64,000 nt of DNA from an uncultured Bacteroidales bacterium. Its GTDB lineage: Bacteria; Bacteroidota; Bacteroidia; Bacteroidales; F082. The stretch is taken from assembly GCA_900318265.1 (NCBI GenBank), contig ONKA01000007.1, forward strand, positions 40,310-104,309, in the 5' to 3' direction. Below are positions 1 through 64,000 of this stretch, piece after piece; position 1 is the first letter of the stretch; the number at the start of each line of letters is the position of its first letter. The notes below the pieces were generated by a model. The model ran no database searches. It was not told where the DNA came from and saw nothing but the letters and a program-made list of their open reading frames with translations. The position numbers and the translations under genes are program-made.

Positions 1-546
1 GACCCAAATATCCAAACCGCCAAAATATAAACTGACATCTCCACATGCCCATTCACCTTTGTCCGTGGTACAAACAATGCCACCGTCATCGGTGATAACT
101 CCATGAACTGCGTATGGGAAAAAGTGTTCCTCACACCCCAAAATACGTTCCCAAATGATGTTGAGATCATCATCCGTTCGGATTACTAGAATTCCTGAAT
201 TACCTGTTGAAGGGAACACTTTTTTCCCATAAATATAGTATCCCATGTCATTTGCTTTCAAGATGCCATGATAGCCTTGGGAACAGTCTTGATTGACAAT
301 TTCATGATCCTCGTCAATTTCTATGACCCATGAACCAGTTGATCCTTGGTCACCGCAAACAATCATTCCACTCCCTAAATCAGAGGATCCCAATATGATG
401 TAGCCTTCGTTTTTAGGTAGGAAACCGGCTGGTTCATCAAATCCCAATCCCCCATAGCATTGCTGCCAATCAATGCGTAGTTGGGCAAAGGAGTTAACAA
501 CAGCTAAAAGGAACGCAATTAGTAAGACGATTTTTTTTATTTTCAT
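1..546 (-). CDS. Secreted protein, beta-propeller-like N-terminal part (3' end outside window)
   Basis: An open frame runs from an ATG at 546 to the window edge (182 codons, no stop). It begins with a signal peptide (MKIKKIVLLIAFLLAVVNSFAQ, about 22 residues) and continues with a W-x-x-C-Y-G-G-x-G-F-D-E segment and G-Y-I-I-L-G-S repeats. These resemble the secreted repeat proteins of Bacteroidales that carry a C-terminal T9SS domain. The C-terminus is missing, so the sorting signal cannot be confirmed. A minus-strand promoter-like pair lies about 130 bases upstream. Function is unknown; surface location is an inference from family resemblance. Confidence 0.7.
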   Translation of the reverse strand, partial: MKIKKIVLLIAFLLAVVNSFAQLRIDWQQCYGGLGFDEPAGFLPKNEGYIILGSSDLGSGMIVCGDQGSTGSWVIEIDEDHEIVNQDCSQGYHGILKANDMGYYIYGKKVFPSTGNSGILVIRTDDDLNIIWERILGCEEHFFPYAVHGVITDDGGIVCTTDKGEWACGDVSLYFGGLDIWV

Positions 547-675
547 TACTATATTGTTATTTCGTATGTGCTATTACCAAATTCACTATTGTCAATAGCA
601 TGAAGAGAAGGATTTTTTTCATTAACATACAATATAATTTCATGTTGGTGATTGTTTTTATGCTAGTTGTCGTGG

Positions 676-705
676 CAAAAATAAACATTTTTTCCAATTA
701 CGCAA
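676..705 (-). promoter_or_regulatory. Bacteroidetes-type promoter for the gene ending at position 1
   Basis: On the minus strand, a TATTTTTG box (676-683) sits 19 bases after a TTG (703-705), matching TTG-N19-23-TAnnTTTG. It predicts a leader of about 125 bases. The surrounding 547-855 stretch is AT-rich and I see no credible gene in it. Confidence 0.45.
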
Positions 706-855
706 AGACTTTTCGAGTTTTTGATAGCGGATATGTCTATTTACAAAAACCATTACGAGCAATAATTGTGCTGTTGCAAAAACAAATATATCTATGGTAT
801 TAATAATAAAACAATAAAATATCGTATTAAAAATCAACATCTTAATAAATAACAC

Positions 856-886
856 TTGACAAAACTTTTGTCCTGCACTATCTTTG
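856..886 (+). promoter_or_regulatory. Promoter of queA
   Basis: TTG at 856-858 and TATCTTTG at 879-886 are separated by 20 bases, the Bacteroidetes primary sigma factor pattern. The queA start follows 41 bases downstream. Confidence 0.7.
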
Positions 887-927
887 CAGCCCTTTTTTAA
901 GTAAAAGAATATCAAACTACATACACA

Positions 928-1977
928 ATGAAACTCTCGCAATTCAAATTCAACCTACCGAGCGAACTCATCGCCCTGCAACCCACGCAGAACCGCGACG
1001 AAGCCCGCATGATGGTCGTCGACCGCAAGACCGGCAAGATTGAGCACCGTGTCTTCAAGGACCTGGTGGACTATGTGAAAGACGGCGATGTGTTCGTCAT
1101 TAATAATACTAAGGTGTTCCCCGCCAAACTCTATGGCGAAAAAGAAAAGACCGGCGCCAAGATCGAGGTGCTGCTGCTCCGTGAGCTGGACCATGAGAGC
1201 CGTCTGTGGGACGTGCTCGTCGACCCGGCCCGTAAGATCCGTATCGGCAACAAACTCTACTTCGGCGAAGGCGACGAACTGGTTGCCGAAGTCATCGACA
1301 ACACCACCTCGCGCGGCCGCACGCTGCGTTTCCTCTATGACGGCACCTATGACGAGTTCAAGAAGACCCTCTCGGGGCTTGGCCACACGCCCATCCCAAA
1401 GGAACTCAACCGTGAGGAACGTCCCGAAGACGCCGAAGACTTCCAAACCATCTACGCCAAGGTGGAAGGCGCCGTTTCGGCACCCACCGCTGGCATGCAC
1501 TTCAGCAAGATCCTGATGAAACGCCTCGAAATCGTAGGCGCTTCCTTCGCCGAGCTAACCCTACACCCCGGCATGGGCAACTTCCGCGACATCGAAGTGG
1601 AAGACCTCACCAAACACAAGCCCGACTCGGAGGAGATGTACATCGACGAAGAGTGCTGCACCTTGGTCAACGAGGCCAACCAACGCCATAACACCGTCTT
1701 TGCCGTGGGCACCACCTCGCTGAAAGCCTTGGAGACTGCCCAGACCATCAGCGGCAAGATCAAGCCTTTCAAAGGCTGGACAAACAAGTTCATCTTCCCG
1801 CCTTACACCTTCTCGGTGGCCAATGCCATGATTACCAACTTCCACCTGCCCAAGTCACCTATGATGATGGAAGTGGCCGCTTTCGCGGGTTATGATCTTC
1901 TCATGAAGGCTTATAAGGAAGCTATCGCTGAGAAGTATCGGTTCTTCACATACGGTGATGCGATGTTAATCATTTAG
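928..1977 (+). CDS. queA: S-adenosylmethionine:tRNA ribosyltransferase-isomerase
   Basis: A 349-residue protein of normal length for QueA. The enzyme transfers and isomerises the ribosyl group of S-adenosylmethionine onto 7-aminomethyl-7-deazaguanine at tRNA position 34, giving epoxyqueuosine in the queuosine pathway in the cytoplasm. Family hallmarks visible are [10 protein letters not shown] near the N-terminus, [22 protein letters not shown] in the middle, [10 protein letters not shown], and [19 protein letters not shown] near the C-terminus. It has its own promoter just upstream, and the ATG is 41 bases past the -7 box. No other queuosine gene is in the window. Confidence 0.95.
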
Positions 1978-2044
1978 CTATCAGCCATCAGCAGTCAGCT
2001 ATCAGCTCAGTTTTGCTGGCTGAATGCTGATTGCTGAATGCTGA
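1978..2044. repeat. Intergenic TCAGC/GCTGA inverted repeat cluster
   Basis: Immediately after the queA stop, several ATCAGC-type units spaced by about 7 bases are followed by GCTGA-type units in the opposite sense. Together they make a long imperfect hairpin. It may end queA transcription. An A/T-rich direct repeat of the TTGAATCTTAAAT type follows (about 2079-2105) before glyS. Confidence 0.5.
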
Positions 2045-2116
2045 AATACGTAGTATTCAACGTAGTTAAAGCCAATTTTGAATCTTAAATCTTTGAATCT
2101 TAAATAACTACCAATA

Positions 2117-3640
2117 ATGAACCAAGAAGATTTTTTCAAGAAAATAACCGCTCATGCGAAGGAATATGGTTTCATTTTCCCTTCGAGCGAGATTTATGAC
2201 GGACTGTCAGCTGTTTACGACTACGGCCAGAACGGCGTGGAGTTGAAGAAGAACATCCGCGAATACTGGTGGAAGGCCATGGTGCAGATGCACGAGAACA
2301 TTGTCGGCATCGATGCCGCCATCTTCATGCATCCCACCACTTGGAAGGCCTCGGGCCACGTCGACGCCTTCAACGACCCGCTCATCGACAACCGCGACAG
2401 CAAGAAACGCTACCGCGCCGATGTGCTCGTCGAAGACTATATGGCCAAGATTGAGGAGAAAATTAATAAAGAGGTGGAGAAAGCCCGCAAGCGCTTCGGC
2501 GATGCCTTCAACGAGGAACAGTTTGTGACCACCAACCCGCGCGTGCTCGAACACAAGGCCAAAATCGAGGAAATCAGCCACCGCCTCTATGGCGCCATGG
2601 AGCGTAACGACCTCGACGCCATCAAGCAGCTCATCCTCGACCTAGAAATCGTCTGCCCCATCAGCGGCACCCGCAACTGGACGGATGTGCGTCAGTTCAA
2701 CCTGATGTTCGCCACCAAAATGGGCAGCGTGGCCGATGGCTCCGACACCATCTACCTGCGTCCCGAGACGGCCCAAGGCATCTTTGTCAACTACCTCAAC
2801 GTGCAGAAGACCGGCCGCATGAAGATCCCGTTCGGCATCGCCCAGACCGGCAAGGCCTTCCGTAACGAGATTGTGGCCCGTCAATTCATCTTCCGTATGC
2901 GTGAGTTTGAGCAGATGGAGATGCAGTTCTTCGTCCGTCCTGGCACGGAGCTTGAATGGTTCCAGCACTGGAAGCAGGAACGCCTCGCTTGGCACCTCTC
3001 GCTGGGTCTGCCCGCCGAGAAATACCGCTTCCACGACCACGAGAAGCTGGCCCACTACGCCAACGCCGCCACCGACATCGAGTTCGACTTCCCCTTTGGC
3101 TTCAAGGAGCTGGAAGGCATCCACAGCCGCACGGACTTCGACCTCTCGGCGCACGCCAAGTATTCGGGCAAGAAACTCCAGTACTTCGACCCCGACACCA
3201 ACGAGAGCTACACACCTTACGTCATCGAGACCTCCATCGGCCTCGACCGCATGTTCCTCGCCATGTTCAGCAACGCCTTCACCGAGGAGAAGCTGGAAGA
3301 CGGCTCGGAGCGCGTGGTGCTGAAGTTGCCGGCCATCCTTGCACCTTACAAAGTCGCCGTGCTGCCCTTGGTCAAGAAAGACGGTCTGCCGGAGAAGGCC
3401 CGCGAGATCATCGACTCGCTAAAGGCCGACTTCATGTGCCAATACGAGGAGAAAGACTCCATCGGCAAGCGTTACAGAAGACAAGATGCCATCGGCACGC
3501 CGATGTGCGTCACCGTCGACAACGACACCTTGGTGGACAACACCGTCACCGTGCGCGACCGCGACACAATGGCCCAGGTGCGCGTGCCAATCGAGAACCT
3601 TCGCAACATGATCTTCGATGAATTAAAACCTAAGAAATAA
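2117..3640 (+). CDS. glyS: Glycine--tRNA ligase, single-chain class II type
   Basis: The 507-residue protein charges tRNA-Gly with glycine in the cytoplasm. It is the dimeric single-chain (alpha2) type, not the split alpha/beta enzyme. Visible hallmarks are the N-terminal FIFPSSEIYDGLSAVYDYG, the LRPETAQGIFVNY motif, the class II motif 2 region around FRNEIVARQFIFRMREFEQ, motif 3 VIETSIGLDRMFLAMF, and a C-terminal anticodon-binding domain beginning near LPAILAPYKVAVLPL. Length is normal for the Bacteroidetes. No T-box is expected or seen. The next gene starts 34 bases downstream. Confidence 0.95.
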   Translation: MNQEDFFKKITAHAKEYGFIFPSSEIYDGLSAVYDYGQNGVELKKNIREYWWKAMVQMHENIVGIDAAIFMHPTTWKASGHVDAFNDPLIDNRDSKKRYRADVLVEDYMAKIEEKINKEVEKARKRFGDAFNEEQFVTTNPRVLEHKAKIEEISHRLYGAMERNDLDAIKQLILDLEIVCPISGTRNWTDVRQFNLMFATKMGSVADGSDTIYLRPETAQGIFVNYLNVQKTGRMKIPFGIAQTGKAFRNEIVARQFIFRMREFEQMEMQFFVRPGTELEWFQHWKQERLAWHLSLGLPAEKYRFHDHEKLAHYANAATDIEFDFPFGFKELEGIHSRTDFDLSAHAKYSGKKLQYFDPDTNESYTPYVIETSIGLDRMFLAMFSNAFTEEKLEDGSERVVLKLPAILAPYKVAVLPLVKKDGLPEKAREIIDSLKADFMCQYEEKDSIGKRYRRQDAIGTPMCVTVDNDTLVDNTVTVRDRDTMAQVRVPIENLRNMIFDELKPKK

Positions 3641-3674
3641 TCCTATCATTCAATAACTTAAACAAACTAAGACA

Positions 3675-4385
3675 ATGAAAGCAAAGTCTTTATTACTTGG
3701 TACATTAGCTTTATGTATCGGCATGGGCCTCTTCACGGCCTGTGACAACAGCAACAAAAAACCTGAGACTCCTGAAGCACCTGCAAAACTGGTCATGACT
3801 GCACCTCAAGTGGCAGCTAACGAGTCAGGTTTCATCTTCCTGGAGGATTTCCCGGAAACCGACCCCCATCTTGCTGTGAAGGTCTCCGAGGACTTCACCA
3901 CGGCCACCATCAGCTACGATGGCAAGGAAATCCAAACCGTTACTTCTGACGAATTGGCCTCCGACGATCCCATTGTGCGTTTCCTTGATGCCAACTTCGA
4001 CGGCCTTACCGACATCTACATCGGACCTGGCGTGCCTCGCACTGCCAACAGCCTGTTGGTGTGGAACGAAAACGACCAGAAGTACGTCCTCGTCGACGGT
4101 TCCTCCCTGCAAAACGCCATGCTTGAACCCCAGACCAAAAGCTTCATCGAAGGTGGCAGCAACTCGGCTGTCGAGTATTACATCAGCCGCAGCCTCTTTA
4201 ACGGAGACAAGAAGGAAATGCAGGAAGAACTCCGCGTCATCATGGCTCCTGAAGAATATGCCAACAACAACGTAGAGCACAAATACACCTTGTCGGATCC
4301 TGATGGTAAGGTCCTGTGCTCCACCGAAACCGCCGACCAATTGCCTGAGCTTTGGCAGAAGATCGTCACCGTTTTTGACTATTAA
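3675..4385 (+). CDS. Putative lipoprotein of unknown function
   Basis: A 236-residue protein with a signal peptide ending in a lipobox, LFTAC, so Cys24 should be lipidated. A Ser/Thr/Pro/Glu-rich linker follows. One short stretch, FLDANFDGLTDIYIGPG, looks like an FG-GAP or DxNxDGxxD calcium-binding loop, which suggests a beta-propeller-like or Ca-binding fold. The rest has no motif I recognise. It lies 34 bases after glyS and 13 bases before the zinc-ribbon protein, so it may be co-transcribed with either. Location at the envelope is well supported; the role is unknown. Confidence 0.75.
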   Translation: MKAKSLLLGTLALCIGMGLFTACDNSNKKPETPEAPAKLVMTAPQVAANESGFIFLEDFPETDPHLAVKVSEDFTTATISYDGKEIQTVTSDELASDDPIVRFLDANFDGLTDIYIGPGVPRTANSLLVWNENDQKYVLVDGSSLQNAMLEPQTKSFIEGGSNSAVEYYISRSLFNGDKKEMQEELRVIMAPEEYANNNVEHKYTLSDPDGKVLCSTETADQLPELWQKIVTVFDY

Positions 4386-4398
4386 TACCAAGAGGTAA

Positions 4399-5190
4399 AT
4401 GCAGATTAAATGCAACTACTGCGGCGCGCTGATTGAAGAGACGAGCGAGACTTGTCCGAAATGCGGCGCGCCGCTTTCTGGTTCTCACCGTACGGCCAAG
4501 GAGCAGCCTAAGACCATCGCGGAGCTGCAGGAATGGTATGTGGCGCATCATCTGCCGCCCGAGGAGATCACAAGATTCTTCATCGGCAAGAACATCACCG
4601 AGCCGAAGGCCTTCGGCATCTACCGTGACGACAACGGCGACTTCGTGGTCTACAAGAACAAGTCGACTGGCGAGCGCGCCATCCGCTACAAAGGTGCTGA
4701 CGAGCAGTATGCCGTCAACGAGCTGTACCAACGCCTGAAGGCCGAGATCGCCGACCAGAAGGGCAATCGTCCAAGCAGCCAACAGCCCGTGGTGGACAAC
4801 ACCAAAAAGAAAAAGAAGAAAAAAGGCTGCCTAATTGCCATCATCATCTTATGCGTCATAGGCATCTTGGGCGCCATCTTCGACAAAACACCGCCTAATG
4901 GATACTACCATTATAACGGTGCCCAATACTATCACCAAGGCTCGTCGTGGTACTACTACGACAAGGAGAAAGACGATTGGTTCCCGTCCACCGAGGAGAT
5001 CGACATCGACAAGAAAAACGCCAAGGATTTCCAGACCGACCAGCATTACGGCAAGGACTTTGAGTCAAGCTCATGGTACGACTCGGGCAGCCACAGCGAC
5101 GACAACGACTCTTGGGACAACGACAGCGACTGGGACAGCGGTAGCGACTCGTGGGACAGCGGCAGCACCGACTGGGATTCGGACTGGTAG
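4399..5190 (+). CDS. Zinc-ribbon membrane protein with Trp/Asp/Ser-rich tail
   Basis: A 263-residue protein. Residues 4-24 form a zinc ribbon (CNYC...CPKC). A soluble segment of about 110 residues follows, then a run of seven lysines directly before a single transmembrane helix (CLIAIIILCVIGILGAIF, about residues 148-165). The last 95 residues are rich in Tyr, Trp, Asp and Ser and end in degenerate WDSGS repeats. The positive-inside rule puts the zinc ribbon in the cytoplasm and the acidic tail in the periplasm. Bacterial zinc-ribbon/TM proteins are common but their functions vary; none is assigned here. A stem-loop terminator follows. Confidence 0.75.
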   Translation: MQIKCNYCGALIEETSETCPKCGAPLSGSHRTAKEQPKTIAELQEWYVAHHLPPEEITRFFIGKNITEPKAFGIYRDDNGDFVVYKNKSTGERAIRYKGADEQYAVNELYQRLKAEIADQKGNRPSSQQPVVDNTKKKKKKKGCLIAIIILCVIGILGAIFDKTPPNGYYHYNGAQYYHQGSSWYYYDKEKDDWFPSTEEIDIDKKNAKDFQTDQHYGKDFESSSWYDSGSHSDDNDSWDNDSDWDSGSDSWDSGSTDWDSDW

Positions 5191-5220
5191 CGCCGCAATA
5201 ACATAGACAACCCTATAGAC

Positions 5221-5268
5221 AAAGATTGGATTTCGATTTTCTAACAAATTGAAATCCAATCTTTTATT
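5221..5268 (+). terminator. Rho-independent terminator
   Basis: A 14-bp perfect inverted repeat (5221-5234 with 5251-5264, core GATTGGATTTC) is followed by a T-rich tract. It sits 30 bases after the zinc-ribbon gene. Confidence 0.8.
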
Positions 5269-5312
5269 TTTTTACTATCTTTGCGAGATGATAGACAAGC
5301 CCCCAAAAGGCC

Positions 5313-5343
5313 TTGACAAGCGCTAATTGTTGTTCTACTTTTG
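5313..5343 (+). promoter_or_regulatory. Promoter of the T9SS cargo cluster
   Basis: TTG at 5313-5315 and TACTTTTG at 5336-5343 are 20 bases apart, identical in spacing to the queA promoter. It lies 49 bases ahead of the first cargo gene. A second TATCTTTG at 5276-5283 lacks a well-placed TTG. Confidence 0.65.
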
Positions 5344-5392
5344 TGCAAACATTTGAAAACAACAATACAAACCTTCAAAAAAACACTGCACT

Positions 5393-6682
5393 ATGAAAAA
5401 ATCAATGATCACAATTATCATCGCAGTCATGGTCGTCAGCATCGGTCATGCACAGTATTTGGATGGCACGATAACCCAACCCACTCACGTCGTCGCCAGG
5501 AGGATCAACTCTGACGGAGAGGTCACTAAGGAGTTTGCATCGGACTTTCACTATTACGAAGACGGGAAGCTGTCGCGCTACGAAATCCCCGAGTATTACT
5601 TGACAGCCACCTACACCTATACCGATGATTACCTCGAACACGAACGCATTGTCCACAATGGAGGCCATCCATTATTCGAAGAAAACAACCACTACACCTA
5701 TGAGAATGGACAAATCAAGACCATGAGCCATTTAATGGATCAAATGGGCTTCAGCTCGTTTTGGGTTTACAGCTATTATCCCGATGGCCGGCTGGAAAGA
5801 AAGGACTACAGGGAAGAAGACGAGAACGATTTCCACACGCATTGGCTGTACGAGTATGAGAACGAAGGCAAGACTGTCGTAGAGTCGTATTGCACGTCGT
5901 GGCCTTCGCAGGGAATGCTCCTGAGAAAGAAGACAACCAAACAGTATGACGACAATTTCGTCTTGTCTTCGACATATACGGAGAACTACAGTGAATCAGG
6001 AGAATTGACTTCAGCCACACGGACTGACTATGGCTATTCAGCCAGCGGACTGCTAGAGACGAAAACCACACAGACACTTATCGAAGACGAATGGCACAAT
6101 TCCTCTATTACGCGCTATTCGTATGATAATCAGGGGCAAATCACCGAACAGCTCGACTGCACATGGGACGCCGAAAACTCCGAATGGAACCCCACACACA
6201 AAATCGTTTTCGAAACCTCGGAACCAGAACAAACCTATACGGTTTCGTTTTATAAGAAAAGCGGTGGCGAATGGGTATGGGACGTCTTCAACAGGCATAC
6301 CATATTATTCGGTTCCAACCTAAAAGCCCAACAAAGTGCCTTGGGCTATTTTGTGTATGAGGAGATGAACGGCTATGGAAACATCAACCAATTTGTGTTT
6401 ACCATGGAGATGATGAATGAGCCGGTCTATTTGTCGGTTGAAGACCGCACGGGGTCAACTATTAATGTATATCCCAACCCCGCCAAGGGCATTCTGTTTG
6501 TAGAGACGCGGCGCGCCACGTCTCTACCAGACAAAACCTACCGCATCACCAATATCATGGGACAAACTCTGCTGCAAGGCCACATCACCGCCGAAACACA
6601 ACAAATTAATATAGCATCTCTGCCAGCGGGAATGTATTTCATTATCTTTGCGGGTGAGACACGAAAATTTGTCGTGAAATAA
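5393..6682 (+). CDS. T9SS type A sorting domain protein with YD-like repeats
   Basis: A 429-residue secreted protein. Residues 1-20 form a signal peptide. The body contains loosely repeated Y-x-Y-[DE]-x-x-G-x-[IL] units (for example YSYDNQGQITEQ, YSYYPDGRLERK), like the toy-like/RHS-type YD repeats of Bacteroidales surface proteins. The last 75 or so residues are a T9SS type A domain: VYPNPAKGILFVE, a palindrome-encoded stretch, YRITNIMGQTLLQG, SLPAGMYFI, and a KFVVK end. This signal directs export through the outer membrane and anchoring at the surface. It is a paralogue of the 10747-12171 product and has its own promoter. Confidence 0.85.
   Translation: MKKSMITIIIAVMVVSIGHAQYLDGTITQPTHVVARRINSDGEVTKEFASDFHYYEDGKLSRYEIPEYYLTATYTYTDDYLEHERIVHNGGHPLFEENNHYTYENGQIKTMSHLMDQMGFSSFWVYSYYPDGRLERKDYREEDENDFHTHWLYEYENEGKTVVESYCTSWPSQGMLLRKKTTKQYDDNFVLSSTYTENYSESGELTSATRTDYGYSASGLLETKTTQTLIEDEWHNSSITRYSYDNQGQITEQLDCTWDAENSEWNPTHKIVFETSEPEQTYTVSFYKKSGGEWVWDVFNRHTILFGSNLKAQQSALGYFVYEEMNGYGNINQFVFTMEMMNEPVYLSVEDRTGSTINVYPNPAKGILFVETRRATSLPDKTYRITNIMGQTLLQGHITAETQQINIASLPAGMYFIIFAGETRKFVVK
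6500..6527. repeat. 28-bp palindrome inside T9SS domain (copy 1)
   Basis: Arms GTAGAGACG (6500-6508) and CGTCTCTAC (6519-6527) flank a GC-rich core containing GGCGCGCC. The element is read in frame as part of VETRRATSLP. Confidence 0.9.
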
Positions 6683-6700
6683 ACAAAAAAACCTAATACC

Positions 6701-8581
6701 ATGAAAAAGCTATTTATAATTTCTGTATTAATGGCCTTGGTCATAAATGGATTCACGCAAAACCAATACGATTTCTCGTCTGTTTGTGAGACAGGACAAA
6801 CATTATTCTACCGCATTACCGATGCGGAAACGCACACCGTAACTTTAACACATCCTTGCTCGGAAAACGACCCCGGGTTCGAGGGCGATTATTACGGGTA
6901 TCATCCCCACCCAGAAGGTGTCATCGTTATCCCTTCCGAAGTGACTTACAACGGCATTGATTACTCAGTAACAGCCATTGATTCTCGTTCTTTCTGGGAC
7001 TGCCTCATTACATCTATTTTTATACCAAACAGCGTAAACAATATCGTTCCTGGAGCATTTTCATCTTGTGAGTTTTTGGAATCCATCTCTATGGACGAAG
7101 AAAACCCGACATACTATTCGGAAAACAACACCATCATCAGAAGGGAAGACAATGCGTTAGTAGTGGGATGCAAGGCAAGTATAATTCCTGAAGACATTGA
7201 GATTATTTGTCGGAACGCTTTCTTTTGCATGGGCAGCAGTGGTGTTTTGACAATTCCCAATTCTGTTAGAATTATTGAAGAATATGCTTTTGCGTATAAT
7301 CATTTTTCGGGTTCGCTCACTCTCCCTGAATCGTTGGAAACCATAGGCGCAATGGCTTTCTATGTAGGCGGTTTTTCAGGGTCATTGACCATGCCCAATT
7401 CGGTGACAGAAATAGGACATCATGCTTTTTATGGCTGTCATTTTAGTGGCAGCTTGACACTGTCTTCTTCGCTTTCTACAATTGAGAATTGCGCCTTTGC
7501 GAGATGCCATTTTTCTGGAACGCTCGTCATACCAAATTCTGTAAGCCTTATTGTTGGTGCTGCTTTTACTGAAAACGACTTTTCAGAACTTGTATTAGGA
7601 GAATCTGTAACTACTATCGAAAGCATCGCTTTTTCAGATTGCACCAATCTAACAGGAACATTAAGACTACCTGCCTCTCTTACACTGATTGATCAAATGG
7701 CTTTCATTAACACTTCTTTCAACGAGATTTATTCTCCAAACAGATTGCCGCCTACGTTGGCTTCCAATGCCTTCCAAGGATATGACCCCAACATCCCGAT
7801 CCATATACCTTTCGGCTGCACCGAAGCTTATCAAAACGCCGAAGGGTGGAACTATTTCACCAACTTCATCGAAGAAGAGCCCATCATCTTTACCATATTT
7901 GAGCCAGATACCTGCTTCACATTAAACTATCAAGACACTATTTATTGGGACCTTAACCAAGATGGGAACCAAGACATCTACTTTTATTTGGTTTGGCATT
8001 CTGCTGGAGGTTATATGACATTCATGAAGCCCAAAGCCAATTGGAAATGGAGCAACTCCATAAAAATCGATCAAACTCATTTTCAACCTTTGACGTACAC
8101 CACAACGATAGATGAATCTTTATATTGGGAAGCCGGAGATTCATTTATCAATGGTTATGAAGAACCCGAATGGTGGCATTTTGCTTTTCGGCACCAAGCC
8201 GAGGATGGCATACACTATGGTTGGGCGCATATCAAAAACGCCGGGTATCGCCAGTTTTGTATCTCCGGCATGGGCTACTGCACCATACCAAACTATCCCA
8301 TCGTCTGGGGGCAAACCAATATTACCGAAGGCATGGAAGAAGAGACAATAGAAAATGATTTTTCGGTCTATCCCAACCCCGCCAACGGCGTCCTGTTCGT
8401 ACAGACGCGCCATGGCACGTCTCTACCAGATCCAACCTACCGCATCACCAACATCATGGGACAAACCCTCCTTTCGGGTAACATCACCGATGAGACCCAG
8501 CAGATTAATTTAGAATCGCTGCCTGCGGGCATGTATTTTATTACCTTTGCAGGTGAGACACGAAAATTTGTTGTGAGATAA
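6701..8581 (+). CDS. BspA-type leucine-rich repeat T9SS cargo protein
   Basis: A 626-residue secreted protein with an N-terminal signal peptide. From about residue 70 to 370 it carries BspA-type (LRR_5) repeats of about 24 residues, e.g. SGSLTMPNSVTEIGHHAFYG, capped by IHIPFGCTEAYQNAEGW. Residues 390-545 form one copy of a domain also found in the next two genes (FEPD... DLNQDGNQDIYF ... YGWAHI ... YCTIPNYPIVWGQT). The last 75 residues are a T9SS type A sorting domain ending in KFVVR. BspA-like repeats commonly mediate adhesion, which is inference here. The start is 18 bases after the previous stop. Confidence 0.87.
   Translation: MKKLFIISVLMALVINGFTQNQYDFSSVCETGQTLFYRITDAETHTVTLTHPCSENDPGFEGDYYGYHPHPEGVIVIPSEVTYNGIDYSVTAIDSRSFWDCLITSIFIPNSVNNIVPGAFSSCEFLESISMDEENPTYYSENNTIIRREDNALVVGCKASIIPEDIEIICRNAFFCMGSSGVLTIPNSVRIIEEYAFAYNHFSGSLTLPESLETIGAMAFYVGGFSGSLTMPNSVTEIGHHAFYGCHFSGSLTLSSSLSTIENCAFARCHFSGTLVIPNSVSLIVGAAFTENDFSELVLGESVTTIESIAFSDCTNLTGTLRLPASLTLIDQMAFINTSFNEIYSPNRLPPTLASNAFQGYDPNIPIHIPFGCTEAYQNAEGWNYFTNFIEEEPIIFTIFEPDTCFTLNYQDTIYWDLNQDGNQDIYFYLVWHSAGGYMTFMKPKANWKWSNSIKIDQTHFQPLTYTTTIDESLYWEAGDSFINGYEEPEWWHFAFRHQAEDGIHYGWAHIKNAGYRQFCISGMGYCTIPNYPIVWGQTNITEGMEEETIENDFSVYPNPANGVLFVQTRHGTSLPDPTYRITNIMGQTLLSGNITDETQQINLESLPAGMYFITFAGETRKFVVR
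8399..8426. repeat. 28-bp palindrome inside T9SS domain (copy 2)
   Basis: Left arm GTACAGACG (8399-8407, one mismatch to the family) and right arm CGTCTCTAC (8418-8426) flank a core containing GCCATGGC. It encodes part of VQTRHGTSLP in frame. Confidence 0.85.
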
Positions 8582-8602
8582 ACAAGCCAAAAAACTAATA
8601 CC

Positions 8603-9820
8603 ATGAAAAAACTATTGATATTCTTAGCCATCCTAACCTGGACTTCATTGGCATTGAATGCCCAGCAGGGCGAAATCATCTACATAGATTTTGAACCTGA
8701 CTCCTTAGTTGAACTTAAGCAATACGACCTCTATCCAGAGAGCAAAATGATGATAGATTTCGATTACGATGGTCACCCTGATATAAGAATCACCAGTTAT
8801 GTTTACTCTGCAGGAGGTTGGTTTGATATGATTTGTTATGAACCAGAATGGGAATTACACGAATTCAGACCTTGCGACACGCTGACACCAATGAATGAAC
8901 CAGAGCATTATTGGTCTACAAGGATTGCCTGGATGTGGGATTATTGTAACGGGATAGATACTATAAGCGACAAGTTTGCTGTTAGGCACAAAGTAGGAGA
9001 CGCTTATTACTATGGATGGTTTAGGGTTTATATCACTCGTTGTCCGCCAAGTCCATATCCATGGGTTGCTTTAGATAAAATGGCCTATTGCACCGATCCA
9101 AATTATCCTTTGGTTTGGGGACAAACAGAGATTCCACCCCAACCCGCAATCATCTATACTGATTATGATCCAGACTCCTGTATCACAGACCAATACACTA
9201 AACTTTGGGTTGATTTTGACGATGATGGCAATGGCGATATTTGTCTAAAAATGGATTATACAAGTACTGGATATTGGCCAGAAATCATCTCCTCAGATGA
9301 CTGGGAGATAACATGGTTGGATGATGACGATACAGACACCATACCTAACATTGACCATTGGGGACACTCTTATCTATGGTTAGATGATGAAGGCCAAAGT
9401 CGTTTTGCCGCGCGAAAACAAATCGGAAACAATTACATATTTACTTGGTTTGAGGCATACAACTATGTGACATTTAATCCGTTTATTTGTCATGTTTGTT
9501 TCGACAAATATGTCTATTGCACCGTTCCAAACTATCCTTTGGTGTGGGGACAAACCGAACTATTGGCCATAAAAGAAAACGACTATTCCAACACCTTCGC
9601 CAGCGTCCACCCCAACCCCACCACAGGCCTCGTCACCATCGCAGGCGAGAACCTCAGGCAAGCCGAAGTGCTCAACATGCTCGGGCAGCAAATGCTCAGC
9701 GTGCAGGGCGAGGGCAACGAGCTCCGCATCGACATGGCTGCACTGCCCGCAGGCGTCTACTTCTTCAACGTCACTGACGATGAAGGGCGCAAGTGCGTGC
9801 GGAAGGTGGTGAAAGAATAG
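8603..9820 (+). CDS. T9SS cargo protein with two copies of a WGQT domain
   Basis: A 405-residue protein with a signal peptide (cleavage near ALNAQ). Residues 20-170 and 180-320 are two tandem copies of a roughly 140-residue domain. Each copy begins with IIY-x-D-[FY]-[ED]-PDS, contains a calcium-loop-like D-x-D-x-D-G-x-x-D-I motif and an aromatic YYGWF/FTWFE strand, and ends YC-T-x-PNYPLVWGQTE. The C-terminal domain (VHPNPTTGLVTI ... LNMLGQQ ... LPAGVYFFNV ... VRKVVKE) is a T9SS type A signal of a different subtype, with no embedded palindrome. I recognise no function for the repeated domain. Confidence 0.85.
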   Translation: MKKLLIFLAILTWTSLALNAQQGEIIYIDFEPDSLVELKQYDLYPESKMMIDFDYDGHPDIRITSYVYSAGGWFDMICYEPEWELHEFRPCDTLTPMNEPEHYWSTRIAWMWDYCNGIDTISDKFAVRHKVGDAYYYGWFRVYITRCPPSPYPWVALDKMAYCTDPNYPLVWGQTEIPPQPAIIYTDYDPDSCITDQYTKLWVDFDDDGNGDICLKMDYTSTGYWPEIISSDDWEITWLDDDDTDTIPNIDHWGHSYLWLDDEGQSRFAARKQIGNNYIFTWFEAYNYVTFNPFICHVCFDKYVYCTVPNYPLVWGQTELLAIKENDYSNTFASVHPNPTTGLVTIAGENLRQAEVLNMLGQQMLSVQGEGNELRIDMAALPAGVYFFNVTDDEGRKCVRKVVKE

Positions 9821-9846
9821 TAAAGATAATGCAGCCATGAAATAGT

Positions 9847-9886
9847 TTATCTACCTTTGCGATATGAAGCGGTAACTAAACAACTT
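9847..9886 (+). promoter_or_regulatory. Duplicated promoter/leader module, copy 1
   Basis: A 40-base stretch containing TACCTTTG (9852-9859) matches 10693-10732 at 37 of 40 positions. No good TTG lies 20 bases upstream. It sits just before the ATG at 9902. Confidence 0.55.
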
Positions 9887-9901
9887 AAAAACAATCATAC
9901 C

Positions 9902-10663
9902 ATGAAAACAAAACTAATCTCTTTAGCCGTTTTATTGTTGTCCGCTTTCGCCATGAAAGCCCAGCAAGGCGAAATCATCTATAGGGATTTCGAGCCAGAT
10001 TCCACATTGAAATTATGGAGCGATATCCGTTCTATGACGATTGACCTTGATGGAGAAGGTTCGCCAGATATAGAATTGTATTATACAATCGGAGGAGGAT
10101 TGGGTATAATTTCTCCGCACATTCATTCTAATAAACCAGATGTTCTTGAGCTGTGCGCAATTGATTCGGTTTACGTTATTCCCAACAATGAAGCATGGGT
10201 TACGGATGTTAGCGAGTGGGTTGTACGGGCCAATGATTGTTATGCCTTTCGTTATAAACATAACGACGGGTATTTGTACGGCTGGTTTGAAACCTTTAAG
10301 AAAGAAGTCATAGAAAACGGGCTTCGTGAAGTTTATTGGGGCGTTGATAGGGTCGCTTTCTGCACAATTCAGGATTATCCATTGGTTTGGGGCCAAACAA
10401 ACTTCACGGGTATATATGAAAATGACAACCCATCCACCTTCACCACCATTCATCCCAACCCCACCACAGGCCTCGTAACCATCACTGGCGACAACCTGCA
10501 ACAGGCCGAAGTGCTCAACATGCTCGGGCAGCAGGTGCTCAGCGTGCAGGGCGAGGGCAACGAGCTCCGCATCGACATGGCTGCGCTGCTCGCAGGCGTC
10601 TACTTTGTCAACGTCACCAACGAGGAAGGGCGCAGGTGCGTGCGGAAGGTGGTGAAGGAATAA
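9902..10663 (+). CDS. T9SS cargo protein with one WGQT domain
   Basis: A 253-residue protein. I chose the ATG at 9902 because it begins a clean signal peptide (MKTKLISLAVLLLSAFAMKAQ). An upstream in-frame ATG at 9857 overlaps the promoter's -7 box. The mature part is a single WGQT domain (EIIYRDFEPDST, DLDGEGSPDIEL, YLYGWFETF, FCTIQDYPLVWGQT), then a T9SS domain nearly identical to that of the preceding gene (LNMLGQQVLSVQGEGNELR), pointing to recent duplication. LPAGVYF has become LLAGVYF. Function is unknown beyond predicted surface attachment. Confidence 0.82.
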   Translation: MKTKLISLAVLLLSAFAMKAQQGEIIYRDFEPDSTLKLWSDIRSMTIDLDGEGSPDIELYYTIGGGLGIISPHIHSNKPDVLELCAIDSVYVIPNNEAWVTDVSEWVVRANDCYAFRYKHNDGYLYGWFETFKKEVIENGLREVYWGVDRVAFCTIQDYPLVWGQTNFTGIYENDNPSTFTTIHPNPTTGLVTITGDNLQQAEVLNMLGQQVLSVQGEGNELRIDMAALLAGVYFVNVTNEEGRRCVRKVVKE

Positions 10664-10692
10664 ACATATAGAATACCCAGCCATATAAAAAC

Positions 10693-10732
10693 TTATTTAC
10701 CTTTGCGATATGAAGCGATAACTAAACAACTA
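10693..10732 (+). promoter_or_regulatory. Duplicated promoter/leader module, copy 2
   Basis: Second copy of the 40-base module, with TACCTTTG at 10698-10705, ahead of the ATG at 10747. Flanking sequence also shares a CAGCCAT stretch with the upstream side of copy 1. Confidence 0.55.
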
Positions 10733-10746
10733 TAACAACCAATACC

Positions 10747-12171
10747 ATGAAAAAGACAATCATTACCTTAATCATTGCCCTCGGCTGCTTCAGCTTTCTT
10801 GAGGCTCAATCCATTCAAAAGCCAGAACGGGTTTATAAACGCTACACCTATGCCGATATCTTTAACAACGATACCATTACAGAAGAAATGACACTAGAAG
10901 GGACTTTTCATTACAACATCCATGATTTGGTCTCATCTTATGAATGCTCAATACAATATGGCAGCTATGGCAACGAATATTACAGAAAAAACTATTGGTA
11001 TGACAACGACTCGCATATTATCAAATATTCATTTAGCGGGTATGATGGTGGCGGTATAATTGGCGACGACAGCGTCTACTATGTATATGATAACGACTTG
11101 CTATCTTATTCCAAAAAGCTTTATGTCAACAAATGGGGAGGATGGTACTATACAGATAGCGTAGCTTACTATTATTATGACGATGGTACTCTAAAACGAA
11201 AAGAGCAATACGGCAGAAACCCTGATGATTTGCATTGGCCTTCTTCTCCAAGTATAGTTACCGAGATCGCTTATGATGAAACAGGGGCGGAAAAGATAAA
11301 GACTGAAACTCAGATTCGTAATGGGAAAGTCTATTACCGCAAAACCTCCCACTATGACCTAAACGACCATATCATATACTTCCTAAATGAAGGCTATAAC
11401 GGTTATGACTATTTATGGGCGGGTTATACTATAGCCTATGGATACGAAAACGGACTTTGCCAAACCAAAACACGGCAAAAATGGGTTGTTGCCGACAGTT
11501 GCTGGGTCAACGATTCAAGTTTTATTTTCCAATACAATGATATAGGGATTAGGACAGAAGAGCTTGCGCAAATATGGGTTGATAACGAATGGCAAAACGC
11601 ACAACGAACCCGATGGGAAGTGGATGAAGACGACACCATGCACAGTATCACATACGAAGTGTGGAACGATAGCCTATTCACCAACAGCAAAAGGGTGGAA
11701 TACCAATATGAAAACGGACTGTGCATAGGTTTGGTTGGATTGGTGTGGTCAGGAGATAGTTGGGTGTATGGAATGGCAGGAGTGAATGGGGTTGGCGGAA
11801 ACAATGAACGCATATTTTGGGATGAATCGCTCAGCACTGAAGACAATCTGATCAGGGTAACTCATCACAGCTTCACGAACACCACAATAATCTGGCAAAC
11901 CCTGTATGAAGGCATCGACGAAAAAGAAGAAAAAACCAAAGCGAGTGATTTCACGGTCTATCCCAATCCTGCCAACAACATCCTATTTGTAGAGACCCGC
12001 CATGGCACGTCACTACCAGACCAAACCTACCGCATCACCAACATCATGGGACAAACCCTCTTGCAAGGTTCGATTAACGCTGAAATCCAGCAGATTAATA
12101 TAGCATCCCTACCCGCAGGATTGTATTTCCTCAGCGTGGGCAACACGACGCAGAAATTTGTGAAACAATGA
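10747..12171 (+). CDS. T9SS type A sorting domain protein with YD-like repeats
   Basis: A 474-residue paralogue of the 5393-6682 product. It has a signal peptide (MKKTIITLIIALGCFSFLEAQ) and many Y-x-Y-[EDN]-N-[GD] units across residues 80-400 (YVYDNDLLSYSKK, YGYENGLCQTKTRQK, YQYENGLCIGLVG). It ends in a T9SS type A domain (VYPNPANNILFVE, YRITNIMGQTLLQG, SLPAGLYFLSV, KFVKQ). Repeats of this sort build extended surface proteins; no enzymatic motif is visible. Its TGA overlaps the ATG of the TPR/HTH regulator (ATGA), so the two are translationally coupled. Confidence 0.85.
   Translation: MKKTIITLIIALGCFSFLEAQSIQKPERVYKRYTYADIFNNDTITEEMTLEGTFHYNIHDLVSSYECSIQYGSYGNEYYRKNYWYDNDSHIIKYSFSGYDGGGIIGDDSVYYVYDNDLLSYSKKLYVNKWGGWYYTDSVAYYYYDDGTLKRKEQYGRNPDDLHWPSSPSIVTEIAYDETGAEKIKTETQIRNGKVYYRKTSHYDLNDHIIYFLNEGYNGYDYLWAGYTIAYGYENGLCQTKTRQKWVVADSCWVNDSSFIFQYNDIGIRTEELAQIWVDNEWQNAQRTRWEVDEDDTMHSITYEVWNDSLFTNSKRVEYQYENGLCIGLVGLVWSGDSWVYGMAGVNGVGGNNERIFWDESLSTEDNLIRVTHHSFTNTTIIWQTLYEGIDEKEEKTKASDFTVYPNPANNILFVETRHGTSLPDQTYRITNIMGQTLLQGSINAEIQQINIASLPAGLYFLSVGNTTQKFVKQ
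11989..12016. repeat. 28-bp palindrome inside T9SS domain (copy 3)
   Basis: GTAGAGACC (11989-11997) and CGTCACTAC (12008-12016) flank a core with GCCATGGC, the same core as copy 2. The arms have drifted at two positions. In frame it encodes VETRHGTSLP. Confidence 0.85.
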
Positions 12172-13514
12172 AAACACGATGTATCATCATGGCAGTCCTT
12201 CTGTTGGTGGGCCTCGCGTCTTGCCAGCAAGGCGCACGTAGCCTAAAAGAAGCCGAGACGCTCTTTCAACAAGGCGTAGAGCAACGTGCCGACAAACATA
12301 CGGAGGCCGCTGCCGAAAGCTTCAGCCAGGCCCTGCTCGCCATCGAACGCTGCGACACGGAACAACCTGAGGTGCAGCGGCTGAAAGCCCAGATCGAGGA
12401 CAACCTCGGCTTCTGCTACTGGAAACACGAGCTGTTTGCGGAAGCCCTGCCGCTGCATGCCGACGCCGCCACCCGGGCCCGCGAACTCAACGACTCCACA
12501 CTATTGATGACCTCCCTGCGCAACAGCGGTCGCGCTGTGGCCTCGTCGGGCGACATCGACGCGGCAGAACAGCATTACAAGGAAGCCCTTGCCATCGCCA
12601 AAGCCTTGAATGACAAATCCATGGAAAGCGACATCCTGCTTGAGTTGAGCCGCGATGTGTACATACCCAAAGGAGCCTACAACCATTCGGTGAAATGCGT
12701 CACCCAAGCTTTGGAAGGCGGAGCCGATGCCGACATCTGCCACCTGACCTTGGGTTTGGCACACTATTATTTGGCCCACGACAGCCTCGCCATGCTGCAT
12801 CTCGAAGAAGCCACCAAGAGCAAACAAGCCGGCACCCGAATGTCGGCCTACCAAACTCTGTCGTTCATTTACCAAATTGCAAAAGACTACCAAAAATCTC
12901 TTGAATGCCAAGAGCTTTTCTATAACAACCTGATGCAGGCCGACCAAGAGCATCGCAGCGAGCAGGTGCAGCGCATCAAAGGTGAATATGAGCTCCAAAT
13001 GCAGAAAAACAGCCTACAAGCCGAGCAAAAACTGAAGAGCCTCTATCTCTACCTCATTTTAGGCGGCTTGGTGGTGGCCTTGGCCGTTGTGTTGCTGCTG
13101 TTGCGACAAAAATCGCTCAGTGCCAAGCTGAAAGCCGAAGAGATGAAGAACCAGTTGGAGACCGAGCTGAAAAAGAACAAGGTCTACGTTACCGCCTTGG
13201 CCCTCACCGAGCAAATCACAGCCTCGACCCTCGACTTCGACCTGAAGGACAGCGAATGGGACGACTTCGTGGTGCTCATCGACAAGGTGTACGGCGACTT
13301 CACCCAACGCCTCACGACACAATACCCCTCCCTTACCAAGAGCGACCTGCAAATCTGCTGCCTCACCAAGCAAGGCTTCAGCAACCAGGTCATCTCCATC
13401 CTGATGAACCTACAAACCAACAGCTACGCCCGCCGCAAGTCGCGCATCAAGCAAGAGAAGATGAACGGGCTGGAAGACGAACGGAGCTTTGAGGAGATAA
13501 TCAACGAGATATGA
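12168..13514 (+). CDS. TPR-containing membrane regulator with C-terminal HTH
   Basis: A 448-residue protein. The N-terminus is a lipoprotein-type signal (LVGLASC), and tetratricopeptide-like helices fill residues 25-280. One transmembrane helix (LYLYLILGGLVVALAVVLLLL, about 290-310) is followed by a coiled coil. The cytoplasmic end contains SLTKSDLQICCLTKQGFSN and YARRKSRIKQEK, a LuxR-like helix-turn-helix typical of Bacteroidetes TPR regulators. The architecture suggests a sensor that couples a periplasmic TPR domain to DNA binding. The ATGA overlap with the upstream T9SS gene suggests it regulates or responds to the cargo cluster; that is inference. Confidence 0.78.
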   Translation: MKTRCIIMAVLLLVGLASCQQGARSLKEAETLFQQGVEQRADKHTEAAAESFSQALLAIERCDTEQPEVQRLKAQIEDNLGFCYWKHELFAEALPLHADAATRARELNDSTLLMTSLRNSGRAVASSGDIDAAEQHYKEALAIAKALNDKSMESDILLELSRDVYIPKGAYNHSVKCVTQALEGGADADICHLTLGLAHYYLAHDSLAMLHLEEATKSKQAGTRMSAYQTLSFIYQIAKDYQKSLECQELFYNNLMQADQEHRSEQVQRIKGEYELQMQKNSLQAEQKLKSLYLYLILGGLVVALAVVLLLLRQKSLSAKLKAEEMKNQLETELKKNKVYVTALALTEQITASTLDFDLKDSEWDDFVVLIDKVYGDFTQRLTTQYPSLTKSDLQICCLTKQGFSNQVISILMNLQTNSYARRKSRIKQEKMNGLEDERSFEEIINEI

Positions 13515-13534
13515 ACGAATAAAAACACCATACA

Positions 13535-16500
13535 ATGAAAAAGCTAACCTTAATCAACATCTTGTTTTTCTTTGCCATAAATGGTTTCGCGCAAGAAGTC
13601 CATTTCGATTTCTCGGTCATCAATTCGACGGGCTATGAGATTTTTTACCGCATTGTTGACCCAGTGAACCATTGGGTGGAAGCCACCTACCCTTGCCAAA
13701 ACGGCGACAACTATTGGTGGGGCTACGACAAGCCCGAGGGCAAGCTCATCCTCGCCGACAGCGTTACCCATGAGGGGACAACCTACACCCTTGTTGCCAT
13801 CGGTGACCACGCCTTTTGTGGTTGTTCAGGCTTGAGAGGCACGCTTGCATTGCCACAAACCATCACCGCCATCGGAGACGGAGCCTTTAAAGGCTGCTCC
13901 AACATAAACGGCAATTTGAACATTCCAACCTTGGTGACACATATCGGAAACGAAGCATTTTACGATTGTTCAAAACTGTCGGGACAATTGTTTTTAAGCG
14001 ACTCGTTGACTTACATCGGCGACAAGGCTTTCTATCATTGCAACAGGTTGTCCGACAGGTTGGTCATCCCCGGCAGAACCACTTATATCGGCAACAACGC
14101 CTTCGAACAATGCGGGTTCAGTGGCAGAATCCTGCTCCCAGTAACGTTGGAAACCATCGGAACAGAGGCATTTAAAGGCATGTCGGACATCAGCAGTATC
14201 TGCAGCAAGGCCATCGTGCCACCCTCCACAGACGAAAGCGCTTTTGAGGGCATATCCCGATGGATTTACCTGGTTGTACCCTACAATACGATTGAAGCCT
14301 ATCAAAACGCACCTGGCTGGTCGCGTTTCAACCAAAGAACCATCGAAAAATCCATTTGGAACGGCACCGCCGAGCCCTGGACCAAAGGCAGCGGCACCCG
14401 CGAAAACCCTTATCTTATCGAGTCGGCCGAAAATCTAGCGTGGTTGGCCCAATCAGTGAACCAAGCTGTGAACATCAGCATCGACACGGTTTTGAATACA
14501 AATGGCGATATGCAAGTCGACACCACATATCATGACGTTTTGGCCTATCAGGGCATCTATTTCCGACAGGTGATTGACATCGACCTCCAAAGAGACTATG
14601 GCTTTTTATGGGATCCCATCGGCAACATGCATTATGGAGACAACATCGACTACTGCACCTATTTCTGTGGACATTATGACGGCAACGGCCACAAGATAAG
14701 GAACTTTAAGATTAACATACCAACAAACTATGCGATTACCACAAACGACTATTATTATGGTTTGTTCGGAATCGTAATGAACGGTAGCCTTACCAACATT
14801 AACACTTCAGTCGTTGTCATTGAAGTTGAAGATCAACAAAACAAATGCATTGGAGGCCTTGTAGGAAAAGCCGTCAACGCCCAATTGATTAACTGTCATA
14901 ACGGTGGACAGTGGCTCCGTTGCGGACTTCTCGAGCAAGAGTACGTCTTACACGTGTTCAACACCTCCGTTGGAGGCATCGTAGGCGTGGCCGAAAAGAG
15001 CCTCATCGAGAATTGCAGCAATTCAGGCGGAATAAAAGTTGTTTACGGTTCATCCTCAACCAGCAAGAATGGTGTTGGAGGCGTGGTCGGTGTTTTCCTA
15101 TGTGATGAGGAACCCACCGGAAACAATGGTATCATTGGATGCAGTTTCACTGGCAATTTAGAGGCCCATGGTTTCATGACAGAGGCCGATGGAGGTGGAA
15201 TTGTAGGACTATGTGCCAGCAGTGCAGAAGGTTCGGGATCAATAAAACTTGAAAGATGTTCCAGTAAAGGAATGGTGTTCGGCGACTGCATCCATGGAAA
15301 TGAACCAAAGATGATCAGCTTAGGTGGTATTGTGGGCAATGTGCTTGATATTGACACTTTATCTGTAATCAGCTGCTATTCAAACGACTCCTTGCCCGCC
15401 AATGCCGAAGACATGGAATCCTATGCGGGCGGTATCATCGGAAAGGCCCATCCCAACACCACGCTCTTCGTCAAGAACTGCTATCACACTGGTTCGATCA
15501 CTTCATACAATAGCGGAGGCATCGTGGTCCAAAACACCAACATGACCCTTGTCAGAAACTGCTATTTCGACGAAACCGTGGCTCCCGACGACGGCTTTGG
15601 CATTCCCTTGGACAACGATTATATGAAGTCGGCGGCTTTTGTCAACCAACTCAATAACGGCAGCTCCGTGTTCATGAAAGACCACGAGCCCTATGTAAAC
15701 GACGGCTATCCCATCTTTGGCACCGACGGCCTCATCTTTGTGGGCGCAGAATGGTATTACGAAATCGTGGAAAACGATGGTACCATCTGCTATCAGCATT
15801 TGCAGTGCACAGGCGACACCACCATCAACGAAGATCGGCCCAAGGTCCTCGTGCGCAGCAACACGCAATACGACCGTGGCAAACACACCGAGGTGACACA
15901 CGAATACGTCTATGAAAAAGACGGAAAGGTGTATTGGTGGAACAAAGAACTGCAAGTTTTCACCGTGCTCTACGACTTCGGCGCTGAGGTGGGCGACGAA
16001 TGGGAGATCCTGGTAGGTTCGGATAGCATCGCCACAAAAGTCTACGAGATTGAGAACTATCTGATAGAAGGCATTCCCTACAAGAAAATGACCATTGGCG
16101 ATGCCAACAACCTCTTCAGCGGCACACTCATCAGCACCATCGGCCACCTCACCAGCTTCTTCCCCGAAAAACTGATGACGCGCGGCAAAGGCTACCAAGT
16201 GGATGGCCTGCGCTGCTACTGGCTCGACGGCGACCTCATGCTCAAACTCGGCGACCACGATTGCGACGAGGTGTATCAGCAATACCACAATGGCATCGAC
16301 GAGCCGACGGATGATGCGGTGTTTGCGGTATATCCCAATCCGACCAACGGCGTCCTCTTTGTAGAGACGGTGTGCACACCGTCACTACCAGCGGAAACCT
16401 ACCGCATCTCCGACCCCATGGGGCAAACCCTGCTGCAAGGCAATATCACCGCTGAGACGCAACAGATTAATATCGAAAACCTGCCTGCCGGAATGTATTT

Positions 16501-16543
16501 CATTACCGTTGCAGGCGAGACACGGAAATTTATAGTCAAATGA
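13535..16543 (+). CDS. Large LRR and GLUG-like T9SS cargo protein
   Basis: A 1002-residue secreted protein. After the signal peptide come BspA-type LRR_5 repeats (about residues 85-235, e.g. LNIPTLVTHIGNEAFYDCSK) capped by VPYNTIEAYQNAPGW. At about residue 270 a WNGTAEPWTKGSGTRENPYL segment starts a repeat region with GLUG-like units (GGLVGKAVNAQLINCHNGG, GGIVGVAEKSLIENCSNSG, GGIIGKAHP), probably a beta-helix. A mixed domain and a T9SS type A domain (YPNPTNGVLFVE ... YRISDPMGQTLLQG ... KFIVK) follow. Adhesion is a plausible role for this architecture but is not shown. Confidence 0.85.
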   Translation: MKKLTLINILFFFAINGFAQEVHFDFSVINSTGYEIFYRIVDPVNHWVEATYPCQNGDNYWWGYDKPEGKLILADSVTHEGTTYTLVAIGDHAFCGCSGLRGTLALPQTITAIGDGAFKGCSNINGNLNIPTLVTHIGNEAFYDCSKLSGQLFLSDSLTYIGDKAFYHCNRLSDRLVIPGRTTYIGNNAFEQCGFSGRILLPVTLETIGTEAFKGMSDISSICSKAIVPPSTDESAFEGISRWIYLVVPYNTIEAYQNAPGWSRFNQRTIEKSIWNGTAEPWTKGSGTRENPYLIESAENLAWLAQSVNQAVNISIDTVLNTNGDMQVDTTYHDVLAYQGIYFRQVIDIDLQRDYGFLWDPIGNMHYGDNIDYCTYFCGHYDGNGHKIRNFKINIPTNYAITTNDYYYGLFGIVMNGSLTNINTSVVVIEVEDQQNKCIGGLVGKAVNAQLINCHNGGQWLRCGLLEQEYVLHVFNTSVGGIVGVAEKSLIENCSNSGGIKVVYGSSSTSKNGVGGVVGVFLCDEEPTGNNGIIGCSFTGNLEAHGFMTEADGGGIVGLCASSAEGSGSIKLERCSSKGMVFGDCIHGNEPKMISLGGIVGNVLDIDTLSVISCYSNDSLPANAEDMESYAGGIIGKAHPNTTLFVKNCYHTGSITSYNSGGIVVQNTNMTLVRNCYFDETVAPDDGFGIPLDNDYMKSAAFVNQLNNGSSVFMKDHEPYVNDGYPIFGTDGLIFVGAEWYYEIVENDGTICYQHLQCTGDTTINEDRPKVLVRSNTQYDRGKHTEVTHEYVYEKDGKVYWWNKELQVFTVLYDFGAEVGDEWEILVGSDSIATKVYEIENYLIEGIPYKKMTIGDANNLFSGTLISTIGHLTSFFPEKLMTRGKGYQVDGLRCYWLDGDLMLKLGDHDCDEVYQQYHNGIDEPTDDAVFAVYPNPTNGVLFVETVCTPSLPAETYRISDPMGQTLLQGNITAETQQINIENLPAGMYFITVAGETRKFIVK
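16361..16388. repeat. 28-bp palindrome inside T9SS domain (copy 4)
   Basis: GTAGAGACG (16361-16369) and CGTCACTAC (16380-16388) flank the self-complementary core GTGTGCACAC. In frame it encodes VETVCTPSLP. Confidence 0.9.
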
Positions 16544-16642
16544 TTTAAAACCGAGGCGCAACTCTCACATAACAGTCCCAAAGGAACAAACCAAATTGGT
16601 GGCTGTTTAGCTAGAACTATGTCATAATCAAAACTGAAAAGA

Positions 16643-18526
16643 ATGGAAAATAAAGAACATAAATCATTGATTTTCATAATATTAATAGGAGTTTCAATGA
16701 ATATTTTCGGCCAAACGGAGAAGGTTGTTTTCTCCGCTCCAGGAGGTTTTTATGAGACCAGCTTTTCATTGTCGTTGGAATGTCTGTCCGCCCTACACCA
16801 CGTGCGATACACCACAAACGGAGCCTCACCCAACACCACTTCCCGTCTGTACGAACAACCGCTTTGGCTTGACAAGAGCCTATACTCGCATTCCGACATC
16901 TACACTATCCAAACTGGTCCGGAAAACATCTTCTACCTGCCCGATTCCGTCCAACACTGCATCGTCATTCGTGCCGCCGTATTCGACGAAAACGACAGTT
17001 GCATTAGTGCGACCACAACCCAATCCTATCTGATCCGTGACTTGGACAACATTGACACTCAACTCCCCATGCTCTCCATCTGTGCTGATTCCCTCGACCT
17101 GTTTGACAACGAGCAAGGCATTATGGTGCCAGGCGTTTTCTTCGACAACACCAACCTCGACCATTCGGGCAACTATTATCAAACGGGAAGGGAATGGGAA
17201 CGTGTTGTGAATGTGGAATATCATGATCCTGCCAACAATAGCGGCATCAACCAGACCTGTGGGCTAAGAACCCACGGCAACCGTGCCCGTCGCTATCCAC
17301 AAAAAGGCTTGAAAATCTATGCCCGCGAGGAATACGGTAAGAAACGCTTCACATACCCATTCTTCGAAAACAGCCCGCTCAACAGTTTCAAACACTTGGT
17401 CATCAAGCCCTATTCGTCACTTTATCCCTATACTGGCATTCAAGACTATATTTGCAGCCAGACCGCTATCGACATGGGCTTGGAGGCAGGACTATCGCGA
17501 CCTGTCGTGCTCTTTCTTAACGGCGAATACTGGGGCATTTATTTCCTACAGGAGAAAACGGATGAGCGGTATCTTGAAGACCATTTCGGGATTGACATAG
17601 ACCATTGCCAAATCGTTAGCAACTGGAACGGATTGGCCCAATACGGCGGTCAAGTCGACGACTATGGCGACAACATCGAGTTTGCGAACATGATGGATTG
17701 GCTTGAGACGGTTAACCTTTCGAGAGAAAGTGACTATCAACACCTGTGTGAACTCATCGACATCGACAACTTCATAGACTACATCATCCTGGAAACTTTC
17801 ATCGCCAACAACGACTGGCCCGCCAACAATATGCGGTGTTGGAAAATGGACGAAGGCAGATGGCGTTGGATGTTCTTTGACGGTGACGCCGCACTCAACA
17901 ACTTTAACCTCGATCCTTTCGGCAACGCCATCCCTCTCGATGTTTTCGGCAACGCCACCTACACAGGAGAATATAACTGGCCATCAAGCCGAAAAGCAAC
18001 CCTACTATTTAGGAGATGCCTTGAAAACCATGAGTTTACATCCCGTTTCGAAAGCAGAATGTCGCAATTGTGCAACGAGGTTCTTACCTATGAAAAAACG
18101 GGGGCGTATTATCATCACATCTTAGAATTGTTGCATCCGGAAATAACGGCACAATCCTTCAGGTTTGGCTATCCATCCCATGTCAATTATTGGAACTGGG
18201 CTTGCACCCTTATCGACGACTTCCTATCAAACCGAGTGAATACTTATTTTGCTGAATACGAGAATCATGTGGGACTAGATGAATATTCGGCATCGACCTC
18301 GTTTTCCTTATATCCCAATCCTGCTAACGGTGTCCTGTTCGTTGAGACGGTGCATGCACCGTCTCTACAAGACCAAACCGCGTACCGCATTTCCAACCTC
18401 ATGGGACAAACCTTGCTACAAGGCAAAATAACTGCTGAGACGCAACAGATTAATATCGAAAACCTGCCTGCCGGAATGTATTTCATTACCGTTGCGGGCG
18501 AGACACGGAAATTCATGGTACAATAA
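16643..18526 (+). CDS. CotH-family protein kinase with T9SS sorting domain
   Basis: A 627-residue secreted protein. After a signal peptide, residues 28-130 resemble a chitobiase/hexosaminidase-type C-terminal Ig-like domain (VRYTTNGASPNTTSRLYEQP). Residues 140-500 form a CotH domain: LRTHGNRARRYPQKGLKIYA, FLNGEYWGIYFLQEKTDERY, then WRWMFFDGDAALNNF, whose DxD holds the expected metal-binding acidic residues. CotH proteins have an atypical kinase fold and phosphorylate spore-coat proteins in Bacillus; the substrate here is unknown. The C-terminus is a T9SS type A domain, so the kinase would act outside the cell. A strong terminator follows. Confidence 0.88.
   Translation: MENKEHKSLIFIILIGVSMNIFGQTEKVVFSAPGGFYETSFSLSLECLSALHHVRYTTNGASPNTTSRLYEQPLWLDKSLYSHSDIYTIQTGPENIFYLPDSVQHCIVIRAAVFDENDSCISATTTQSYLIRDLDNIDTQLPMLSICADSLDLFDNEQGIMVPGVFFDNTNLDHSGNYYQTGREWERVVNVEYHDPANNSGINQTCGLRTHGNRARRYPQKGLKIYAREEYGKKRFTYPFFENSPLNSFKHLVIKPYSSLYPYTGIQDYICSQTAIDMGLEAGLSRPVVLFLNGEYWGIYFLQEKTDERYLEDHFGIDIDHCQIVSNWNGLAQYGGQVDDYGDNIEFANMMDWLETVNLSRESDYQHLCELIDIDNFIDYIILETFIANNDWPANNMRCWKMDEGRWRWMFFDGDAALNNFNLDPFGNAIPLDVFGNATYTGEYNWPSSRKATLLFRRCLENHEFTSRFESRMSQLCNEVLTYEKTGAYYHHILELLHPEITAQSFRFGYPSHVNYWNWACTLIDDFLSNRVNTYFAEYENHVGLDEYSASTSFSLYPNPANGVLFVETVHAPSLQDQTAYRISNLMGQTLLQGKITAETQQINIENLPAGMYFITVAGETRKFMVQ
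18341..18368. repeat. 28-bp palindrome inside T9SS domain (copy 5)
   Basis: GTTGAGACG (18341-18349) and CGTCTCTAC (18360-18368) flank the core GTGCATGCAC. In frame it encodes VETVHAPSLQ. Confidence 0.9.
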
Positions 18527-18534
18527 TACCAGAC

Positions 18535-18570
18535 AAAAAACGGAGGAACTGAGGTTCCTCCGTTTTTATT
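18535..18570. terminator. Bidirectional terminator between convergent genes
   Basis: A 9-bp perfect stem with a 4-base loop (18541-18562, CGGAGGAAC/GTTCCTCCG) has an A-run before it and a T-run after it. It can stop both the CotH gene (+) and the nucleoside hydrolase gene (-). Confidence 0.9.
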
Positions 18571-18598
18571 TCCTTTGACAAAACGTCAAACCCAAGGA

Positions 18599-19693
18599 TT
18601 AGAATCTCTTCAGATAGTCCTCCACCATGCTCCAAAGACGTTCACCGTCGACCTTCAGCAGGATGCGGGCTTGCTGCGAACCTACGGGTTGGTTCTTGTC
18701 GAAAGCCACAGCCTGACCGTAGGAGAATCCGAATTGCGAGTTGACGTCGACATAACGCGTCACCTCGTCCTTGATCAAGGTAGGATCAATGACGATGCAA
18801 GCGGCAATGACGTCCCAAATGTAATGGGTGTAATTGGCATCGTCAATGAAGAGCTGGTTCAGGAAGTTGCGTTGCAACATGTTCTGAATGATGGGGTTCT
18901 TGGTGACGGACTTGATGTGGTCATAGCGGTCCTTGCGGAAAGGCATGGTCTCACAAACATCCAAGCCCACGATGATCTGCTCCTTGAAAGGCGAGCGGAC
19001 AGCCATCTTGGCGGCATCGGGGTCCAACCACCAGTTGAACTCGGCGGTAGGCGTGGTATTACCCGGCTGGAAGAAGGAACCACCCATGTAGACGATACGC
19101 TTCACCAAAGGCACAATCTCGGGAGCGATGCGCACCGCCGTGGCAATGTTGACACAGGTGCCGATGGCGATGATGGTGATCTCGCCAGGATGGGCCTTCA
19201 CCTGGTCGATGATGAAGTTGACGGCCTTCACGTCAAGCGGCTTCACGGTAGGCTCCTTGCCGTAATGCTGTAGATAAACCGACTCCCACGACTTGGGCTC
19301 GGGATAACCGGCGGCGCCCACGTAGGCATCACCGATACCGAACAGGATGCGCTCGTTCTTGATGGTCTCGAAACGGTTGGGATACATGGGTTGACGAATA
19401 CCCGGCACCACGGGGATGTCGGTGCGGTTGATGGCCTCCAACTGGCGAATGCCATAGGCAATGCCTTCGGGCACCCAAGTGTTGCCGATGACAGTGGTCA
19501 CACCAATCAAGTCGATGTTGGGTGCCGTAGCGAGCATCATCATGGCGATGCCGTCGTCAAACACCTCAACCATGTCGGTGTCGAGGATAACCTTCTCTTT
19601 CTTTTGGGCATTGGCGGTCAATGCGCTGGTCAACATGGCGGCGAGCAGGACTCCAGCGACCATGCTTTTTCTAAAGTTGTACAGTTTTTTCAT
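18599..19693 (-). CDS. Exported nucleoside hydrolase (inosine-uridine type)
   Basis: A 364-residue protein with a cleavable signal peptide ending near TANAQ, so it should act in the periplasm. It belongs to the nucleoside hydrolase family that cleaves the N-glycosidic bond of ribonucleosides. The calcium-binding N-terminal motif is VILDTDMVEVFDDGIAM (Asp38, Asp40, Asp46, Asp47). It is longer than the canonical DTDPGxDD by two residues, a variant I associate with Bacteroidetes homologues. VNFIIDQVKAHPGEITIIAIG, NWWLDPDAAKMA and the C-terminal DANYTHYIWDVIAACI match other conserved parts. Transcribed alone from the promoter at 19719-19747. Purine or pyrimidine preference cannot be told. Confidence 0.88.
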   Translation of the reverse strand: MKKLYNFRKSMVAGVLLAAMLTSALTANAQKKEKVILDTDMVEVFDDGIAMMMLATAPNIDLIGVTTVIGNTWVPEGIAYGIRQLEAINRTDIPVVPGIRQPMYPNRFETIKNERILFGIGDAYVGAAGYPEPKSWESVYLQHYGKEPTVKPLDVKAVNFIIDQVKAHPGEITIIAIGTCVNIATAVRIAPEIVPLVKRIVYMGGSFFQPGNTTPTAEFNWWLDPDAAKMAVRSPFKEQIIVGLDVCETMPFRKDRYDHIKSVTKNPIIQNMLQRNFLNQLFIDDANYTHYIWDVIAACIVIDPTLIKDEVTRYVDVNSQFGFSYGQAVAFDKNQPVGSQQARILLKVDGERLWSMVEDYLKRF

Positions 19694-19718
19694 AACGTAT
19701 TAGATTTGTTTGAGACTT

Positions 19719-19747
19719 CAAAAATAGGAAAAAACCCATTGCTCCAA
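19719..19747 (-). promoter_or_regulatory. Promoter of the nucleoside hydrolase gene
   Basis: On the minus strand TTG (19745-19747), an 18-base spacer and TATTTTTG (19719-19726) lie 26 bases before the ATG. A small AGCAAGCTTGCT palindrome (19747-19758) overlaps the -33 side. Confidence 0.5.
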
Positions 19748-19772
19748 GCAAGCTTGCTGAAAAAAGGTCGTT

Positions 19773-22700
19773 TTACCTCACGTTGGATTTCAGGCGGTCG
19801 GCGATTTTCTTCTTCAATTCGTAGTACATCTGTTCGGTGTCGTTACGCTTGTTGGGCTTATAAAGATTGGGGTATTTACAGTCTTCGAGCTTGTATTCCA
19901 GCTTGTTGAACGGTCCCGAAATCTTCAGACCCAAGCGCACCGGCAGCGGCGACTGCGTCACGGACAGATGGTATTCGCCGTTCCTATCGAGGGTCATGCG
20001 ACCATCCACCGTTACCTTGTATTTTCCGATGGCGATTTGTGAAGGCCACAGGTCGATTTCGTTCTTGAAGGCGGTGAGCTGCACGTCGAGGCTGTCGACA
20101 CGATAGGAGCCGTTGGTGCTGATGTCGAGCATGTCGGTGATCTTCGTGAAGGTGAACTTGTCGTTCACAGTGAGGTTCTTACCCTCAATATCGGCAGCAG
20201 CACGCAAGGTAGAAATCTTGGGCTCGTAGTTCGACTTTAGGTTGGTCTCGGCTCCGATGTGGAACTCTGCCTGTCCGTCGAAGGTCTTCAGCATAGGCAC
20301 CAAAGTGTCGATGTAGGGAATCATCGTCAACAGGTCGTTGATCTGCACCCTGAGCAGGTGGAAATCCATGGCAAGGAAGAGGTTGTTCTTGCGCGGCGAC
20401 TGATACATGGCCGTCAACTGCATCTCAGCGGCCTTGTTGGTAAAGCCGATTTCACGCAGGAGCAGTGTGCCATCCTTCACAGTCATGGTGCCTTTGAGAT
20501 TGTTCATGTCGAAGTTGTCGTACAAGGCCCGCTGGGTGTTGAGAACGAAGTTGAAGTCAATGCCTTCGGGCACCATGAAAGGATTGTCTTCCTTTTTTTC
20601 AGGTTGAGAATCGGTCGCTGAGCCCGTCGAAGCGCCGTTTTCTTCAGTCCTACCCAAACCGCTAGTCAAATCCATAATCTCATTGATGTCCAAAAACTCG
20701 GAAGAGACCTGTAATTCGCCTTTCATCAAGTTTTTATGGTCTTCGATCCACTCCTTGATGCCAACCACGCTGCCTTGCATGCTCATGTCGGACTGCCCGA
20801 TGCGGAAGGTGCTCCTCTTGAAATCGAGCTCATGCGAGTTGAACAGGAAGTCGATATTGCTGATGCGGATGAGTTCGTCGATGCCGTCCACTTTTACCAA
20901 GGCGGTACCCAAAACGAAGTCCGCAGAAGGATTCCATTGGTTGAGGAAGTCCTTCTTGGCTTTGTTTTGACTCACCGCAGCATTGACTTTCAGTGAGTTG
21001 GAGTTCAAGGCATAAGCCTGGCCCATATTGGCCACCACGTCCTTGCCATCCAAGGTGATGCGGGCGTTCAAGCCCTTGGCCGTCTTCCCTGGCGTGGTCA
21101 CAAAAGTGAGCGCAGGCGCATCAATGTTGGCGTGTATGGTGTCGTAGTCCACGTCCAGATGACTGAATTTCATGTCGGCATTCAACAACATCTTCTCGAA
21201 ACCGCCCTTGAAACTGTCGGCCGCCAATTTGATGTCGGGGTTTTTCAGATTGGCCTTGATGCCTTTCCCCACCCTAGCATCCAACTGGCTGGTAGTAAGG
21301 GTGATGTAAGCTCCTTTCTGCCCCTTTTGCTTGGCCGAGGCAGGCAAGGTCAGACCCACGTTGAGCGAAGGCGCTGAGGCATGGATGGTGTCCATGTCGA
21401 AGGTGAAACTGTTGACCCTCAGGTTGGCCTTGGCCGAGAGGCGGTTTAGGTTGTAGTCGTCGAGCGACTTCATCAGCTGCTCCACGGTGAAGTTGGTCGT
21501 CAGGTCGAGGTTGGTTTGCCCGTTGAGTTTGACGTTTTTGGGCAGGAAACTCTTGATATCCGTCAGCGGCACATCGCCTTTCACCTTGAGTTTCAACCCA
21601 ATGTCACCCAACAAATCATCCACCACGCCATCAGCCGTGAAGCTGCTACGGTTGAATTTGGCGCTCACACTATTGACGGTCAAGCTATTGGCATCGGAGT
21701 TGAGGTCCAAGTCCAAATCGCCATCCAATTTGACCTCAGTGAAGGGATAAGGCAGTTCTTTCACGTTGACTTTCAGGTTGTCGGTCAGCACCTTGGCCTT
21801 GATCAGTGGCATCAGGCTGTCGTTGACAGTGCCTTTCACCTCGACATCGGAGAGGGTCGCTTTGCCCGTATACTCAATGCTACTGAGCTTCTTTTGCACC
21901 TTCTCGGGCAGGTAGGTCAACACGTCTTCGACCACCAAGGTATTGGTGTTCAGGGCTAAATCCAAATCGACATCGCCGTTTTTGGCAATCGCCACATCAC
22001 CTCCCACATCAATGAGATAGCGGTTTAGCCCGATCTGTGCCTTGTCAAGATGTCCCTTCATGTCTTTCAGGCTGAACTGCACAGGCAAGTTCAGGTTCAG
22101 CGTGTCATTTTCTAGATAAGGCTCGTTCAGGTTGAGACTGATGTCGGGCGTAGTCAGTTTCAGTGTGCCATCGATTTGGTCGTATTGGGTGACTTCACCG
22201 TCAAAATCGAGGTCCACGGCCTTCAATGCCAACTGGATGGCTTTCATATTCAACGACAAATCATCGGCATTCAGGGTCAGGTCAGCATCAATGTCCTTGT
22301 CCTGCATTTTGCCTTTCAGGTCCAGGTTAAGGCCTTGGGCTTGCGCGGTCATCTGATTGCGGTCGTCGGTATAGAGCAAGGTATTGTTTTTCAGCTTTAC
22401 CTCCTCGATATCAACCAAATAGTCAAAAGAACTAGTGGTATCGCTATCCTCCTTCGTCTTGAAAACATTGAAATTGTTATTGCCAAGTGTGTCGGTATAC
22501 AGATTGACAAAAGCATCTTCGAGAATGCACTTCCTGATGACAATCTCCTTCTCTTTCAGCAGTTTCTTGAGGTCGAGCACCACCGTCAAGTCATCGATGT
22601 TGGCCAAGGTGTCGGAGGGCGAGCCCGCCATCGGGTTGATGAGGGCCACGTTTTCGATATCGATGCCCACATTGGGGAAGCTCTTGAACAGGGTGAGGTC

Positions 22701-22871
22701 GGCCTTGCCCAGTTCCATCTCGCAGGTGATGAACTGCGGCGCGTATTTCTTCACCATTTTGGTCAGCCGCCCCGACGAGGTGAGCATGCCCACAGCGATG
22801 CCGACCACGATGAGCACCACGCCCACGAGAGAGGCCAGGACGATGCCGGTTATCTTCAGTGCTTTTTTCAT
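19773..22871 (-). CDS. AsmA-family protein
   Basis: A 1032-residue protein from the ATG at 22871. I chose it over an in-frame ATG at 22913 because it lies one base past the preceding stop and begins MKKALKITGIVLASLVGVVL, a clean N-terminal membrane anchor. The rest is long, beta-rich and repetitive (DLTVVLDLKKLL, LDLDLNSDANSLTVNSVSAK, LKVDGIDELIRISNIDFLF), matching the AsmA/TamB-like proteins thought to bridge inner and outer membranes and move lipids or assist outer-membrane assembly. A dispersed-repeat insert encodes the linker EENGASTGSA near residue 750. Last gene of a NUDIX, lipoprotein, AsmA run. Confidence 0.87.
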   Translation of the reverse strand: MKKALKITGIVLASLVGVVLIVVGIAVGMLTSSGRLTKMVKKYAPQFITCEMELGKADLTLFKSFPNVGIDIENVALINPMAGSPSDTLANIDDLTVVLDLKKLLKEKEIVIRKCILEDAFVNLYTDTLGNNNFNVFKTKEDSDTTSSFDYLVDIEEVKLKNNTLLYTDDRNQMTAQAQGLNLDLKGKMQDKDIDADLTLNADDLSLNMKAIQLALKAVDLDFDGEVTQYDQIDGTLKLTTPDISLNLNEPYLENDTLNLNLPVQFSLKDMKGHLDKAQIGLNRYLIDVGGDVAIAKNGDVDLDLALNTNTLVVEDVLTYLPEKVQKKLSSIEYTGKATLSDVEVKGTVNDSLMPLIKAKVLTDNLKVNVKELPYPFTEVKLDGDLDLDLNSDANSLTVNSVSAKFNRSSFTADGVVDDLLGDIGLKLKVKGDVPLTDIKSFLPKNVKLNGQTNLDLTTNFTVEQLMKSLDDYNLNRLSAKANLRVNSFTFDMDTIHASAPSLNVGLTLPASAKQKGQKGAYITLTTSQLDARVGKGIKANLKNPDIKLAADSFKGGFEKMLLNADMKFSHLDVDYDTIHANIDAPALTFVTTPGKTAKGLNARITLDGKDVVANMGQAYALNSNSLKVNAAVSQNKAKKDFLNQWNPSADFVLGTALVKVDGIDELIRISNIDFLFNSHELDFKRSTFRIGQSDMSMQGSVVGIKEWIEDHKNLMKGELQVSSEFLDINEIMDLTSGLGRTEENGASTGSATDSQPEKKEDNPFMVPEGIDFNFVLNTQRALYDNFDMNNLKGTMTVKDGTLLLREIGFTNKAAEMQLTAMYQSPRKNNLFLAMDFHLLRVQINDLLTMIPYIDTLVPMLKTFDGQAEFHIGAETNLKSNYEPKISTLRAAADIEGKNLTVNDKFTFTKITDMLDISTNGSYRVDSLDVQLTAFKNEIDLWPSQIAIGKYKVTVDGRMTLDRNGEYHLSVTQSPLPVRLGLKISGPFNKLEYKLEDCKYPNLYKPNKRNDTEQMYYELKKKIADRLKSNVR
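20617..20647. repeat. CTTCGAC-type dispersed repeat within the AsmA gene
   Basis: Minus-strand sequence CGGCGCTTCGACGGGCTCAG with flanking GAAGAAAA matches 28601-28627 almost exactly and part of 23792-23821. It encodes EENGASTGS in a linker. Confidence 0.7.
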
Positions 22872-22872
22872 T

Positions 22873-23271
22873 TTATTCAACCTTTGAGAAATGATGCGTC
22901 TTACCGTAGTCATCCTTATACACCAAATGACTGGAAGTGAGCATGGTAATGGTATAGATTTTCGGGACCATCACGAATGTACCCACATGCTCGTGCTTGA
23001 GCGTGGTGCCCGTCAAGGTCCAATTGAAGAGTTGGGCTTCTTCCTCGGTCACATCATCGGCTTCATCCCAAGTGGTGCCGTTCACATGCACGGTGTCGCC
23101 ATTCAACAGGACACGCTCGATGAGCGATTCATAATAACGCTCATAGACCGAGCCTTCCTGCCATTTGCCATAGAGCATGGAGGCATCGTAACTGATCTCC
23201 GTCGGTTTGTGGCAAGCGGCAAAACCGAATAGGATGAACAGAAACAGGAAGATATGGAGTAGCTTTTTCAT
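22873..23271 (-). CDS. Putative lipocalin-like lipoprotein
   Basis: A 132-residue protein with a lipoprotein signal (LFGFAAC, Cys20). The pattern after it, SMLYGKWQEGSVYERYYE, alternating beta strands and a near-C-terminal HLVYKDDYGKTHHFSKVE, resembles the small lipocalin-like lipoproteins (G-x-W start) common in Bacteroidetes. No ligand can be inferred. It lies 15 bases after the NUDIX gene, and its TAA is one base from the AsmA start, so translation is probably coupled. Confidence 0.72.
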   Translation of the reverse strand: MKKLLHIFLFLFILFGFAACHKPTEISYDASMLYGKWQEGSVYERYYESLIERVLLNGDTVHVNGTTWDEADDVTEEEAQLFNWTLTGTTLKHEHVGTFVMVPKIYTITMLTSSHLVYKDDYGKTHHFSKVE

Positions 23272-23286
23272 TGGTTTTTCGTTCTT

Positions 23287-23736
23287 TTACTTGTTCAATT
23301 CTTCTTTTATCTCATTGTTTGACAAGGCTTTTTGTATGATCAGCTCATGGTCGAAAGCCAAACTCGGCAAATGGTCCAAGGCGAACCATCGGGCTTGGGC
23401 GGCATCGTCGCTGCCTACAGCTTGCCGCTGCGTGTCGTCAATGCCCCAAAAGGCGATGCTGATGGTGCGATGACGTGGGTCGCGGTTGGGCGCGCCGAAG
23501 GCATAGAGCTGGTGCAAGTTGATACCCGTCAGTCCCGTCTCTTCCTGCAATTCCCGTGCCGCACAGGTGTCGAGGTCTTCCTCCATCTCCAAAAACCCAC
23601 CCGGCAAAGCCCAACAACCTTTGAAAGGCTCATTGCCACGCTCGATGAGCAGCAAGCTCCATACCGAATCTATCTTTCTGAAAATCAAACAGTCGGTAGT
23701 GACACAGGGACGCGGATAATCGTAGATATAACTCAT
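23287..23736 (-). CDS. NUDIX hydrolase
   Basis: A 149-residue protein containing a complete Nudix box at residues 47-69 (G-x5-E-x7-R-E-L-Q-E-E-x-G-L) that binds the metal used to cleave nucleoside diphosphates linked to another group. Upstream lie VWSLLLIERGNEPFKGCWAL and downstream FGAPNRDPRHRTISIAFW, which resemble the ADP-ribose pyrophosphatase-like or NrtR-type N-terminal Nudix domain; there is no C-terminal DNA-binding domain. Substrate unknown. First gene of a three-gene run; the promoter at 23754-23787 lies just upstream. Confidence 0.9.
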   Translation of the reverse strand: MSYIYDYPRPCVTTDCLIFRKIDSVWSLLLIERGNEPFKGCWALPGGFLEMEEDLDTCAARELQEETGLTGINLHQLYAFGAPNRDPRHRTISIAFWGIDDTQRQAVGSDDAAQARWFALDHLPSLAFDHELIIQKALSNNEIKEELNK

Positions 23737-23753
23737 CTGACCTTTATTTTCGG

Positions 23754-23787
23754 CAAAAGTAAGATTAATTTTCTATTTTTGCATCAA
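23754..23787 (-). promoter_or_regulatory. Divergent promoter region (NUDIX operon / omega-amidase)
   Basis: Minus strand: TTG (23785-23787), a 23-base spacer and TACTTTTG (23754-23761). On the plus strand TATTTTTG (23774-23781) precedes the omega-amidase start, with no clear TTG. Confidence 0.5.
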
Positions 23788-23791
23788 TTTA

Positions 23792-23821
23792 GGCCCCTGA
23801 GCCAGTCGAAGGGCCGTTTTT
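23792..23821. repeat. CTTCGAC-type dispersed palindrome (intergenic)
   Basis: GGCCC (23792-23796) pairs with GGGCC (23811-23815) around CTGAGCCAGTCGAA, ending in a T-run just before the ATG at 23825. It shares GAGCC-GTCGAAG-GCCGTTTT with the copies at 20617 and 28601. Confidence 0.65.
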
Positions 23822-23824
23822 ATT

Positions 23825-24619
23825 ATGCAAAACCTTAATCTAGCTTATATCCAAGCCGACCTTGCCTGGGAGGACAAGGCCGCCAATTTGGAGCGTTTCG
23901 GCCAGCTGTTGGAGCAAGTGCGGCCCGACACCGACCTCATCCTCATGCCCGAGACCTTCACCACGGCCTTTCCTGTCGACCCGAAGCAATTCGCCGAAAA
24001 GGAAGACGGCCCAACGATGCAATGGCTTAAAAAGCAAGCCCAAGCGAAAAAAGCGGTCATCGTCACCACCTTCCCCTTGGAGGTCGACGGACACTACTAC
24101 AACAGCCTCGTCTGGATGCGTCCCGATGGGAGTTACGAAAAGTACTTCAAACGGCATACTTTCACTATGGGCGGTGAGGACAAACTGGTGGAACGCGGTG
24201 AAAAACAGCTGATTGTGGAATTGAACGGCTGGCGCATCAGGCCGATGGTCTGTTACGACATCCGCTTCCCAGTGTGGGCAAGAAACCGTTATACTGACGG
24301 CCAATATGAATACGATCTGGCTTTCTATCTCGCCAACTTCCCCGATTCGAGGATGGTGGTGTGGAACACGCTCCTCGTGGCCCGTGCCATCGAAAACCAA
24401 GCCTATTGGATTGGCGTGAACCGTGTCGGCGAAGATGCCAATGGCTTGCATTACAGTGGCGAGTCGCAGGTGATCAACGCTCGGGGAGAGGTCATCTCCA
24501 AAGCAGAACCCTACCAAGAGAACGTGCTGCATTGCACCTTGGATTACGAGAAGCTGGCACGGTTTAGACAGAAATTCCCCTTGGGACCAGATTGGGATCA
24601 ATTCAACATTAATACATAA
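23825..24619 (+). CDS. Omega-amidase, nitrilase superfamily (YafV-like)
   Basis: A 264-residue carbon-nitrogen hydrolase with the Glu43-Lys109-Cys143 triad visible in LILMPETF, YFKRHTF and MVCYDIRFPVW. The sequence around Lys109 and Cys143 matches YafV/NIT2 omega-amidases, which hydrolyse 2-oxoglutaramate or 2-oxosuccinamate to the 2-oxoacid and ammonia. In other species this cleans up products of glutamine transamination and methionine salvage. No transaminase is adjacent here, so pathway context is missing. Length is normal for the family. It is monocistronic, with a repeat-derived hairpin at each side. Confidence 0.9.
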   Translation: MQNLNLAYIQADLAWEDKAANLERFGQLLEQVRPDTDLILMPETFTTAFPVDPKQFAEKEDGPTMQWLKKQAQAKKAVIVTTFPLEVDGHYYNSLVWMRPDGSYEKYFKRHTFTMGGEDKLVERGEKQLIVELNGWRIRPMVCYDIRFPVWARNRYTDGQYEYDLAFYLANFPDSRMVVWNTLLVARAIENQAYWIGVNRVGEDANGLHYSGESQVINARGEVISKAEPYQENVLHCTLDYEKLARFRQKFPLGPDWDQFNINT

Positions 24620-24633
24620 ATAACACAAAACCC

Positions 24634-24757
24634 ACAAAACTTACAAAACCACAAGAAAAAGTGTGCGGCGGCTACACAACCGTGTGGCCGCCGGAAAGCC
24701 GCCGGTTGGCAGCTTTCCCCACCTTAAAAAAGGTTTTATTGGTTTTGTAAGTTTTGT
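24634..24757. repeat. MITE-like element with 18-bp perfect terminal inverted repeats
   Basis: Arms at 24634-24651 and 24740-24757 (ACAAAACTTACAAAACCA and its exact complement) enclose 88 bases rich in GCGGCGGC/GCCGCCG inner pairs. It fills the gap between the omega-amidase and tadA genes. No open frame inside. Confidence 0.75.
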
Positions 24758-24772
24758 TCCAAAACAAATACC

Positions 24773-25213
24773 ATGCTTTCCGTTTTCTCCGACGAATATT
24801 ATATGAAACAGGCCTACCAAGAGGCGCAGCAGGCCTTTGAGGCCGATGAGATTCCCATCGGCGCCGTGGTGGTGTGTAACAACAAGGTCATCGCCCGCGC
24901 CCACAACCAGACCGAGACCCTCAACGACGTGACCGCGCACGCCGAAATGCTAGCCATCACTGCAGCAGCCAATGCTTTGGGCGCCAAATATTTGGACGAA
25001 TGCACGCTCTACGTCACCTTGGAGCCCTGCCCCATGTGCGCCGGAGCCCTCAGCCATGCCCATATCGGCAAGGTGGTCTGGGCCGCCAATGACCCCAAGA
25101 ACGGCTTCTCACGTTTCGGACAGATGCTTCATCCCAAGACGAAGACCGAAACGGGCGTGATGCAAGAGGAGTGCCTCTCGCTGCTGACTGAGTTTTTCAA
25201 GAAGAAGAGATAA
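24773..25213 (+). CDS. tadA: tRNA-specific adenosine deaminase
   Basis: A 146-residue zinc deaminase that converts A34 to inosine in the wobble position of tRNA-Arg(ACG). The cytidine/deoxycytidylate deaminase signature is complete: HAEML (His56 zinc ligand, Glu58 proton shuttle) and PCPMC (Cys86 and Cys89). FEADEIPIGAVVV and the AHNQTE segment are typical of TadA. The start is the first ATG; an alternative ATG at residue 11 would remove part of the first helix and is less likely. Confidence 0.93.
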   Translation: MLSVFSDEYYMKQAYQEAQQAFEADEIPIGAVVVCNNKVIARAHNQTETLNDVTAHAEMLAITAAANALGAKYLDECTLYVTLEPCPMCAGALSHAHIGKVVWAANDPKNGFSRFGQMLHPKTKTETGVMQEECLSLLTEFFKKKR

Positions 25214-25218
25214 GCAGA

Positions 25219-25304
25219 CTTTTAAATGCATGTCATTCCTGCGACAGGCAGTGCGGTGGCATGGAAATCGAAGATTCGACGTAGTCAATCTATGCATTTA
25301 AAAG
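25219..25304. repeat. Inverted repeat with 13-bp arms between convergent genes
   Basis: CTTTTAAATGCAT at 25219-25231 is mirrored at 25292-25304, 60 bases apart. Inside is TGTCATTCCTGCG; a matching GGAATGACA lies further right near 25371. The region separates tadA (+) and the ClC gene (-) and may terminate both. Confidence 0.6.
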
Positions 25305-25386
25305 ACGTCAAAACACATATTCTGTAACCCAGCCGCCTATAGATTCCCCGCCGCCCGCTTGCCTACGTTGGAATGACATAGGCGGC

Positions 25387-27183
25387 TTAATCCTCCGATA
25401 TCTCGCTCATCATATTCCGATACGCCGAGAACACATTGGCGCGAGAGAGATAACCCAAATACTTCCCTCCCTGAATGACAGGAATATTGTATTTGCCCGA
25501 TTGCTGGAACTTATGTACAATCTCTTCCATGGGCTCATCGGGGTGGATGACATAATCGGGCAACACCGCGTAGTTTTGTATGGATTGGTCGTAATGGCTC
25601 GCATCGAAAAGGATGCCGCGAACATCGTCGAACAACACATGACCACAGAAGAAACCTTCCTTGTCGACCACAGGAAAGATGTTGCGCTTCGATGACGACA
25701 CCAAAGGCAACAGATCACCAAAGGTGCAATTGGGATCAATAGGGCTGAAATTGGTTTCTATCAACTGGTTGATAGCCATCATGTTGAGAATGCTCTTGTC
25801 CTTGTTGTGCGTCACCTCCACACCTTGTTCCGCCACGGCATTAGTATAGATGGAATGGCTGAAAAACAGCCTGTTGATGGCATAGGCCAAGGCCGACACG
25901 ATCATCAAGGGCACAATAAGGGCATAGCCATTGGTGATTTCGGCGATGAGGAAGATGCCTGTCAACGGGGCATGGAGCATGCCTGCCACCAAGCCACTCA
26001 TGCCCACAAGGGCAAACTTGGCCGGATCCAAATTGCCGATACCCAAGTAGTTGACCGTGGTGGCAAAGAATAAGCCCGTGAAGGCACCGATGAACAAAGC
26101 CGGAGCGAAGGTGCCGCCCACGCCGCCAGCCCCGAAGGTGAAGGCTGTGGCAAAGGCTTTCAGCAGAATCATGCCCGCAAAGAGGATGATGACCACCAGG
26201 TCGAAGTCCTTGAAGCGGGCAAACCACGGGTTGCCAAAGACTGCGCTATAATCGCCGCGTAAGGCCGAGTTGATGGCCTCGTAGCCTTCGCCGTAGAGGG
26301 CAGGGAACAAGAAGATAAGGACACCCAACAGCGTGCCTCCAACGATGAAACGCACCCAAGGCGACTGCACCTTCTTGAACCTCTTTTCTACGCTAAAAGT
26401 CACCTTGAGGAAATAGGCCGAAACCAATCCCGCGAAGAGGCCCAAGCCGATGTAATACAAGGCATTGCTCGGAATGAAGCCCTCGGCGATGACCGCTGGA
26501 TATTCCACCGTCTGTCCGAGAAACCAATAAGCCGTCAGGATGGCGACAAACGAGGAGCAGATAATGGGCACCAAGGCGTTGAGCGACAAGTCGATCATAA
26601 ACACCTCAAGGGCGAAAACGATACCCGTGATGGGTGCCTGGAAGATGGCTGCCAAGGCCGCTGCGCCTCCCATGCCGATAAGCTGTATGGTGTGCTTGTA
26701 GTCAAGTTTCAGGATTTGAGCGATGTTAGAGCCTATGCTGCCACCCGTCGACACACTAGGTCCTTCCAATCCCACCGAACCACCGAAGCCGACCGTCAAG
26801 GCGCTAGTGACGATGCTCGACCAGGTGCTGCTGCGGCTCACCTTGCCTTTGTTCTTCCTGATGGCATACAGGATACCTGGGATGCCATGGCCGACATCCT
26901 TCTTCAAGACGAACTTACAAAACAGTATGGTCAGCAGGATACCGATGGCGGGACAAACGAAATACAGCAGATGGGAGTAGGAAAACGACGCGTTGATGAC
27001 ATGGTTATACACCAAATCACGGATGCCGTGGGCCAGTTTCTTGATGACGACAGCGGCAGCACCAGCGAAGAAACCCGCCGGGATGCTGAGTATCAGCATG
27101 AAACGGCGGTCGGTCATGTGCGTCGTCCGCCATACGTTGAAGCGGTCAATCCATCCGTTGATTTTGTCTTTGGCTTTACCCAC
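25387..27183 (-). CDS. ClC-type chloride channel or H+/Cl- antiporter with CBS domains
   Basis: About 598 residues from a GTG at 27183. A TTG at 27225 is also in frame. The ATG at 27117 is probably too late, since the IDRFNVWR stretch before it looks like coding sequence of the family. The membrane part has the ClC anion-selectivity motifs: GGSVGLEGPSVSTGG, then FGAGGVGGTFAPALFIG. The C-terminal 150 residues hold a pair of CBS domains (FPVVDKEGFFCGHVLFDDV, IPVIQGGKYLGYLSRANVF) that usually bind adenine nucleotides. Channel versus antiporter cannot be decided. A possible minus-strand promoter lies at 27297-27323. Confidence 0.88.
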   Translation of the reverse strand: MGKAKDKINGWIDRFNVWRTTHMTDRRFMLILSIPAGFFAGAAAVVIKKLAHGIRDLVYNHVINASFSYSHLLYFVCPAIGILLTILFCKFVLKKDVGHGIPGILYAIRKNKGKVSRSSTWSSIVTSALTVGFGGSVGLEGPSVSTGGSIGSNIAQILKLDYKHTIQLIGMGGAAALAAIFQAPITGIVFALEVFMIDLSLNALVPIICSSFVAILTAYWFLGQTVEYPAVIAEGFIPSNALYYIGLGLFAGLVSAYFLKVTFSVEKRFKKVQSPWVRFIVGGTLLGVLIFLFPALYGEGYEAINSALRGDYSAVFGNPWFARFKDFDLVVIILFAGMILLKAFATAFTFGAGGVGGTFAPALFIGAFTGLFFATTVNYLGIGNLDPAKFALVGMSGLVAGMLHAPLTGIFLIAEITNGYALIVPLMIVSALAYAINRLFFSHSIYTNAVAEQGVEVTHNKDKSILNMMAINQLIETNFSPIDPNCTFGDLLPLVSSSKRNIFPVVDKEGFFCGHVLFDDVRGILFDASHYDQSIQNYAVLPDYVIHPDEPMEEIVHKFQQSGKYNIPVIQGGKYLGYLSRANVFSAYRNMMSEISED

Positions 27184-27296
27184 TGTCTTACTTTTTTCGG
27201 CCGCTAAAATAGGAAAAAGTAACAAGCGAATAAAAAAGAAACGTCTTTTTCACTATTTTCGCACCGTGAATAGTGATTGCTTCGCAAGAAATCTGT

Positions 27297-27323
27297 CAAA
27301 AATAGAGAATAAAAATCTGCCAA
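27297..27323 (-). promoter_or_regulatory. Possible promoter of the ClC gene
   Basis: TTG (27321-27323), a 16-base spacer and TATTTTTG (27297-27304) on the minus strand. The spacer is shorter than usual. Confidence 0.35.
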
Positions 27324-27426
27324 AAATCATCTTCTCCGTACCAGATTACGACATTTGTTTTTAAACGATTTTAAAAATGATTTTTGACTGATTTCTACAC
27401 GAAGTGTATCCCATAACTTAAGCAGC

Positions 27427-28188
27427 ATGAAAATCGTCAGCTACAACGTGAACGGCATCCGCGCGGCCATCAACAAAGGCCTGCTGCAATGGATCAACGA
27501 CTACCACCCCGATGTGCTCTGTTTCCAAGAGCTGAAAGCCACCCCCGACCAGATTCCCTTGATGGACTTCGAGATGATGGGCTATCACCACTATTGGTTC
27601 CCCGCCCAGAAGAAAGGCTACAGCGGCGTAGGCCTCATCACAAAACAGGAGCCCGACAACGTGGTCTATGGCATGAATGAACCTTTGTACGACAACGAAG
27701 GTCGCTTCCTCCGTGCCGACTTCGGCGACCTCTCGGTGGTGAGTGTCTACCACCCCTCGGGCACTACGGGTGACGAGCGCCAAGCCTTTAAGATGGTGTG
27801 GCTCGACTACTTCCGCAAGTATGTCAACGAATTGAGGAAAAAAAGACCGCAATTGGTGCTCTCCGGCGACTACAACATCTGCCACGAGGACATCGACATC
27901 AACAATCCACGAAAGCACGACACCTCATCTGGCTTCCTGCCTGAGGAACGCCAGTGGATGACCGATTTCCTCAGCGACGGCTACATTGACAGTTTCCGAC
28001 AACTGGTGAAAGAACCCAACCAATACAGCTGGTGGAGCTTCCGCGCTGGTGCCCGTGCCAAGAACCTCGGCTGGCGCATCGACTACCACATGGTGACCGA
28101 CAACCTGAAGGACCGCATCGCTGGTGTAGGCATCCTGCCCGAGGTGATGCATTCCGACCATTGCCCCATCATGCTCGATTTGGCATGA
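27427..28188 (+). CDS. xth: Exodeoxyribonuclease III
   Basis: A 253-residue enzyme of the EEP family that cleaves DNA 5' of abasic sites and has 3'-5' exonuclease activity in base-excision repair. Conserved residues are visible: Asn7 in SYNVNGIRA, Glu35 in LCFQELKA, the Asp-Asn pair in LSGDYNICHEDID, and the final SDHCPI with its catalytic His. Length is normal. It is followed within 65 bases by tRNA-Arg, which has its own promoter. I saw no clear promoter in the 200-base gap upstream, only a 7-bp hairpin at 27251-27275. Confidence 0.93.
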   Translation: MKIVSYNVNGIRAAINKGLLQWINDYHPDVLCFQELKATPDQIPLMDFEMMGYHHYWFPAQKKGYSGVGLITKQEPDNVVYGMNEPLYDNEGRFLRADFGDLSVVSVYHPSGTTGDERQAFKMVWLDYFRKYVNELRKKRPQLVLSGDYNICHEDIDINNPRKHDTSSGFLPEERQWMTDFLSDGYIDSFRQLVKEPNQYSWWSFRAGARAKNLGWRIDYHMVTDNLKDRIAGVGILPEVMHSDHCPIMLDLA

Positions 28189-28201
28189 TTTTCAAAAACA
28201 C

Positions 28202-28233
28202 TTGCCTCCTTTTCGGAAAAAGTTGTACCTTTG
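28202..28233 (+). promoter_or_regulatory. Promoter of tRNA-Arg
   Basis: TTG (28202-28204), a 21-base spacer and TACCTTTG (28226-28233), 18 bases before the tRNA. Confidence 0.7.
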
Positions 28234-28251
28234 CAGCGGAAAAACATCCAT

Positions 28252-28323
28252 GCCCTTATAGTTCAAGGGATAGAACGGAAGTTTCCTAAACTTTAAATCT
28301 AGGTTCGAGTCCTAGTAGGGGTA
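28252..28323 (+). tRNA. tRNA-Arg (anticodon CCT)
   Basis: The cloverleaf folds fully by hand. The acceptor stem pairs GCCCTTA with TAGGGGT, the D stem GTTC/GAAC, and the anticodon stem GAAGT/ACTTT around the loop TTCCTAA (anticodon CCT). A 4-base variable loop and the T stem CTAGG/CCTAG around TTCGAGT follow. The 3' CCA is not encoded, as is usual in this phylum. It reads AGG codons. Confidence 0.93.
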
Positions 28324-28330
28324 CAAAAAA

Positions 28331-28361
28331 GCCTTGCCTTTCATGAAAGGCAAGGCTTTTT
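28331..28361. terminator. Bidirectional terminator after tRNA-Arg
   Basis: A 26-bp perfect palindrome (28331-28356, GCCTTGCCTTTC and complement) is bordered by an A-run and a T-run. It separates the tRNA (+) from the T9SS cargo gene (-). Confidence 0.9.
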
Positions 28362-28377
28362 ATTTCATTACCGATCA

Positions 28378-29988
28378 CTATCGTTTCACAGTCACTTTCC
28401 GCTCAAAAGTCTTCCCGTCAGCAGTAGCGATGCGCAACACATATACGCCTTCTGCCCAGTCGCTGACGTTGATTTGGTTTTCGTTTTTGATGGTCTTCAC
28501 CAACTGACCCAAAGCATTGAAAACCTGCACTTCAACAGGATCAAAACCTTGGATGTTTAACACTTCCGATGCAGGATTCGGATAAACCGTCAAAGGCACA
28601 GAGCCCGTCGAAGAGCCGTTTTCTTCAACAGCATCATATCCCGTTTGGAACGCCCTCGGTTGTCCCGATTCAATCCAAGTGCCATCGTCAAACTCACAAG
28701 CAAACATATACTCATAATAGGTGTCTTCCTCCAAACCTTCAAGCACAGCTTCCACATAGCCGTCGGTCGGTACCTCCACCTCTATCCATTCGGTTTCATC
28801 CCATTTCAGGTACTTGAAATAAGCCCTGGCAAAATGGTCGTTGCCCTGATGAATCCATGCCGACAGCTTGGCTGAATGCAGGGTAATGTCGGAGGCTTCA
28901 TAAAGGATGAAACTTGCCAAGCCATGGATGGGATAGCCATTGTTGGTGCCATTATCCATTACGAAAGAGTGCGAACTTTGGTCGAGTTGGTTCTTGAATT
29001 GCTCAGTCTTCATCTCGTCGGCAGTCATGCCCGCGCCATAGCCGTTGTTGCCGCCAGCAGAGGTCAAAAAGAAACAATTGCTGACATTGATTGCATTTTC
29101 GCCCTTAGTCGGGTCGATGGGACTGACCATGCCGAAGATGCCTCCCGACGTGCCACCGCTGACCTGCCCGACATTATAGCAAGAATAGATAGACACTTCC
29201 GCCGATTCCACCGTGGCGGCCAAGATACCTCCCGAGATGCCCATCAGCACGGCATTGGCATTCACTGTGCCCGTGTTGTAACACCTTTGTATGGAAGCAT
29301 TTTCACGCGCAAAACACACCACACCACCAGCCGCAGCGGCACCCATGAAGTTGCTATTCGTCACCGTCACGGTTGCTGACGACGAACATTGCACCACACG
29401 ACCGTTTTGTACACCAGCCACCACACCGGCAGCACCACAAAACGTGCCACTGTTGTTCACGCTGACCGAGCCCGAGAAGCTGCATCGGTAGACCAAAGCA
29501 TCGCCAGCAATGCCGCCCACCACGCCTGCAGCACCCATTCCCGTGGAGATGATCGTGCCGGTCACTGAAAGATTCATGACATAATGGTCTTCACCACCAA
29601 CAGCGGCAAACAAACCCGTCAAATCGGCATTGGACTGGATTCGCAAATTCTCAATCTGATGATAGCAACCATCAAAACGGCCTGCAAAATAGAAGCCGTT
29701 CATGCTATAATTCACATTGCCAATGGGTGTCCAATCGAGGTTGTTCAGGTCGAGGTCGTCGGTAAGCAGGAAATACTCGTCCTCAAAAACACCTTGTCCC
29801 GAAGATTGATAGCCCTCGTTGACTTTCTCGGCAAGATAGGCCAAGTTAGCCGCCGTCTCGATAAGGTATGGATTGTTCATCGTGCCGTTACCTTGGGTCC
29901 AAGGCTCAGAAGAGCCGTCCCAAACATTGGTAGCCATCAAATTGAATGTCAATACGATGGCAAACAAGGAAAATAATGATTTCTTCAT
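28378..29988 (-). CDS. GLUG-like T9SS cargo protein
   Basis: A 536-residue protein with a signal peptide (MKKSLFSLFAIVLTFNLMA). Residues 22-55 (VWDGSSEPWTQGNGTMNNPY) match the start of the GLUG region in the 13535-16543 product. Gly-rich GLUG-like repeats follow (AAGVVGGIAGDALVYRCSFS, AGGVVCFARENASIQRCYN, SGGILAATVESAEVSIYSCY), then a fibronectin-like segment, the linker EENGSSTGS encoded by a dispersed repeat, and a T9SS type A domain (LTVYPNPASEVLNIQGFD ... VFNALGQLVKTI ... KVTVKR). Probably surface-anchored; no catalytic motif. A minus-strand -7 box (30008-30015) lies 20 bases upstream. Confidence 0.85.
   Translation of the reverse strand: MKKSLFSLFAIVLTFNLMATNVWDGSSEPWTQGNGTMNNPYLIETAANLAYLAEKVNEGYQSSGQGVFEDEYFLLTDDLDLNNLDWTPIGNVNYSMNGFYFAGRFDGCYHQIENLRIQSNADLTGLFAAVGGEDHYVMNLSVTGTIISTGMGAAGVVGGIAGDALVYRCSFSGSVSVNNSGTFCGAAGVVAGVQNGRVVQCSSSATVTVTNSNFMGAAAAGGVVCFARENASIQRCYNTGTVNANAVLMGISGGILAATVESAEVSIYSCYNVGQVSGGTSGGIFGMVSPIDPTKGENAINVSNCFFLTSAGGNNGYGAGMTADEMKTEQFKNQLDQSSHSFVMDNGTNNGYPIHGLASFILYEASDITLHSAKLSAWIHQGNDHFARAYFKYLKWDETEWIEVEVPTDGYVEAVLEGLEEDTYYEYMFACEFDDGTWIESGQPRAFQTGYDAVEENGSSTGSVPLTVYPNPASEVLNIQGFDPVEVQVFNALGQLVKTIKNENQINVSDWAEGVYVLRIATADGKTFERKVTVKR
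28601..28627. repeat. CTTCGAC-type dispersed repeat within a T9SS gene
   Basis: Read on the minus strand it encodes EENGSSTGS just before the sorting domain. It matches the copy in the AsmA gene (20617-20647) at nearly every base. Confidence 0.7.
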
Positions 29989-30007
29989 TTTGTTCGGTTT
30001 TTCCGTG

Positions 30008-30015
30008 CAAAGTTA
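30008..30015 (-). promoter_or_regulatory. -7 box upstream of the 28378-29988 gene
   Basis: TAACTTTG on the minus strand, 20 bases from the ATG. No matching TTG was found about 20 bases further upstream. Confidence 0.35.
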
Positions 30016-30084
30016 TAAAACATTTCGCCGAAAATCGCGTTATCTCCTTATAAATTCGTAATTTTACAGCCAAATTTTACCTCT

Positions 30085-32406
30085 ATGAACAAACTGAAAT
30101 CTACCCTCCTCATAGCCGCATGGCTCATCTCCACCTTCGCCATGGCCCAAGGCGGCGTCTCCATCGGCAATTGGCGCACCCACCTACCCTATCAGAAAGT
30201 GATTGGCGTGGAACCCATAGGCAACAAGATCTATGCCGCCACGCAGTATGAGCTGTTTTACTACGACACGCAGGACAATTCCATCAATATCCTCAACAAG
30301 ATCAACGGCTTGTCGGACATCGGCATCAGCACCATCGGATACAACGAAAGCCAACGTAAGCTCTTCGTGGCCTATACCAATGCCAACGTCGACCTCATCG
30401 ACCATGATGGCAACATCCACAACATGAGCGACATCAAGGACAAGAACATCGTAGGCAACAAGAGCATCAACCATGTGTTTTTCGATGGCGACTTGGCCTA
30501 CGTGGCCTGCGGTTTCGGCATCGTGGTCTTCGACTTGAAAAAGGAAGAAGTTAAAGACACCTATTACATTGGAAGCCAAGGCGATATGGTCAATGTCACC
30601 GATGTGGCCAAATACAACGGCCGCCTCTACGCCTGCACCGACAACGGCATGTACTATGCCTCACTTGACGCACAAAACCTGGCTAACTATGCCGCATGGC
30701 ACTTCGACAACAGCCTCATCCATCCCCATCTAGCCTATACCGAGATGGAGGTGTTTGGCGGCAAGCTGATACTTAACTACAATGGCGGCTTCAATTCCGA
30801 CACCCTCTTTGTCTTCGATGGCAACCATTGGGGTTATCTCGATAAAGAGAACGTCAGCGAAAAGAGACAGATGCGTGCTTACAGCGACCGCTTCCTGCTC
30901 ACCAACCGTTATAACGTCTCGGTGTTTGACCTCAACCTCAACCAGCAACATTCCATCCACTCGCCTGGTGGCAACATCGAGCCCTGGGCCGTGGGTTTGG
31001 ACAACAACGGCAACTATTGGATTGGCGACAACAAACGTGGTCTCATCAAGACCTCTGATGGTTGGAACAACATGGATGTGAAACCCAACGGCACGGCTTC
31101 GAAAAACGTCTTCGAGCTTAAGGCTTGTGGAGACCAAGTTTGGATTGCTACGGGAGGCCATGCCTCCAACTGGGGCAAACGCTACATGCGCGAAGGCGTG
31201 GCACGCTTCGACGGCTTGTGGACCATCATCAACCAAAACACCCTTCCTGACCTCACCAACTACACCGATTACGTGTGTACCGCCACCAACCCAAACGACC
31301 CTTCGGTCACATACGTGGGCACCTGGGGCAGCGGCATCTTGAAGTTCAAGGACAACGAACTGGTGGAGGTTTATAACGCCGAGAACAGCTCACTTGAACC
31401 TTGGGCTAGCGACCCGAATCTCATCAACATCAGCGGCTTGGCTTTCGACAGCAAGGGCAACCTCTGGGTAGCGAATACCGGCGCCCCCAACCTACTTTCC
31501 GTGATGGAGCCCAACGGCACTTGGCATTCCTACAACTTGGGCGGTAGCCTCAGTGCCATCGACATCGGTACTTTGCTCATCGACCATAACGACTACAAAT
31601 GGCTCACACGCCGTAATGGCGAAGTTATTGTCTTCAACGACAATGGCACCCTCGACAACCCTGCCGACGACCAGGCGGTCAACCTGAATTCGGCAACAGG
31701 AAGCGGCAAACTGCTCGGCTCGGTCAGCTGCCTCGCCGTCGACAACAAAGGCTACGTTTGGGCAGGCACCGACAAAGGCCCTTGTCTGTTTGAAGACTCA
31801 AGAAAGATCTTCAACGGCTCCAACTTCGATGCCACGCAGGTACGCGTGCCTCGCAACGACGGTACCCAACAATTCGATTACTTGTTTGCCGAATCCAGTG
31901 TACTCTCCATGGCTGCCATGGAAGGCGCCGACCAAATTTGGTTCGGCCTCGAATCAGGCGTCTATCTCATGTCGTTTGACGGCCAACCTAAACAAATCCA
32001 TTATTTCAACACCGACAACAGTCCTTTGCTTGACAACGCCGTCACCACCATGGCAGTCGACAAGAGCGGTGAAGTGTTTTTCGGTACGGCCAGTGGTGTC
32101 ATCTCCTATCGCGGCGAGTATGCCACTCCCGATCCCATCATCACCGACGTGGTTGCCTATCCTAACCCAGTGAGACCTGGATACAATGGCTTCGTCGGCA
32201 TCAAGGGTTTGGTTTCCAATTCATTAGTGAGAATCACCACCGTCGACGGCACTTTCGTCACCCAATTGATTTCGGAAGGCGGTCAAGCCGTGTGGGACTG
32301 CACCACCATCAACGGCGAGAAAGTGGAGCCCGGCGTCTACCTCATCTTCGTCAGCACCAAGCAAGGCACTGACAAGTTTGCCACCAAGATCCTGATCATG
32401 AACTAA
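30085..32406 (+). CDS. porZ: T9SS attachment-complex protein PorZ
   Basis: A 773-residue protein. After a signal peptide, the N-terminal segment SIGNWRTHLPYQKVIGVEPI, IYAATQYELFYYDTQDNSI and ACGFGIVVFDLKKEEVKDTY matches PorZ as I know it. Two beta-propellers (about residues 30-680) precede a C-terminal T9SS-type domain (VVAYPNPVRPGYNGFVGI ... EPGVYLIFVSTKQG ... TKILIMN). In Porphyromonas gingivalis PorZ is part of the cell-surface attachment complex that delivers anionic lipopolysaccharide to the sortase PorU. It would serve the many cargo proteins in this window. Its stop overlaps the recO start by one base. Confidence 0.87.
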   Translation: MNKLKSTLLIAAWLISTFAMAQGGVSIGNWRTHLPYQKVIGVEPIGNKIYAATQYELFYYDTQDNSINILNKINGLSDIGISTIGYNESQRKLFVAYTNANVDLIDHDGNIHNMSDIKDKNIVGNKSINHVFFDGDLAYVACGFGIVVFDLKKEEVKDTYYIGSQGDMVNVTDVAKYNGRLYACTDNGMYYASLDAQNLANYAAWHFDNSLIHPHLAYTEMEVFGGKLILNYNGGFNSDTLFVFDGNHWGYLDKENVSEKRQMRAYSDRFLLTNRYNVSVFDLNLNQQHSIHSPGGNIEPWAVGLDNNGNYWIGDNKRGLIKTSDGWNNMDVKPNGTASKNVFELKACGDQVWIATGGHASNWGKRYMREGVARFDGLWTIINQNTLPDLTNYTDYVCTATNPNDPSVTYVGTWGSGILKFKDNELVEVYNAENSSLEPWASDPNLINISGLAFDSKGNLWVANTGAPNLLSVMEPNGTWHSYNLGGSLSAIDIGTLLIDHNDYKWLTRRNGEVIVFNDNGTLDNPADDQAVNLNSATGSGKLLGSVSCLAVDNKGYVWAGTDKGPCLFEDSRKIFNGSNFDATQVRVPRNDGTQQFDYLFAESSVLSMAAMEGADQIWFGLESGVYLMSFDGQPKQIHYFNTDNSPLLDNAVTTMAVDKSGEVFFGTASGVISYRGEYATPDPIITDVVAYPNPVRPGYNGFVGIKGLVSNSLVRITTVDGTFVTQLISEGGQAVWDCTTINGEKVEPGVYLIFVSTKQGTDKFATKILIMN

Positions 32407-33131
32407 TGGACGACACAATCCAAGGCATAGTCCTGCAATCCATCCGCTACGGCGACACCAGCCTCATCGTAAAAGTGTTCACCCGAAGCCTTGGCTTGCG
32501 TTCCTATATGGTGAAAGGCGCCTTCAACCGCAACTCGAAGAGCCGCGCCGCCTTGTTCCAAAACCTACACCTTATTAATTATGTGGAAGCAGGCAAGCCC
32601 AACAAAAGCAGCTTGGGTTATATGAAAGACGTGCAGCTCACCACAGTCTACCAAAGCATCCCTTTTGTGATGAACAAAAGCGCCATCTTGATGTACATCA
32701 GCGAGTTGCTTTCAAAAACCATCACGGAGCAGGAGCAAAATGAGCCACTCTACGACTTCATTGAAAGGTCAATGCTCTGGCTCGACTTGGTCCATCAAGA
32801 CTATGCCAACTTCCCCTTATTCTTTACCTTAGAACTGACACGTCATCTTGGCTTTTATCCTAAAGCTAACTACGAGTCGGGCTATTGCTTTGACATGATG
32901 GAAGGCTCCTTTAGCCATGACCACCCCTTGCACCCCTACTATTTCGATGCAGAGGACGCACAGCTACTTTCGCAACTGCTCAACGCAGGCATAGACGAAA
33001 CGTGCCGGATCCCATTACATGTGAGCCAACGTCGTTCCCTACTCGACGGGCTCATCGTGTTCATGCGACTCCATGCTCCTGTGATGAACGATTTCCATTC
33101 ACACGAAGTGCTGAAAACGGTTTTGGAATAA
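32406..33131 (+). CDS. recO: DNA repair protein RecO
   Basis: A 241-residue protein with the RecO N-terminal OB-fold (IQGIVLQSIRYGDTSLIVKV, LRSYMVKGAF) and helical C-terminal domain (FTLELTRHLGFYPKANYESG). RecO anneals single-stranded DNA and loads RecA with RecR. The zinc-binding cysteines of some RecO proteins are absent; only Cys in YCFDMMEG is near that region. It starts in TAATG overlapping the porZ stop, so it is translationally coupled to a secretion gene. A perfect 28-bp palindrome follows. Confidence 0.92.
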   Translation: MDDTIQGIVLQSIRYGDTSLIVKVFTRSLGLRSYMVKGAFNRNSKSRAALFQNLHLINYVEAGKPNKSSLGYMKDVQLTTVYQSIPFVMNKSAILMYISELLSKTITEQEQNEPLYDFIERSMLWLDLVHQDYANFPLFFTLELTRHLGFYPKANYESGYCFDMMEGSFSHDHPLHPYYFDAEDAQLLSQLLNAGIDETCRIPLHVSQRRSLLDGLIVFMRLHAPVMNDFHSHEVLKTVLE

Positions 33132-33136
33132 AAAAA

Positions 33137-33164
33137 GTAGAGACGCAAAATTTTGCGTCTCTAC
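33137..33164. repeat. 28-bp palindrome (copy 6), likely bidirectional terminator
   Basis: Arms GTAGAGACG and CGTCTCTAC flank the self-complementary core CAAAATTTTG; the palindrome is perfect over 28 bases. An A-run precedes it. It lies between convergent genes recO and the coiled-coil gene. It is the only copy outside coding sequence. Confidence 0.9.
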
Positions 33165-33189
33165 AAAGATTTCACGAAATGTTTTGCCT

Positions 33190-34104
33190 TTATTTCAAAT
33201 CTACAGTGGTTTGTCCGATGACCTTGCCACCTTCTTCGTAAACGTCGATGAAATAGGTGCCAGGCATCAACTCGTACGCATCAGGCTTGGTATAGTAGGC
33301 GCGCACGGCAGTCTCCTTGCCGTCATAGTTGACCCTCACCTTCTCGGTAAACTGCAAAGTCTCACCGTTGGCCTTGAAGGAATACTCGTCGCCCGAGCCC
33401 TTGCTGATAATGGCACGTTTGGGGTCGGCGATGCGCACATAGAACAACTTCGTTCCTGGCTTGATTAGCTCGTTGGCGGCCACGGTGAAGTCGATCCTGA
33501 TGCGTTCGGCGCGGCTAGCCCTGTCGGTGACGCTCTCCTTACCGCTACCCTTGAAACGCACGGCTTGGGCAGTGTAGTTGGAGATTCTCATCGTCGCAGC
33601 TTGGTTCACCTTGTTGGTGAGCTCTTCCTTCTGACGGGTGAGGTTAGTGTTCTGACGGCGTTCGTTCTGGTATTCCTCGCGGATGCGCTCGTTTTCAGCC
33701 ACCAGTTCACGGTTGACGGTATAGAGCGAGTCCATCTGGCGCACATAGCGCTGTGAGATCTCCTGCAACTGCGTCATTTTCTTCTTGATGCGGTTGTAGT
33801 CCCATTGCGAATCCAAGAGTTTCTTGATCTCGACGGCATCGGCTTGGATGATGCTGTCTTTTTCGGCCAGCTCCTGGCTCAACTCGCCATAGCTTTCCTT
33901 CAAATCGTTGTGCACCTTCATCAGGCTGTCCACTTCGGCCTGAAAGTCAAGGCGCTGCATTTCCTTTTCGGCTTCGAGGGCTTCCTTATCGGTTCTCAGC
34001 GATGAATTACGCACGATGAAGAAAACCAAGGCGATAGCCAACAAACCCAAAAGGGCATAGAGCCATAAGGGTTGGTTTGTCTTTTTCCTATTTTCTGAAT
34101 CCAT
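33190..34104 (-). CDS. Coiled-coil membrane protein of unknown function
   Basis: A 304-residue protein. A cytoplasmic stub is followed by one transmembrane helix (LWLYALLGLLAIALVFFIV, residues 13-31). A long coiled coil fills residues 35-165 (heptads rich in Leu, Glu, Lys), and the C-terminal 135 residues are a beta-rich domain (IRIDFTVAANELIKPGTKLF, TYFIDVYEEGGKVIGQTTVDL). The N-in topology puts the coiled coil in the periplasm. I know similar proteins as conserved hypotheticals in Bacteroidetes; no function is assigned. Its own minus-strand promoter lies at 34143-34170. Confidence 0.78.
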   Translation of the reverse strand: MDSENRKKTNQPLWLYALLGLLAIALVFFIVRNSSLRTDKEALEAEKEMQRLDFQAEVDSLMKVHNDLKESYGELSQELAEKDSIIQADAVEIKKLLDSQWDYNRIKKKMTQLQEISQRYVRQMDSLYTVNRELVAENERIREEYQNERRQNTNLTRQKEELTNKVNQAATMRISNYTAQAVRFKGSGKESVTDRASRAERIRIDFTVAANELIKPGTKLFYVRIADPKRAIISKGSGDEYSFKANGETLQFTEKVRVNYDGKETAVRAYYTKPDAYELMPGTYFIDVYEEGGKVIGQTTVDLK

Positions 34105-34142
34105 GACTTATTTGTTTTGTTTCGATTCGTAGTTTTATGTTG

Positions 34143-34170
34143 CAAAAATATAAATAATCCTCAAAACCAA
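34143..34170 (-). promoter_or_regulatory. Promoter of the coiled-coil gene
   Basis: Minus strand: TTG (34168-34170), a 17-base spacer and TATTTTTG (34143-34150), about 40 bases before the ATG. Confidence 0.5.
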
Positions 34171-34177
34171 CATTTTT

Positions 34178-34726
34178 TTAGTTCACATTACCGCAAGGTT
34201 CCACTTTTGCCCTTGGGATGTGGACGGGAATGGTCTGCCCCACCACGTCGATATAGACGATCAAATGGCGCTTGTTGCGGATGGTCTCCAGCCTACCAGT
34301 GAGTCCCTTCAGCGGTCCGTTGATGATTCTCACCATCTGCCCCACCTTCAGTTCCTCATTATTCAGCATCTTGAATTCATCGCCTCTCTCGTATTCGCTG
34401 ACAAACTTCTTGATGGCCAGAATCTGGTTTTCGGGGACGATGACAGCTTGCTTCTCAAAACAGACAAACTTGATCACCCCATACAAGTTCAAGATGGGTA
34501 TATACTCCTTGTCGTTAGAAAAGACAAACACATACGACTTGAACAATGGCTCTTCCACTTTCTTCTTACGGTCGCTCCACTGCTTCATCTGAGTGACCAA
34601 GGGCAGATAGGCCTTGTAACCATGGTCTTCCAACTGCGACAGGACCTTCTTCTCCGACCGCGACCTGACGTAGAGGGCGTGCCAATGCCTCTCGTCGTGA
34701 CTGTTTATGGCATCAGGTACTTCCAT
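34178..34726 (-). CDS. UpxY-family (NusG/RfaH-like) transcription antiterminator
   Basis: A 182-residue NusG-like protein. The N-terminal NGN domain (HWHALYVRSRSEKKVLSQLE, KSYVFVFSNDKEY) is followed by a KOW domain (VGQMVRIINGPLKGLTGRLE). UpxY proteins in Bacteroides travel with RNA polymerase and prevent premature termination in capsule operons. They are normally the first gene there. Here it is the last gene after wza and wzc, 12 bases past the wzc stop, and no glycosyltransferase follows. It may act in trans on a polysaccharide locus elsewhere. Confidence 0.88.
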   Translation of the reverse strand: MEVPDAINSHDERHWHALYVRSRSEKKVLSQLEDHGYKAYLPLVTQMKQWSDRKKKVEEPLFKSYVFVFSNDKEYIPILNLYGVIKFVCFEKQAVIVPENQILAIKKFVSEYERGDEFKMLNNEELKVGQMVRIINGPLKGLTGRLETIRNKRHLIVYIDVVGQTIPVHIPRAKVEPCGNVN

Positions 34727-34738
34727 ACCTTATGATTC

Positions 34739-37222
34739 TCATTCCTTGCGATGGGAGTGGTGCTTCTTCTTCTCTCCGTTTTCGCTCTCGCCGTAATAAT
34801 CGCTCCCGTAACCGTAGCCGTAGCCATAGCCATAACCGTAGCCGTAACCATAGCCATACTTCTTTCCGCCGTAGCGATATCCATAGCCCTTCTCAGCTTG
34901 GAGGCCGTTGACCACGATGCAGAACTTCATGCCGCGGTCGTCGAGGTCCTTGATGATGCTGGCAAAGGCATTCTTGTTGGTCACACCTTGACGCACGATG
35001 AAGAGGTTGGCGTCGGAATGGCGCATGAGCAGCAAAGCATCGGTGACGAGGCCGATAGGCGGCGTGTCGATGACGATGTAATCGTAACGCTCTTTCAGCT
35101 GGGCAAACAACTCGTCGCACTTCGTCGAGGCAATCAACTCTGACGGGTTGGGCGGGATGGGACCACTGGTGATAATATCGAGGGTCGGTATCTTGCCCGA
35201 GGGTTGGATGATGGCATCCAAAGGCTCCTTGTTACCCAAGAAACTACTCAAACCAATGTTATTGCTCAGTCCAAACTCTTGGAACAGCTTGGGTTTACGC
35301 ATATCGAAGCCCAGCAGCACGGTCTTCTTGCCATAGAGGGCATAGATGGAAGCGACGTTGATACTGTTAAAGGTCTTTCCGATGGCCTGCACGTCACCTG
35401 TGACCATCACGGTGCAAGGCGTCTTGCTTTGTGTGATGAACTCGATGTTGGTACGGATTGAGCGGAAGGACTCAGCCACGGGCGACTTGGGATTGTTGAC
35501 AACCAGCAGCGGGTCTTTGTCCTTGGTCTGCGCCACCTGGCCGATGATAGGATAGTGGGTCAGTTTTTCCACATCCTTGCGGTCGCTGATGGTGGTATTG
35601 AAGAAATTCTTCAGGAATAGGTACAAAGCCGGAATCAACAGGCCGATGATGATGGCGATGAGGTAGTTCATTGAGGTGCGCGGTGCAATCTTCACCGTAC
35701 GCTCCAAACGGGCTTCGTCGAGAATCTCGTTGTCGGGCGTGTTGGAGGCACGCAAGATCTGAGCCTCGGCACGACGCTGCATCAAGTATTTATAAGTATC
35801 ATCTGTAAAGTCGAAGTTACGCTGGTAGTTGATGAGTTGCTGTTGCTTGCCAGGCAGCTGGCGCGACTCCACCTCCAACGAGCCGATACGGCGGTCGATT
35901 TCGTTGATGCTCAATTGGGCATTGTCGACGAGGTTGTTGATGGTTTCAAGCAAAGCTTTCTTTGTAGTGATGATCTGCTCGTTGAGCTTCATGATCTCGG
36001 GGTGTTGCTCGGTCTGGGTGAGCAGCTTGGTGGCCTTGACCTGCGACAACGTCACCAGGTCACGAGCCAATTGGTTAAGCAAGGGGTCGTTGATGCCCAT
36101 CGTACTCGGCGAAGCGAGGTTCTCAGGATCGTCGATCTGCACCTTGATATAGTCTTGCAAACGTTTGTAAATTTTAAGATTGACGGCCTTCTCGGCACGT
36201 TCCTTCTCCAAAGCACGCAGGTTGGTATAGACCTGATTTGTTTGTAGATCAAGATTCATAAGATCGTTCTTCTGGCGGAAGTCCTTCAGCTCGGTCTCAG
36301 CTTGGCTCAGCGATTCTTGGATACCGCTCAACTCATTGTCAATAAATTCGATAGTGTTCTCAGAAACAAGATTTTTCTTTTCCAAACCACGTGATACATA
36401 TTCGTCCAGAAGGAGATTAACAAATTCAACAATTTTCCCCTTATCTGTACCATTCATAACCACAGAAACCACAGAGGACTGCTTGCTGAGGGTACTCACG
36501 GTAAATGTCTTCATCTGCTTTACCAGACTCGGATAGCTGTTAAACCAGAATGACATTTTGCGGTCATTAACAGATTTAGGTTCAATGTTCTCATTCAAAG
36601 TGATGCGAAGGCGGTTATACCCATTGTCAATCCATTCACCTTGTTTGTATTCTTCAGTGACATCCACGGTTTTTGAAGAAACACCTTCGACATACTGGCA
36701 AAGGATATAGTCATATTTTCTAACACCTTCACCCACGGCATGGAGTTTGAAGTTTCCGTTTTCAAGGAAAGAAATCTCATAAGTCAATCCCACAGCCTGC
36801 GGCACGCTACGTTCAAATTCAACGTGGAATGGGGCGCTTTTGTACATCTCGGTGGTGGCAACACGGCCTTTTTCCATACACGTCACCTCAATACCCATCT
36901 TTTTTACCACACGATCAGTGAGCGAATAGGATCTTAGAATGGCCATCTCGTTGTCAACATTCTGAGTGTTGACAAAACTCCCAGAGGTCATAATGGAGGT
37001 GGCATTTATGCCACCACGTCCTTCCTTGATGAGTACGGTGCCTGAGGTTTGGTAAATTTTTGTTGAATAGCGGTTGATGACGAAACCAACCACCAAAGCG
37101 GCTGCAACAAAGATAACGAATAAGTACCAATGGTGAAGAGCAGTAAAAATCAACTGCTTGATATCAACACTTTGTTCTTCTTTTACCTGTTGAGGAAGGT
37201 ATGCTTGTTTTTCGTTAGCCAT
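34739..37222 (-). CDS. wzc: Polysaccharide co-polymerase and tyrosine autokinase (Wzc type)
   Basis: An 827-residue inner-membrane protein controlling polysaccharide chain export. Order: N-terminal TM (YLFVIFVAAALVVGFVINRY, residues 32-51), a Wzz domain, a coiled-coil periplasmic arm, a second TM near residue 520, then a BY-kinase. Kinase motifs are Walker A GDVQAIGKTF (atypical; many have PGEGKS), Walker A' LLGFDMRKPKL and Walker B YIVIDTPP. The tail has an extreme run of Gly-Tyr repeats (residues 780-805) as autophosphorylation sites, encoded by a tandem ATAGCC/GTAGCC-type DNA repeat at about 34805-34860. Its partner Wza is 12 bases upstream. Confidence 0.92.
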   Translation of the reverse strand: MANEKQAYLPQQVKEEQSVDIKQLIFTALHHWYLFVIFVAAALVVGFVINRYSTKIYQTSGTVLIKEGRGGINATSIMTSGSFVNTQNVDNEMAILRSYSLTDRVVKKMGIEVTCMEKGRVATTEMYKSAPFHVEFERSVPQAVGLTYEISFLENGNFKLHAVGEGVRKYDYILCQYVEGVSSKTVDVTEEYKQGEWIDNGYNRLRITLNENIEPKSVNDRKMSFWFNSYPSLVKQMKTFTVSTLSKQSSVVSVVMNGTDKGKIVEFVNLLLDEYVSRGLEKKNLVSENTIEFIDNELSGIQESLSQAETELKDFRQKNDLMNLDLQTNQVYTNLRALEKERAEKAVNLKIYKRLQDYIKVQIDDPENLASPSTMGINDPLLNQLARDLVTLSQVKATKLLTQTEQHPEIMKLNEQIITTKKALLETINNLVDNAQLSINEIDRRIGSLEVESRQLPGKQQQLINYQRNFDFTDDTYKYLMQRRAEAQILRASNTPDNEILDEARLERTVKIAPRTSMNYLIAIIIGLLIPALYLFLKNFFNTTISDRKDVEKLTHYPIIGQVAQTKDKDPLLVVNNPKSPVAESFRSIRTNIEFITQSKTPCTVMVTGDVQAIGKTFNSINVASIYALYGKKTVLLGFDMRKPKLFQEFGLSNNIGLSSFLGNKEPLDAIIQPSGKIPTLDIITSGPIPPNPSELIASTKCDELFAQLKERYDYIVIDTPPIGLVTDALLLMRHSDANLFIVRQGVTNKNAFASIIKDLDDRGMKFCIVVNGLQAEKGYGYRYGGKKYGYGYGYGYGYGYGYGYGSDYYGESENGEKKKHHSHRKE

Positions 37223-37234
37223 AGTTTTTGGTTT

Positions 37235-38038
37235 TTAATCCTTAAGTCTTGTATAAAGCGTAATCAGAGTGACAGCCATGGATACAATGGAAATGACTGT
37301 CGAATAGGGGAAGGTGGTGAAGCCCCATTGCTTGATCTTAAGTGGCTCCACATAGATGATATCGTTGGGTTTCAGATAGTAATAGGGCGACGAGAGAATG
37401 TCGGCCTGACCCATATCGACCATGACGATTTCGGAGCCGTTCTCCGTCTGACGTACAATCTTTACGTTGTCCTTTTGGGCAAAATTGGTCATGTTACCCG
37501 CCATGGCAATAGCCTCGAAAAGGTTGATTTGTGACTGGTAGACTTTGTACATACCAGGTTTTGACACCTCGCCCAAAACAGTCAAATTGAAGTTCGACAA
37601 CTTCACAATAAGTGTGGTCTGGTTGACAAACTTGGATACTTTTTCCTGCAACAATTCCTTTGCTTGGTCAACTGTCAAATTCTTAAGATTAATCTTTCCT
37701 GTCAAAGGAAGTTCTATACAACCTTCTTCGTCCAAAGTATAAGACTGAAGATAAATGCCAGCATCTGACGACATGTAAGTTCTTGCTCCATTTTCTCCCG
37801 TAAGTGTTGTGGCACTATGTTGGTCGATGGTGTTGAGAAAACGGATGAATAGGTTGTCGCCCGGCTGCAACTTATAGTCGATGGTGCGGTCGTTGACATA
37901 CTCCTTTGAAATGTTCTCGGCAGCCATCTGGGCTTCCTTCAAATACAACATCTTCTTCTGCGGGACGCAGGAAGCAAAGGCCACGGTGAAAAGCATCGCC
38001 ACCAAGCCAATCTTCAAAAATCTGTTCATGTATTTCAT
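37235..38038 (-). CDS. wza: Polysaccharide export outer-membrane lipoprotein (Wza type)
   Basis: A 267-residue protein with a lipoprotein signal ending VAFASC. A Poly_export domain (YKLQPGDNLFIRFLNTID) is followed by SLBB-type ligand-binding repeats (FNLTVLGEVSKPGMYKVYQS) and a C-terminal hydrophobic helix (VISIVSMAVTLITLYTRL), typical of the Bacteroidetes form. It forms the outer-membrane exit channel that works with Wzc. It lies 23 bases past the GldH-like gene and 12 before wzc, so all four genes appear to be one operon. Confidence 0.92.
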   Translation of the reverse strand: MKYMNRFLKIGLVAMLFTVAFASCVPQKKMLYLKEAQMAAENISKEYVNDRTIDYKLQPGDNLFIRFLNTIDQHSATTLTGENGARTYMSSDAGIYLQSYTLDEEGCIELPLTGKINLKNLTVDQAKELLQEKVSKFVNQTTLIVKLSNFNLTVLGEVSKPGMYKVYQSQINLFEAIAMAGNMTNFAQKDNVKIVRQTENGSEIVMVDMGQADILSSPYYYLKPNDIIYVEPLKIKQWGFTTFPYSTVISIVSMAVTLITLYTRLKD

Positions 38039-38061
38039 TGTATTATTTGTTTTTCGGTTGC

Positions 38062-38523
38062 TTAATTATTGGTCATGACCATCTCTTTGACGCCCACAAC
38101 GGGGGTGATAGGCATCTTCTGTTCTAGTCTGAACTGGTATTTGCCTGGGTCGGTGATCGTCAGTTGCTTGTTGATGGGTAGGTTGAAAGTGTAACATCCA
38201 TCCACCTTTTCCACGTTCCAATGGCCCTCTGCGTCCTTCAGGTTAAACTTGTAACCCTTGGCACGATAGGGATTTTGGTTCTCATCGAAAACCGTGAAAA
38301 TCAATGAAATGTCGTTGTAAGGATAATCGTCGGTGAAGCTCATTCTCAAGCTTAGGTCGTAAGTAGTAGGCTTGGTGATTTCAACGTCTTTTGTCACGTA
38401 ATCAAAACGTTCCCAAATAGTTTCATAGAAACTGCGTTGCATGAGTTCCTTGTTGTTTGATTTTTGCCCACACCCAAGAAAGCACATGAGCAAAGCCAAA
38501 GCCAAAATGCGGTATCCTTTCAT
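38062..38523 (-). CDS. GldH-like lipoprotein
   Basis: A 153-residue lipoprotein (LLMCFLGC, Cys18). The mature part, with DVEITKPTTYDLSLRMSFTD, DYPYNDISLIFTVFDENQNP, KFNLKDAEGHWN and a final PGKYQFRLEQKMPITPVVGV, matches the pattern of gliding-motility lipoprotein GldH. The shared features are a beta sandwich with a [ND]YPY motif, a D-x-x-G-x-W motif and a Q-x-M-R/P segment. GldH is needed for gliding in Flavobacterium and is also kept in non-gliding Bacteroidales, where its role is unknown. Assignment is by resemblance only. Confidence 0.6.
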   Translation of the reverse strand: MKGYRILALALLMCFLGCGQKSNNKELMQRSFYETIWERFDYVTKDVEITKPTTYDLSLRMSFTDDYPYNDISLIFTVFDENQNPYRAKGYKFNLKDAEGHWNVEKVDGCYTFNLPINKQLTITDPGKYQFRLEQKMPITPVVGVKEMVMTNN

Positions 38524-38545
38524 TTTCTATGCATAAAAAACCGTG

Positions 38546-38577
38546 CAAATATAGGCAAAAAAAAGACATTCCAGCAA
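38546..38577 (-). promoter_or_regulatory. Promoter of the GldH-wza-wzc-upxY operon
   Basis: Minus strand: TTG (38575-38577), a 21-base spacer and TATATTTG (38546-38553), about 23 bases from the ATG. Confidence 0.6.
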
Positions 38578-38658
38578 TATTTGCCTTGCTTTTTGAATGA
38601 TTTGCATTTTTTTTGAAAAAAACGTTTCCTCACCCTTTCCACCTTCAAGAAAAACTTA

Positions 38659-38666
38659 TACTTTTG
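38659..38666 (+). promoter_or_regulatory. -7 box upstream of mrdA
   Basis: TACTTTTG 14 bases before the ATG at 38681. It supports that start over in-frame codons further upstream. No TTG at the usual distance. Confidence 0.45.
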
Positions 38667-38680
38667 TAAATCATAAAATC

Positions 38681-40543
38681 ATGATGAGAACGAGCAACAA
38701 CAGTCTGTCAAACAGGAAGTTATTGGTGATGGGGATCTTCATCGCCGTGGGGGTGATATATCTTATCAGGTTGTTTTCGCTCCAAGTGCTCGACAAGCAC
38801 TACAAGCAACTAGCCGACAACAATGCGCTACGATTTGTGACGCAATATCCCGCCCGAGGCAAGGTGTACGACCGCAACGGCAACCTCTTGGTGTTCAACG
38901 AGGCCGTTTACGACCTTATGGTCATCCCTAAGCAGGCCATGAAAAAGGACACGTTGAATCCCTTCGACACGGTGGTGTTTTGTCACCTCCTGGAAATCGA
39001 CAAGGCTTCGTTCATCGAACGGATGAACAAGGCCAAGAAAGAGTCGTACCTCAAGCCCTCGCCTTTTATGACACAGGTCTCGAAAGAGAACTATGCCCAC
39101 ATCGCCGAGGTGCTCTACCGCTTCCCAGGCTTCTATTTCCAGACCCGTACCGTGCGCCACTATCCCAACGCCATTGCCGCCCACACCTTAGGCGACATCG
39201 GCGAGATCAGCGCCAAGGAATTGGAGAAAGACAAGGAGGAGGAAAACTATTACCGGCAAGGCGACTACATCGGCAAGTCGGGTATCGAGAAGTCGTACGA
39301 GAAAGAACTGCGTGGCGTGAAAGGCCTGAAGGTGATGATGGTTGACGTGCACAACCGCGAGATGGGCAGCTTCATGGATGGCGAACTCGACAAGGAACCC
39401 GTGGCTGGAAAAGACATATACCTCGGCTTGGACTCCGAGCTCCAGGCCTACGGTGAGAAGCTAATGGTAGGCAAGATAGGCTCTATTGTGGCCGTCGAGC
39501 CTTCCACGGGACAGATTCTTGCCTTCGTCACTAGCCCCACCTATGACCCTAACCTGTTGGTGGGCCGCGAACGCGGACAACATTATAAGGAGTTGCAGGC
39601 CGACCCAATGAAGCCTCTCATCAACCGTGCCATCAGTGGCACCTATCCTCCCGGCTCCACCTTCAAGACTGTCGTGGGTCTCATCGCCATGCAGAGCGGC
39701 AGCATCACGCCCGCAACCTGTTTCCACTGCAGCGGCACTGGATCGTTACCCATCAAATGCACCCACTCGCACGGCTCAAGCCCCGACTTCGCCAACGCCA
39801 TCATGAACTCATGCAACCCCTACTTCTATGAGTCGTTCAAGGCCACCATCAACAACCCGAAGTTCGGAGGCATCAAGGAAGGCTACCAGTATTGGAAGGA
39901 AATGACCTACAAGATGGGACTCGGACGCAAGTTCGACACCGACATCCCTTACGAAAGAAAAGGCAACATCCCCGATCGTGAATACTACGACAAGATGTAC
40001 AACGGACAATGGAACTCAGTGACAATCCGTTCGTTAGGTATCGGACAGGGCGAGGTGCTGGTGACGCCCTTGCAGCTCTGCAACATCGCCGCCTTGATCG
40101 CCAACGAAGGCTATTACTACCCACCCCATCTCATCAAGTGCTTCGGCGACAGCACCGCCATCCCCGAGGTGATGACTACCAAAGTGGACCCTGGCATCGA
40201 CCCGAAATACGTCCGTACGATGAAGAATGGCCTGCGCACCGTGTTTAGCGGACCGGCGGGTACGGCACGCCGCTACGAGTTGAAGGACATCCCCCAATGC
40301 GGCAAGACCGGCACCGCGCAAAACCCGCACGGCAACTACCACTCCAACTTCATCGCCTTCGCTCCCGTCGACAACCCCAAGATCGCCCTCGCCGTCATTA
40401 TTGAGAACGGCGGCTACGGCGCCACATGGGCTGCACCCATTGCCAGCCTGATGATAGAGAAATACATTCGCGGCTACACCGTACGCGAGGACCTGGAGAA
40501 ACGCATGATGGAAGGCAGAATCTCATATAAGAACGAACGATGA
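38681..40543 (+). CDS. mrdA: Penicillin-binding protein 2
   Basis: A 620-residue class B transpeptidase that crosslinks peptidoglycan in lateral wall growth. The ATG at 38681 leads straight into a short cytoplasmic tail and one TM helix (LLVMGIFIAVGVIYLIRLF). The dimerisation domain follows (FVTQYPARGKVYDRNGNLL). Transpeptidase motifs: Ser326-x-x-Lys329 in PPGSTFKTVVG, S-x-N in NSCNPYF, and KTG (Lys542) in QCGKTGTAQNPHG. It overlaps rodA by four bases (ATGA), the standard PBP2-RodA pairing. MreBCD genes, usually upstream, are not here. Confidence 0.94.
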   Translation: MMRTSNNSLSNRKLLVMGIFIAVGVIYLIRLFSLQVLDKHYKQLADNNALRFVTQYPARGKVYDRNGNLLVFNEAVYDLMVIPKQAMKKDTLNPFDTVVFCHLLEIDKASFIERMNKAKKESYLKPSPFMTQVSKENYAHIAEVLYRFPGFYFQTRTVRHYPNAIAAHTLGDIGEISAKELEKDKEEENYYRQGDYIGKSGIEKSYEKELRGVKGLKVMMVDVHNREMGSFMDGELDKEPVAGKDIYLGLDSELQAYGEKLMVGKIGSIVAVEPSTGQILAFVTSPTYDPNLLVGRERGQHYKELQADPMKPLINRAISGTYPPGSTFKTVVGLIAMQSGSITPATCFHCSGTGSLPIKCTHSHGSSPDFANAIMNSCNPYFYESFKATINNPKFGGIKEGYQYWKEMTYKMGLGRKFDTDIPYERKGNIPDREYYDKMYNGQWNSVTIRSLGIGQGEVLVTPLQLCNIAALIANEGYYYPPHLIKCFGDSTAIPEVMTTKVDPGIDPKYVRTMKNGLRTVFSGPAGTARRYELKDIPQCGKTGTAQNPHGNYHSNFIAFAPVDNPKIALAVIIENGGYGATWAAPIASLMIEKYIRGYTVREDLEKRMMEGRISYKNER

Positions 40544-41811
40544 ACGAAAGGAACAGCATCATAGGAAAAATCGACTGGCTGACCATTTTCCTTTATTTGG
40601 CTTTGGTCATCATTGGCTGGTTTAGCATCTTCTCGGCAAAATACGATGAGATGCACCCCAGCATTTTTGACCTTTCGCAAGTCTACGGCAAGCAGCTCAT
40701 CTGGATTGGCGCCTCCCTCCTGATAGGGTTCATCATCCTCTTGATTGACGCCAAGTTTTTCAATGCCTTCTCACTGTGGATCTATTTCTTCTTCCTCGCC
40801 AGCCTGTTCGTCGTGCTGGTCTATGGCAAAGCCACTAAAGGCGCCACTTCTTGGATCGACCTCGGTGCGGGAGTCAAATTCCAGCCCTCTGAGTTCGCCA
40901 AGATGGGTACCGCTTTGGCGTTGGCGGGTTATCTCGGTCGATTGGATGTGGATCTGCAAAAGCGTAAGAACCAAATCGTTGCTGCACTCCTCGTGCTTGC
41001 GCCCATGGCCCTCGTTTTGCTGCAAAACGACACCGGATCGGCTATCGTCTTTGTATCGTTCATCTTTGTGCTCTACCGCGAAGGCTTCCCAGGTACAGGT
41101 TTAGTAATGGTTGGCGGAGTGGCAGCCATACTTTTGTTTGTTCTCACTTTGGTGTGGAACCAAACCGTCATGTACATCATTTTGGGCAGTCTTCTCGTAC
41201 TTACATTGACTTACTACCTGATTACCAAGAAGAAAGGCATAGTCAAGATGCTGGCGGTTTTTGCCGTGATGTTTGCCTTCGTCTTCTCGGTCGACTATGC
41301 CTTCAATAAAGTACTCCAGGAACACCAACGCAACCGCATCTTGGTTCTCCTTGGCCAACTCGACGACCCGCAAGGTGTGGGTTACAACGTGCACCAATCA
41401 AAGATTGCCATCGGATCGGGCGGTTTCACGGGCAAAGGCTTCCTCCAAGGCACACAAACCAAGTATGATTTTGTTCCTGAGCAACACACCGATTTCATCT
41501 TCTGCACCGTAGGAGAAGAAGGCGGTTTTCTGGGTACAGCCATAGTGGTGCTACTTTATATTTCGCTGCTGATACGAATTATTATCTTGGCTGAGCGACA
41601 ACGATCTACCTTTAGCCGTGTGTATGGCTACAGCATTGCGGGCATCCTCTTTGTCCACGTGGCCATCAACATTGGCATGGCCATCGGTTTGGTGCCCGTC
41701 ATCGGCATTCCTTTGCCTTTCTTGAGCTATGGTGGCTCGAGCATGCTGGCATTTACCATGATGCTGGCCATTTTCGTGAAACAGGATGCCAACCGGTTAA
41801 ATATCCTATAA
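40540..41811 (+). CDS. rodA: Rod shape-determining SEDS glycosyltransferase
   Basis: A 423-residue polytopic SEDS protein with about ten TM helices that polymerises glycan strands from lipid II together with PBP2. Conserved SEDS segments are visible: KGATSWIDLGAGVKFQPSEF, ALVLLQNDTGSAIVF, KIAIGSGGFTGKGFLQGTQT (which holds the periplasmic loop 4 region), PEQHTDFIFCTVGEEGGF and LPFLSYGGSSML. The start ATGA overlaps the mrdA stop. Its own stop is only 15 bases from the convergent metG stop, leaving no room for a separate terminator. Confidence 0.94.
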   Translation: MNERNSIIGKIDWLTIFLYLALVIIGWFSIFSAKYDEMHPSIFDLSQVYGKQLIWIGASLLIGFIILLIDAKFFNAFSLWIYFFFLASLFVVLVYGKATKGATSWIDLGAGVKFQPSEFAKMGTALALAGYLGRLDVDLQKRKNQIVAALLVLAPMALVLLQNDTGSAIVFVSFIFVLYREGFPGTGLVMVGGVAAILLFVLTLVWNQTVMYIILGSLLVLTLTYYLITKKKGIVKMLAVFAVMFAFVFSVDYAFNKVLQEHQRNRILVLLGQLDDPQGVGYNVHQSKIAIGSGGFTGKGFLQGTQTKYDFVPEQHTDFIFCTVGEEGGFLGTAIVVLLYISLLIRIIILAERQRSTFSRVYGYSIAGILFVHVAINIGMAIGLVPVIGIPLPFLSYGGSSMLAFTMMLAIFVKQDANRLNIL

Positions 41812-41826
41812 AATCCAGAAAGAGGT

Positions 41827-43905
41827 TTAGCCAACGCTGCAACCCGGAGCTACCAAGTCGCTGGGCGTCAGCAACACGAGGCGACCATCCTTGTCCTCGG
41901 CGGAAAGGATCATGCCCTCGCTGACCACACCCTTCAGCTTACGCGGCTCGAAGTTGGCGACGAAGCACACCTGCTTGCCTACCAGCTTCTCGGGTTCAGT
42001 ATAGTACTTGGCGATACCGCTCACAATGGTGCGTTTCTGCATGCCGTCGTCGATGAGGAACTGCAACAGCTTGTCGGCCTTCGGCACCTTTTGGCACTCA
42101 AGGATGGTACCCACACGGACATCCACCTTCATGTAGTCGTCGAAGCTGACCACAGGCTTCACCTCAGCGGGCTTCCAAGCATTCAGTTGGTTGGCTTTCT
42201 TGGTGTCTTCTAACTTCTGAAGCTGGGCTGCCACCACGCTGTCTTCGATCTTCTCGAACAACAGTTCAGGTTGGTTGATGACATGGCCTTCAGGCAGCAG
42301 AATGGTGTTCTCGGCATCGTTCCAACCCTTTACTTCCAGACCAATCATCTGTTGCAGTTTCTTCGCGCTGAAAGGCAGGAAAGGCTCACTCAAAATGGCG
42401 AGATGGGCAACAATCTGCAACGACAGGGCCATCACAGTCTTCACGCGCTCGGGGTCGGTCTTGATTTGCTTCCAAGGCTCGTTGTCGGTGAGGTATTTGT
42501 TGCCCAGACGGGCGAGGTTCATCAGCTCGGAGAGGGCCTCGCGGAACTTGTAGGTGTCCAGCAAATGACCGATCTTCTGCGGATAAGCGTTCATTTCCTC
42601 GATGACTGCCTTGTCGGTGTCGTTGAGGTTGCCTAAAGCAGGCACAGCACCTTCATAATACTTATGTGTCAAGACCAACGTGCGGTTGACGAAGTTGCCG
42701 AAAATGGCCAACAACTCGTTGTTGTTGCGGTCTTGATAGTCTTTCCAAGTGAAGTTGTTGTCCTTGGTCTCGGGAGCATTGGCGGTAAGCACATAGCGCA
42801 GCACATCCTGCTTGCCAGGGAACTCCTGCAGGTATTCGTGCAGCCACACGGCCCAGTTGCGCGAGGTCGAGATCTTGTCGTTCTCGAGGTTGAGGAACTC
42901 GTTGGCGGGAACGTTGTCTGGCATGATATAGTCGCCGTAGGCCTTCATCATGCAGGGGAAAATGATGCAGTGGAACACGATGTTGTCCTTGCCGATGAAA
43001 TGCACAAGTTTGGTCTCGGGGTCTTTCCACCATTTCTCCCAATCTTCTCCACGTTGTTCACAAATCTCCTTGGTGTTGGAGATGTAGCCAATAGGCGCAT
43101 CGAACCACACATACAGCACCTTGCCTTCGGCACCCTCAATCGGGACGGGGACACCCCAGTCGAGGTCGCGGGTGACGGCACGAGGTTGCAAGCCACCGTC
43201 GAGCCAGCTCTTCACCTGGCCGTAGACGTTGCTCTTCCACTCTTTGTGGCCTTCGAGAATCCATTCACGGAGCCAGCCCTCATATTGGTCGAGAGGCAGG
43301 TACCAGTGCTTGGTCGGCTTCTTCACCAAGGCCGCTCCGCTGAGTTGCGAGTGCGGGTTGATGAGTTCGTCAGGGCTCAAGGAAGAGCCGCATTTCTCGC
43401 ATTGGTCGCCATAAGCGCCATCGGCACCGCATTTCGGGCAAGTACCCACGATATATCTGTCGGAAAGGAACTTCTGACGTTCAGGGTCAAAATATTGCTC
43501 CGTTTCCTTCTCGATGAACTTTCCTTCGTCATAAAGCTTCTTGAAGAACTCTTGGGCCGTGGAACGGTGCATTTTCGAAGAGGTGCGCGAGTAGATGTCA
43601 TAGCTGATGCCCAACTCCTCGAACGACTTCTTGATGATTTCGTGATAGCGGTCCACGATGTCTTGAGGCGTGCAGCCTTCCTTTTCTGCTTTGATGGTAA
43701 TCGGCACGCCATGCTCGTCGGAACCACCGACAAACAGGACGTCCTCGCCACGCATTCGCAGATAGCGAACGTAGGTGTCGGCGGGGATATAAACGCCGGC
43801 AAGGTGACCGATGTGGACGGGGCCATTGGCGTAAGGCAAGGCCGTGGTTACAGTGTAACGCTTAAATCCGTTTTCACGGATTGAGGGTTTGTTCGTTGAT
43901 TCCAT
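41827..43905 (-). CDS. metG: Methionine--tRNA ligase
   Basis: A 692-residue class I synthetase. The ATG at 43905 ([20 protein letters not shown]) was chosen; an upstream extension to 44013 reads a poorly coding stretch. Catalytic motifs: HIGH as HIGHLAG, and KMSKS as KISTS in [14 protein letters not shown]. The zinc knuckle CPKC...CEKC sits in the connective peptide. The C-terminal 110 residues are a Trbp111/EMAP-like tRNA-binding domain ([20 protein letters not shown]), as in dimeric enzymes. Divergent from the beta-barrel gene at 44028. Confidence 0.95.
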
Positions 43906-43981
43906 AGTGTAGTTGATTTGAAAAGCGGGTGCAAAAATACAAAACATTTTGCAATGCGGGGAAACACATCCAAATAAATCA

Positions 43982-43989
43982 TATCTTTG
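43982..43989 (+). promoter_or_regulatory. -7 box for the barrel/TonB cluster
   Basis: TATCTTTG, 38 bases before the ATG at 44028. A minus-strand TATTTTTG at 43932-43939 is the likely metG -7 box. Neither has a well-placed TTG. Confidence 0.45.
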
Positions 43990-44027
43990 CCGACGAATCA
44001 AACCCAATTTCAAATCGTTTTAATTTT

Positions 44028-44873
44028 ATGAAATTCAAATCTTTACTTTTCTTGGGTGCATTATTGTTGGCCGCCCAAGGCATGGCCCAGACACCCTCAA
44101 ACAACGGCGACAAACCGATGGTCCCGTTGACCTACAGCCCTCAACAGGCTAGAGTACCTATTTGGCTTGACCTTTCGGTCGGAGCAAATTACGCTGATTG
44201 TTATGATGTTGGCACTGTGCCTTTTAAGTACATGGGAGGTGGCAACAACATTGACATGGGCGTTGACATCGAATGGGGCAAATGCCATTTGCGTCCGGCA
44301 ATGCGCACATTCAACAACACTTTGAAAAATCCTGATGGTGTCGCACAGGATTTTGATTTTTCAACAGAGTTCCTCTACCGTGTCTATGACAGCAAGAGCA
44401 ACCGCCTGCACCTTTGGGCAGGTGCCACTTTGGATGGTTTTATCGACGTTAAGAACATACCATCTTTGCAGAATGCCTCCACATGCCTTTCCATCTTTGG
44501 AAACTTTGGTGCGACTGGTTTGTTGCAATACGATTTTGCTTTCAACAAGAGCAAGAACCACCCTTGGCTGACCACATACTTTAAACTGAATGTGCCTTTG
44601 TATGGTTTGGCCAACCGTCCCGGTTTTGCCTACATAGGCAACCCTACCATCAACCAAGAAATCACTGAAGCACTGTTTGGCTCCAAAGAAACCTTTGGCA
44701 AGTTCATCCCCGGTCTCAATACGGACCTAGGCCTTTACCTCAACCTGCTCAACGGCAACCGCATTGGCCTCACCTACCGCTGGGATTACCTCACCACGGG
44801 CAAAAAAGGCACCTATCGCTTCGACAATGCCATCCATTCCTTTAACCTCTCCTTTATGTTCAGAATCAATTGA
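44028..44873 (+). CDS. Predicted outer-membrane beta-barrel protein
   Basis: A 281-residue protein with a signal peptide (GALLLAAQGMAQ). I chose the ATG at 44028 because it starts this signal and lies downstream of the -7 box. Alternating hydrophobic strands fill the body (IWLDLSVGANYADCY, RLHLWAGATLDGFIDV, YFKLNVPLYGLAN, NRIGLTYRWDYLT), and the protein ends with a hydrophobic strand, HSFNLSFMFRIN, as barrels do. No family name is certain. It leads a cluster with an S41 peptidase, a TonB receptor and a DUF4249 lipoprotein and may work with them. Confidence 0.7.
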   Translation: MKFKSLLFLGALLLAAQGMAQTPSNNGDKPMVPLTYSPQQARVPIWLDLSVGANYADCYDVGTVPFKYMGGGNNIDMGVDIEWGKCHLRPAMRTFNNTLKNPDGVAQDFDFSTEFLYRVYDSKSNRLHLWAGATLDGFIDVKNIPSLQNASTCLSIFGNFGATGLLQYDFAFNKSKNHPWLTTYFKLNVPLYGLANRPGFAYIGNPTINQEITEALFGSKETFGKFIPGLNTDLGLYLNLLNGNRIGLTYRWDYLTTGKKGTYRFDNAIHSFNLSFMFRIN

Positions 44874-44881
44874 TTATAACC

Positions 44882-45919
44882 ATGAAAAAACATCATATCC
44901 TCATCATTAGCCTTTTGGCTTCGGTCTTCGCCTTCGCTTCGTGCGAACGCGCCCTTATGGAAAACGACGAACCCTCAAACCCCGTCAACGTTTTTGACTA
45001 CCTCTGGAACCAAGTGGACCAAAACTACAGCTTTTTCGATGTGAAAGGCATTAATTGGGACTCAGTCCGCGAAGTGTATCGCCCGATGGTGAACGACAAC
45101 ATGAGCAATGAAGAGTTGTTCCAAGTATGTGCAGCTATGCTCAACACGCTCCGCGACGGCCACACCAACCTATTCTCCGACTTCGACCAGTCGAAGAACG
45201 ATTCCGTTTATTACAAAATGTACGCTGAGAAGAACATCAACACGGAAGTTGTCGTCCTTAACTACCTGACGGTGAACTACCACTCCACGGGCAGTTTCTC
45301 TCACAACGCCATCCGAGACGGCAAGGTGGCCTATCTCCGCTATACTTCATTCTCGAACGACATTGACCAGGCAACCCTGAAATATTTAGTGGATCGTTAC
45401 AAGGACTGCAAAGGCATGATCATCGACATGCGCCAAAACGGCGGTGGCTCCATTGCCAACGTGGCCAACCTGCTCAGCATCTTCGACAACCACAAACAAC
45501 TGCTTTACAAGACCCAAGTGAAGAAAGGTCCTGGCCACGACGAATTCACCGACTATCAAGAGGTGTATGCCGCCGACAGCAGCATCTTGGGAAAGAACAA
45601 CGCCTACACCAAGCCTGTGGCCGTGCTCATCGACCGTGGTTCGTATAGCGCCACTTCGTTCTTCTCGGTCTGCACGCAAGGCTACGACAACATCAAACTC
45701 TTTGGCGACTACACCGGAGGCGGCATGGGTCTGCCCAACGGCGGCACCTTGCCCAATGGCTGGACCTATCGTTTCAGCACAAGCCGTACCATAGCCCCCG
45801 ACGGACAAAACTACGAGAACGGCGTGCCGCCCGATGTGCGCGTCATCCTCGATCCTGTTGCCACAGCCCTAGGCCTCGACAACGTGATTGAAACGGCTGC
45901 GGACTGGATTATGCAATAA
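44882..45919 (+). CDS. S41-family peptidase, lipoprotein
   Basis: A 345-residue protein from the ATG at 44882; a TTG at 44870 is in frame but would break the signal. The lipobox SVFAFASC predicts a lipid-anchored periplasmic or surface protein. An N-terminal helical domain (VFDYLWNQVDQNYSFFDVKG, LRDGHTNLFSDF) precedes the S41 core: KVAYLRYTSF, GMIIDMRQNGGGS, then VLIDRGSYSATSFF with the candidate nucleophile Ser, and FGDYTGGGMGLPNGG. These are C-terminal processing-type serine proteases. No PDZ domain is evident. It sits 8 bases after the barrel gene. Confidence 0.88.
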   Translation: MKKHHILIISLLASVFAFASCERALMENDEPSNPVNVFDYLWNQVDQNYSFFDVKGINWDSVREVYRPMVNDNMSNEELFQVCAAMLNTLRDGHTNLFSDFDQSKNDSVYYKMYAEKNINTEVVVLNYLTVNYHSTGSFSHNAIRDGKVAYLRYTSFSNDIDQATLKYLVDRYKDCKGMIIDMRQNGGGSIANVANLLSIFDNHKQLLYKTQVKKGPGHDEFTDYQEVYAADSSILGKNNAYTKPVAVLIDRGSYSATSFFSVCTQGYDNIKLFGDYTGGGMGLPNGGTLPNGWTYRFSTSRTIAPDGQNYENGVPPDVRVILDPVATALGLDNVIETAADWIMQ

Positions 45920-45971
45920 TTCAGTTAGCACTACGTTAAACGGTTGAACAAACCATCATAAACGCAGTATA

Positions 45972-48395
45972 ATGAAACAACACTACTTGAGCCGATGGTT
46001 GATCGCCATCGGCTTTTTATTGGCCTGTTTGTCCACCTTTGCCCAGAAACGCACCCTCAGCGGTTATGTGATGGACGCTGCCAGCAAGGAAACCCTTATC
46101 GGGGCTACCATCATTGACAAGATGTCAGGAAAAGGCTGTGCAACAAATAGTTATGGCTTCTACACTCTAACCTTAGACCAAGGCCAAGTGGAGCTGCAAG
46201 TCTCTTATGTAGGCTACACCCAACAAAACCGTTCCCTCGACTTGAAGGAGAACCTCAGCCTTAACTTCTTGCTTGAGACCAACACGACCTTGGAAGAGGT
46301 AGTAGTTGAAGGTGCCCGCGCCACGGTGAGCGCCCGCAGTCCGCAGATGAGCGTGGTGGAGTTGCCCGTGCAGCAAATCAAAAGCATCCCGACCTTATTT
46401 GGCGAGGCTGACGTGCTGAAAGCCATCCAGTTGCTGCCAGGCGTGCAAAACGGATCGGAAGGCTCGGCGGGCATGTACGTTCGCGGTGGTGGTCCCGACG
46501 AGAACCTGTTGCTCCTCGACGGCGTGCCTGTCTACAACGTTAACCATGCGATGGGCTTCTTTTCCGTCTTCAATCCCGATGCCTTGAAGAATGTCACTTT
46601 ATACAAAGGCAGCTTCCCGGCACATTTCGGTGGACGACTTTCGTCGGTGGTCGACATCCGCATGAAAGAAGGCGACATGCAAAAATATCATGGCAATGTC
46701 AGCGTGGGCTTGATTTCATCGAAAGTCAACCTGGAAGGCCCCATCGTGAAGGACAAGCTCTCATTCAACCTCTCCTTCCGCCGCACTTACAGCGACTTGC
46801 TGATGAAGCCTGCCCTTTGGATTGCCAAGTCGCAACTGGAGGAAATCAACAAGCTGAAAGCCGGTTATTATTTCTATGACTTCAATGGCAAACTCAATTG
46901 GAAAATCTCCGACAAAGACCGCCTCTATTTGAGTTTCTACTCGGGCGACGACGCCATCTACTTTGGAGTGAAAAACAGGGACTATACTATGGGCGAAGTC
47001 ACCTACCAGAACCACATCAACATGGATTGGAAATGGGGCAACAAAGTGTCGGCCTTGCGTTGGAACCATGTCATGTCGCAACAACTTTTCATGGACGCCT
47101 CGGTCAACTACACCCAATACCGCCACGACCTCGGCATGGGCATCACGGAGGAGGATATCGTGGATCATTATCATGGCCAAGACGTCTCCTACAAAAACGA
47201 GTATGGTCTGGCCTACAAGTCGGGCATCAACGACCTGACCGCCAAAGTCGACTTCGACTATACGCCCCTGCCGAACCATGAAATCCGTTTCGGCGGCAAC
47301 TACACCTACCATCAGTTTAGGCCCGAAGTACAATCCATGAAGATTGTCAATGGCAACCAAACAGAAATGGACACCACGGCAGGCGCGCCCAAAGTATTTG
47401 CCCACGAGACCGCCCTCTATGCCGAGGACAACATGACCTTCGGCGACATCTTCCGCGTGAACGCAGGAGTGCATTATTCAACATTCACCGTGGAGGGCAA
47501 GACCTATCAGAGTGTGCAGCCCCGCCTCAGCACCAGTGTGATGTTGGCCTCCAACCTCTCGCTCAAGGCAGGATATGCTTATATGACGCAATATGTCCAC
47601 CTGCTCTCCAACAGCAGCCTCAGCCTACCCACCGACCTGTGGGTGCCTGTCACTGCCAACATCGTCCCAATGAATGCCCATCAAGTGTCGTTGGGCGCGT
47701 TCTATGAGTTGCCGCGCTTGTTCGACATTTCTGTGGAGGGTTACTACAAATCGATGGACAACCTATTGGAATACAAAGACGGAGCCTCTTTCTTCGGCTC
47801 CTCAGAGCGTTGGGACCAGAAAGTCTGCATAGGCAAAGGCTGGTCATACGGTGTGGAGTTCCTCGTGCAGCGTAGCTTCGGCAAGACCACGGGCTGGGTG
47901 GGCTACACCTGGGCACATGCCAAACGACAGTTCGACCGCGAGGGCCAAGTCATCAACCAAGGCAAGGTGTTTCCAGCCAAATACGACCGCCGTCACGACC
48001 TCAGTATCACGGTGCAACACAAATTTAGCGAGCGTTTCGACCTCAGCGGCACTTGGGTTTTCAGCAGCGGCAACTGCGGAACACTCGGCACTCAGGTTTA
48101 CGAAGGCCTAATCTCCGATTGGGGCAATTTACCAGCCATCAATGCGTTGGAACGCAACAACTTCCGCATGGGAAGCTACCACCGGTTGGACGTGGGCATG
48201 AACTTCCACAAACAGAAGAAACACGGCGTCCGTACCTGGAATATCAGCGTCTACAACGCATACAACCACAACAATCCTTTCCTTGTCTACACCGATTACA
48301 AATGGGACGATGCCACATATACGGAGAACAAAGTGCTGATGCAGGCGAGTCTCTTCCCAATCATTCCTTCGGTGAGTTATAGTTATAAATTCTAA
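45972..48395 (+). CDS. TonB-dependent receptor with carboxypeptidase-like regulatory domain
   Basis: An 807-residue outer-membrane receptor. After the signal peptide, residues 25-110 form a carboxypeptidase-regulatory-like Ig domain (LSGYVMDAASKETLIGATII, SYGFYTLTL, VSYVGYTQQ). The plug follows (LKAIQLLPGVQNG, YVRGGGPDENLLLLDGVPVY, FPAHFGGRLSSVVDIRMKEG), then a 22-strand barrel ending in SYSYKF. The receptor and a downstream DUF4249 lipoprotein form a common Bacteroidetes pair for unknown ligands, distinct from SusC/SusD. Transport is energised by TonB-ExbBD, encoded elsewhere. Confidence 0.92.
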   Translation: MKQHYLSRWLIAIGFLLACLSTFAQKRTLSGYVMDAASKETLIGATIIDKMSGKGCATNSYGFYTLTLDQGQVELQVSYVGYTQQNRSLDLKENLSLNFLLETNTTLEEVVVEGARATVSARSPQMSVVELPVQQIKSIPTLFGEADVLKAIQLLPGVQNGSEGSAGMYVRGGGPDENLLLLDGVPVYNVNHAMGFFSVFNPDALKNVTLYKGSFPAHFGGRLSSVVDIRMKEGDMQKYHGNVSVGLISSKVNLEGPIVKDKLSFNLSFRRTYSDLLMKPALWIAKSQLEEINKLKAGYYFYDFNGKLNWKISDKDRLYLSFYSGDDAIYFGVKNRDYTMGEVTYQNHINMDWKWGNKVSALRWNHVMSQQLFMDASVNYTQYRHDLGMGITEEDIVDHYHGQDVSYKNEYGLAYKSGINDLTAKVDFDYTPLPNHEIRFGGNYTYHQFRPEVQSMKIVNGNQTEMDTTAGAPKVFAHETALYAEDNMTFGDIFRVNAGVHYSTFTVEGKTYQSVQPRLSTSVMLASNLSLKAGYAYMTQYVHLLSNSSLSLPTDLWVPVTANIVPMNAHQVSLGAFYELPRLFDISVEGYYKSMDNLLEYKDGASFFGSSERWDQKVCIGKGWSYGVEFLVQRSFGKTTGWVGYTWAHAKRQFDREGQVINQGKVFPAKYDRRHDLSITVQHKFSERFDLSGTWVFSSGNCGTLGTQVYEGLISDWGNLPAINALERNNFRMGSYHRLDVGMNFHKQKKHGVRTWNISVYNAYNHNNPFLVYTDYKWDDATYTENKVLMQASLFPIIPSVSYSYKF

Positions 48396-48417
48396 ATCTG
48401 ACCATGGCCGATGGCTG

Positions 48418-48461
48418 ATGACCATGGCCGCTTTAACCCATAGTGAAACGGCCATGGTCAT
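48418..48461. repeat. Inverted repeat with 13-bp perfect arms
   Basis: ATGACCATGGCCG (48418-48430) is mirrored at 48449-48461, inside a stretch of imperfect CCATGGCC/AGGCCATAAGCC repeats. It lies between the receptor and DUF4249 genes and could attenuate expression of the second. Confidence 0.6.
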
Positions 48462-48495
48462 AGGCCATAAGCCATAGTAAAAACCCAATTCAACA

Positions 48496-49527
48496 ATGAA
48501 AAACATCATTCTAACCTTGATTACAATTTCAGCTGCAATACTCCTTTCCTCCTGCGAGAAGGAAATCGAATTCAACGGCTCACAGACCGACCCGAAGCTG
48601 GTTATCAACAGTCTCATAGAGCCTGGGCAGCCCATCAAGGCCAATATCAGCAAGAGCTTCTTCTTCCTCGACAACGAAGCCGACACAGAAGCCCCCAACG
48701 ACCTGGTAGCCATGCTCTACGTGAACGGCGAGTCTCTTGGCGAGATGACGTTGAGCTACGACACCGTGGTTAGTTATGATATTTGGAATCCCAACGAACC
48801 AAACATGGGGCGTGTACAAAAAGTTTACACCCATGACTATTGTCCCGTTTCAGGCGACGTCATCAAAATCACCGCTTCGGCCAATGGCTTCGACGATGTG
48901 GAGGCCACCACCAGCCCCATCCCCAATGATTTGAATGTGCAGCTTAATTCGGAGGTGACAAGATGGAGCTCTTACTATAATTACATGTATAATGATACGA
49001 TAGTAGTGGACAGCTTGTTGTATATCAGTGCGTATGTCAATCTGACCCTCAACATTACCGACCCCAATCCGGGGCAAACCGACTTCTTCAGGGTCCTTAT
49101 TTCAAATGGCGAAGGAGGTGTAGCGGTAAATTCCTTTGATTGTATTTTTGATTACGACGACCCCGTCTTCGGATCGGCAATGCCCGACAATGATATCGTC
49201 GATTTCAGCGACCTCGACACCCGACCCGAGGGCGTGTTTACCGATGTGCTTTTCGATGGCCGTTCATACCAGCTTAGATTCAAGTTGCACATTCCTATTT
49301 CCCTATACGAGAATGAATACGACCCCGACTTCTTCCAATTGCCCATCAGTTTGCAACACCTCGGCAAGGAATACTACAACTACCTGAACACCTGCGATCA
49401 AGGCGAAGACATCATCACGTTCTTTGCCGAGCCTATCCAGACCTATACCAATGTGAAAGGGGGGTATGGCATTGTGGGGGGACGCACTATGGACACGTTG
49501 TGGTATGCCTTGCCGTTGTCGGAATAA
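48496..49527 (+). CDS. DUF4249 family lipoprotein
   Basis: A 343-residue lipoprotein (LLSSC, Cys18) followed by EKEIEFNGSQTDPKLVINSL and IEPGQPIKANISKSFFFLD, the usual start of DUF4249 proteins. The rest is beta-rich (VATTSPIPND-like region, LNITDPNPGQTDFFRVLIS, VKGGYGIVGGRTMDTLW). DUF4249 proteins accompany TonB receptors and are thought to be surface-exposed binding lipoproteins, by analogy to SusD. The ligand is unknown. The gene lies about 100 bases after the receptor, behind a hairpin, and ends in a long palindrome shared with the convergent flavodoxin gene. Confidence 0.85.
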   Translation: MKNIILTLITISAAILLSSCEKEIEFNGSQTDPKLVINSLIEPGQPIKANISKSFFFLDNEADTEAPNDLVAMLYVNGESLGEMTLSYDTVVSYDIWNPNEPNMGRVQKVYTHDYCPVSGDVIKITASANGFDDVEATTSPIPNDLNVQLNSEVTRWSSYYNYMYNDTIVVDSLLYISAYVNLTLNITDPNPGQTDFFRVLISNGEGGVAVNSFDCIFDYDDPVFGSAMPDNDIVDFSDLDTRPEGVFTDVLFDGRSYQLRFKLHIPISLYENEYDPDFFQLPISLQHLGKEYYNYLNTCDQGEDIITFFAEPIQTYTNVKGGYGIVGGRTMDTLWYALPLSE

Positions 49528-49533
49528 AAACAT

Positions 49534-49601
49534 GTAGGGCTGTCACATTGTGGCAGCCGCTGGTTCAATCCACAGCGGCTGCCGTAATACGACAGCCCTA
49601 C
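49534..49601. repeat. 68-bp near-perfect palindrome between convergent genes
   Basis: GTAGGGCTGTC (49534-49544) pairs with 49591-49601, and GGCAGCCGCTG (49552-49562) with 49573-49583. Between the paired segments lie 7-base unmatched stretches. It is probably a dispersed repeat acting as a bidirectional terminator. Confidence 0.75.
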
Positions 49602-49621
49602 AAGGATTCAAAAAAATCAAA

Positions 49622-50236
49622 TCATTTCACTGCTGCAGCCCATTTCTCGACGTCGGCCTTGTTGATGCGGTTCAAGAGCTTGCCTTCACCGAATTTGTAT
49701 TTCGGATAGGCAGCCTTGAGGTCCTTGCAGGCCTGGTCGATGCTGCTACCGCCTGAGGTGGCGAAAGGCACGATGATCTTACCCGCGAAGTCATTGGCCT
49801 CGATGAAGGTGTTGATGATGGTCGGGGCAGTGTACCACCAGATGGGGAAGCCCACATAGACCACCTCATACTGGGCGAGATTCTTCACCTTGCCGCCGTC
49901 TTTGATGGCCGGACGCGAGGTCTTGTCGTTCATCTCGATGGTCGAGCGTGATTTCTTGTCGCGCCAGTTGAGGTCGGCATCGGTGTAGAGCTTTTCAGGG
50001 GTGATTTCGAAGAGGTCGGCACCGATGATGCTGGCCAGTTCTTTAGCGGCGCTGCGGGTCACACCCGAGGCCGAGAAGTAAGTCACTAAAGTTTTCATGT
50101 TTTTGCATTGTTTGGTTTCACTTGATTTGGCACAGCAGTCTTTTTTCGTTTCGTTCTTTGCCTTTGAGCAGCAGTCTTGCGCCGTGGCGCCGATCGTCAT
50201 CGCTGCAAGAATGACGAGAATAGCTATCTTCTTCAT
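49622..50236 (-). CDS. Flavodoxin with N-terminal signal peptide
   Basis: 204 residues from the ATG at 50236, chosen because it starts a signal peptide ([20 protein letters not shown]). A short cysteine-rich linker with two CC pairs (DCC...DCC...QC, about residues 21-43) precedes a flavodoxin domain beginning [20 protein letters not shown]. It has the FMN phosphate-binding loop (SASGVTR), a WWY segment ([12 protein letters not shown]) and [11 protein letters not shown]. An internal ATG (Met46) would give a cytoplasmic flavodoxin. If exported it would be a periplasmic electron carrier or reductase, which is unusual. A minus-strand -7 box (50261-50268) is upstream. Confidence 0.82.
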
Positions 50237-50300
50237 TTTGTCTGGTTTTGTTTGCGTTGGCAAAAATACACTTTTTTTTCATTATTTCGATTTCCTTTGC

Positions 50301-50308
50301 TATTTTTG
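50301..50308 (+). promoter_or_regulatory. -7 box for the DUF937 gene
   Basis: TATTTTTG, 36 bases before the ATG at 50345. The divergent flavodoxin gene has its own TATTTTTG on the minus strand at 50261-50268. Confidence 0.4.
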
Positions 50309-50344
50309 CAGTTGATAACAACATCAACTAATAACTGATTGATT

Positions 50345-50875
50345 ATGGACTTAACGAACATCTTGGGCGCTTTGACGGGCAACGATGCCATCAACGCCGT
50401 CTCCCAAAACCTCAAAATCGACCAACGTCAAGTGTCGTCGGTCGTCAACGCTGCTTTGCCGTATCTTTTGGGTGCCATGCAGCAGAACGCTTCTTCGCAA
50501 GCCGGAGCGGCCTCGTTGGCCGATGCGTTGGGCTACCATGCCGACAACGCAGGAAACATCGTCGACAACCTGAAAGCCGCCGACCTCGTTGACGGCAAGA
50601 AGATACTGAGCCACATCTTTGGCGGCAAACTGTCATCTGTGCTGGGAGGTATATCCAAGTCGACTGGCGTGGGCTCCAACGCCGTGGGCAGCATCCTTGC
50701 CTCCATTGCTCCGAGTCTGCTTGCCCTGTTGGGCAAAGGCCAAAAGAGCAGCGGCACCAATGCAGCCGGACTAGCTAGCATGCTGGGTATGATCCTGGGC
50801 GGCACGCAGTCGAAAGGCAACAGCAACAGCATGGGCGGACTTGGCAGCATCCTGGGAAGCATCCTCGGGCAGTAA
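50345..50875 (+). CDS. DUF937 domain protein
   Basis: 176 residues from the ATG at 50345 (a TTG six bases earlier is in frame). It is helical and low in charge, with DUF937-type sequence: ILGALTGNDAINAVSQNLKI, AALPYLLGAMQQNA, ADLVDGKKILSHIFGGKLSS. The C-terminal third is Gly/Ser/Leu-rich (GLGSILGSILGQ end). There is no signal peptide or membrane helix. DUF937 proteins are widespread and some resemble YidB; the function is not established. Confidence 0.85.
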   Translation: MDLTNILGALTGNDAINAVSQNLKIDQRQVSSVVNAALPYLLGAMQQNASSQAGAASLADALGYHADNAGNIVDNLKAADLVDGKKILSHIFGGKLSSVLGGISKSTGVGSNAVGSILASIAPSLLALLGKGQKSSGTNAAGLASMLGMILGGTQSKGNSNSMGGLGSILGSILGQ

Positions 50876-50947
50876 TGCCTTCTTCTTCCGAAATATTCTC
50901 TTCCACTGCCCACCTTCTATGGTAGGCACGACTAAAACCACACCTTT

Positions 50948-52144
50948 ATGAAAAGCAGTTTTTTACCTTTTAAAAAAGCATTATGCGCGGTTATATCCAT
51001 TTTCGTTCTGGGAGCGATGGGAACGACGCATGTGCATGCCCAAACGTATTTCACTATTGGACAGTTGTATTTTCAAATCAATGCCGACAGCATTTCTGCA
51101 ACGCTTATCGGTCATGTTGACGGTATGGAAGCGGCTGGTGAACTTATCATCCCGACCTCCATCAATTACAATGGTAACGACTATCCCGTGACCAGGATTG
51201 GAAAAAACTCTTTCATATCGTGTGGAAGATTGACCGGTCCTTTAACCATACCTAACACCGTTACCTCCATCGGTGAAAACGCTTTCTTGGCGTGTAGCGG
51301 ACTTACAGAATTACACCTGGGCAGTGCCTTGGACACCATTGGGCCCGCAGCATTCTATGGCTGCAAAGGCTTTACCGGCTCACTGACCATTCCCAATTCG
51401 GTGCGGGCTATTGAGATTGCGGCGTTTTATGGTTGCACTGGGTTTACCGGTGCCTTGACTATCGGAAACGGGTTGAAACGCGTTGAAAATGCGGCGTTTT
51501 ATAAGTGCAACGGCTTTACCAGTTTGGACCTAGGCGATGCCGTGGCCTCCATCGCCACTTCCGCGTTTTGGGGGTGCACCGGTTTTTCCGGCTCACTGAC
51601 CATCCCAAATTCTGTAACGATTGTCGAGCCTAATGCATTCCGCAATTGCAGCGGATTCACGGGCACGTTGACGCTTGGCATGGCATTGGACAGCATTGGC
51701 GGGGAGACCTTCCGCAATTGCAGCGGGTTTACCGAAGTCGTTTCCTTGGCTACGGTACCACCCGTGTTTACATTTGAAGATGTGTTTGCAGGGTTCAGCT
51801 GCACAAAGCTCACTGTTCCATGCGGTTGCGTTTCTGCTTACGAGAACTCAGAGTGGCACGACTATTTCACCACAATCGTTGACGATTGCAGCAAAGTACC
51901 GGAATTTGATGAACAGATGGCCTCTGTTTATCCCAATCCGACTAATGGAACTCTTTGTATTGAAGCCGAAAACATCGAAGCCATCGGCATCTTTAACCTG
52001 TTGGGTGAAAAGCTTTACGAAGCCTCAACAATGGGCAACCGTCTTGAATACGATTTCGGTCCACAAGGACCTGGAGTTTATATCGTCAGAATCCAAACCG
52101 ACAAAGGAACTGCGGCAAAGCGTGTCGTGGTGAAAGACAAATAA
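50948..52144 (+). CDS. BspA-type leucine-rich repeat protein with T9SS domain
   Basis: A 398-residue protein. The signal peptide ends near THVHAQ. LRR_5 repeats run from about residue 75 to 260 (LTIPNSVRAIEIAAFYGCTG, LTLGMALDSIGGETFRNCSG), capped by KLTVPCGCVSAYENSEWHDY, the same cap as in the 6701 and 13535 products. The C-terminus (VYPNPTNGTLCIEAENIEAI, FNLLGEKLYEA, GPGVYIVRI, AAKRVVVKDK) is a T9SS type A domain without the palindrome-encoded insert. Probably a surface adhesin. A strong terminator follows. Confidence 0.86.
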   Translation: MKSSFLPFKKALCAVISIFVLGAMGTTHVHAQTYFTIGQLYFQINADSISATLIGHVDGMEAAGELIIPTSINYNGNDYPVTRIGKNSFISCGRLTGPLTIPNTVTSIGENAFLACSGLTELHLGSALDTIGPAAFYGCKGFTGSLTIPNSVRAIEIAAFYGCTGFTGALTIGNGLKRVENAAFYKCNGFTSLDLGDAVASIATSAFWGCTGFSGSLTIPNSVTIVEPNAFRNCSGFTGTLTLGMALDSIGGETFRNCSGFTEVVSLATVPPVFTFEDVFAGFSCTKLTVPCGCVSAYENSEWHDYFTTIVDDCSKVPEFDEQMASVYPNPTNGTLCIEAENIEAIGIFNLLGEKLYEASTMGNRLEYDFGPQGPGVYIVRIQTDKGTAAKRVVVKDK

Positions 52145-52170
52145 AAAAAGGCGGCTTGGCCGCCTTTTTT
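52143..52170. terminator. Bidirectional terminator
   Basis: GGCGGC-TTG-GCCGCC (52150-52164) has an A-run before and a T-run after it, between the LRR cargo gene (+) and the S46 peptidase fragment (-). Confidence 0.88.
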
Positions 52171-52173
52171 CAT

Positions 52174-52302
52174 TCATTCTACAATCGTCATCTCGTCAAT
52201 CAAATGCCCTGCACCGGCAAACTTGTCGATGATGAAAAGCACATAGCGGATGTCGACGCTGATGTTGCGGCAGATGTCGGGGTCGTAGATGAGGTCGCTC
52301 AT
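52174..52302 (-). pseudogene. Detached C-terminal fragment of the S46 peptidase
   Basis: Out of frame with the main gene, 42 codons read [20 protein letters not shown] and [17 protein letters not shown], which is the expected last part of an S46 peptidase. Its ATG overlaps the premature TGA (TGATG). Re-initiation could make it as a separate peptide, but that is unlikely to restore the enzyme. Confidence 0.8.
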
Positions 52303-54287
52303 CAGTTGAGGCCGAGAAGTTGGCCTTCGGCGTTTAAGATGGGGCTACCTGAGTTGCCGCCCGTGGTGTGTACACTCGCCGTGAAAGCCACATGCATGGT
52401 GCCGTCCTTGTCGGCATAACGGCCGTAGTCTTTCTTGTTGTACAACTCCTTCAAGCGCGGCTCCACCACATAGTCGTAGATATCGGGGTTCTCTTTCTGC
52501 ATGATGCCTTCAAGCGTGGTGAAGTGGCGGTAGGTCTTGCCGTCCTGCGGCTTGAAGCCTTCCACCTTGCCGTAGGTCACACGCAACGTGAAGTTGGCAT
52601 CGGGGAAGAGACGCTTTTCCGTTTGCATCTCCATCTGGCCTTTCATGTAGATACGGCGCAGACGGTCGTTGTCCTTGGTGATGCTCGAGATGTGTTCGTA
52701 GACATTGTCGCGATAAAAACCAATCAAGTTCTGGTAAACCTGCAAAGCAGGGTCTTTAGCCAGTTTCTTGGCTTTGTTTGGTTTGAAGTCGTTCAAGATT
52801 TCATCCACCTTGGCTTGATCGGTAAACATCGACTTGGCGAAGAGTTTGTCTACAAATTGGTTCACATCCTTGATGTCGTTAAGGAACGAAGGGCGGAAGT
52901 CGGCGGGTTGGGCCTTCAAGTACTCATTGAGCGCCATAACGGCTACTTCTTTATCGATGGGCTCATAATAGTCTTTGAAGAAATTGGTGGCAGTGCCTTT
53001 CAACTGGTGCAACATGCGGTCGATGTCTTCTTGAGGTGTTTCCTTGGTCACCTCGGAGAGTTTAGCAAAACGACCTGCAAAAGTAACCAACTCGATACGC
53101 ATACCTGCTTCAGCCATGTAGGTGTAGGCCAATTGATAAGGCTCCAAATCCCTATAGTTTTTCTTGAAGTCTTTCAGCAGGTCGATGTACATGTAACGGT
53201 TGCGTGCACCCAAAGCCCACTCTTGGAAGTCCTTTTCAAAGGCTTCTTTCTTCTCTACGCCGTGAAAATGGTTGATACCTTCGGTCACACCCATCCATTT
53301 CTTCCAGCCGTTGCCCAGACCGGCATGCTTGGAGGCATATTGGATGCGCACCTTGGGATCTTGTTCCTGGTATTTGTTGTAGATGTCGAGCACCTTACCA
53401 CGCAGGTCAACGGTGATGGGGTCGATGAGGTTGGCCTCTTGGTCGACGGCCACGGCAGGCAGGTATTCGTTGGTGCGGGCAGGATAGCCGAACACGAAGG
53501 CAAAGTCGCCTTCCTCAGCGCCTTTTAATGAAATATCGAGGTGTTTGGCAGGCTTGTAAGGAACGTTATCTTTATCGTAAACAGCTGGATGACCGTCCTT
53601 GTCGGCATAGACGCGGAAGATACTGAAGTCGCCCGTGTGGCGAGGCCAAACCCAGTTGTCGGTGTCGCCGCCAAACTTGCCGATGTTGCTCGGCGGGCAG
53701 CCTACGAGACGCACGTCGGTGTAGACCTCGTTGAGGAGCATATAGTATTCGTTACCCAAAAAGAAGGGCTTGATGCTGACCTTATATGGGGTTTCCTTCT
53801 CAATTTGGGCGATGAGCTTCTTCATGTTCTCATTGACTTTGGCTTCACGCTCTTCTTCCTTCATCTCGTTCGTGACCCCAAAGAGCACCTTCTCGGTCAC
53901 GTCGCGCATCTCGCGGAGGAAGATGACACTAAGGCCTGGGCAGGGCAGTTCCTCGCCACGGTTCATGGCCCAGAAACCGTTGGTAAGATAGTCGTGCTCC
54001 ACCGAGCTGTGTTTCTGGATGTAGTCGTAGCCGCAGTGGTGGTTGGTGAGCAGCAGGCCTTGGTCGCTGACGATCTCGCCTGTGCAGCCGCCGCCAAAGA
54101 GCACGATGGCATCTTTCAGGCTACTGTGATTGATGCTGTAGATGTCGTCAGCGGTGATTTTCATGCCCATCTCCTGCATCTCTTTCTCGTTGTATTGCAG
54201 CAACATGGGGATCCACATGCCTTCGCCGGCAAAGAGGAAGGCCGGGGAAAGGGCCAAAAGGGTCACTAGTAAATTCTTACATTTCAT
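52302..54287 (-). CDS. S46 dipeptidyl-peptidase (DPP7/DPP11 type), truncated by frameshift
   Basis: 661 residues with a signal peptide ([12 protein letters not shown]). The S46 catalytic parts are present: His in [18 protein letters not shown], the [20 protein letters not shown] block with the Asp, and the nucleophile Ser in [11 protein letters not shown]. After LLGLN the frame stops. The conserved continuation in this family (F-D-R-N-W-E-G-T) is absent, and the true C-terminus continues in another frame (52174-52302), fitting a net loss of about 22 bases. These enzymes remove dipeptides in the periplasm during peptide use. A minus-strand -7 box lies at 54308-54315. Confidence 0.9.
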
Positions 54288-54307
54288 AATAATAGAGATT
54301 GATGGCG

Positions 54308-54315
54308 CAAAGATA
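54308..54315 (-). promoter_or_regulatory. -7 box of the S46 peptidase gene
   Basis: TATCTTTG on the minus strand, 20 bases before the ATG. The nearest TTG upstream gives a spacer of 25, slightly long. Confidence 0.45.
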
Positions 54316-54327
54316 GGGATTTCCGCT

Positions 54328-54633
54328 TTATTTCCTATCCCAAAAATAAAAGAAACTCACCACGCGGCAAAACAACTCACGATACCATTTTTGTTTCAGT
54401 TCGAGGTCGACGTCGCGGGTGCGACTGCGAAACACGTGGAGTTTATAGAAAAAGTTGTGCGCCCGCCACTCATGTACCTGCGACTCGATATCTCGCTGGC
54501 AAACAGCCATTTCAGGGGCAGCGGCCTCGCGCACCTGTTTCAGATACTCACGCATGGCCTGCTTGCTCTTGACGAGACAGGAATCCACGATGTGGGTACC
54601 ATCGGGTGCCGTTTTTGCGTTAGAGAGATCCAT
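54328..54633 (-). CDS. Small hypothetical protein
   Basis: 101 residues from the ATG at 54633 (a TTG at 54639 is in frame). Basic and mostly helical (VKSKQAMREYLKQVREAAAP, QVHEWRAHNFFYKLHVFRSR), with no signal peptide or motif I recognise. The start lies 3 bases after the MATE transporter stop, so it is probably translated from the same mRNA. That position and the coherent amphipathic pattern make it a likely real gene; the function is unknown. Confidence 0.6.
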   Translation of the reverse strand: MDLSNAKTAPDGTHIVDSCLVKSKQAMREYLKQVREAAAPEMAVCQRDIESQVHEWRAHNFFYKLHVFRSRTRDVDLELKQKWYRELFCRVVSFFYFWDRK

Positions 54634-54635
54634 GC

Positions 54636-56048
54636 TCAATTCGTTTTCGGACCTTTGGCCTTGATCCTTTTAGGCCTGGGTTGTTCGACAGTCCTGAAAA
54701 CATGACGTTGGGTAAGCATCAAGGCGAAAGCCAAGGCCGCGCCCAACACGTCGGAGATGGTCATTGAGGCCCACACGCCCGTGAGACCCGCACCGCCTGC
54801 GTTGATGAAAATGGGCGGAATGAGGTAAATCATCGGGGCAAGGAACAACACCTGGCGTGAGAGACTGGTGACGATGGCAATCCAAGGCTTGTCGATGCTT
54901 TGGAAGAAGTTGGAGTTGGTGATGGTGAAGCCCACCAAGGGGAACATCACCATGATGAACCGCATCGCAGGGATGCCAATCTGCATAAGGTCCTCCTCCT
55001 TAGTGAAGAGGCGCAACATAGCATGGGGAATCGTCAAGGCGAGCACAGCCCCGACAAAGCCAATCAACACGTTGATCTTTAACGTCAAAGTATAAACCGA
55101 CTTCAACCGGTCAGGATGACCTGCGCCATAGTTGTAGCCCGCAATAGGCTGCATGCCTTGACACAAGCCCAGGATGAGCATTACGCTAAGACTGGCGAAA
55201 GTGTTGACCAAGCCGTAGGCTCCCACAGCCAAGTCGCCGCCATAGCGGATGAGCTGGTTGTTGAGCAAGGCCACCACTGCAGAAGCCGCGAGGTTCATTG
55301 AGAAAGGACTCATACCTATCAGCAAGATGTTGCGGAAGATATAGAGTTTGGGCTTCCAGGCATGTCGACGGAATCGGATGAAGGAACTCTTTTGCAGGAA
55401 GTGCCAAACTGCGAGGATACCCGTGCCCGTCATCGAGATGGTGGTGGCCCAAGCAGCGCCAGCGATACCCCAGTCCAAGACATAGATGAACAGCGCATCC
55501 AAGAAGATGTTGAGGACCGCACCGCCAGCCATGATCCACATCGATTTCTTCGGGTAGCCTGTGGCGCGCATCAGTCCGGTGAGGTTGAATGACAGCGTGG
55601 TCATAAACATGCCAGGCAACACGATATTCATGTACTCGCGGGCGTATGCGATGGTGTCGTCAGAAGCACCGAAAGCCGTCAAGATGCGGTCCATGAAGAG
55701 ATAGCCACCCGTGACGAAGAGAAAGCCGAAGAAGAAAGTGAGCAAAAGGCTGTTACCCAAGATGTCCTCAGCCCATTTGTAGTCCTTCTTACCTAGGATG
55801 ATGGACATGCGTGCCGCCGAACCTGCGCCCACGAGCGAACCGAAAGCGTGGATGATGTTCATGATGGGCATGGTGATGGCCAAACCAGCGATGGCAAGCG
55901 CGCCCACATATTGTCCCAAAAAGACACGGTCGACGATGTTGTATATCGAGGCGATGATGTGGCTGACGATGCTGGGCAAAGCGTACATCCACAACAGACG
56001 GCTGATTTTCAAGGTCTCCAATTCCCGTGTTCTGTCAATCTGTGGCAT
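54636..56048 (-). CDS. MATE-family multidrug/Na+ or H+ antiporter
   Basis: A 470-residue inner-membrane protein with twelve predicted TM helices. The two MATE halves are visible: N-terminal LLWMYALPSIVSHIIASIYN, IVDRVFLGQYVGALAIAGLA, GSLVGAGSAARMSIILGKKD, and C-terminal LGLCQGMQPIAGYNYGAGHP. These transporters expel cationic compounds using Na+ or H+. The coupling ion and substrate cannot be told. Promoter at 56111-56143; the small downstream gene is probably co-transcribed. Confidence 0.92.
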   Translation of the reverse strand: MPQIDRTRELETLKISRLLWMYALPSIVSHIIASIYNIVDRVFLGQYVGALAIAGLAITMPIMNIIHAFGSLVGAGSAARMSIILGKKDYKWAEDILGNSLLLTFFFGFLFVTGGYLFMDRILTAFGASDDTIAYAREYMNIVLPGMFMTTLSFNLTGLMRATGYPKKSMWIMAGGAVLNIFLDALFIYVLDWGIAGAAWATTISMTGTGILAVWHFLQKSSFIRFRRHAWKPKLYIFRNILLIGMSPFSMNLAASAVVALLNNQLIRYGGDLAVGAYGLVNTFASLSVMLILGLCQGMQPIAGYNYGAGHPDRLKSVYTLTLKINVLIGFVGAVLALTIPHAMLRLFTKEEDLMQIGIPAMRFIMVMFPLVGFTITNSNFFQSIDKPWIAIVTSLSRQVLFLAPMIYLIPPIFINAGGAGLTGVWASMTISDVLGAALAFALMLTQRHVFRTVEQPRPKRIKAKGPKTN

Positions 56049-56110
56049 CCTGTTTCGATTTAACTACGTTGAATCTCAGATTTGGCAAGCCAATCTTCGA
56101 TTTGAGCGTG

Positions 56111-56143
56111 CAAAAGTAGCAAAAAAACACGTGCCCAATCCAA
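56111..56143 (-). promoter_or_regulatory. Promoter of the MATE gene
   Basis: Minus strand: TTG (56141-56143), a 22-base spacer and TACTTTTG (56111-56118). The plus-strand -7 box of the next operon lies 36 bases away, making a compact divergent promoter region. Confidence 0.55.
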
Positions 56144-56153
56144 ACAAATTCCG

Positions 56154-56161
56154 TATTTTTG
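56154..56161 (+). promoter_or_regulatory. -7 box of the LysM-SGNH-SGNH-MBOAT operon
   Basis: TATTTTTG, about 62 bases before the first ATG at 56224. No TTG at the usual distance. Confidence 0.45.
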
Positions 56162-56223
56162 CCGCTTCTATGCCTAAGGGGCAAATAACATTGTCCCACA
56201 AGACAAAAGAACGACATAATTAT

Positions 56224-57159
56224 ATGAAATTCAAGGTGTTATTCATATTGTGGACGAGCATTTTCTGCTTTGCGGTGAACAATTGTTGCGTGTCGTCGGA
56301 CACCGACAAGATCGCCGAAGGGCTGAAAAAGTATGAAAAAGCCATCCCCCTGCCCTATCATGAAGGCTTGGAAAGAATGGTAAACCTCTTTGCCACCAAA
56401 CAGCTCTCCGACAATTTCCTGACCTATTCCGCCATCATCGACACGGCCTTGGTGCAACGCAACATGCCGCTGGAACTGAGGTACCTGCCTTTGGCCCTCA
56501 GCGGGATGCGGCGCAACTACTGCCAAGGCGACCGTTGCGGCGTTTGGCAACTTCCCACCTTGACAGCCATGCACTATGGGCTGACTATCGACGATGAGAA
56601 AGATGAGCGTTTCGACGTGGAAGCCTCCACCCATGCCGCCTTGGATTGCTTGAACGAACTCTACCAACAATATGGCGACTGGTGGTATAGCATTTTGGCC
56701 TATACAAACAGCCCCATGGCGTTGCAGCATGCCTTGATCCGCAACGGCAAGAAGCCGACGGTCTGGGACTTCCGCGACAACGACCTCTTGCCCAACACCC
56801 AAGTTATCGGCGACTTTATCGCTAGTGTCTATTTGGGCAACGAAGACCGTCTCCACCTCGTCAAGATCGACGAACCCGCCATCAAGAGGGTTGCTCCCAC
56901 CACTCCCGTCAAGAAAACCGAAAAGACTGCCGAGCAAAACAATGTTGCCGGGACTGTCGAAACAACGAAAACAACCAAAAAAACGAGCACTTCGACAAAC
57001 TCGGGGACCCAGAAAACCCAGAAATACAAGGTCAAAAAAGGCGACACGCTAACCAAAATCGCTGCCAAATACCATGTCAAAGTCTCCGACTTGAAGAAAT
57101 GGAACAAGCTGAAAAGCGACAAAATCCGTGAAGGCCAAACTTTAATCATCAAGAAATGA
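56224..57159 (+). CDS. LysM protein with degenerate lytic-transglycosylase domain
   Basis: 311 residues from the ATG at 56224, which starts a signal peptide and follows the -7 box. Residues 45-180 align with SLT/MltD lytic transglycosylases: MPLELRYLP (81-89), GVWQLPTLTAMHYGL (106-120), then a DERFDVEASTHAA segment and YGDWWYSILAY. The catalytic Glu, normally in LPxVESxF, is Leu92 here (LPLALSGM), and the AYNAG motif is AYTNS. A Lys/Thr-rich linker leads to one LysM domain (KYKVKKGDTLTKIAAKYHVK, about 265-310). It probably binds but does not cut peptidoglycan. ATGA overlap with the next gene. Confidence 0.82.
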   Translation: MKFKVLFILWTSIFCFAVNNCCVSSDTDKIAEGLKKYEKAIPLPYHEGLERMVNLFATKQLSDNFLTYSAIIDTALVQRNMPLELRYLPLALSGMRRNYCQGDRCGVWQLPTLTAMHYGLTIDDEKDERFDVEASTHAALDCLNELYQQYGDWWYSILAYTNSPMALQHALIRNGKKPTVWDFRDNDLLPNTQVIGDFIASVYLGNEDRLHLVKIDEPAIKRVAPTTPVKKTEKTAEQNNVAGTVETTKTTKKTSTSTNSGTQKTQKYKVKKGDTLTKIAAKYHVKVSDLKKWNKLKSDKIREGQTLIIKK

Positions 57160-58676
57160 AATCCATCCGAACATTAGCTTTTATCCTGACGATAGTTCTC
57201 ATTTTAGGCGCTGGCTGGCTCTTCTTCCCCGCCGAGGGCATCACCTTGGGCGACTACACGCTGCGTTTCCCGTCGTTGGCCGAAGACAGCAAGCCTGCCG
57301 AGGCCGAAGTCGACGTCGACGCAGTACTGAACAAGGTGACGAAGAGCTTTGAAATGAGCTGCTCCGACAACCTCTTGGACAGCATGCGTTTCTTCCGCCA
57401 ATATCTCAAAGAGAATCCCAACCGCATCTATCTGCCCAACGACGACTACACCTATTTTGACCCGTTGTTCAGCCAATTTGAAGAAGCTCAAGAACGAGGC
57501 AAGATTTATCGCGTAATGTACTATGGCGACTCACAAATCGAGATGGACCGCATCTCGTCGGTGTTGCGCCAGAAGCTACAAGATCTCTTTGGCGGCTCAG
57601 GGCCCAACATGATTCCCGCCGTGCAACCTGTGGCCACCATCTCGGTGTCGCAATCTGCCTCGGGACTCAACCGTTATGCCGTGTATGGCGACGCCTCCAA
57701 CCAACGCGCCAACCACAACCGCTATGGCGTGATGGCACAATTCTGCCAGGTCTTAGGCGGTGGTTCGGTCACTTTCAGCAAGACCTATCATTCACAAGCG
57801 TTTGATAAGGTCAAGGAGATCTCGACCGTCTCGGTGCTATTGGGCAAAAACACCCAAAACTTCACCGCCACACTACGCTGTGGCGATATCGCCACCGAGC
57901 CCAAGGTGCTACCTGCCAACGACAGCGTTTCACTCATCACTTGGATACTGCCCAAGGACATCCAGAAAGGCACCATCAGCTTCAAGGGTAACGCCGAAAT
58001 CTACGCCATCCTGCTGGATGGCGACCCGGGCGTAGCCATCGATAACGTGGCCTTGCGCGGCTGCTCAGGCACCATCTTTACCCGTATGAACGAATCCGTT
58101 GCCCGACAGGCATTCAAACTCTTGGACACCAAGCTCATCATCTTGCAGTTTGGCGGCAACCGTATGCCGGGCATCACTTCCCCGAAGAGCATCACGCCTT
58201 ACATGGGTGAACTCGAAAAGCAGATCCAATACATGCGCCGCGTCGCCCCGAAAGCCACCCTGCTCTTCATCGGCCCCGCCGACATGGGACGCAGCTATGG
58301 CGGCAAGATGGGTACCTGGCACGGTCTGCCCGAGCTCAACGACTCGCTCCGTGCCATGGCCTTGCGCAACAAGGTGGCTTATTGGGACATGTTCCACGTA
58401 ATGGGGGGCGAAGGCTCAATGGCACAATGGGTGAAACACAAACCCGCCTTGGCCGGTCCCGACTACATCCACTTCACCTTCACCGGTGCCCAGGAGATCG
58501 GCTCCGACCTCGCCCGTTCGTTCACGACCTATTACGACTTCTACAAACTGCGCCAACACGTGCCCAGCGAAAAGGTCATCGAGTTTGTCAACCTCGACCA
58601 GAAAGAAGACTCCATCCGCACGGCAGGCCGCATCAAGCTACCAAGCTATAATCCATACGGAATTAAGAAGAAATGA
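57156..58676 (+). CDS. Membrane-anchored SGNH hydrolase (first of two)
   Basis: 506 residues. The N-terminal hydrophobic helix (TLAFILTIVLILGAGWLFF) is a signal anchor, so the domain faces the periplasm. SGNH blocks: I, YYGDSQIEMDRIS with Ser126; a weak block III, LIILQFGGNRM; and V, GPDYIHFTF with the Asp-x-x-His pair. In alginate and peptidoglycan O-acetylation, SGNH proteins (AlgX/AlgJ, PatB) pass acetyl groups from an MBOAT partner to the polymer. The same role is inferred here because an MBOAT gene follows. It overlaps both neighbours by four bases. Confidence 0.83.
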   Translation: MKSIRTLAFILTIVLILGAGWLFFPAEGITLGDYTLRFPSLAEDSKPAEAEVDVDAVLNKVTKSFEMSCSDNLLDSMRFFRQYLKENPNRIYLPNDDYTYFDPLFSQFEEAQERGKIYRVMYYGDSQIEMDRISSVLRQKLQDLFGGSGPNMIPAVQPVATISVSQSASGLNRYAVYGDASNQRANHNRYGVMAQFCQVLGGGSVTFSKTYHSQAFDKVKEISTVSVLLGKNTQNFTATLRCGDIATEPKVLPANDSVSLITWILPKDIQKGTISFKGNAEIYAILLDGDPGVAIDNVALRGCSGTIFTRMNESVARQAFKLLDTKLIILQFGGNRMPGITSPKSITPYMGELEKQIQYMRRVAPKATLLFIGPADMGRSYGGKMGTWHGLPELNDSLRAMALRNKVAYWDMFHVMGGEGSMAQWVKHKPALAGPDYIHFTFTGAQEIGSDLARSFTTYYDFYKLRQHVPSEKVIEFVNLDQKEDSIRTAGRIKLPSYNPYGIKKK

Positions 58677-59947
58677 AGAAACTGCTGATTGTCATAGGAT
58701 TGTTGTTGGCCTCCATACCGACCTTTTCCCAAATTGGGTCGTTATTGAAGCCTGTCGACGACTTAGAGTTTGCCAACCTTGACCGCAACCGACTCATTTA
58801 TCCCGGCGACAGCCTCGCAATGGAACAATTCTTCACCAAAATGGACTCGGTACTCTTCCTTGGTCAGGGCAACATCAGCATCATGCACATCGGTGGCTCG
58901 CACGTGCAAGCCGGCACGTTCACCCAGCAGTTTCGCAACGACCTGCTCAGCATCGCTCCCGACCTGATTGGCGGACAATACTTCGTCTTCCCCTTTGCTG
59001 CGGGCGGCACCAACAACCCTTCGCACTACCGCGTGAGTTATACTGGCGGTTGGGCTTACTGCCGCAACGCCGTGCGCAAAGACACCGACAAACGCATGGG
59101 ACTGGCTGGTTCAGCCATCACCACCAGCGATGCCAACGCCTCGGTGAGCATCGTCAGCCGCGAACGCCGACTCACTGCCACCAGCCCAAAGTTTGAATTC
59201 AACAAGGTGACACTCATCGGTTACTCGGAGACCGAAAACGTGACTCCTGTGCTTGGTTACAAAGGCACAACCCTCAAAGGCATACACGACGACAGCCAAG
59301 ACACCTACACCTTCCAATTGCCCGCCCTCACCGACTCCATCAACATTTTCTTTGAAGCCATGCCAGGTGAGTTCACCCTCACGGGCGTGTTGTTGGAAAA
59401 CGGCATGCCAGGCATCAGCGTACACGGCGTGGGCGTCAACGGAGCTGCCGTGCCTTCCTACTTGCGCTGCGACGACTTCGAGCGCGACCTCAAACTCATC
59501 CGTCCCGACCTCGTCATCTTCGGCATCGGCATCAACGACGCAGCGGGACCTGATTTCGATGTCGCCTACTTCAAGAGAAACTACGATGAACTCATCAGCA
59601 TCATCAAGCGCGTCAACCCAGACTGCGCCCTGCTCTTCGTGACCAACAACGACAGCTACAAGCGCGTGAAGGTGAAACGCAAGACCCGCTATAACGTCAA
59701 CCCTAACGGCCTTTTCGTCGAACAAGCCTTCTTGGAGCTGGGCAAGAAGCACAACGCCGCCGTTTGGGACCAGTTTGAAGTGATGGGAGGGCTCTACTCG
59801 ATGCGGAACTGGGAACATGCCGGACTGGCCCAGACTGACAAGGTCCACTTCACCAACGACGGCTACAAACTCATTGGCGACCTTCTATACAACGCCTTGA
59901 TCAGCCGCTACATGGACCACGTTAAAGCCACAGCAAAACAACAATGA
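58673..59947 (+). CDS. Periplasmic SGNH hydrolase (second of two)
   Basis: 424 residues with a cleavable signal peptide (LLLASIPTFSQ). Block I reads IMHIGGSHVQAG, where Gly replaces the usual Asp before Ser76 (GGS instead of GDS). Block III is complete (LVIFGIGINDAAG), and block V has TDKVHFTNDGYKLIG with Asp-x-x-His. It is therefore probably active. It differs enough from the first SGNH protein to suggest divided work, for example acyl carrier versus transferase or esterase. ATGA overlap on both sides. Confidence 0.83.
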   Translation: MKKLLIVIGLLLASIPTFSQIGSLLKPVDDLEFANLDRNRLIYPGDSLAMEQFFTKMDSVLFLGQGNISIMHIGGSHVQAGTFTQQFRNDLLSIAPDLIGGQYFVFPFAAGGTNNPSHYRVSYTGGWAYCRNAVRKDTDKRMGLAGSAITTSDANASVSIVSRERRLTATSPKFEFNKVTLIGYSETENVTPVLGYKGTTLKGIHDDSQDTYTFQLPALTDSINIFFEAMPGEFTLTGVLLENGMPGISVHGVGVNGAAVPSYLRCDDFERDLKLIRPDLVIFGIGINDAAGPDFDVAYFKRNYDELISIIKRVNPDCALLFVTNNDSYKRVKVKRKTRYNVNPNGLFVEQAFLELGKKHNAAVWDQFEVMGGLYSMRNWEHAGLAQTDKVHFTNDGYKLIGDLLYNALISRYMDHVKATAKQQ

Positions 59948-61812
59948 CGACAAGCTTCACTGACATAGCATTGGATTTTCTGAGCAACCTGTTCTCGTTC
60001 GACAAGGCACACCCCCTGTTGTTCACTCAATTCTATTTTTGGGCTTTCTTTGCCTTGGTGTTTGCCGTGTTCTGCCTGGTCAAAAACAAGTGTCTACTGC
60101 GCAACACGTTTCTGTTTTTTGTCAGCCTGTTCTTCTACTTCAAGACCAGCGGACTCTTCGTCCTCATCCTGGTCTTTATCACTTTATACAACTATTTCGC
60201 AGGACGTTGGCTTAACTCTCGAAAGAAAGATGGCAGCCGCAATGCCATCTTAGGGCTCAGCGTCATCGTCAACCTGTCTATCCTCTTTTATTTCAAATAC
60301 GCCTATTTCATCACCGATGTCGTCAACAACTTGACGGGGCTTGAGTTTCGTGTTTTCGACGTCTTCTCATGGGTAGGCAACCAAATTACGGGCGACAACC
60401 GCTTTAGCGTCGACGTCATCGTGCTGCCTGTGGGTATCTCGTTCTATACCTTCCAGGCCATCAGCTACATTATGGATGTTTACCGCAAGCGTATCAAGCC
60501 CGTCCGCAACATCTTCGACTTCGGCTTCTACGTCAGCTTCTTCCCACAGCTGGTGGCAGGTCCCATCGTGAGGGCCAACGAGTTCATCCCTCAGCTGCAC
60601 AAGAAATACTTCCTCAGCCGCAAACAGTTTGGCATCGCCGTGTTCTGGATCATGAATGGCTTGGTGAAGAAGATCGTGCTGAGTGATTATATCGCCGTCA
60701 ACTTCATCGACCGCGTCTTCGACCAACCCTTGCTGTATACAGGCTTCGAGAACCTGATGGCCCTGTTCGGCTATTCCTTACAGGTCTATGCCGACTTCTC
60801 AGGCTACACCGACATCGCCATCGGCGTGGCCATGCTGATGGGCTTCTATCTGCCTAAGAACTTCAACTCACCATACAAAGCCAAGAACCCAGGTGAGTTC
60901 TGGAAGCGCTGGCACATCTCGCTTTCGCGTTGGCTGCAGGATTATCTCTACATCCCTTTGGGTGGCAACCGCAACGCCACCTTTGGCACCTTCTGCATCA
61001 TCATCATGATTGCCGCCATCGCCGTCTTCCTGTCGGGTAGCTGGTGGGTCGGACTGGGTGTAGGCGTGTTGGCGCTCATCCTCACCTTGGTGGCCATCTT
61101 CAAGCCCGATAAACGCAAGAAGATCACCACCGAGATCAACCGAATGGACACCATGCTGCTGGGCGGTCTCTGGCACGGTGCCTCATGGAACTTCATGATT
61201 TGGGGTGGACTGAACGGCATCGGCATGATTTTCTACCACTTCTGGAAAGACTGGAGCGTGTACGGACGCACCTTATTTATAATGGCAACCTGCTTCCTGC
61301 TGCGCGTGTTATGCGTCTACGTGCCGCAACCCGTGTTCAATGTGCTCTTTATATGGTGCATGATTGTGTTGGCAGGCAATGTCATCAGGATGCTCTATAA
61401 CATGTTCGGCGGAAAGAAAGCCTGGCAGTGGTTACAAGACGCTTGGGCGGTCTTCCAGACCTTCACCTTCATCACCTTTACCCGACTCTTCTTCCGCAGC
61501 GGCTCCAACCTCGACCCCGCCGTAGCCAACGAAACCGCTTGGAACACTGCCAAAAACATGGTCAACCAAATGGGTAGCCATTGGGATTGGAGCAAAGTGC
61601 CCGACATCGTTTGGCACTACCGCAACGTGTTCATCCTCATCGTGATAGGTATGATCATCCACTGGTTGCCCGAGAACTTCAAACGCCGCTACCGCATTTG
61701 GTTCGCCAAGATGCCTATCCCGGTGATGGTGTTGGTTTGTGTCGTCGTGGTGTTCATCATCTACCAGTTCATCACCGCTGACTTGCAGGCGTTCATTTAT
61801 TTCCAGTTCTAG
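59944..61812 (+). CDS. MBOAT-family O-acyltransferase (AlgI/PatA-like)
   Basis: A 622-residue polytopic membrane protein that moves acyl groups, usually acetyl, across the inner membrane. MBOAT hallmarks: LPVGISFYTFQAISYIMDVY, FPQLVAGPIVRANEFIPQ, FWKRWHISLSRWLQDYLYIP, and the catalytic His in LLGGLWHGASWNFMIWGG. At 622 residues it is longer than typical AlgI (about 500), with extra helices near the C-terminus. Last gene of a four-gene operon with unbroken 4-base overlaps. The acyl acceptor (peptidoglycan, surface glycan or other) is not shown by the sequence. Confidence 0.92.
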   Translation: MTTSFTDIALDFLSNLFSFDKAHPLLFTQFYFWAFFALVFAVFCLVKNKCLLRNTFLFFVSLFFYFKTSGLFVLILVFITLYNYFAGRWLNSRKKDGSRNAILGLSVIVNLSILFYFKYAYFITDVVNNLTGLEFRVFDVFSWVGNQITGDNRFSVDVIVLPVGISFYTFQAISYIMDVYRKRIKPVRNIFDFGFYVSFFPQLVAGPIVRANEFIPQLHKKYFLSRKQFGIAVFWIMNGLVKKIVLSDYIAVNFIDRVFDQPLLYTGFENLMALFGYSLQVYADFSGYTDIAIGVAMLMGFYLPKNFNSPYKAKNPGEFWKRWHISLSRWLQDYLYIPLGGNRNATFGTFCIIIMIAAIAVFLSGSWWVGLGVGVLALILTLVAIFKPDKRKKITTEINRMDTMLLGGLWHGASWNFMIWGGLNGIGMIFYHFWKDWSVYGRTLFIMATCFLLRVLCVYVPQPVFNVLFIWCMIVLAGNVIRMLYNMFGGKKAWQWLQDAWAVFQTFTFITFTRLFFRSGSNLDPAVANETAWNTAKNMVNQMGSHWDWSKVPDIVWHYRNVFILIVIGMIIHWLPENFKRRYRIWFAKMPIPVMVLVCVVVVFIIYQFITADLQAFIYFQF

Positions 61813-61827
61813 TTTTGGGGTGGTACC

Positions 61828-61905
61828 CGTCATTGCGAGGCACGAAGCAATCTAGGGTACAAGTTCCATGTCTAGATTGCTTCGTCGTTCCTCCTCGCAA
61901 TGACG
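61828..61905. repeat. Dispersed palindromic element (CGTCATTGCGAGG type), full copy
   Basis: CGTCATTGCGAGG (61828-61840) pairs with 61893-61905, and ACGAAGCAATCTAG (61842-61855) with 61872-61885. This repeat type recurs in many bacterial genomes. It follows the MBOAT stop and could terminate it and the convergent DUF3109 gene. A half copy lies at 63337. Confidence 0.85.
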
Positions 61906-61919
61906 CAAAGCGTGCCTGA

Positions 61920-62480
61920 TTACTTCTGAATCAACTTCTCCAACCGATTATACCAGTCCTCCCCGAACTTCCGCACCATCGGGGCTTTGAGAAATTTCCA
62001 CAGCGGTATACCTTCGTGTTCACCTTTTCGTTTGGCGGGTACGCAGACGCTCCATTCGTGGTAGAGAATATGTGTGAAGCCATCTTTCTCCACCAAACGA
62101 ATGGGATAAAGATGGCATGAAATCGGTTTCCAAAAGTCGCATTTGCCTTCCAAATAGGCTTTTTCGATGGCGCAGAGCGCCGTGCCGTTCTCGTGGAAAT
62201 AGACAAAAGCGCATTCCTCGCCATTCACCAAGGGCGTGACGAGTTCGCCTGTCTCGTCGTAATCGTAGACATCGTTTTCTTCAATCACTTTGATGCCTTC
62301 GGGGCGCATATACGGCTTAATGGCTTCTAAGTTATCTTCAATTTGCTCAATTTCAGAGGCTTCGAGAGGTGCGCCGGCATCGCCAGCCACACAGCACCAA
62401 CCCTTGCATTTCGGCAGGCAGCAGCAGAATTGGGCATTCAGGAATTCGTCGGTGACGACGACATTGTCGAGGATAATCAT
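61920..62480 (-). CDS. DUF3109 family protein
   Basis: 186 residues from the ATG at 62480 (MIILDNVVVTDEFLNAQF); longer in-frame extensions run through non-coding AT-rich DNA. The cysteine cluster CCCLPKCKGWCC (residues about 20-31), with further Cys in EECAFVY, ALCAIE, KCDF and SCHLYP, marks DUF3109, a YkgJ-like family thought to bind zinc or an iron-sulfur cluster. Function unknown. A TATCTTTG box ends only 4 bases before the ATG, suggesting a nearly leaderless transcript. Confidence 0.88.
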   Translation of the reverse strand: MIILDNVVVTDEFLNAQFCCCLPKCKGWCCVAGDAGAPLEASEIEQIEDNLEAIKPYMRPEGIKVIEENDVYDYDETGELVTPLVNGEECAFVYFHENGTALCAIEKAYLEGKCDFWKPISCHLYPIRLVEKDGFTHILYHEWSVCVPAKRKGEHEGIPLWKFLKAPMVRKFGEDWYNRLEKLIQK

Positions 62481-62484
62481 GGCG

Positions 62485-62492
62485 CAAAGATA
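62485..62492 (-). promoter_or_regulatory. -7 box of the DUF3109 gene
   Basis: TATCTTTG on the minus strand followed by CGCC and the ATG. No TTG at a proper distance. It supports the ATG at 62480 as the start. Confidence 0.45.
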
Positions 62493-62549
62493 CTGAAAAC
62501 AATAATCTGATATATTATTCGTTGATATAATAACTATTGGAATACAAAA

Positions 62550-63305
62550 ATGGAAAATGAAAACGAGAAATGCCTTAAACAAAAAAGGAACTTTTTCGTG
62601 AAGTTTTGGTGGATTTTTCCTATAGTTAATCTTGTTAGTGCTTTGTTGATAGTACCTTCTGCCAACCATAACCTTTGGGGATTGACTTCCGCATTATTTA
62701 TTGTGTTTGTTGTATTATTGGTTGTTCAAGGAATCATATTCATTTATTGCCTTTGCAAAAAAGAATGGTGGCAATCTGTAGGTTCAGCGATAGGTTGTAT
62801 AGTTTGTTTTATTGCATTTTATATTATTTCATTCATTTATCTAATAGTAAGTAGTTCACAACCAGACCCTTTCGGCAAAGAACATCCCATACCCGAAGGA
62901 ATGGAATACGAGATTCCTCTAAATGAAAATGCTCCTGTTGAGGTAATCGTTGATGGTTTTTCAGAAAAAGAGTGTTTACAAGTTTGGAACGATTTTCAAG
63001 GAGGTTTGTATCAATACAGTTTTTACTACCCAGAATTACCTGATGGCGATGTGTTTCTGCGGTGTTTTGAGGTAACGGAAAACATTGAATTGTCTACATC
63101 GAGATTGCGAAAAGCATCTACTGTAAAAGTGATTGACCATACGGAATTTGGTATGATTGCAGACAAACAGAATTTCACAATATACGAAGGCGATTGGGGA
63201 GATTACTATGTGGCTCGTATCGAAGTATGGTATAAAAATGCGAGAACTGGAAAAGAAACCAAACTGTTGGAAAAGATTTATCGTGTTGAAGGTTGGATGA
63301 GATAA
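62550..63305 (+). CDS. Hypothetical membrane protein, AT-rich
   Basis: 251 residues. Three predicted TM helices lie in the first 110 residues (FPIVNLVSALLIVPSA, LFIVFVVLLVVQGIIFIYCL, IGCIVCFIAFYIISFIYLIV). A soluble domain of about 140 residues follows (DGFSEKECLQVWNDFQGGLY, FTIYEGDWGDYYVARIEVWY). No family recognised. Its base composition is clearly more AT-rich than neighbouring housekeeping genes, and repeat copies lie on both sides (61828 and 63337). Together these hint at later acquisition. Confidence 0.72.
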   Translation: MENENEKCLKQKRNFFVKFWWIFPIVNLVSALLIVPSANHNLWGLTSALFIVFVVLLVVQGIIFIYCLCKKEWWQSVGSAIGCIVCFIAFYIISFIYLIVSSSQPDPFGKEHPIPEGMEYEIPLNENAPVEVIVDGFSEKECLQVWNDFQGGLYQYSFYYPELPDGDVFLRCFEVTENIELSTSRLRKASTVKVIDHTEFGMIADKQNFTIYEGDWGDYYVARIEVWYKNARTGKETKLLEKIYRVEGWMR

Positions 63306-63336
63306 GAAAATGAGTAATTTTGCAGCGAATTTGAAT

Positions 63337-63364
63337 CTAGATTGCTTCGTTCCTCGCAATGACG
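63337..63364. repeat. Half copy of the dispersed palindromic element
   Basis: CTAGATTGCTTCGT (63337-63350), T, then CCTCGCAATGACG (63352-63364): the right half of the element at 61828-61905, with a shorter join. A run of TTTAAATCTTTAAATC direct repeats follows (to about 63415). Confidence 0.8.
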
Positions 63365-63419
63365 CGAAGCGGCAGAAATCTTTGAATTTTTAAATCTTTA
63401 AATCTTTAAATCATAAAGT

Positions 63420-64000
63420 ATGGCTTTTAACCTCAGAAACAGAAACTTCCTGAAGTTGTTGGACTTCACTCCGGAAGAGATTAAGTTCTTACTGAAACTT
63501 GCTGCCGACCTCAAGGCCGCCAAGTATGCAGGCACCGAACAACCCAAACTGACGGGCAAGAATATTGCCCTGATTTTCGAAAAGACCTCGACCCGCACTC
63601 GCTGCGCCTTCGAGGTTGGCGCCAAGGACCAAGGTGCCCACGTCACCTATCTCGGCCCTACTGGCTCACAGATCGGCATCAAGGAATCGATGGCTGACAC
63701 CGCACGCGTGTTGGGTCGTATGTTCGACGGCATCGAGTACCGTGGCTTCGACCAGGCCACTGTCGAGGAACTGGCCAAATATGCCGGTGTTCCCATATGG
63801 AACGGTCTTACCGCCGAAGCTCACCCCACTCAGATTCTGGCCGACTTCCTCACCATTCAGGAGCATACCGATAAGCCCCTCAACCAGGTGAAGTTCGCTT
63901 ATATCGGCGATGCCCGTTATAATATGGGCAACAGCCTGATGGTCGGTGGTGTGAAGATGGGTATGGACATCCGCATTATCGCCCCCAAGAAACTGCAGCC
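63420..64000 (+). CDS. argF: Ornithine carbamoyltransferase (3' end outside window)
   Basis: 193 codons from the ATG at 63420 to the window edge. The carbamoyl-phosphate-binding motif STRTRCAF, the second-half [17 protein letters not shown] (HPTQ) and the start of the ornithine-binding domain ([20 protein letters not shown]) identify it. It joins carbamoyl phosphate and ornithine to citrulline in arginine synthesis, or runs the reverse step in the arginine deiminase pathway. With only the N-terminal part visible, argF and arcB cannot be separated with certainty; argF is the default. Confidence 0.9.

Follow-up and report, generated by a model that had tools for sequence, protein, structure and literature searches.

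A RAYT-associated palindrome family lies in frame in loops of T9SS sorting domains and enzymes of a Bacteroidales bacterium, with differing cores at orthologous positions

The closest described systems are the double-foot REPs of TnpAREP/RAYT subclass 2.4, which have GTAG and CTAC ends and occur in Bacteroidetes and Cyanobacteria (PMC6006769). In the sections of that paper that treat this subclass, its transposases are given the motifs NH-x-H, WQ and YIxNN, and central deletion of an inverted dimer is described as a route that can yield a double-foot REP (PMC6006769). The mechanism of REP spread is, in the relevant part of a later account, still to be elucidated, and the in vitro TnpAREP work presented there is on groups 2 and 3 (PMC8266576). 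Others have described intragenic GTAG/CGTC REPs, proposing that copies within protein-coding genes are neutral where the encoded linker or loop is flexible, and have found different REPs at about one site in recB of two Xanthomonas species (PMC3733652). The same source describes the Rickettsia palindromic elements (RPEs), short palindromes that lie in frame in protein genes (PMC3733652).

We analysed a 64,000-nucleotide stretch (“the window”) of contig ONKA01000007.1, positions 40,310–104,309, from an uncultured Bacteroidales bacterium (assembly GCA_900318265.1). A preliminary description had placed palindromes in five sorting domains, at 6500, 8399, 11989, 16361 and 18341, and all five were found there. 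Each is a 28-bp element of double-foot REP form on the forward strand, with arms GTAGAGACG/CGTCTCTAC enclosing a 10-bp self-paired core. The copy at 6500–6527 (gene 5393–6682, PF18962 sorting domain 6470–6682) has core CGGCGCGCCA, no arm mismatches and the peptide VETRRATSL. Those at 8399–8426 (gene 6701–8581, domain 8369–8581; one arm mismatch, VQTRHGTSL) and 11989–12016 (gene 10747–12171, domain 11959–12171; two arm mismatches, VETRHGTSL) share core CGCCATGGCA. One arm mismatch each is found in the copies at 16361–16388 (core GTGTGCACAC, VETVCTPSL; gene 13535–16543, domain 16331–16543) and 18341–18368 (core GTGCATGCAC, VETVHAPSL; gene 16643–18526, domain 18311–18526). A sixth copy, with exact arms and core CAAAATTTTG, is intergenic (33137–33164, unstranded), between an ORF at 32406–33131 (+) and one at 33190–34104 (−). 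By chance, 100 shuffles gave a mean of 0.01 palindromes and at most one. Core pairing, previously credited to four of the five sorting-domain copies, is real but was undercounted: all five are at least nearly paired (5/5 positions in two, 4/5 in three).

Por_Secre_tail (PF18962) matched all 44 aligned domains at E ≤ 0.001, the window's five included, and all five exceed the family's cut-off (e.g., 48.5 bits against 27 for the 16361 domain). In each of the five, the palindrome starts 30 nt past the first base of the YPNP tyrosine codon, in frame. An AlphaFold model of the 16361 domain has strands at residues 23–28 and 37–42 and the palindrome-encoded residues at 26–34; as modelled, the palindrome encodes the first beta-hairpin loop, i.e., the end of the first strand plus the loop. 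The palindrome-less domains at 8603, 9857 and 50948 (9857 being the gene start for which 9902, its first ATG, was given earlier) are shorter at this point, as had been noted, but they are distant, with 21–27% identity to the 16361 domain against 60–75% for the other four palindrome domains.

The palindrome is present in 74 of 101 related sorting domains read in 20 genomes and shows 27 distinct cores there; 72 of the 74 have it at the same nt-30 position, and in two domains of genome G026 it is shifted 15 nt further on. The preliminary description had allowed that the signal might be conserved protein sequence, with related genomes keeping the residues and not the DNA palindromy. On this set, the paired fraction over distinct cores was 0.76 against 0.37 when 3' halves were shuffled (sd 0.046, max 0.548, n = 2000), an excess that therefore reflects DNA palindromy, not conserved residues, and that rules out conserved protein sequence as the source of the palindrome. 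The peptides that different cores encode are unrelated (TRHGTSL, TVCTPSL, TQNFASL, THGRASL, TFPETSP). Other repeats (HHSAFRIHHSEF and RLPQCDSP) fill the same loop in relatives, and native loops also stand at this position in some relatives' sorting domains.

A search of the whole host genome, which the preliminary description had proposed, revealed a dispersed family: 60 copies with exact arms and 100 within three mismatches, against four for a reversed-pattern control. At least four of five core pairs form in 59 of the 60 exact-arm copies. One loop of one sorting-domain subfamily holds 12 of 79 sorted copies, and a 13th was found later (C5:7696). Classed by hand and partly with Pfam and NCBIfam, the copies outside sorting genes include in-frame ones in non-T9SS host genes—U32 peptidase (three copies), GYDIA kinase, PhoH, RsmI and others—as well as in a GH97 protein and in the CBM20 domain of a GH77 protein. 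An element specific to T9SS is ruled out by these copies in enzymes and by those in intergenic DNA.

The host genome also has a RAYT-type transposase, which the preliminary description had suggested looking for, and it bears the same palindrome: the gene, at C6:57755–58318, has GTGTGCACAC copies within and beside it, and GTGTGCACAC is the core found most often genome-wide, in 23 of 60 exact-arm copies. This RAYT reads IMPNHLHAIVIISAGRDGVHTVST. It matches NF047646 at E 4.5e-16 (59.1 bits, below the curated cut-off of 80), and the stretch covered by the profile includes the palindrome insertion; no Pfam family matched at E ≤ 0.001. Its motifs, NHLH, WQ and YIENNV, are close to the published NH[IFV]H, WQ and YIxNNP, though not identical. 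Across 30 RAYT loci, a palindrome lies at ≤400 bp in 19, inside the RAYT match in 15 and both inside and beside it in 13; none lies within 400 bp at the other 11, some of which are weak matches or are cut by a contig end. Cores differ by 1.33 of 10 bases within a RAYT locus (54 pairs) vs 6.40 of 10 between loci (1171 pairs), a tightness matched by none of 2000 permutations; against this, even the host's own locus has one neighbouring palindrome with another core, and L217 has two. Cores are thus largely specific to their RAYT locus, and would therefore come as whole paired units. The number of RAYT places (E ≤ 1e-10, manual count) correlates with palindrome counts at rho 0.63, within the genus (36 genomes) and over the full set of 60 alike. 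Four other Y1 transposase loci of the host genome, found by PF01797, have no palindrome (0/4). PF01797 thus picked up palindrome-less transposases, and the palindrome-bearing RAYT was noticed solely via the palindrome inside it.

Judged by published REP and RAYT features, the family agrees with subclass 2.4 double-foot REPs in its GTAG/CTAC feet and REP-flanked RAYT genes, as well as in palindromes that are often in frame within the RAYT and in cores that match within a locus (PMC6006769, in its treatment of the subclass). Beyond that account are the T9SS sorting domains, the recurrent core change at coding sites and the replacement of native loops. The window family shares with RPEs the character of short in-frame palindromes within protein genes. 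For intragenic REPs, the corresponding part of PMC3733652 emphasises replication and repair genes and names GTAG families from non-Bacteroidetes phyla. No title listed by searches of openly licensed papers pointed to REPs inside T9SS sorting domains or to the exchange of cores at coding positions, and the titles listed for the arm sequence as a search word look like chance oligonucleotide matches.

We consider it probable that the five palindromes are RAYT-mobilised double-foot REPs of subclass 2.4 that colonise tolerant loops and whose cores would be exchanged in place. The element would be a non-autonomous, RAYT-associated mobile palindrome, and its spread would depend on an HUH tyrosine transposase whose gene contains, and is flanked by, the palindrome. 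Copies in genes would persist only in one of two stop-free phases, and only where the protein has a loop, linker or tail that tolerates the roughly nine encoded residues. The earlier proposal of an inserted mobile repeat is borne out insofar as the palindromes form a dispersed repeat family of a mobile type, but not in its arithmetic of 28 bp plus a 2-bp duplication: instead of the expected +30 nt, four sites give −6 or about +9 to +21 relative to the native loop (−6 nt in GYDIA kinase, +15 nt at U32 site 1, about +12 to +21 nt at U32 site 2 and +9 nt in one sorting-domain orthologue pair). Simple insertion with target-site duplication misfits at all four, unless later trimming took place, and loop replacement or trimming is therefore needed in addition.

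Comparison of orthologues bears on core exchange. In 111 reciprocal-best sorting-domain pairs (upstream identity ≥80%), which share domains and may include paralogues, both members carry the palindrome in 58, and in 38 of these 58 the cores differ at four or more of 10 bases; the arms are 92–96% identical and the 12 nt 3' of the palindrome only 69–76%. At the GYDIA kinase junction, the palindromes of relatives fall into three core classes and occur in either orientation, and one of them, in G033, is a dimer. REPINs are dimers of two hairpins; the window copies, by contrast, are single palindromes, and it is the G033 loop that carries such a dimer. On a tree from which the loops were left out, at least four core changes are counted among eight GYDIA palindrome rows by parsimony, a count to which exchange and loss with re-insertion at the same junction look alike. 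One position in U32 site 2 likewise has three cores. Orthologous loops thus differ in content, from self-paired cores unrelated to one another, through a dimer in one case, to native sequence and repeats of other kinds; a single loop slot appears to have been overwritten repeatedly by a mobile palindrome, with a piece of protein seemingly rewritten.

These patterns might instead come from independent insertions, the loops being hot targets at which each lineage received a separate active REP and no core was exchanged in place. The unrelated repeats that fill the same loops would fit this (HCEERSDEAIQ in both GYDIA kinase and U32 site 2, besides those in the sorting domain), as would the U32 site-1 palindrome of G023, whose nearest tree relatives are native there, and the two shifted palindromes of G026. 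However, neither GYDIA junction shifts from its codon across the palindrome rows, and loop length is constant in the rows parsed (13 aa in 7/7), which would need exact repeat hits, and we judge this reading somewhat unlikely. A second possibility is a single ancestral sorting-domain palindrome that was carried along as domains duplicated, its cores reshuffled solely through gene conversion between paralogues. The shared nt-30 position, the long flanks common to paralogues and the occurrence of CGCCATGGCA in one orientation in 12 domains vs one TGCCAAGGCG speak for it, and gene conversion between paralogues can account for part of the sorting-domain core swaps. As the whole explanation it is unlikely: U32 and GYDIA cores change too, in genes for which searches found no complete paralogue that could serve as donor, and the domain set has 27 distinct cores.

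Selection for a role that the palindrome would play in the sorting domain or its mRNA (e.g., secretion efficiency, a translation-setting hairpin or loop diversification) might be read from the concentration of 12 of 79 copies, plus C5:7696, in one loop of one subfamily; it is very unlikely, as domain duplication can account for this clustering, the peptides bear no resemblance to one another, the position is taken in relatives by other repeats or by native loops, and further copies of the element lie in enzymes and between genes. Most improbable is the earlier suggestion of a recombination site that carries sorting domains between cargo genes: a cargo/domain mosaic does exist (G021 C22:32785 vs G029 C119:4237, whose upstream parts share 99.3% of 447 nt but lead into different domains), but this one clear swap breaks at the domain start, not at the palindrome, with a partner that lacks it, and G003 and G002 keep about 100 identical nt after differing palindromes; 13 pairs were read base by base.

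For the preferred reading of mobile REPs with in-place core exchange, we envisage one ancestral element that was rewritten where it stood when elements with different cores replaced it, either by exchange that a RAYT mediates across the feet or arms they share or by gene conversion; the sorting-domain subfamily would have spread by duplication, palindrome included. A more tentative extension, which we hold to be doubtful, is that subclass 2.4 RAYTs are cassette exchangers, with shared feet and arms letting REPs replace each other in place whatever their cores.

With constant flanks and a reading frame to be kept, coding loops give a clearer history of how REPs were gained, lost and replaced than intergenic copies do, and many slots in the genus show such a history. 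In Bacteroidales-like bacteria, short in-frame mobile DNA appears to rewrite conserved enzymes and secretion tags in their loops, a case that extends in-frame palindromes beyond Rickettsia and the other examples given in the intragenic-repeat sections of PMC3733652. Pairs of a RAYT and its core are now available for direct testing. If cassette exchange holds, a colonised loop would be a lasting landing pad, rewritten by the active RAYT lineage, and T9SS sorting tags and enzyme loops would be diversified in this way across the genus.

The five palindromes that the preliminary description placed at one site in five T9SS sorting domains (window positions 6500, 8399, 11989, 16361, and 18341) do share that site: all begin, in frame, 30 nt past the start of the tyrosine codon of YPNP. 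The pattern GTAGAGACG-N10-CGTCTCTAC occurs six times in the window at up to three arm mismatches (0.01 expected from shuffles), and the sixth copy, at 33137, is intergenic. All 44 aligned domains, the five C-terminal ones of the window included, match PF18962. AlphaFold modeled the 16361 domain (mean pLDDT 80, but 69 across residues 31–40) with strands at residues 23–28 and 37–42; the palindrome encodes residues 26–34, i.e., the first strand's end and the loop after it. The top PDB match of this model is the mirolase C-terminal domain (E 7.3e-4), and among those that follow are a T9SS-bound NucA substrate and the C-terminal domain of RgpB.

Across the host genome (2.98 Mb in 50 contigs; 89% complete), 100 copies occur at up to three mismatches, against four for a reversed-pattern control. 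Among the 60 with exact arms, core pairing extends over all five positions in 39 and at least four in 59, and the cores are thus paired units; GTGTGCACAC is the most frequent (23 of 60). At up to one mismatch, the palindrome occurs in all 35 same-genus genomes searched (2 to 75 copies each) and in 8 of 24 genomes from elsewhere in the order. GTDB genomes yielded at least 118 stretches carrying it, with Bacteroidota, cyanobacteria, Spirochaetales, Chloroflexi, Acidobacteria, and others among the titles of the matches listed.

When sorted by hand, the 79 host copies at up to four mismatches in the own-genome stretches read comprised 12 in the sorting-domain loop, 23 in other genes, and 44 intergenic or undetermined; the 60 exact copies divided into 7, 17, and 36, respectively. 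A 13th loop copy lies at C5:7696 (contig:position), and another sorting domain (C26:57599) carries the palindrome at a different loop. Among the other genes are a U32 peptidase holding three copies, PhoH and RsmI (both in the C-terminal tail), GH77 (within its CBM20 domain), an AlkZ-like protein, GH97, a GYDIA kinase, a NagK-like kinase, and the RAYT transposase itself. Read in one of its three phases, the palindrome contains a TAG stop, supplied by the GTAG foot; the other two encode VETxxxxSL and RDxxxxVST. Separately, two near-identical sorting regions (C16:6249 and 9426) lie within one long open frame, the first having lost the normal domain end, which may reflect a frameshift or an assembly fault. 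In two regulator-like paralogues, a two-hairpin, REPIN-like insertion (C45:124856 and 124895) occupies the point held by a single palindrome in the other (C31:1535).

The search for a RAYT-type transposase succeeded: host contig C6 encodes one with a palindrome in its reading frame, after PNHLH, and additional copies adjoining the gene. One inside and one adjoining copy have the GTGTGCACAC core, while another neighbor's core differs. The NCBIfam label, REP-associated tyrosine transposase, scored E 4.5e-16, below the curated cut-off. At E <= 0.001, 37 of 60 genomes have relatives, a few of these hits being to the palindrome itself; at E <= 1e-10 the count, made by hand, is 33. Across 30 RAYT loci read, some closely related and hence not independent cases, a palindrome lies within 400 bp in 19 and none in 11; 15 have at least two, and 13 have palindromes both inside and beside the gene. 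Cores differ by a mean of 1.33 of 10 bases within a locus (54 pairs) vs. 6.40 between loci (1171 pairs), a tightness matched by 0 of 2000 permutations. Three GTDB loci (L127, L128, and L129) likewise show palindromes of one core both within a RAYT reading frame and next to it, and RAYT places track palindrome counts per genome (rho 0.63). The four other Y1 transposase loci in the host genome have no palindrome. By association, then, the palindrome–RAYT link is strong.

A clean insertion of 28 bp plus a 2-bp duplication, as had been proposed, is not seen in the loop lengths at the four sites compared. Between fixed anchors, the GYDIA loop has 13 aa in all seven parsed palindrome rows (one of eight was unparsed). 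Native or other rows have 15 aa in 15 of the 17 parsed, and of the two that depart from this, one, in genome G023, looks like a decayed palindrome. Palindrome and native loops have 12 (6/6 parsed) vs. 7 aa (8/8) at U32 site 1, and 19–20 (four parsed rows) vs. 13–15 aa (five distant native rows) at site 2. Sorting loops have 12–14 aa in 72 of 74 cases with the palindrome and 8, 8, 9, 9, 12, and 13 aa in native or other cases, and one orthologous pair (G017/G026; upstream identity 94.9%) differs by +9 nt. These lengths imply that the palindrome took the place of native loop residues, or that trimming came after. At host U32 site 2 (C7:19763–19810), perfect symmetry reaches 48 bp through the flanks GCATTTTTGC and GCAAAAATGC, a feature that the aligned relatives lack.

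We read 101 sorting domains of the subfamily from 20 genomes, taken from the best of the matches listed. The palindrome is present in 74, at nt 30 in 72 of these, and 27 distinct cores occur among them; the remaining 27 domains have native sequence or other repeats. Reciprocal-best pairs with at least 80% upstream identity (n = 111, not independent, as domains recur across pairs) have the palindrome on both sides in 58, one side in 43, and neither in 10. Cores in the 58 differ at four or more of 10 bases in 38, at 2–3 in seven, and at 0–1 in 13; in those 38, identity is 92–96% in arms and 33% in cores. For example, the 28-mers of G003 and G002 differ at four bases while ~100 nt 3' of the palindrome are identical, and G002 and G022 have GTGTGCACAC vs. 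CGATTAATCG cores between near-identical flanks.

Other repeats also occur here. HHSAFRIHHSEF-like peptides from an unrelated repeat fill the same loop in 14 of 101 domains, as sorted by motif (host C10:2687 and C11:5847, plus 12 more genus domains). A CCTTCGACAGGCTCAGG-type repeat lies in the window at 23796–23812 (minus strand) and, in other loci, upstream of a number of sorting domains. It encodes PSTGSGT-like peptides immediately preceding YPNP in several genus domains, and PEPVEG-like peptides in a second GYDIA loop. Elsewhere, cargo 99.3% identical over 447 nt precedes differing sorting domains (G021 C22:32785 vs. G029 C119:4237), a mosaic whose sequence suggests that sorting domains were exchanged, the break falling where the domain starts.

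Because conversion between paralogues could explain core change in sorting domains, two conserved enzyme genes were examined, GYDIA kinase and U32, at 30 genus loci each (GYDIA frame obtained in 29). A single GYDIA junction holds CGCCATGGCA, the same reversed, CACCATGGCA, GTTTGCACAC, GTGTGCACAC, TTTCCTGAAA, or a two-hairpin dimer; other loci are native there or have HCEERSDEAIQ repeats. In a 26-species tree built by a quick method with loops left out, the eight palindrome rows need at least four core changes; close comparisons with differing cores are G000 (the host) vs. G021 and G016 (fork 98), G002 vs. G024 (84), and G012 vs. G033 (87). In U32, palindromes of three core types occur at site 1 alongside native loops and two further kinds of repeat, and at site 2 the palindromes, again with three cores, are accompanied by many other repeats. 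The HCEERSDEAIQ-like repeat is longer and palindromic, lies in frame in the same U32 and GYDIA loops of G034 and G020, and in its long form ends ...WIASAKGLAM; a 30-base segment of this repeat matches nowhere in the window at up to three mismatches.

In PMC6006769, subclass 2.4 has double-foot REPs, with in-frame REPs inside the tnpAREP gene, which makes element and transposase a known kind. Intragenic REPs, and an argument that loops may tolerate them, appear in PMC3733652. PMC2817692 reports that REPs adjoining orthologous rayt genes differ yet remain paired, and PMC8266576 that REP is cleaved at CT, or CT and CA, by TnpAREP of groups 2 and 3 and that REP dissemination is unexplained. Among the titles listed by literature searches, none dealt with T9SS sorting domains or with cores being exchanged at orthologous coding sites. 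From differing cores at one site we infer exchange in place, although a palindrome may possibly have been lost and another re-inserted at the same junction instead. What is new is the occurrence of in-frame palindromes in T9SS tags and enzyme loops, with repeated core change in one slot.
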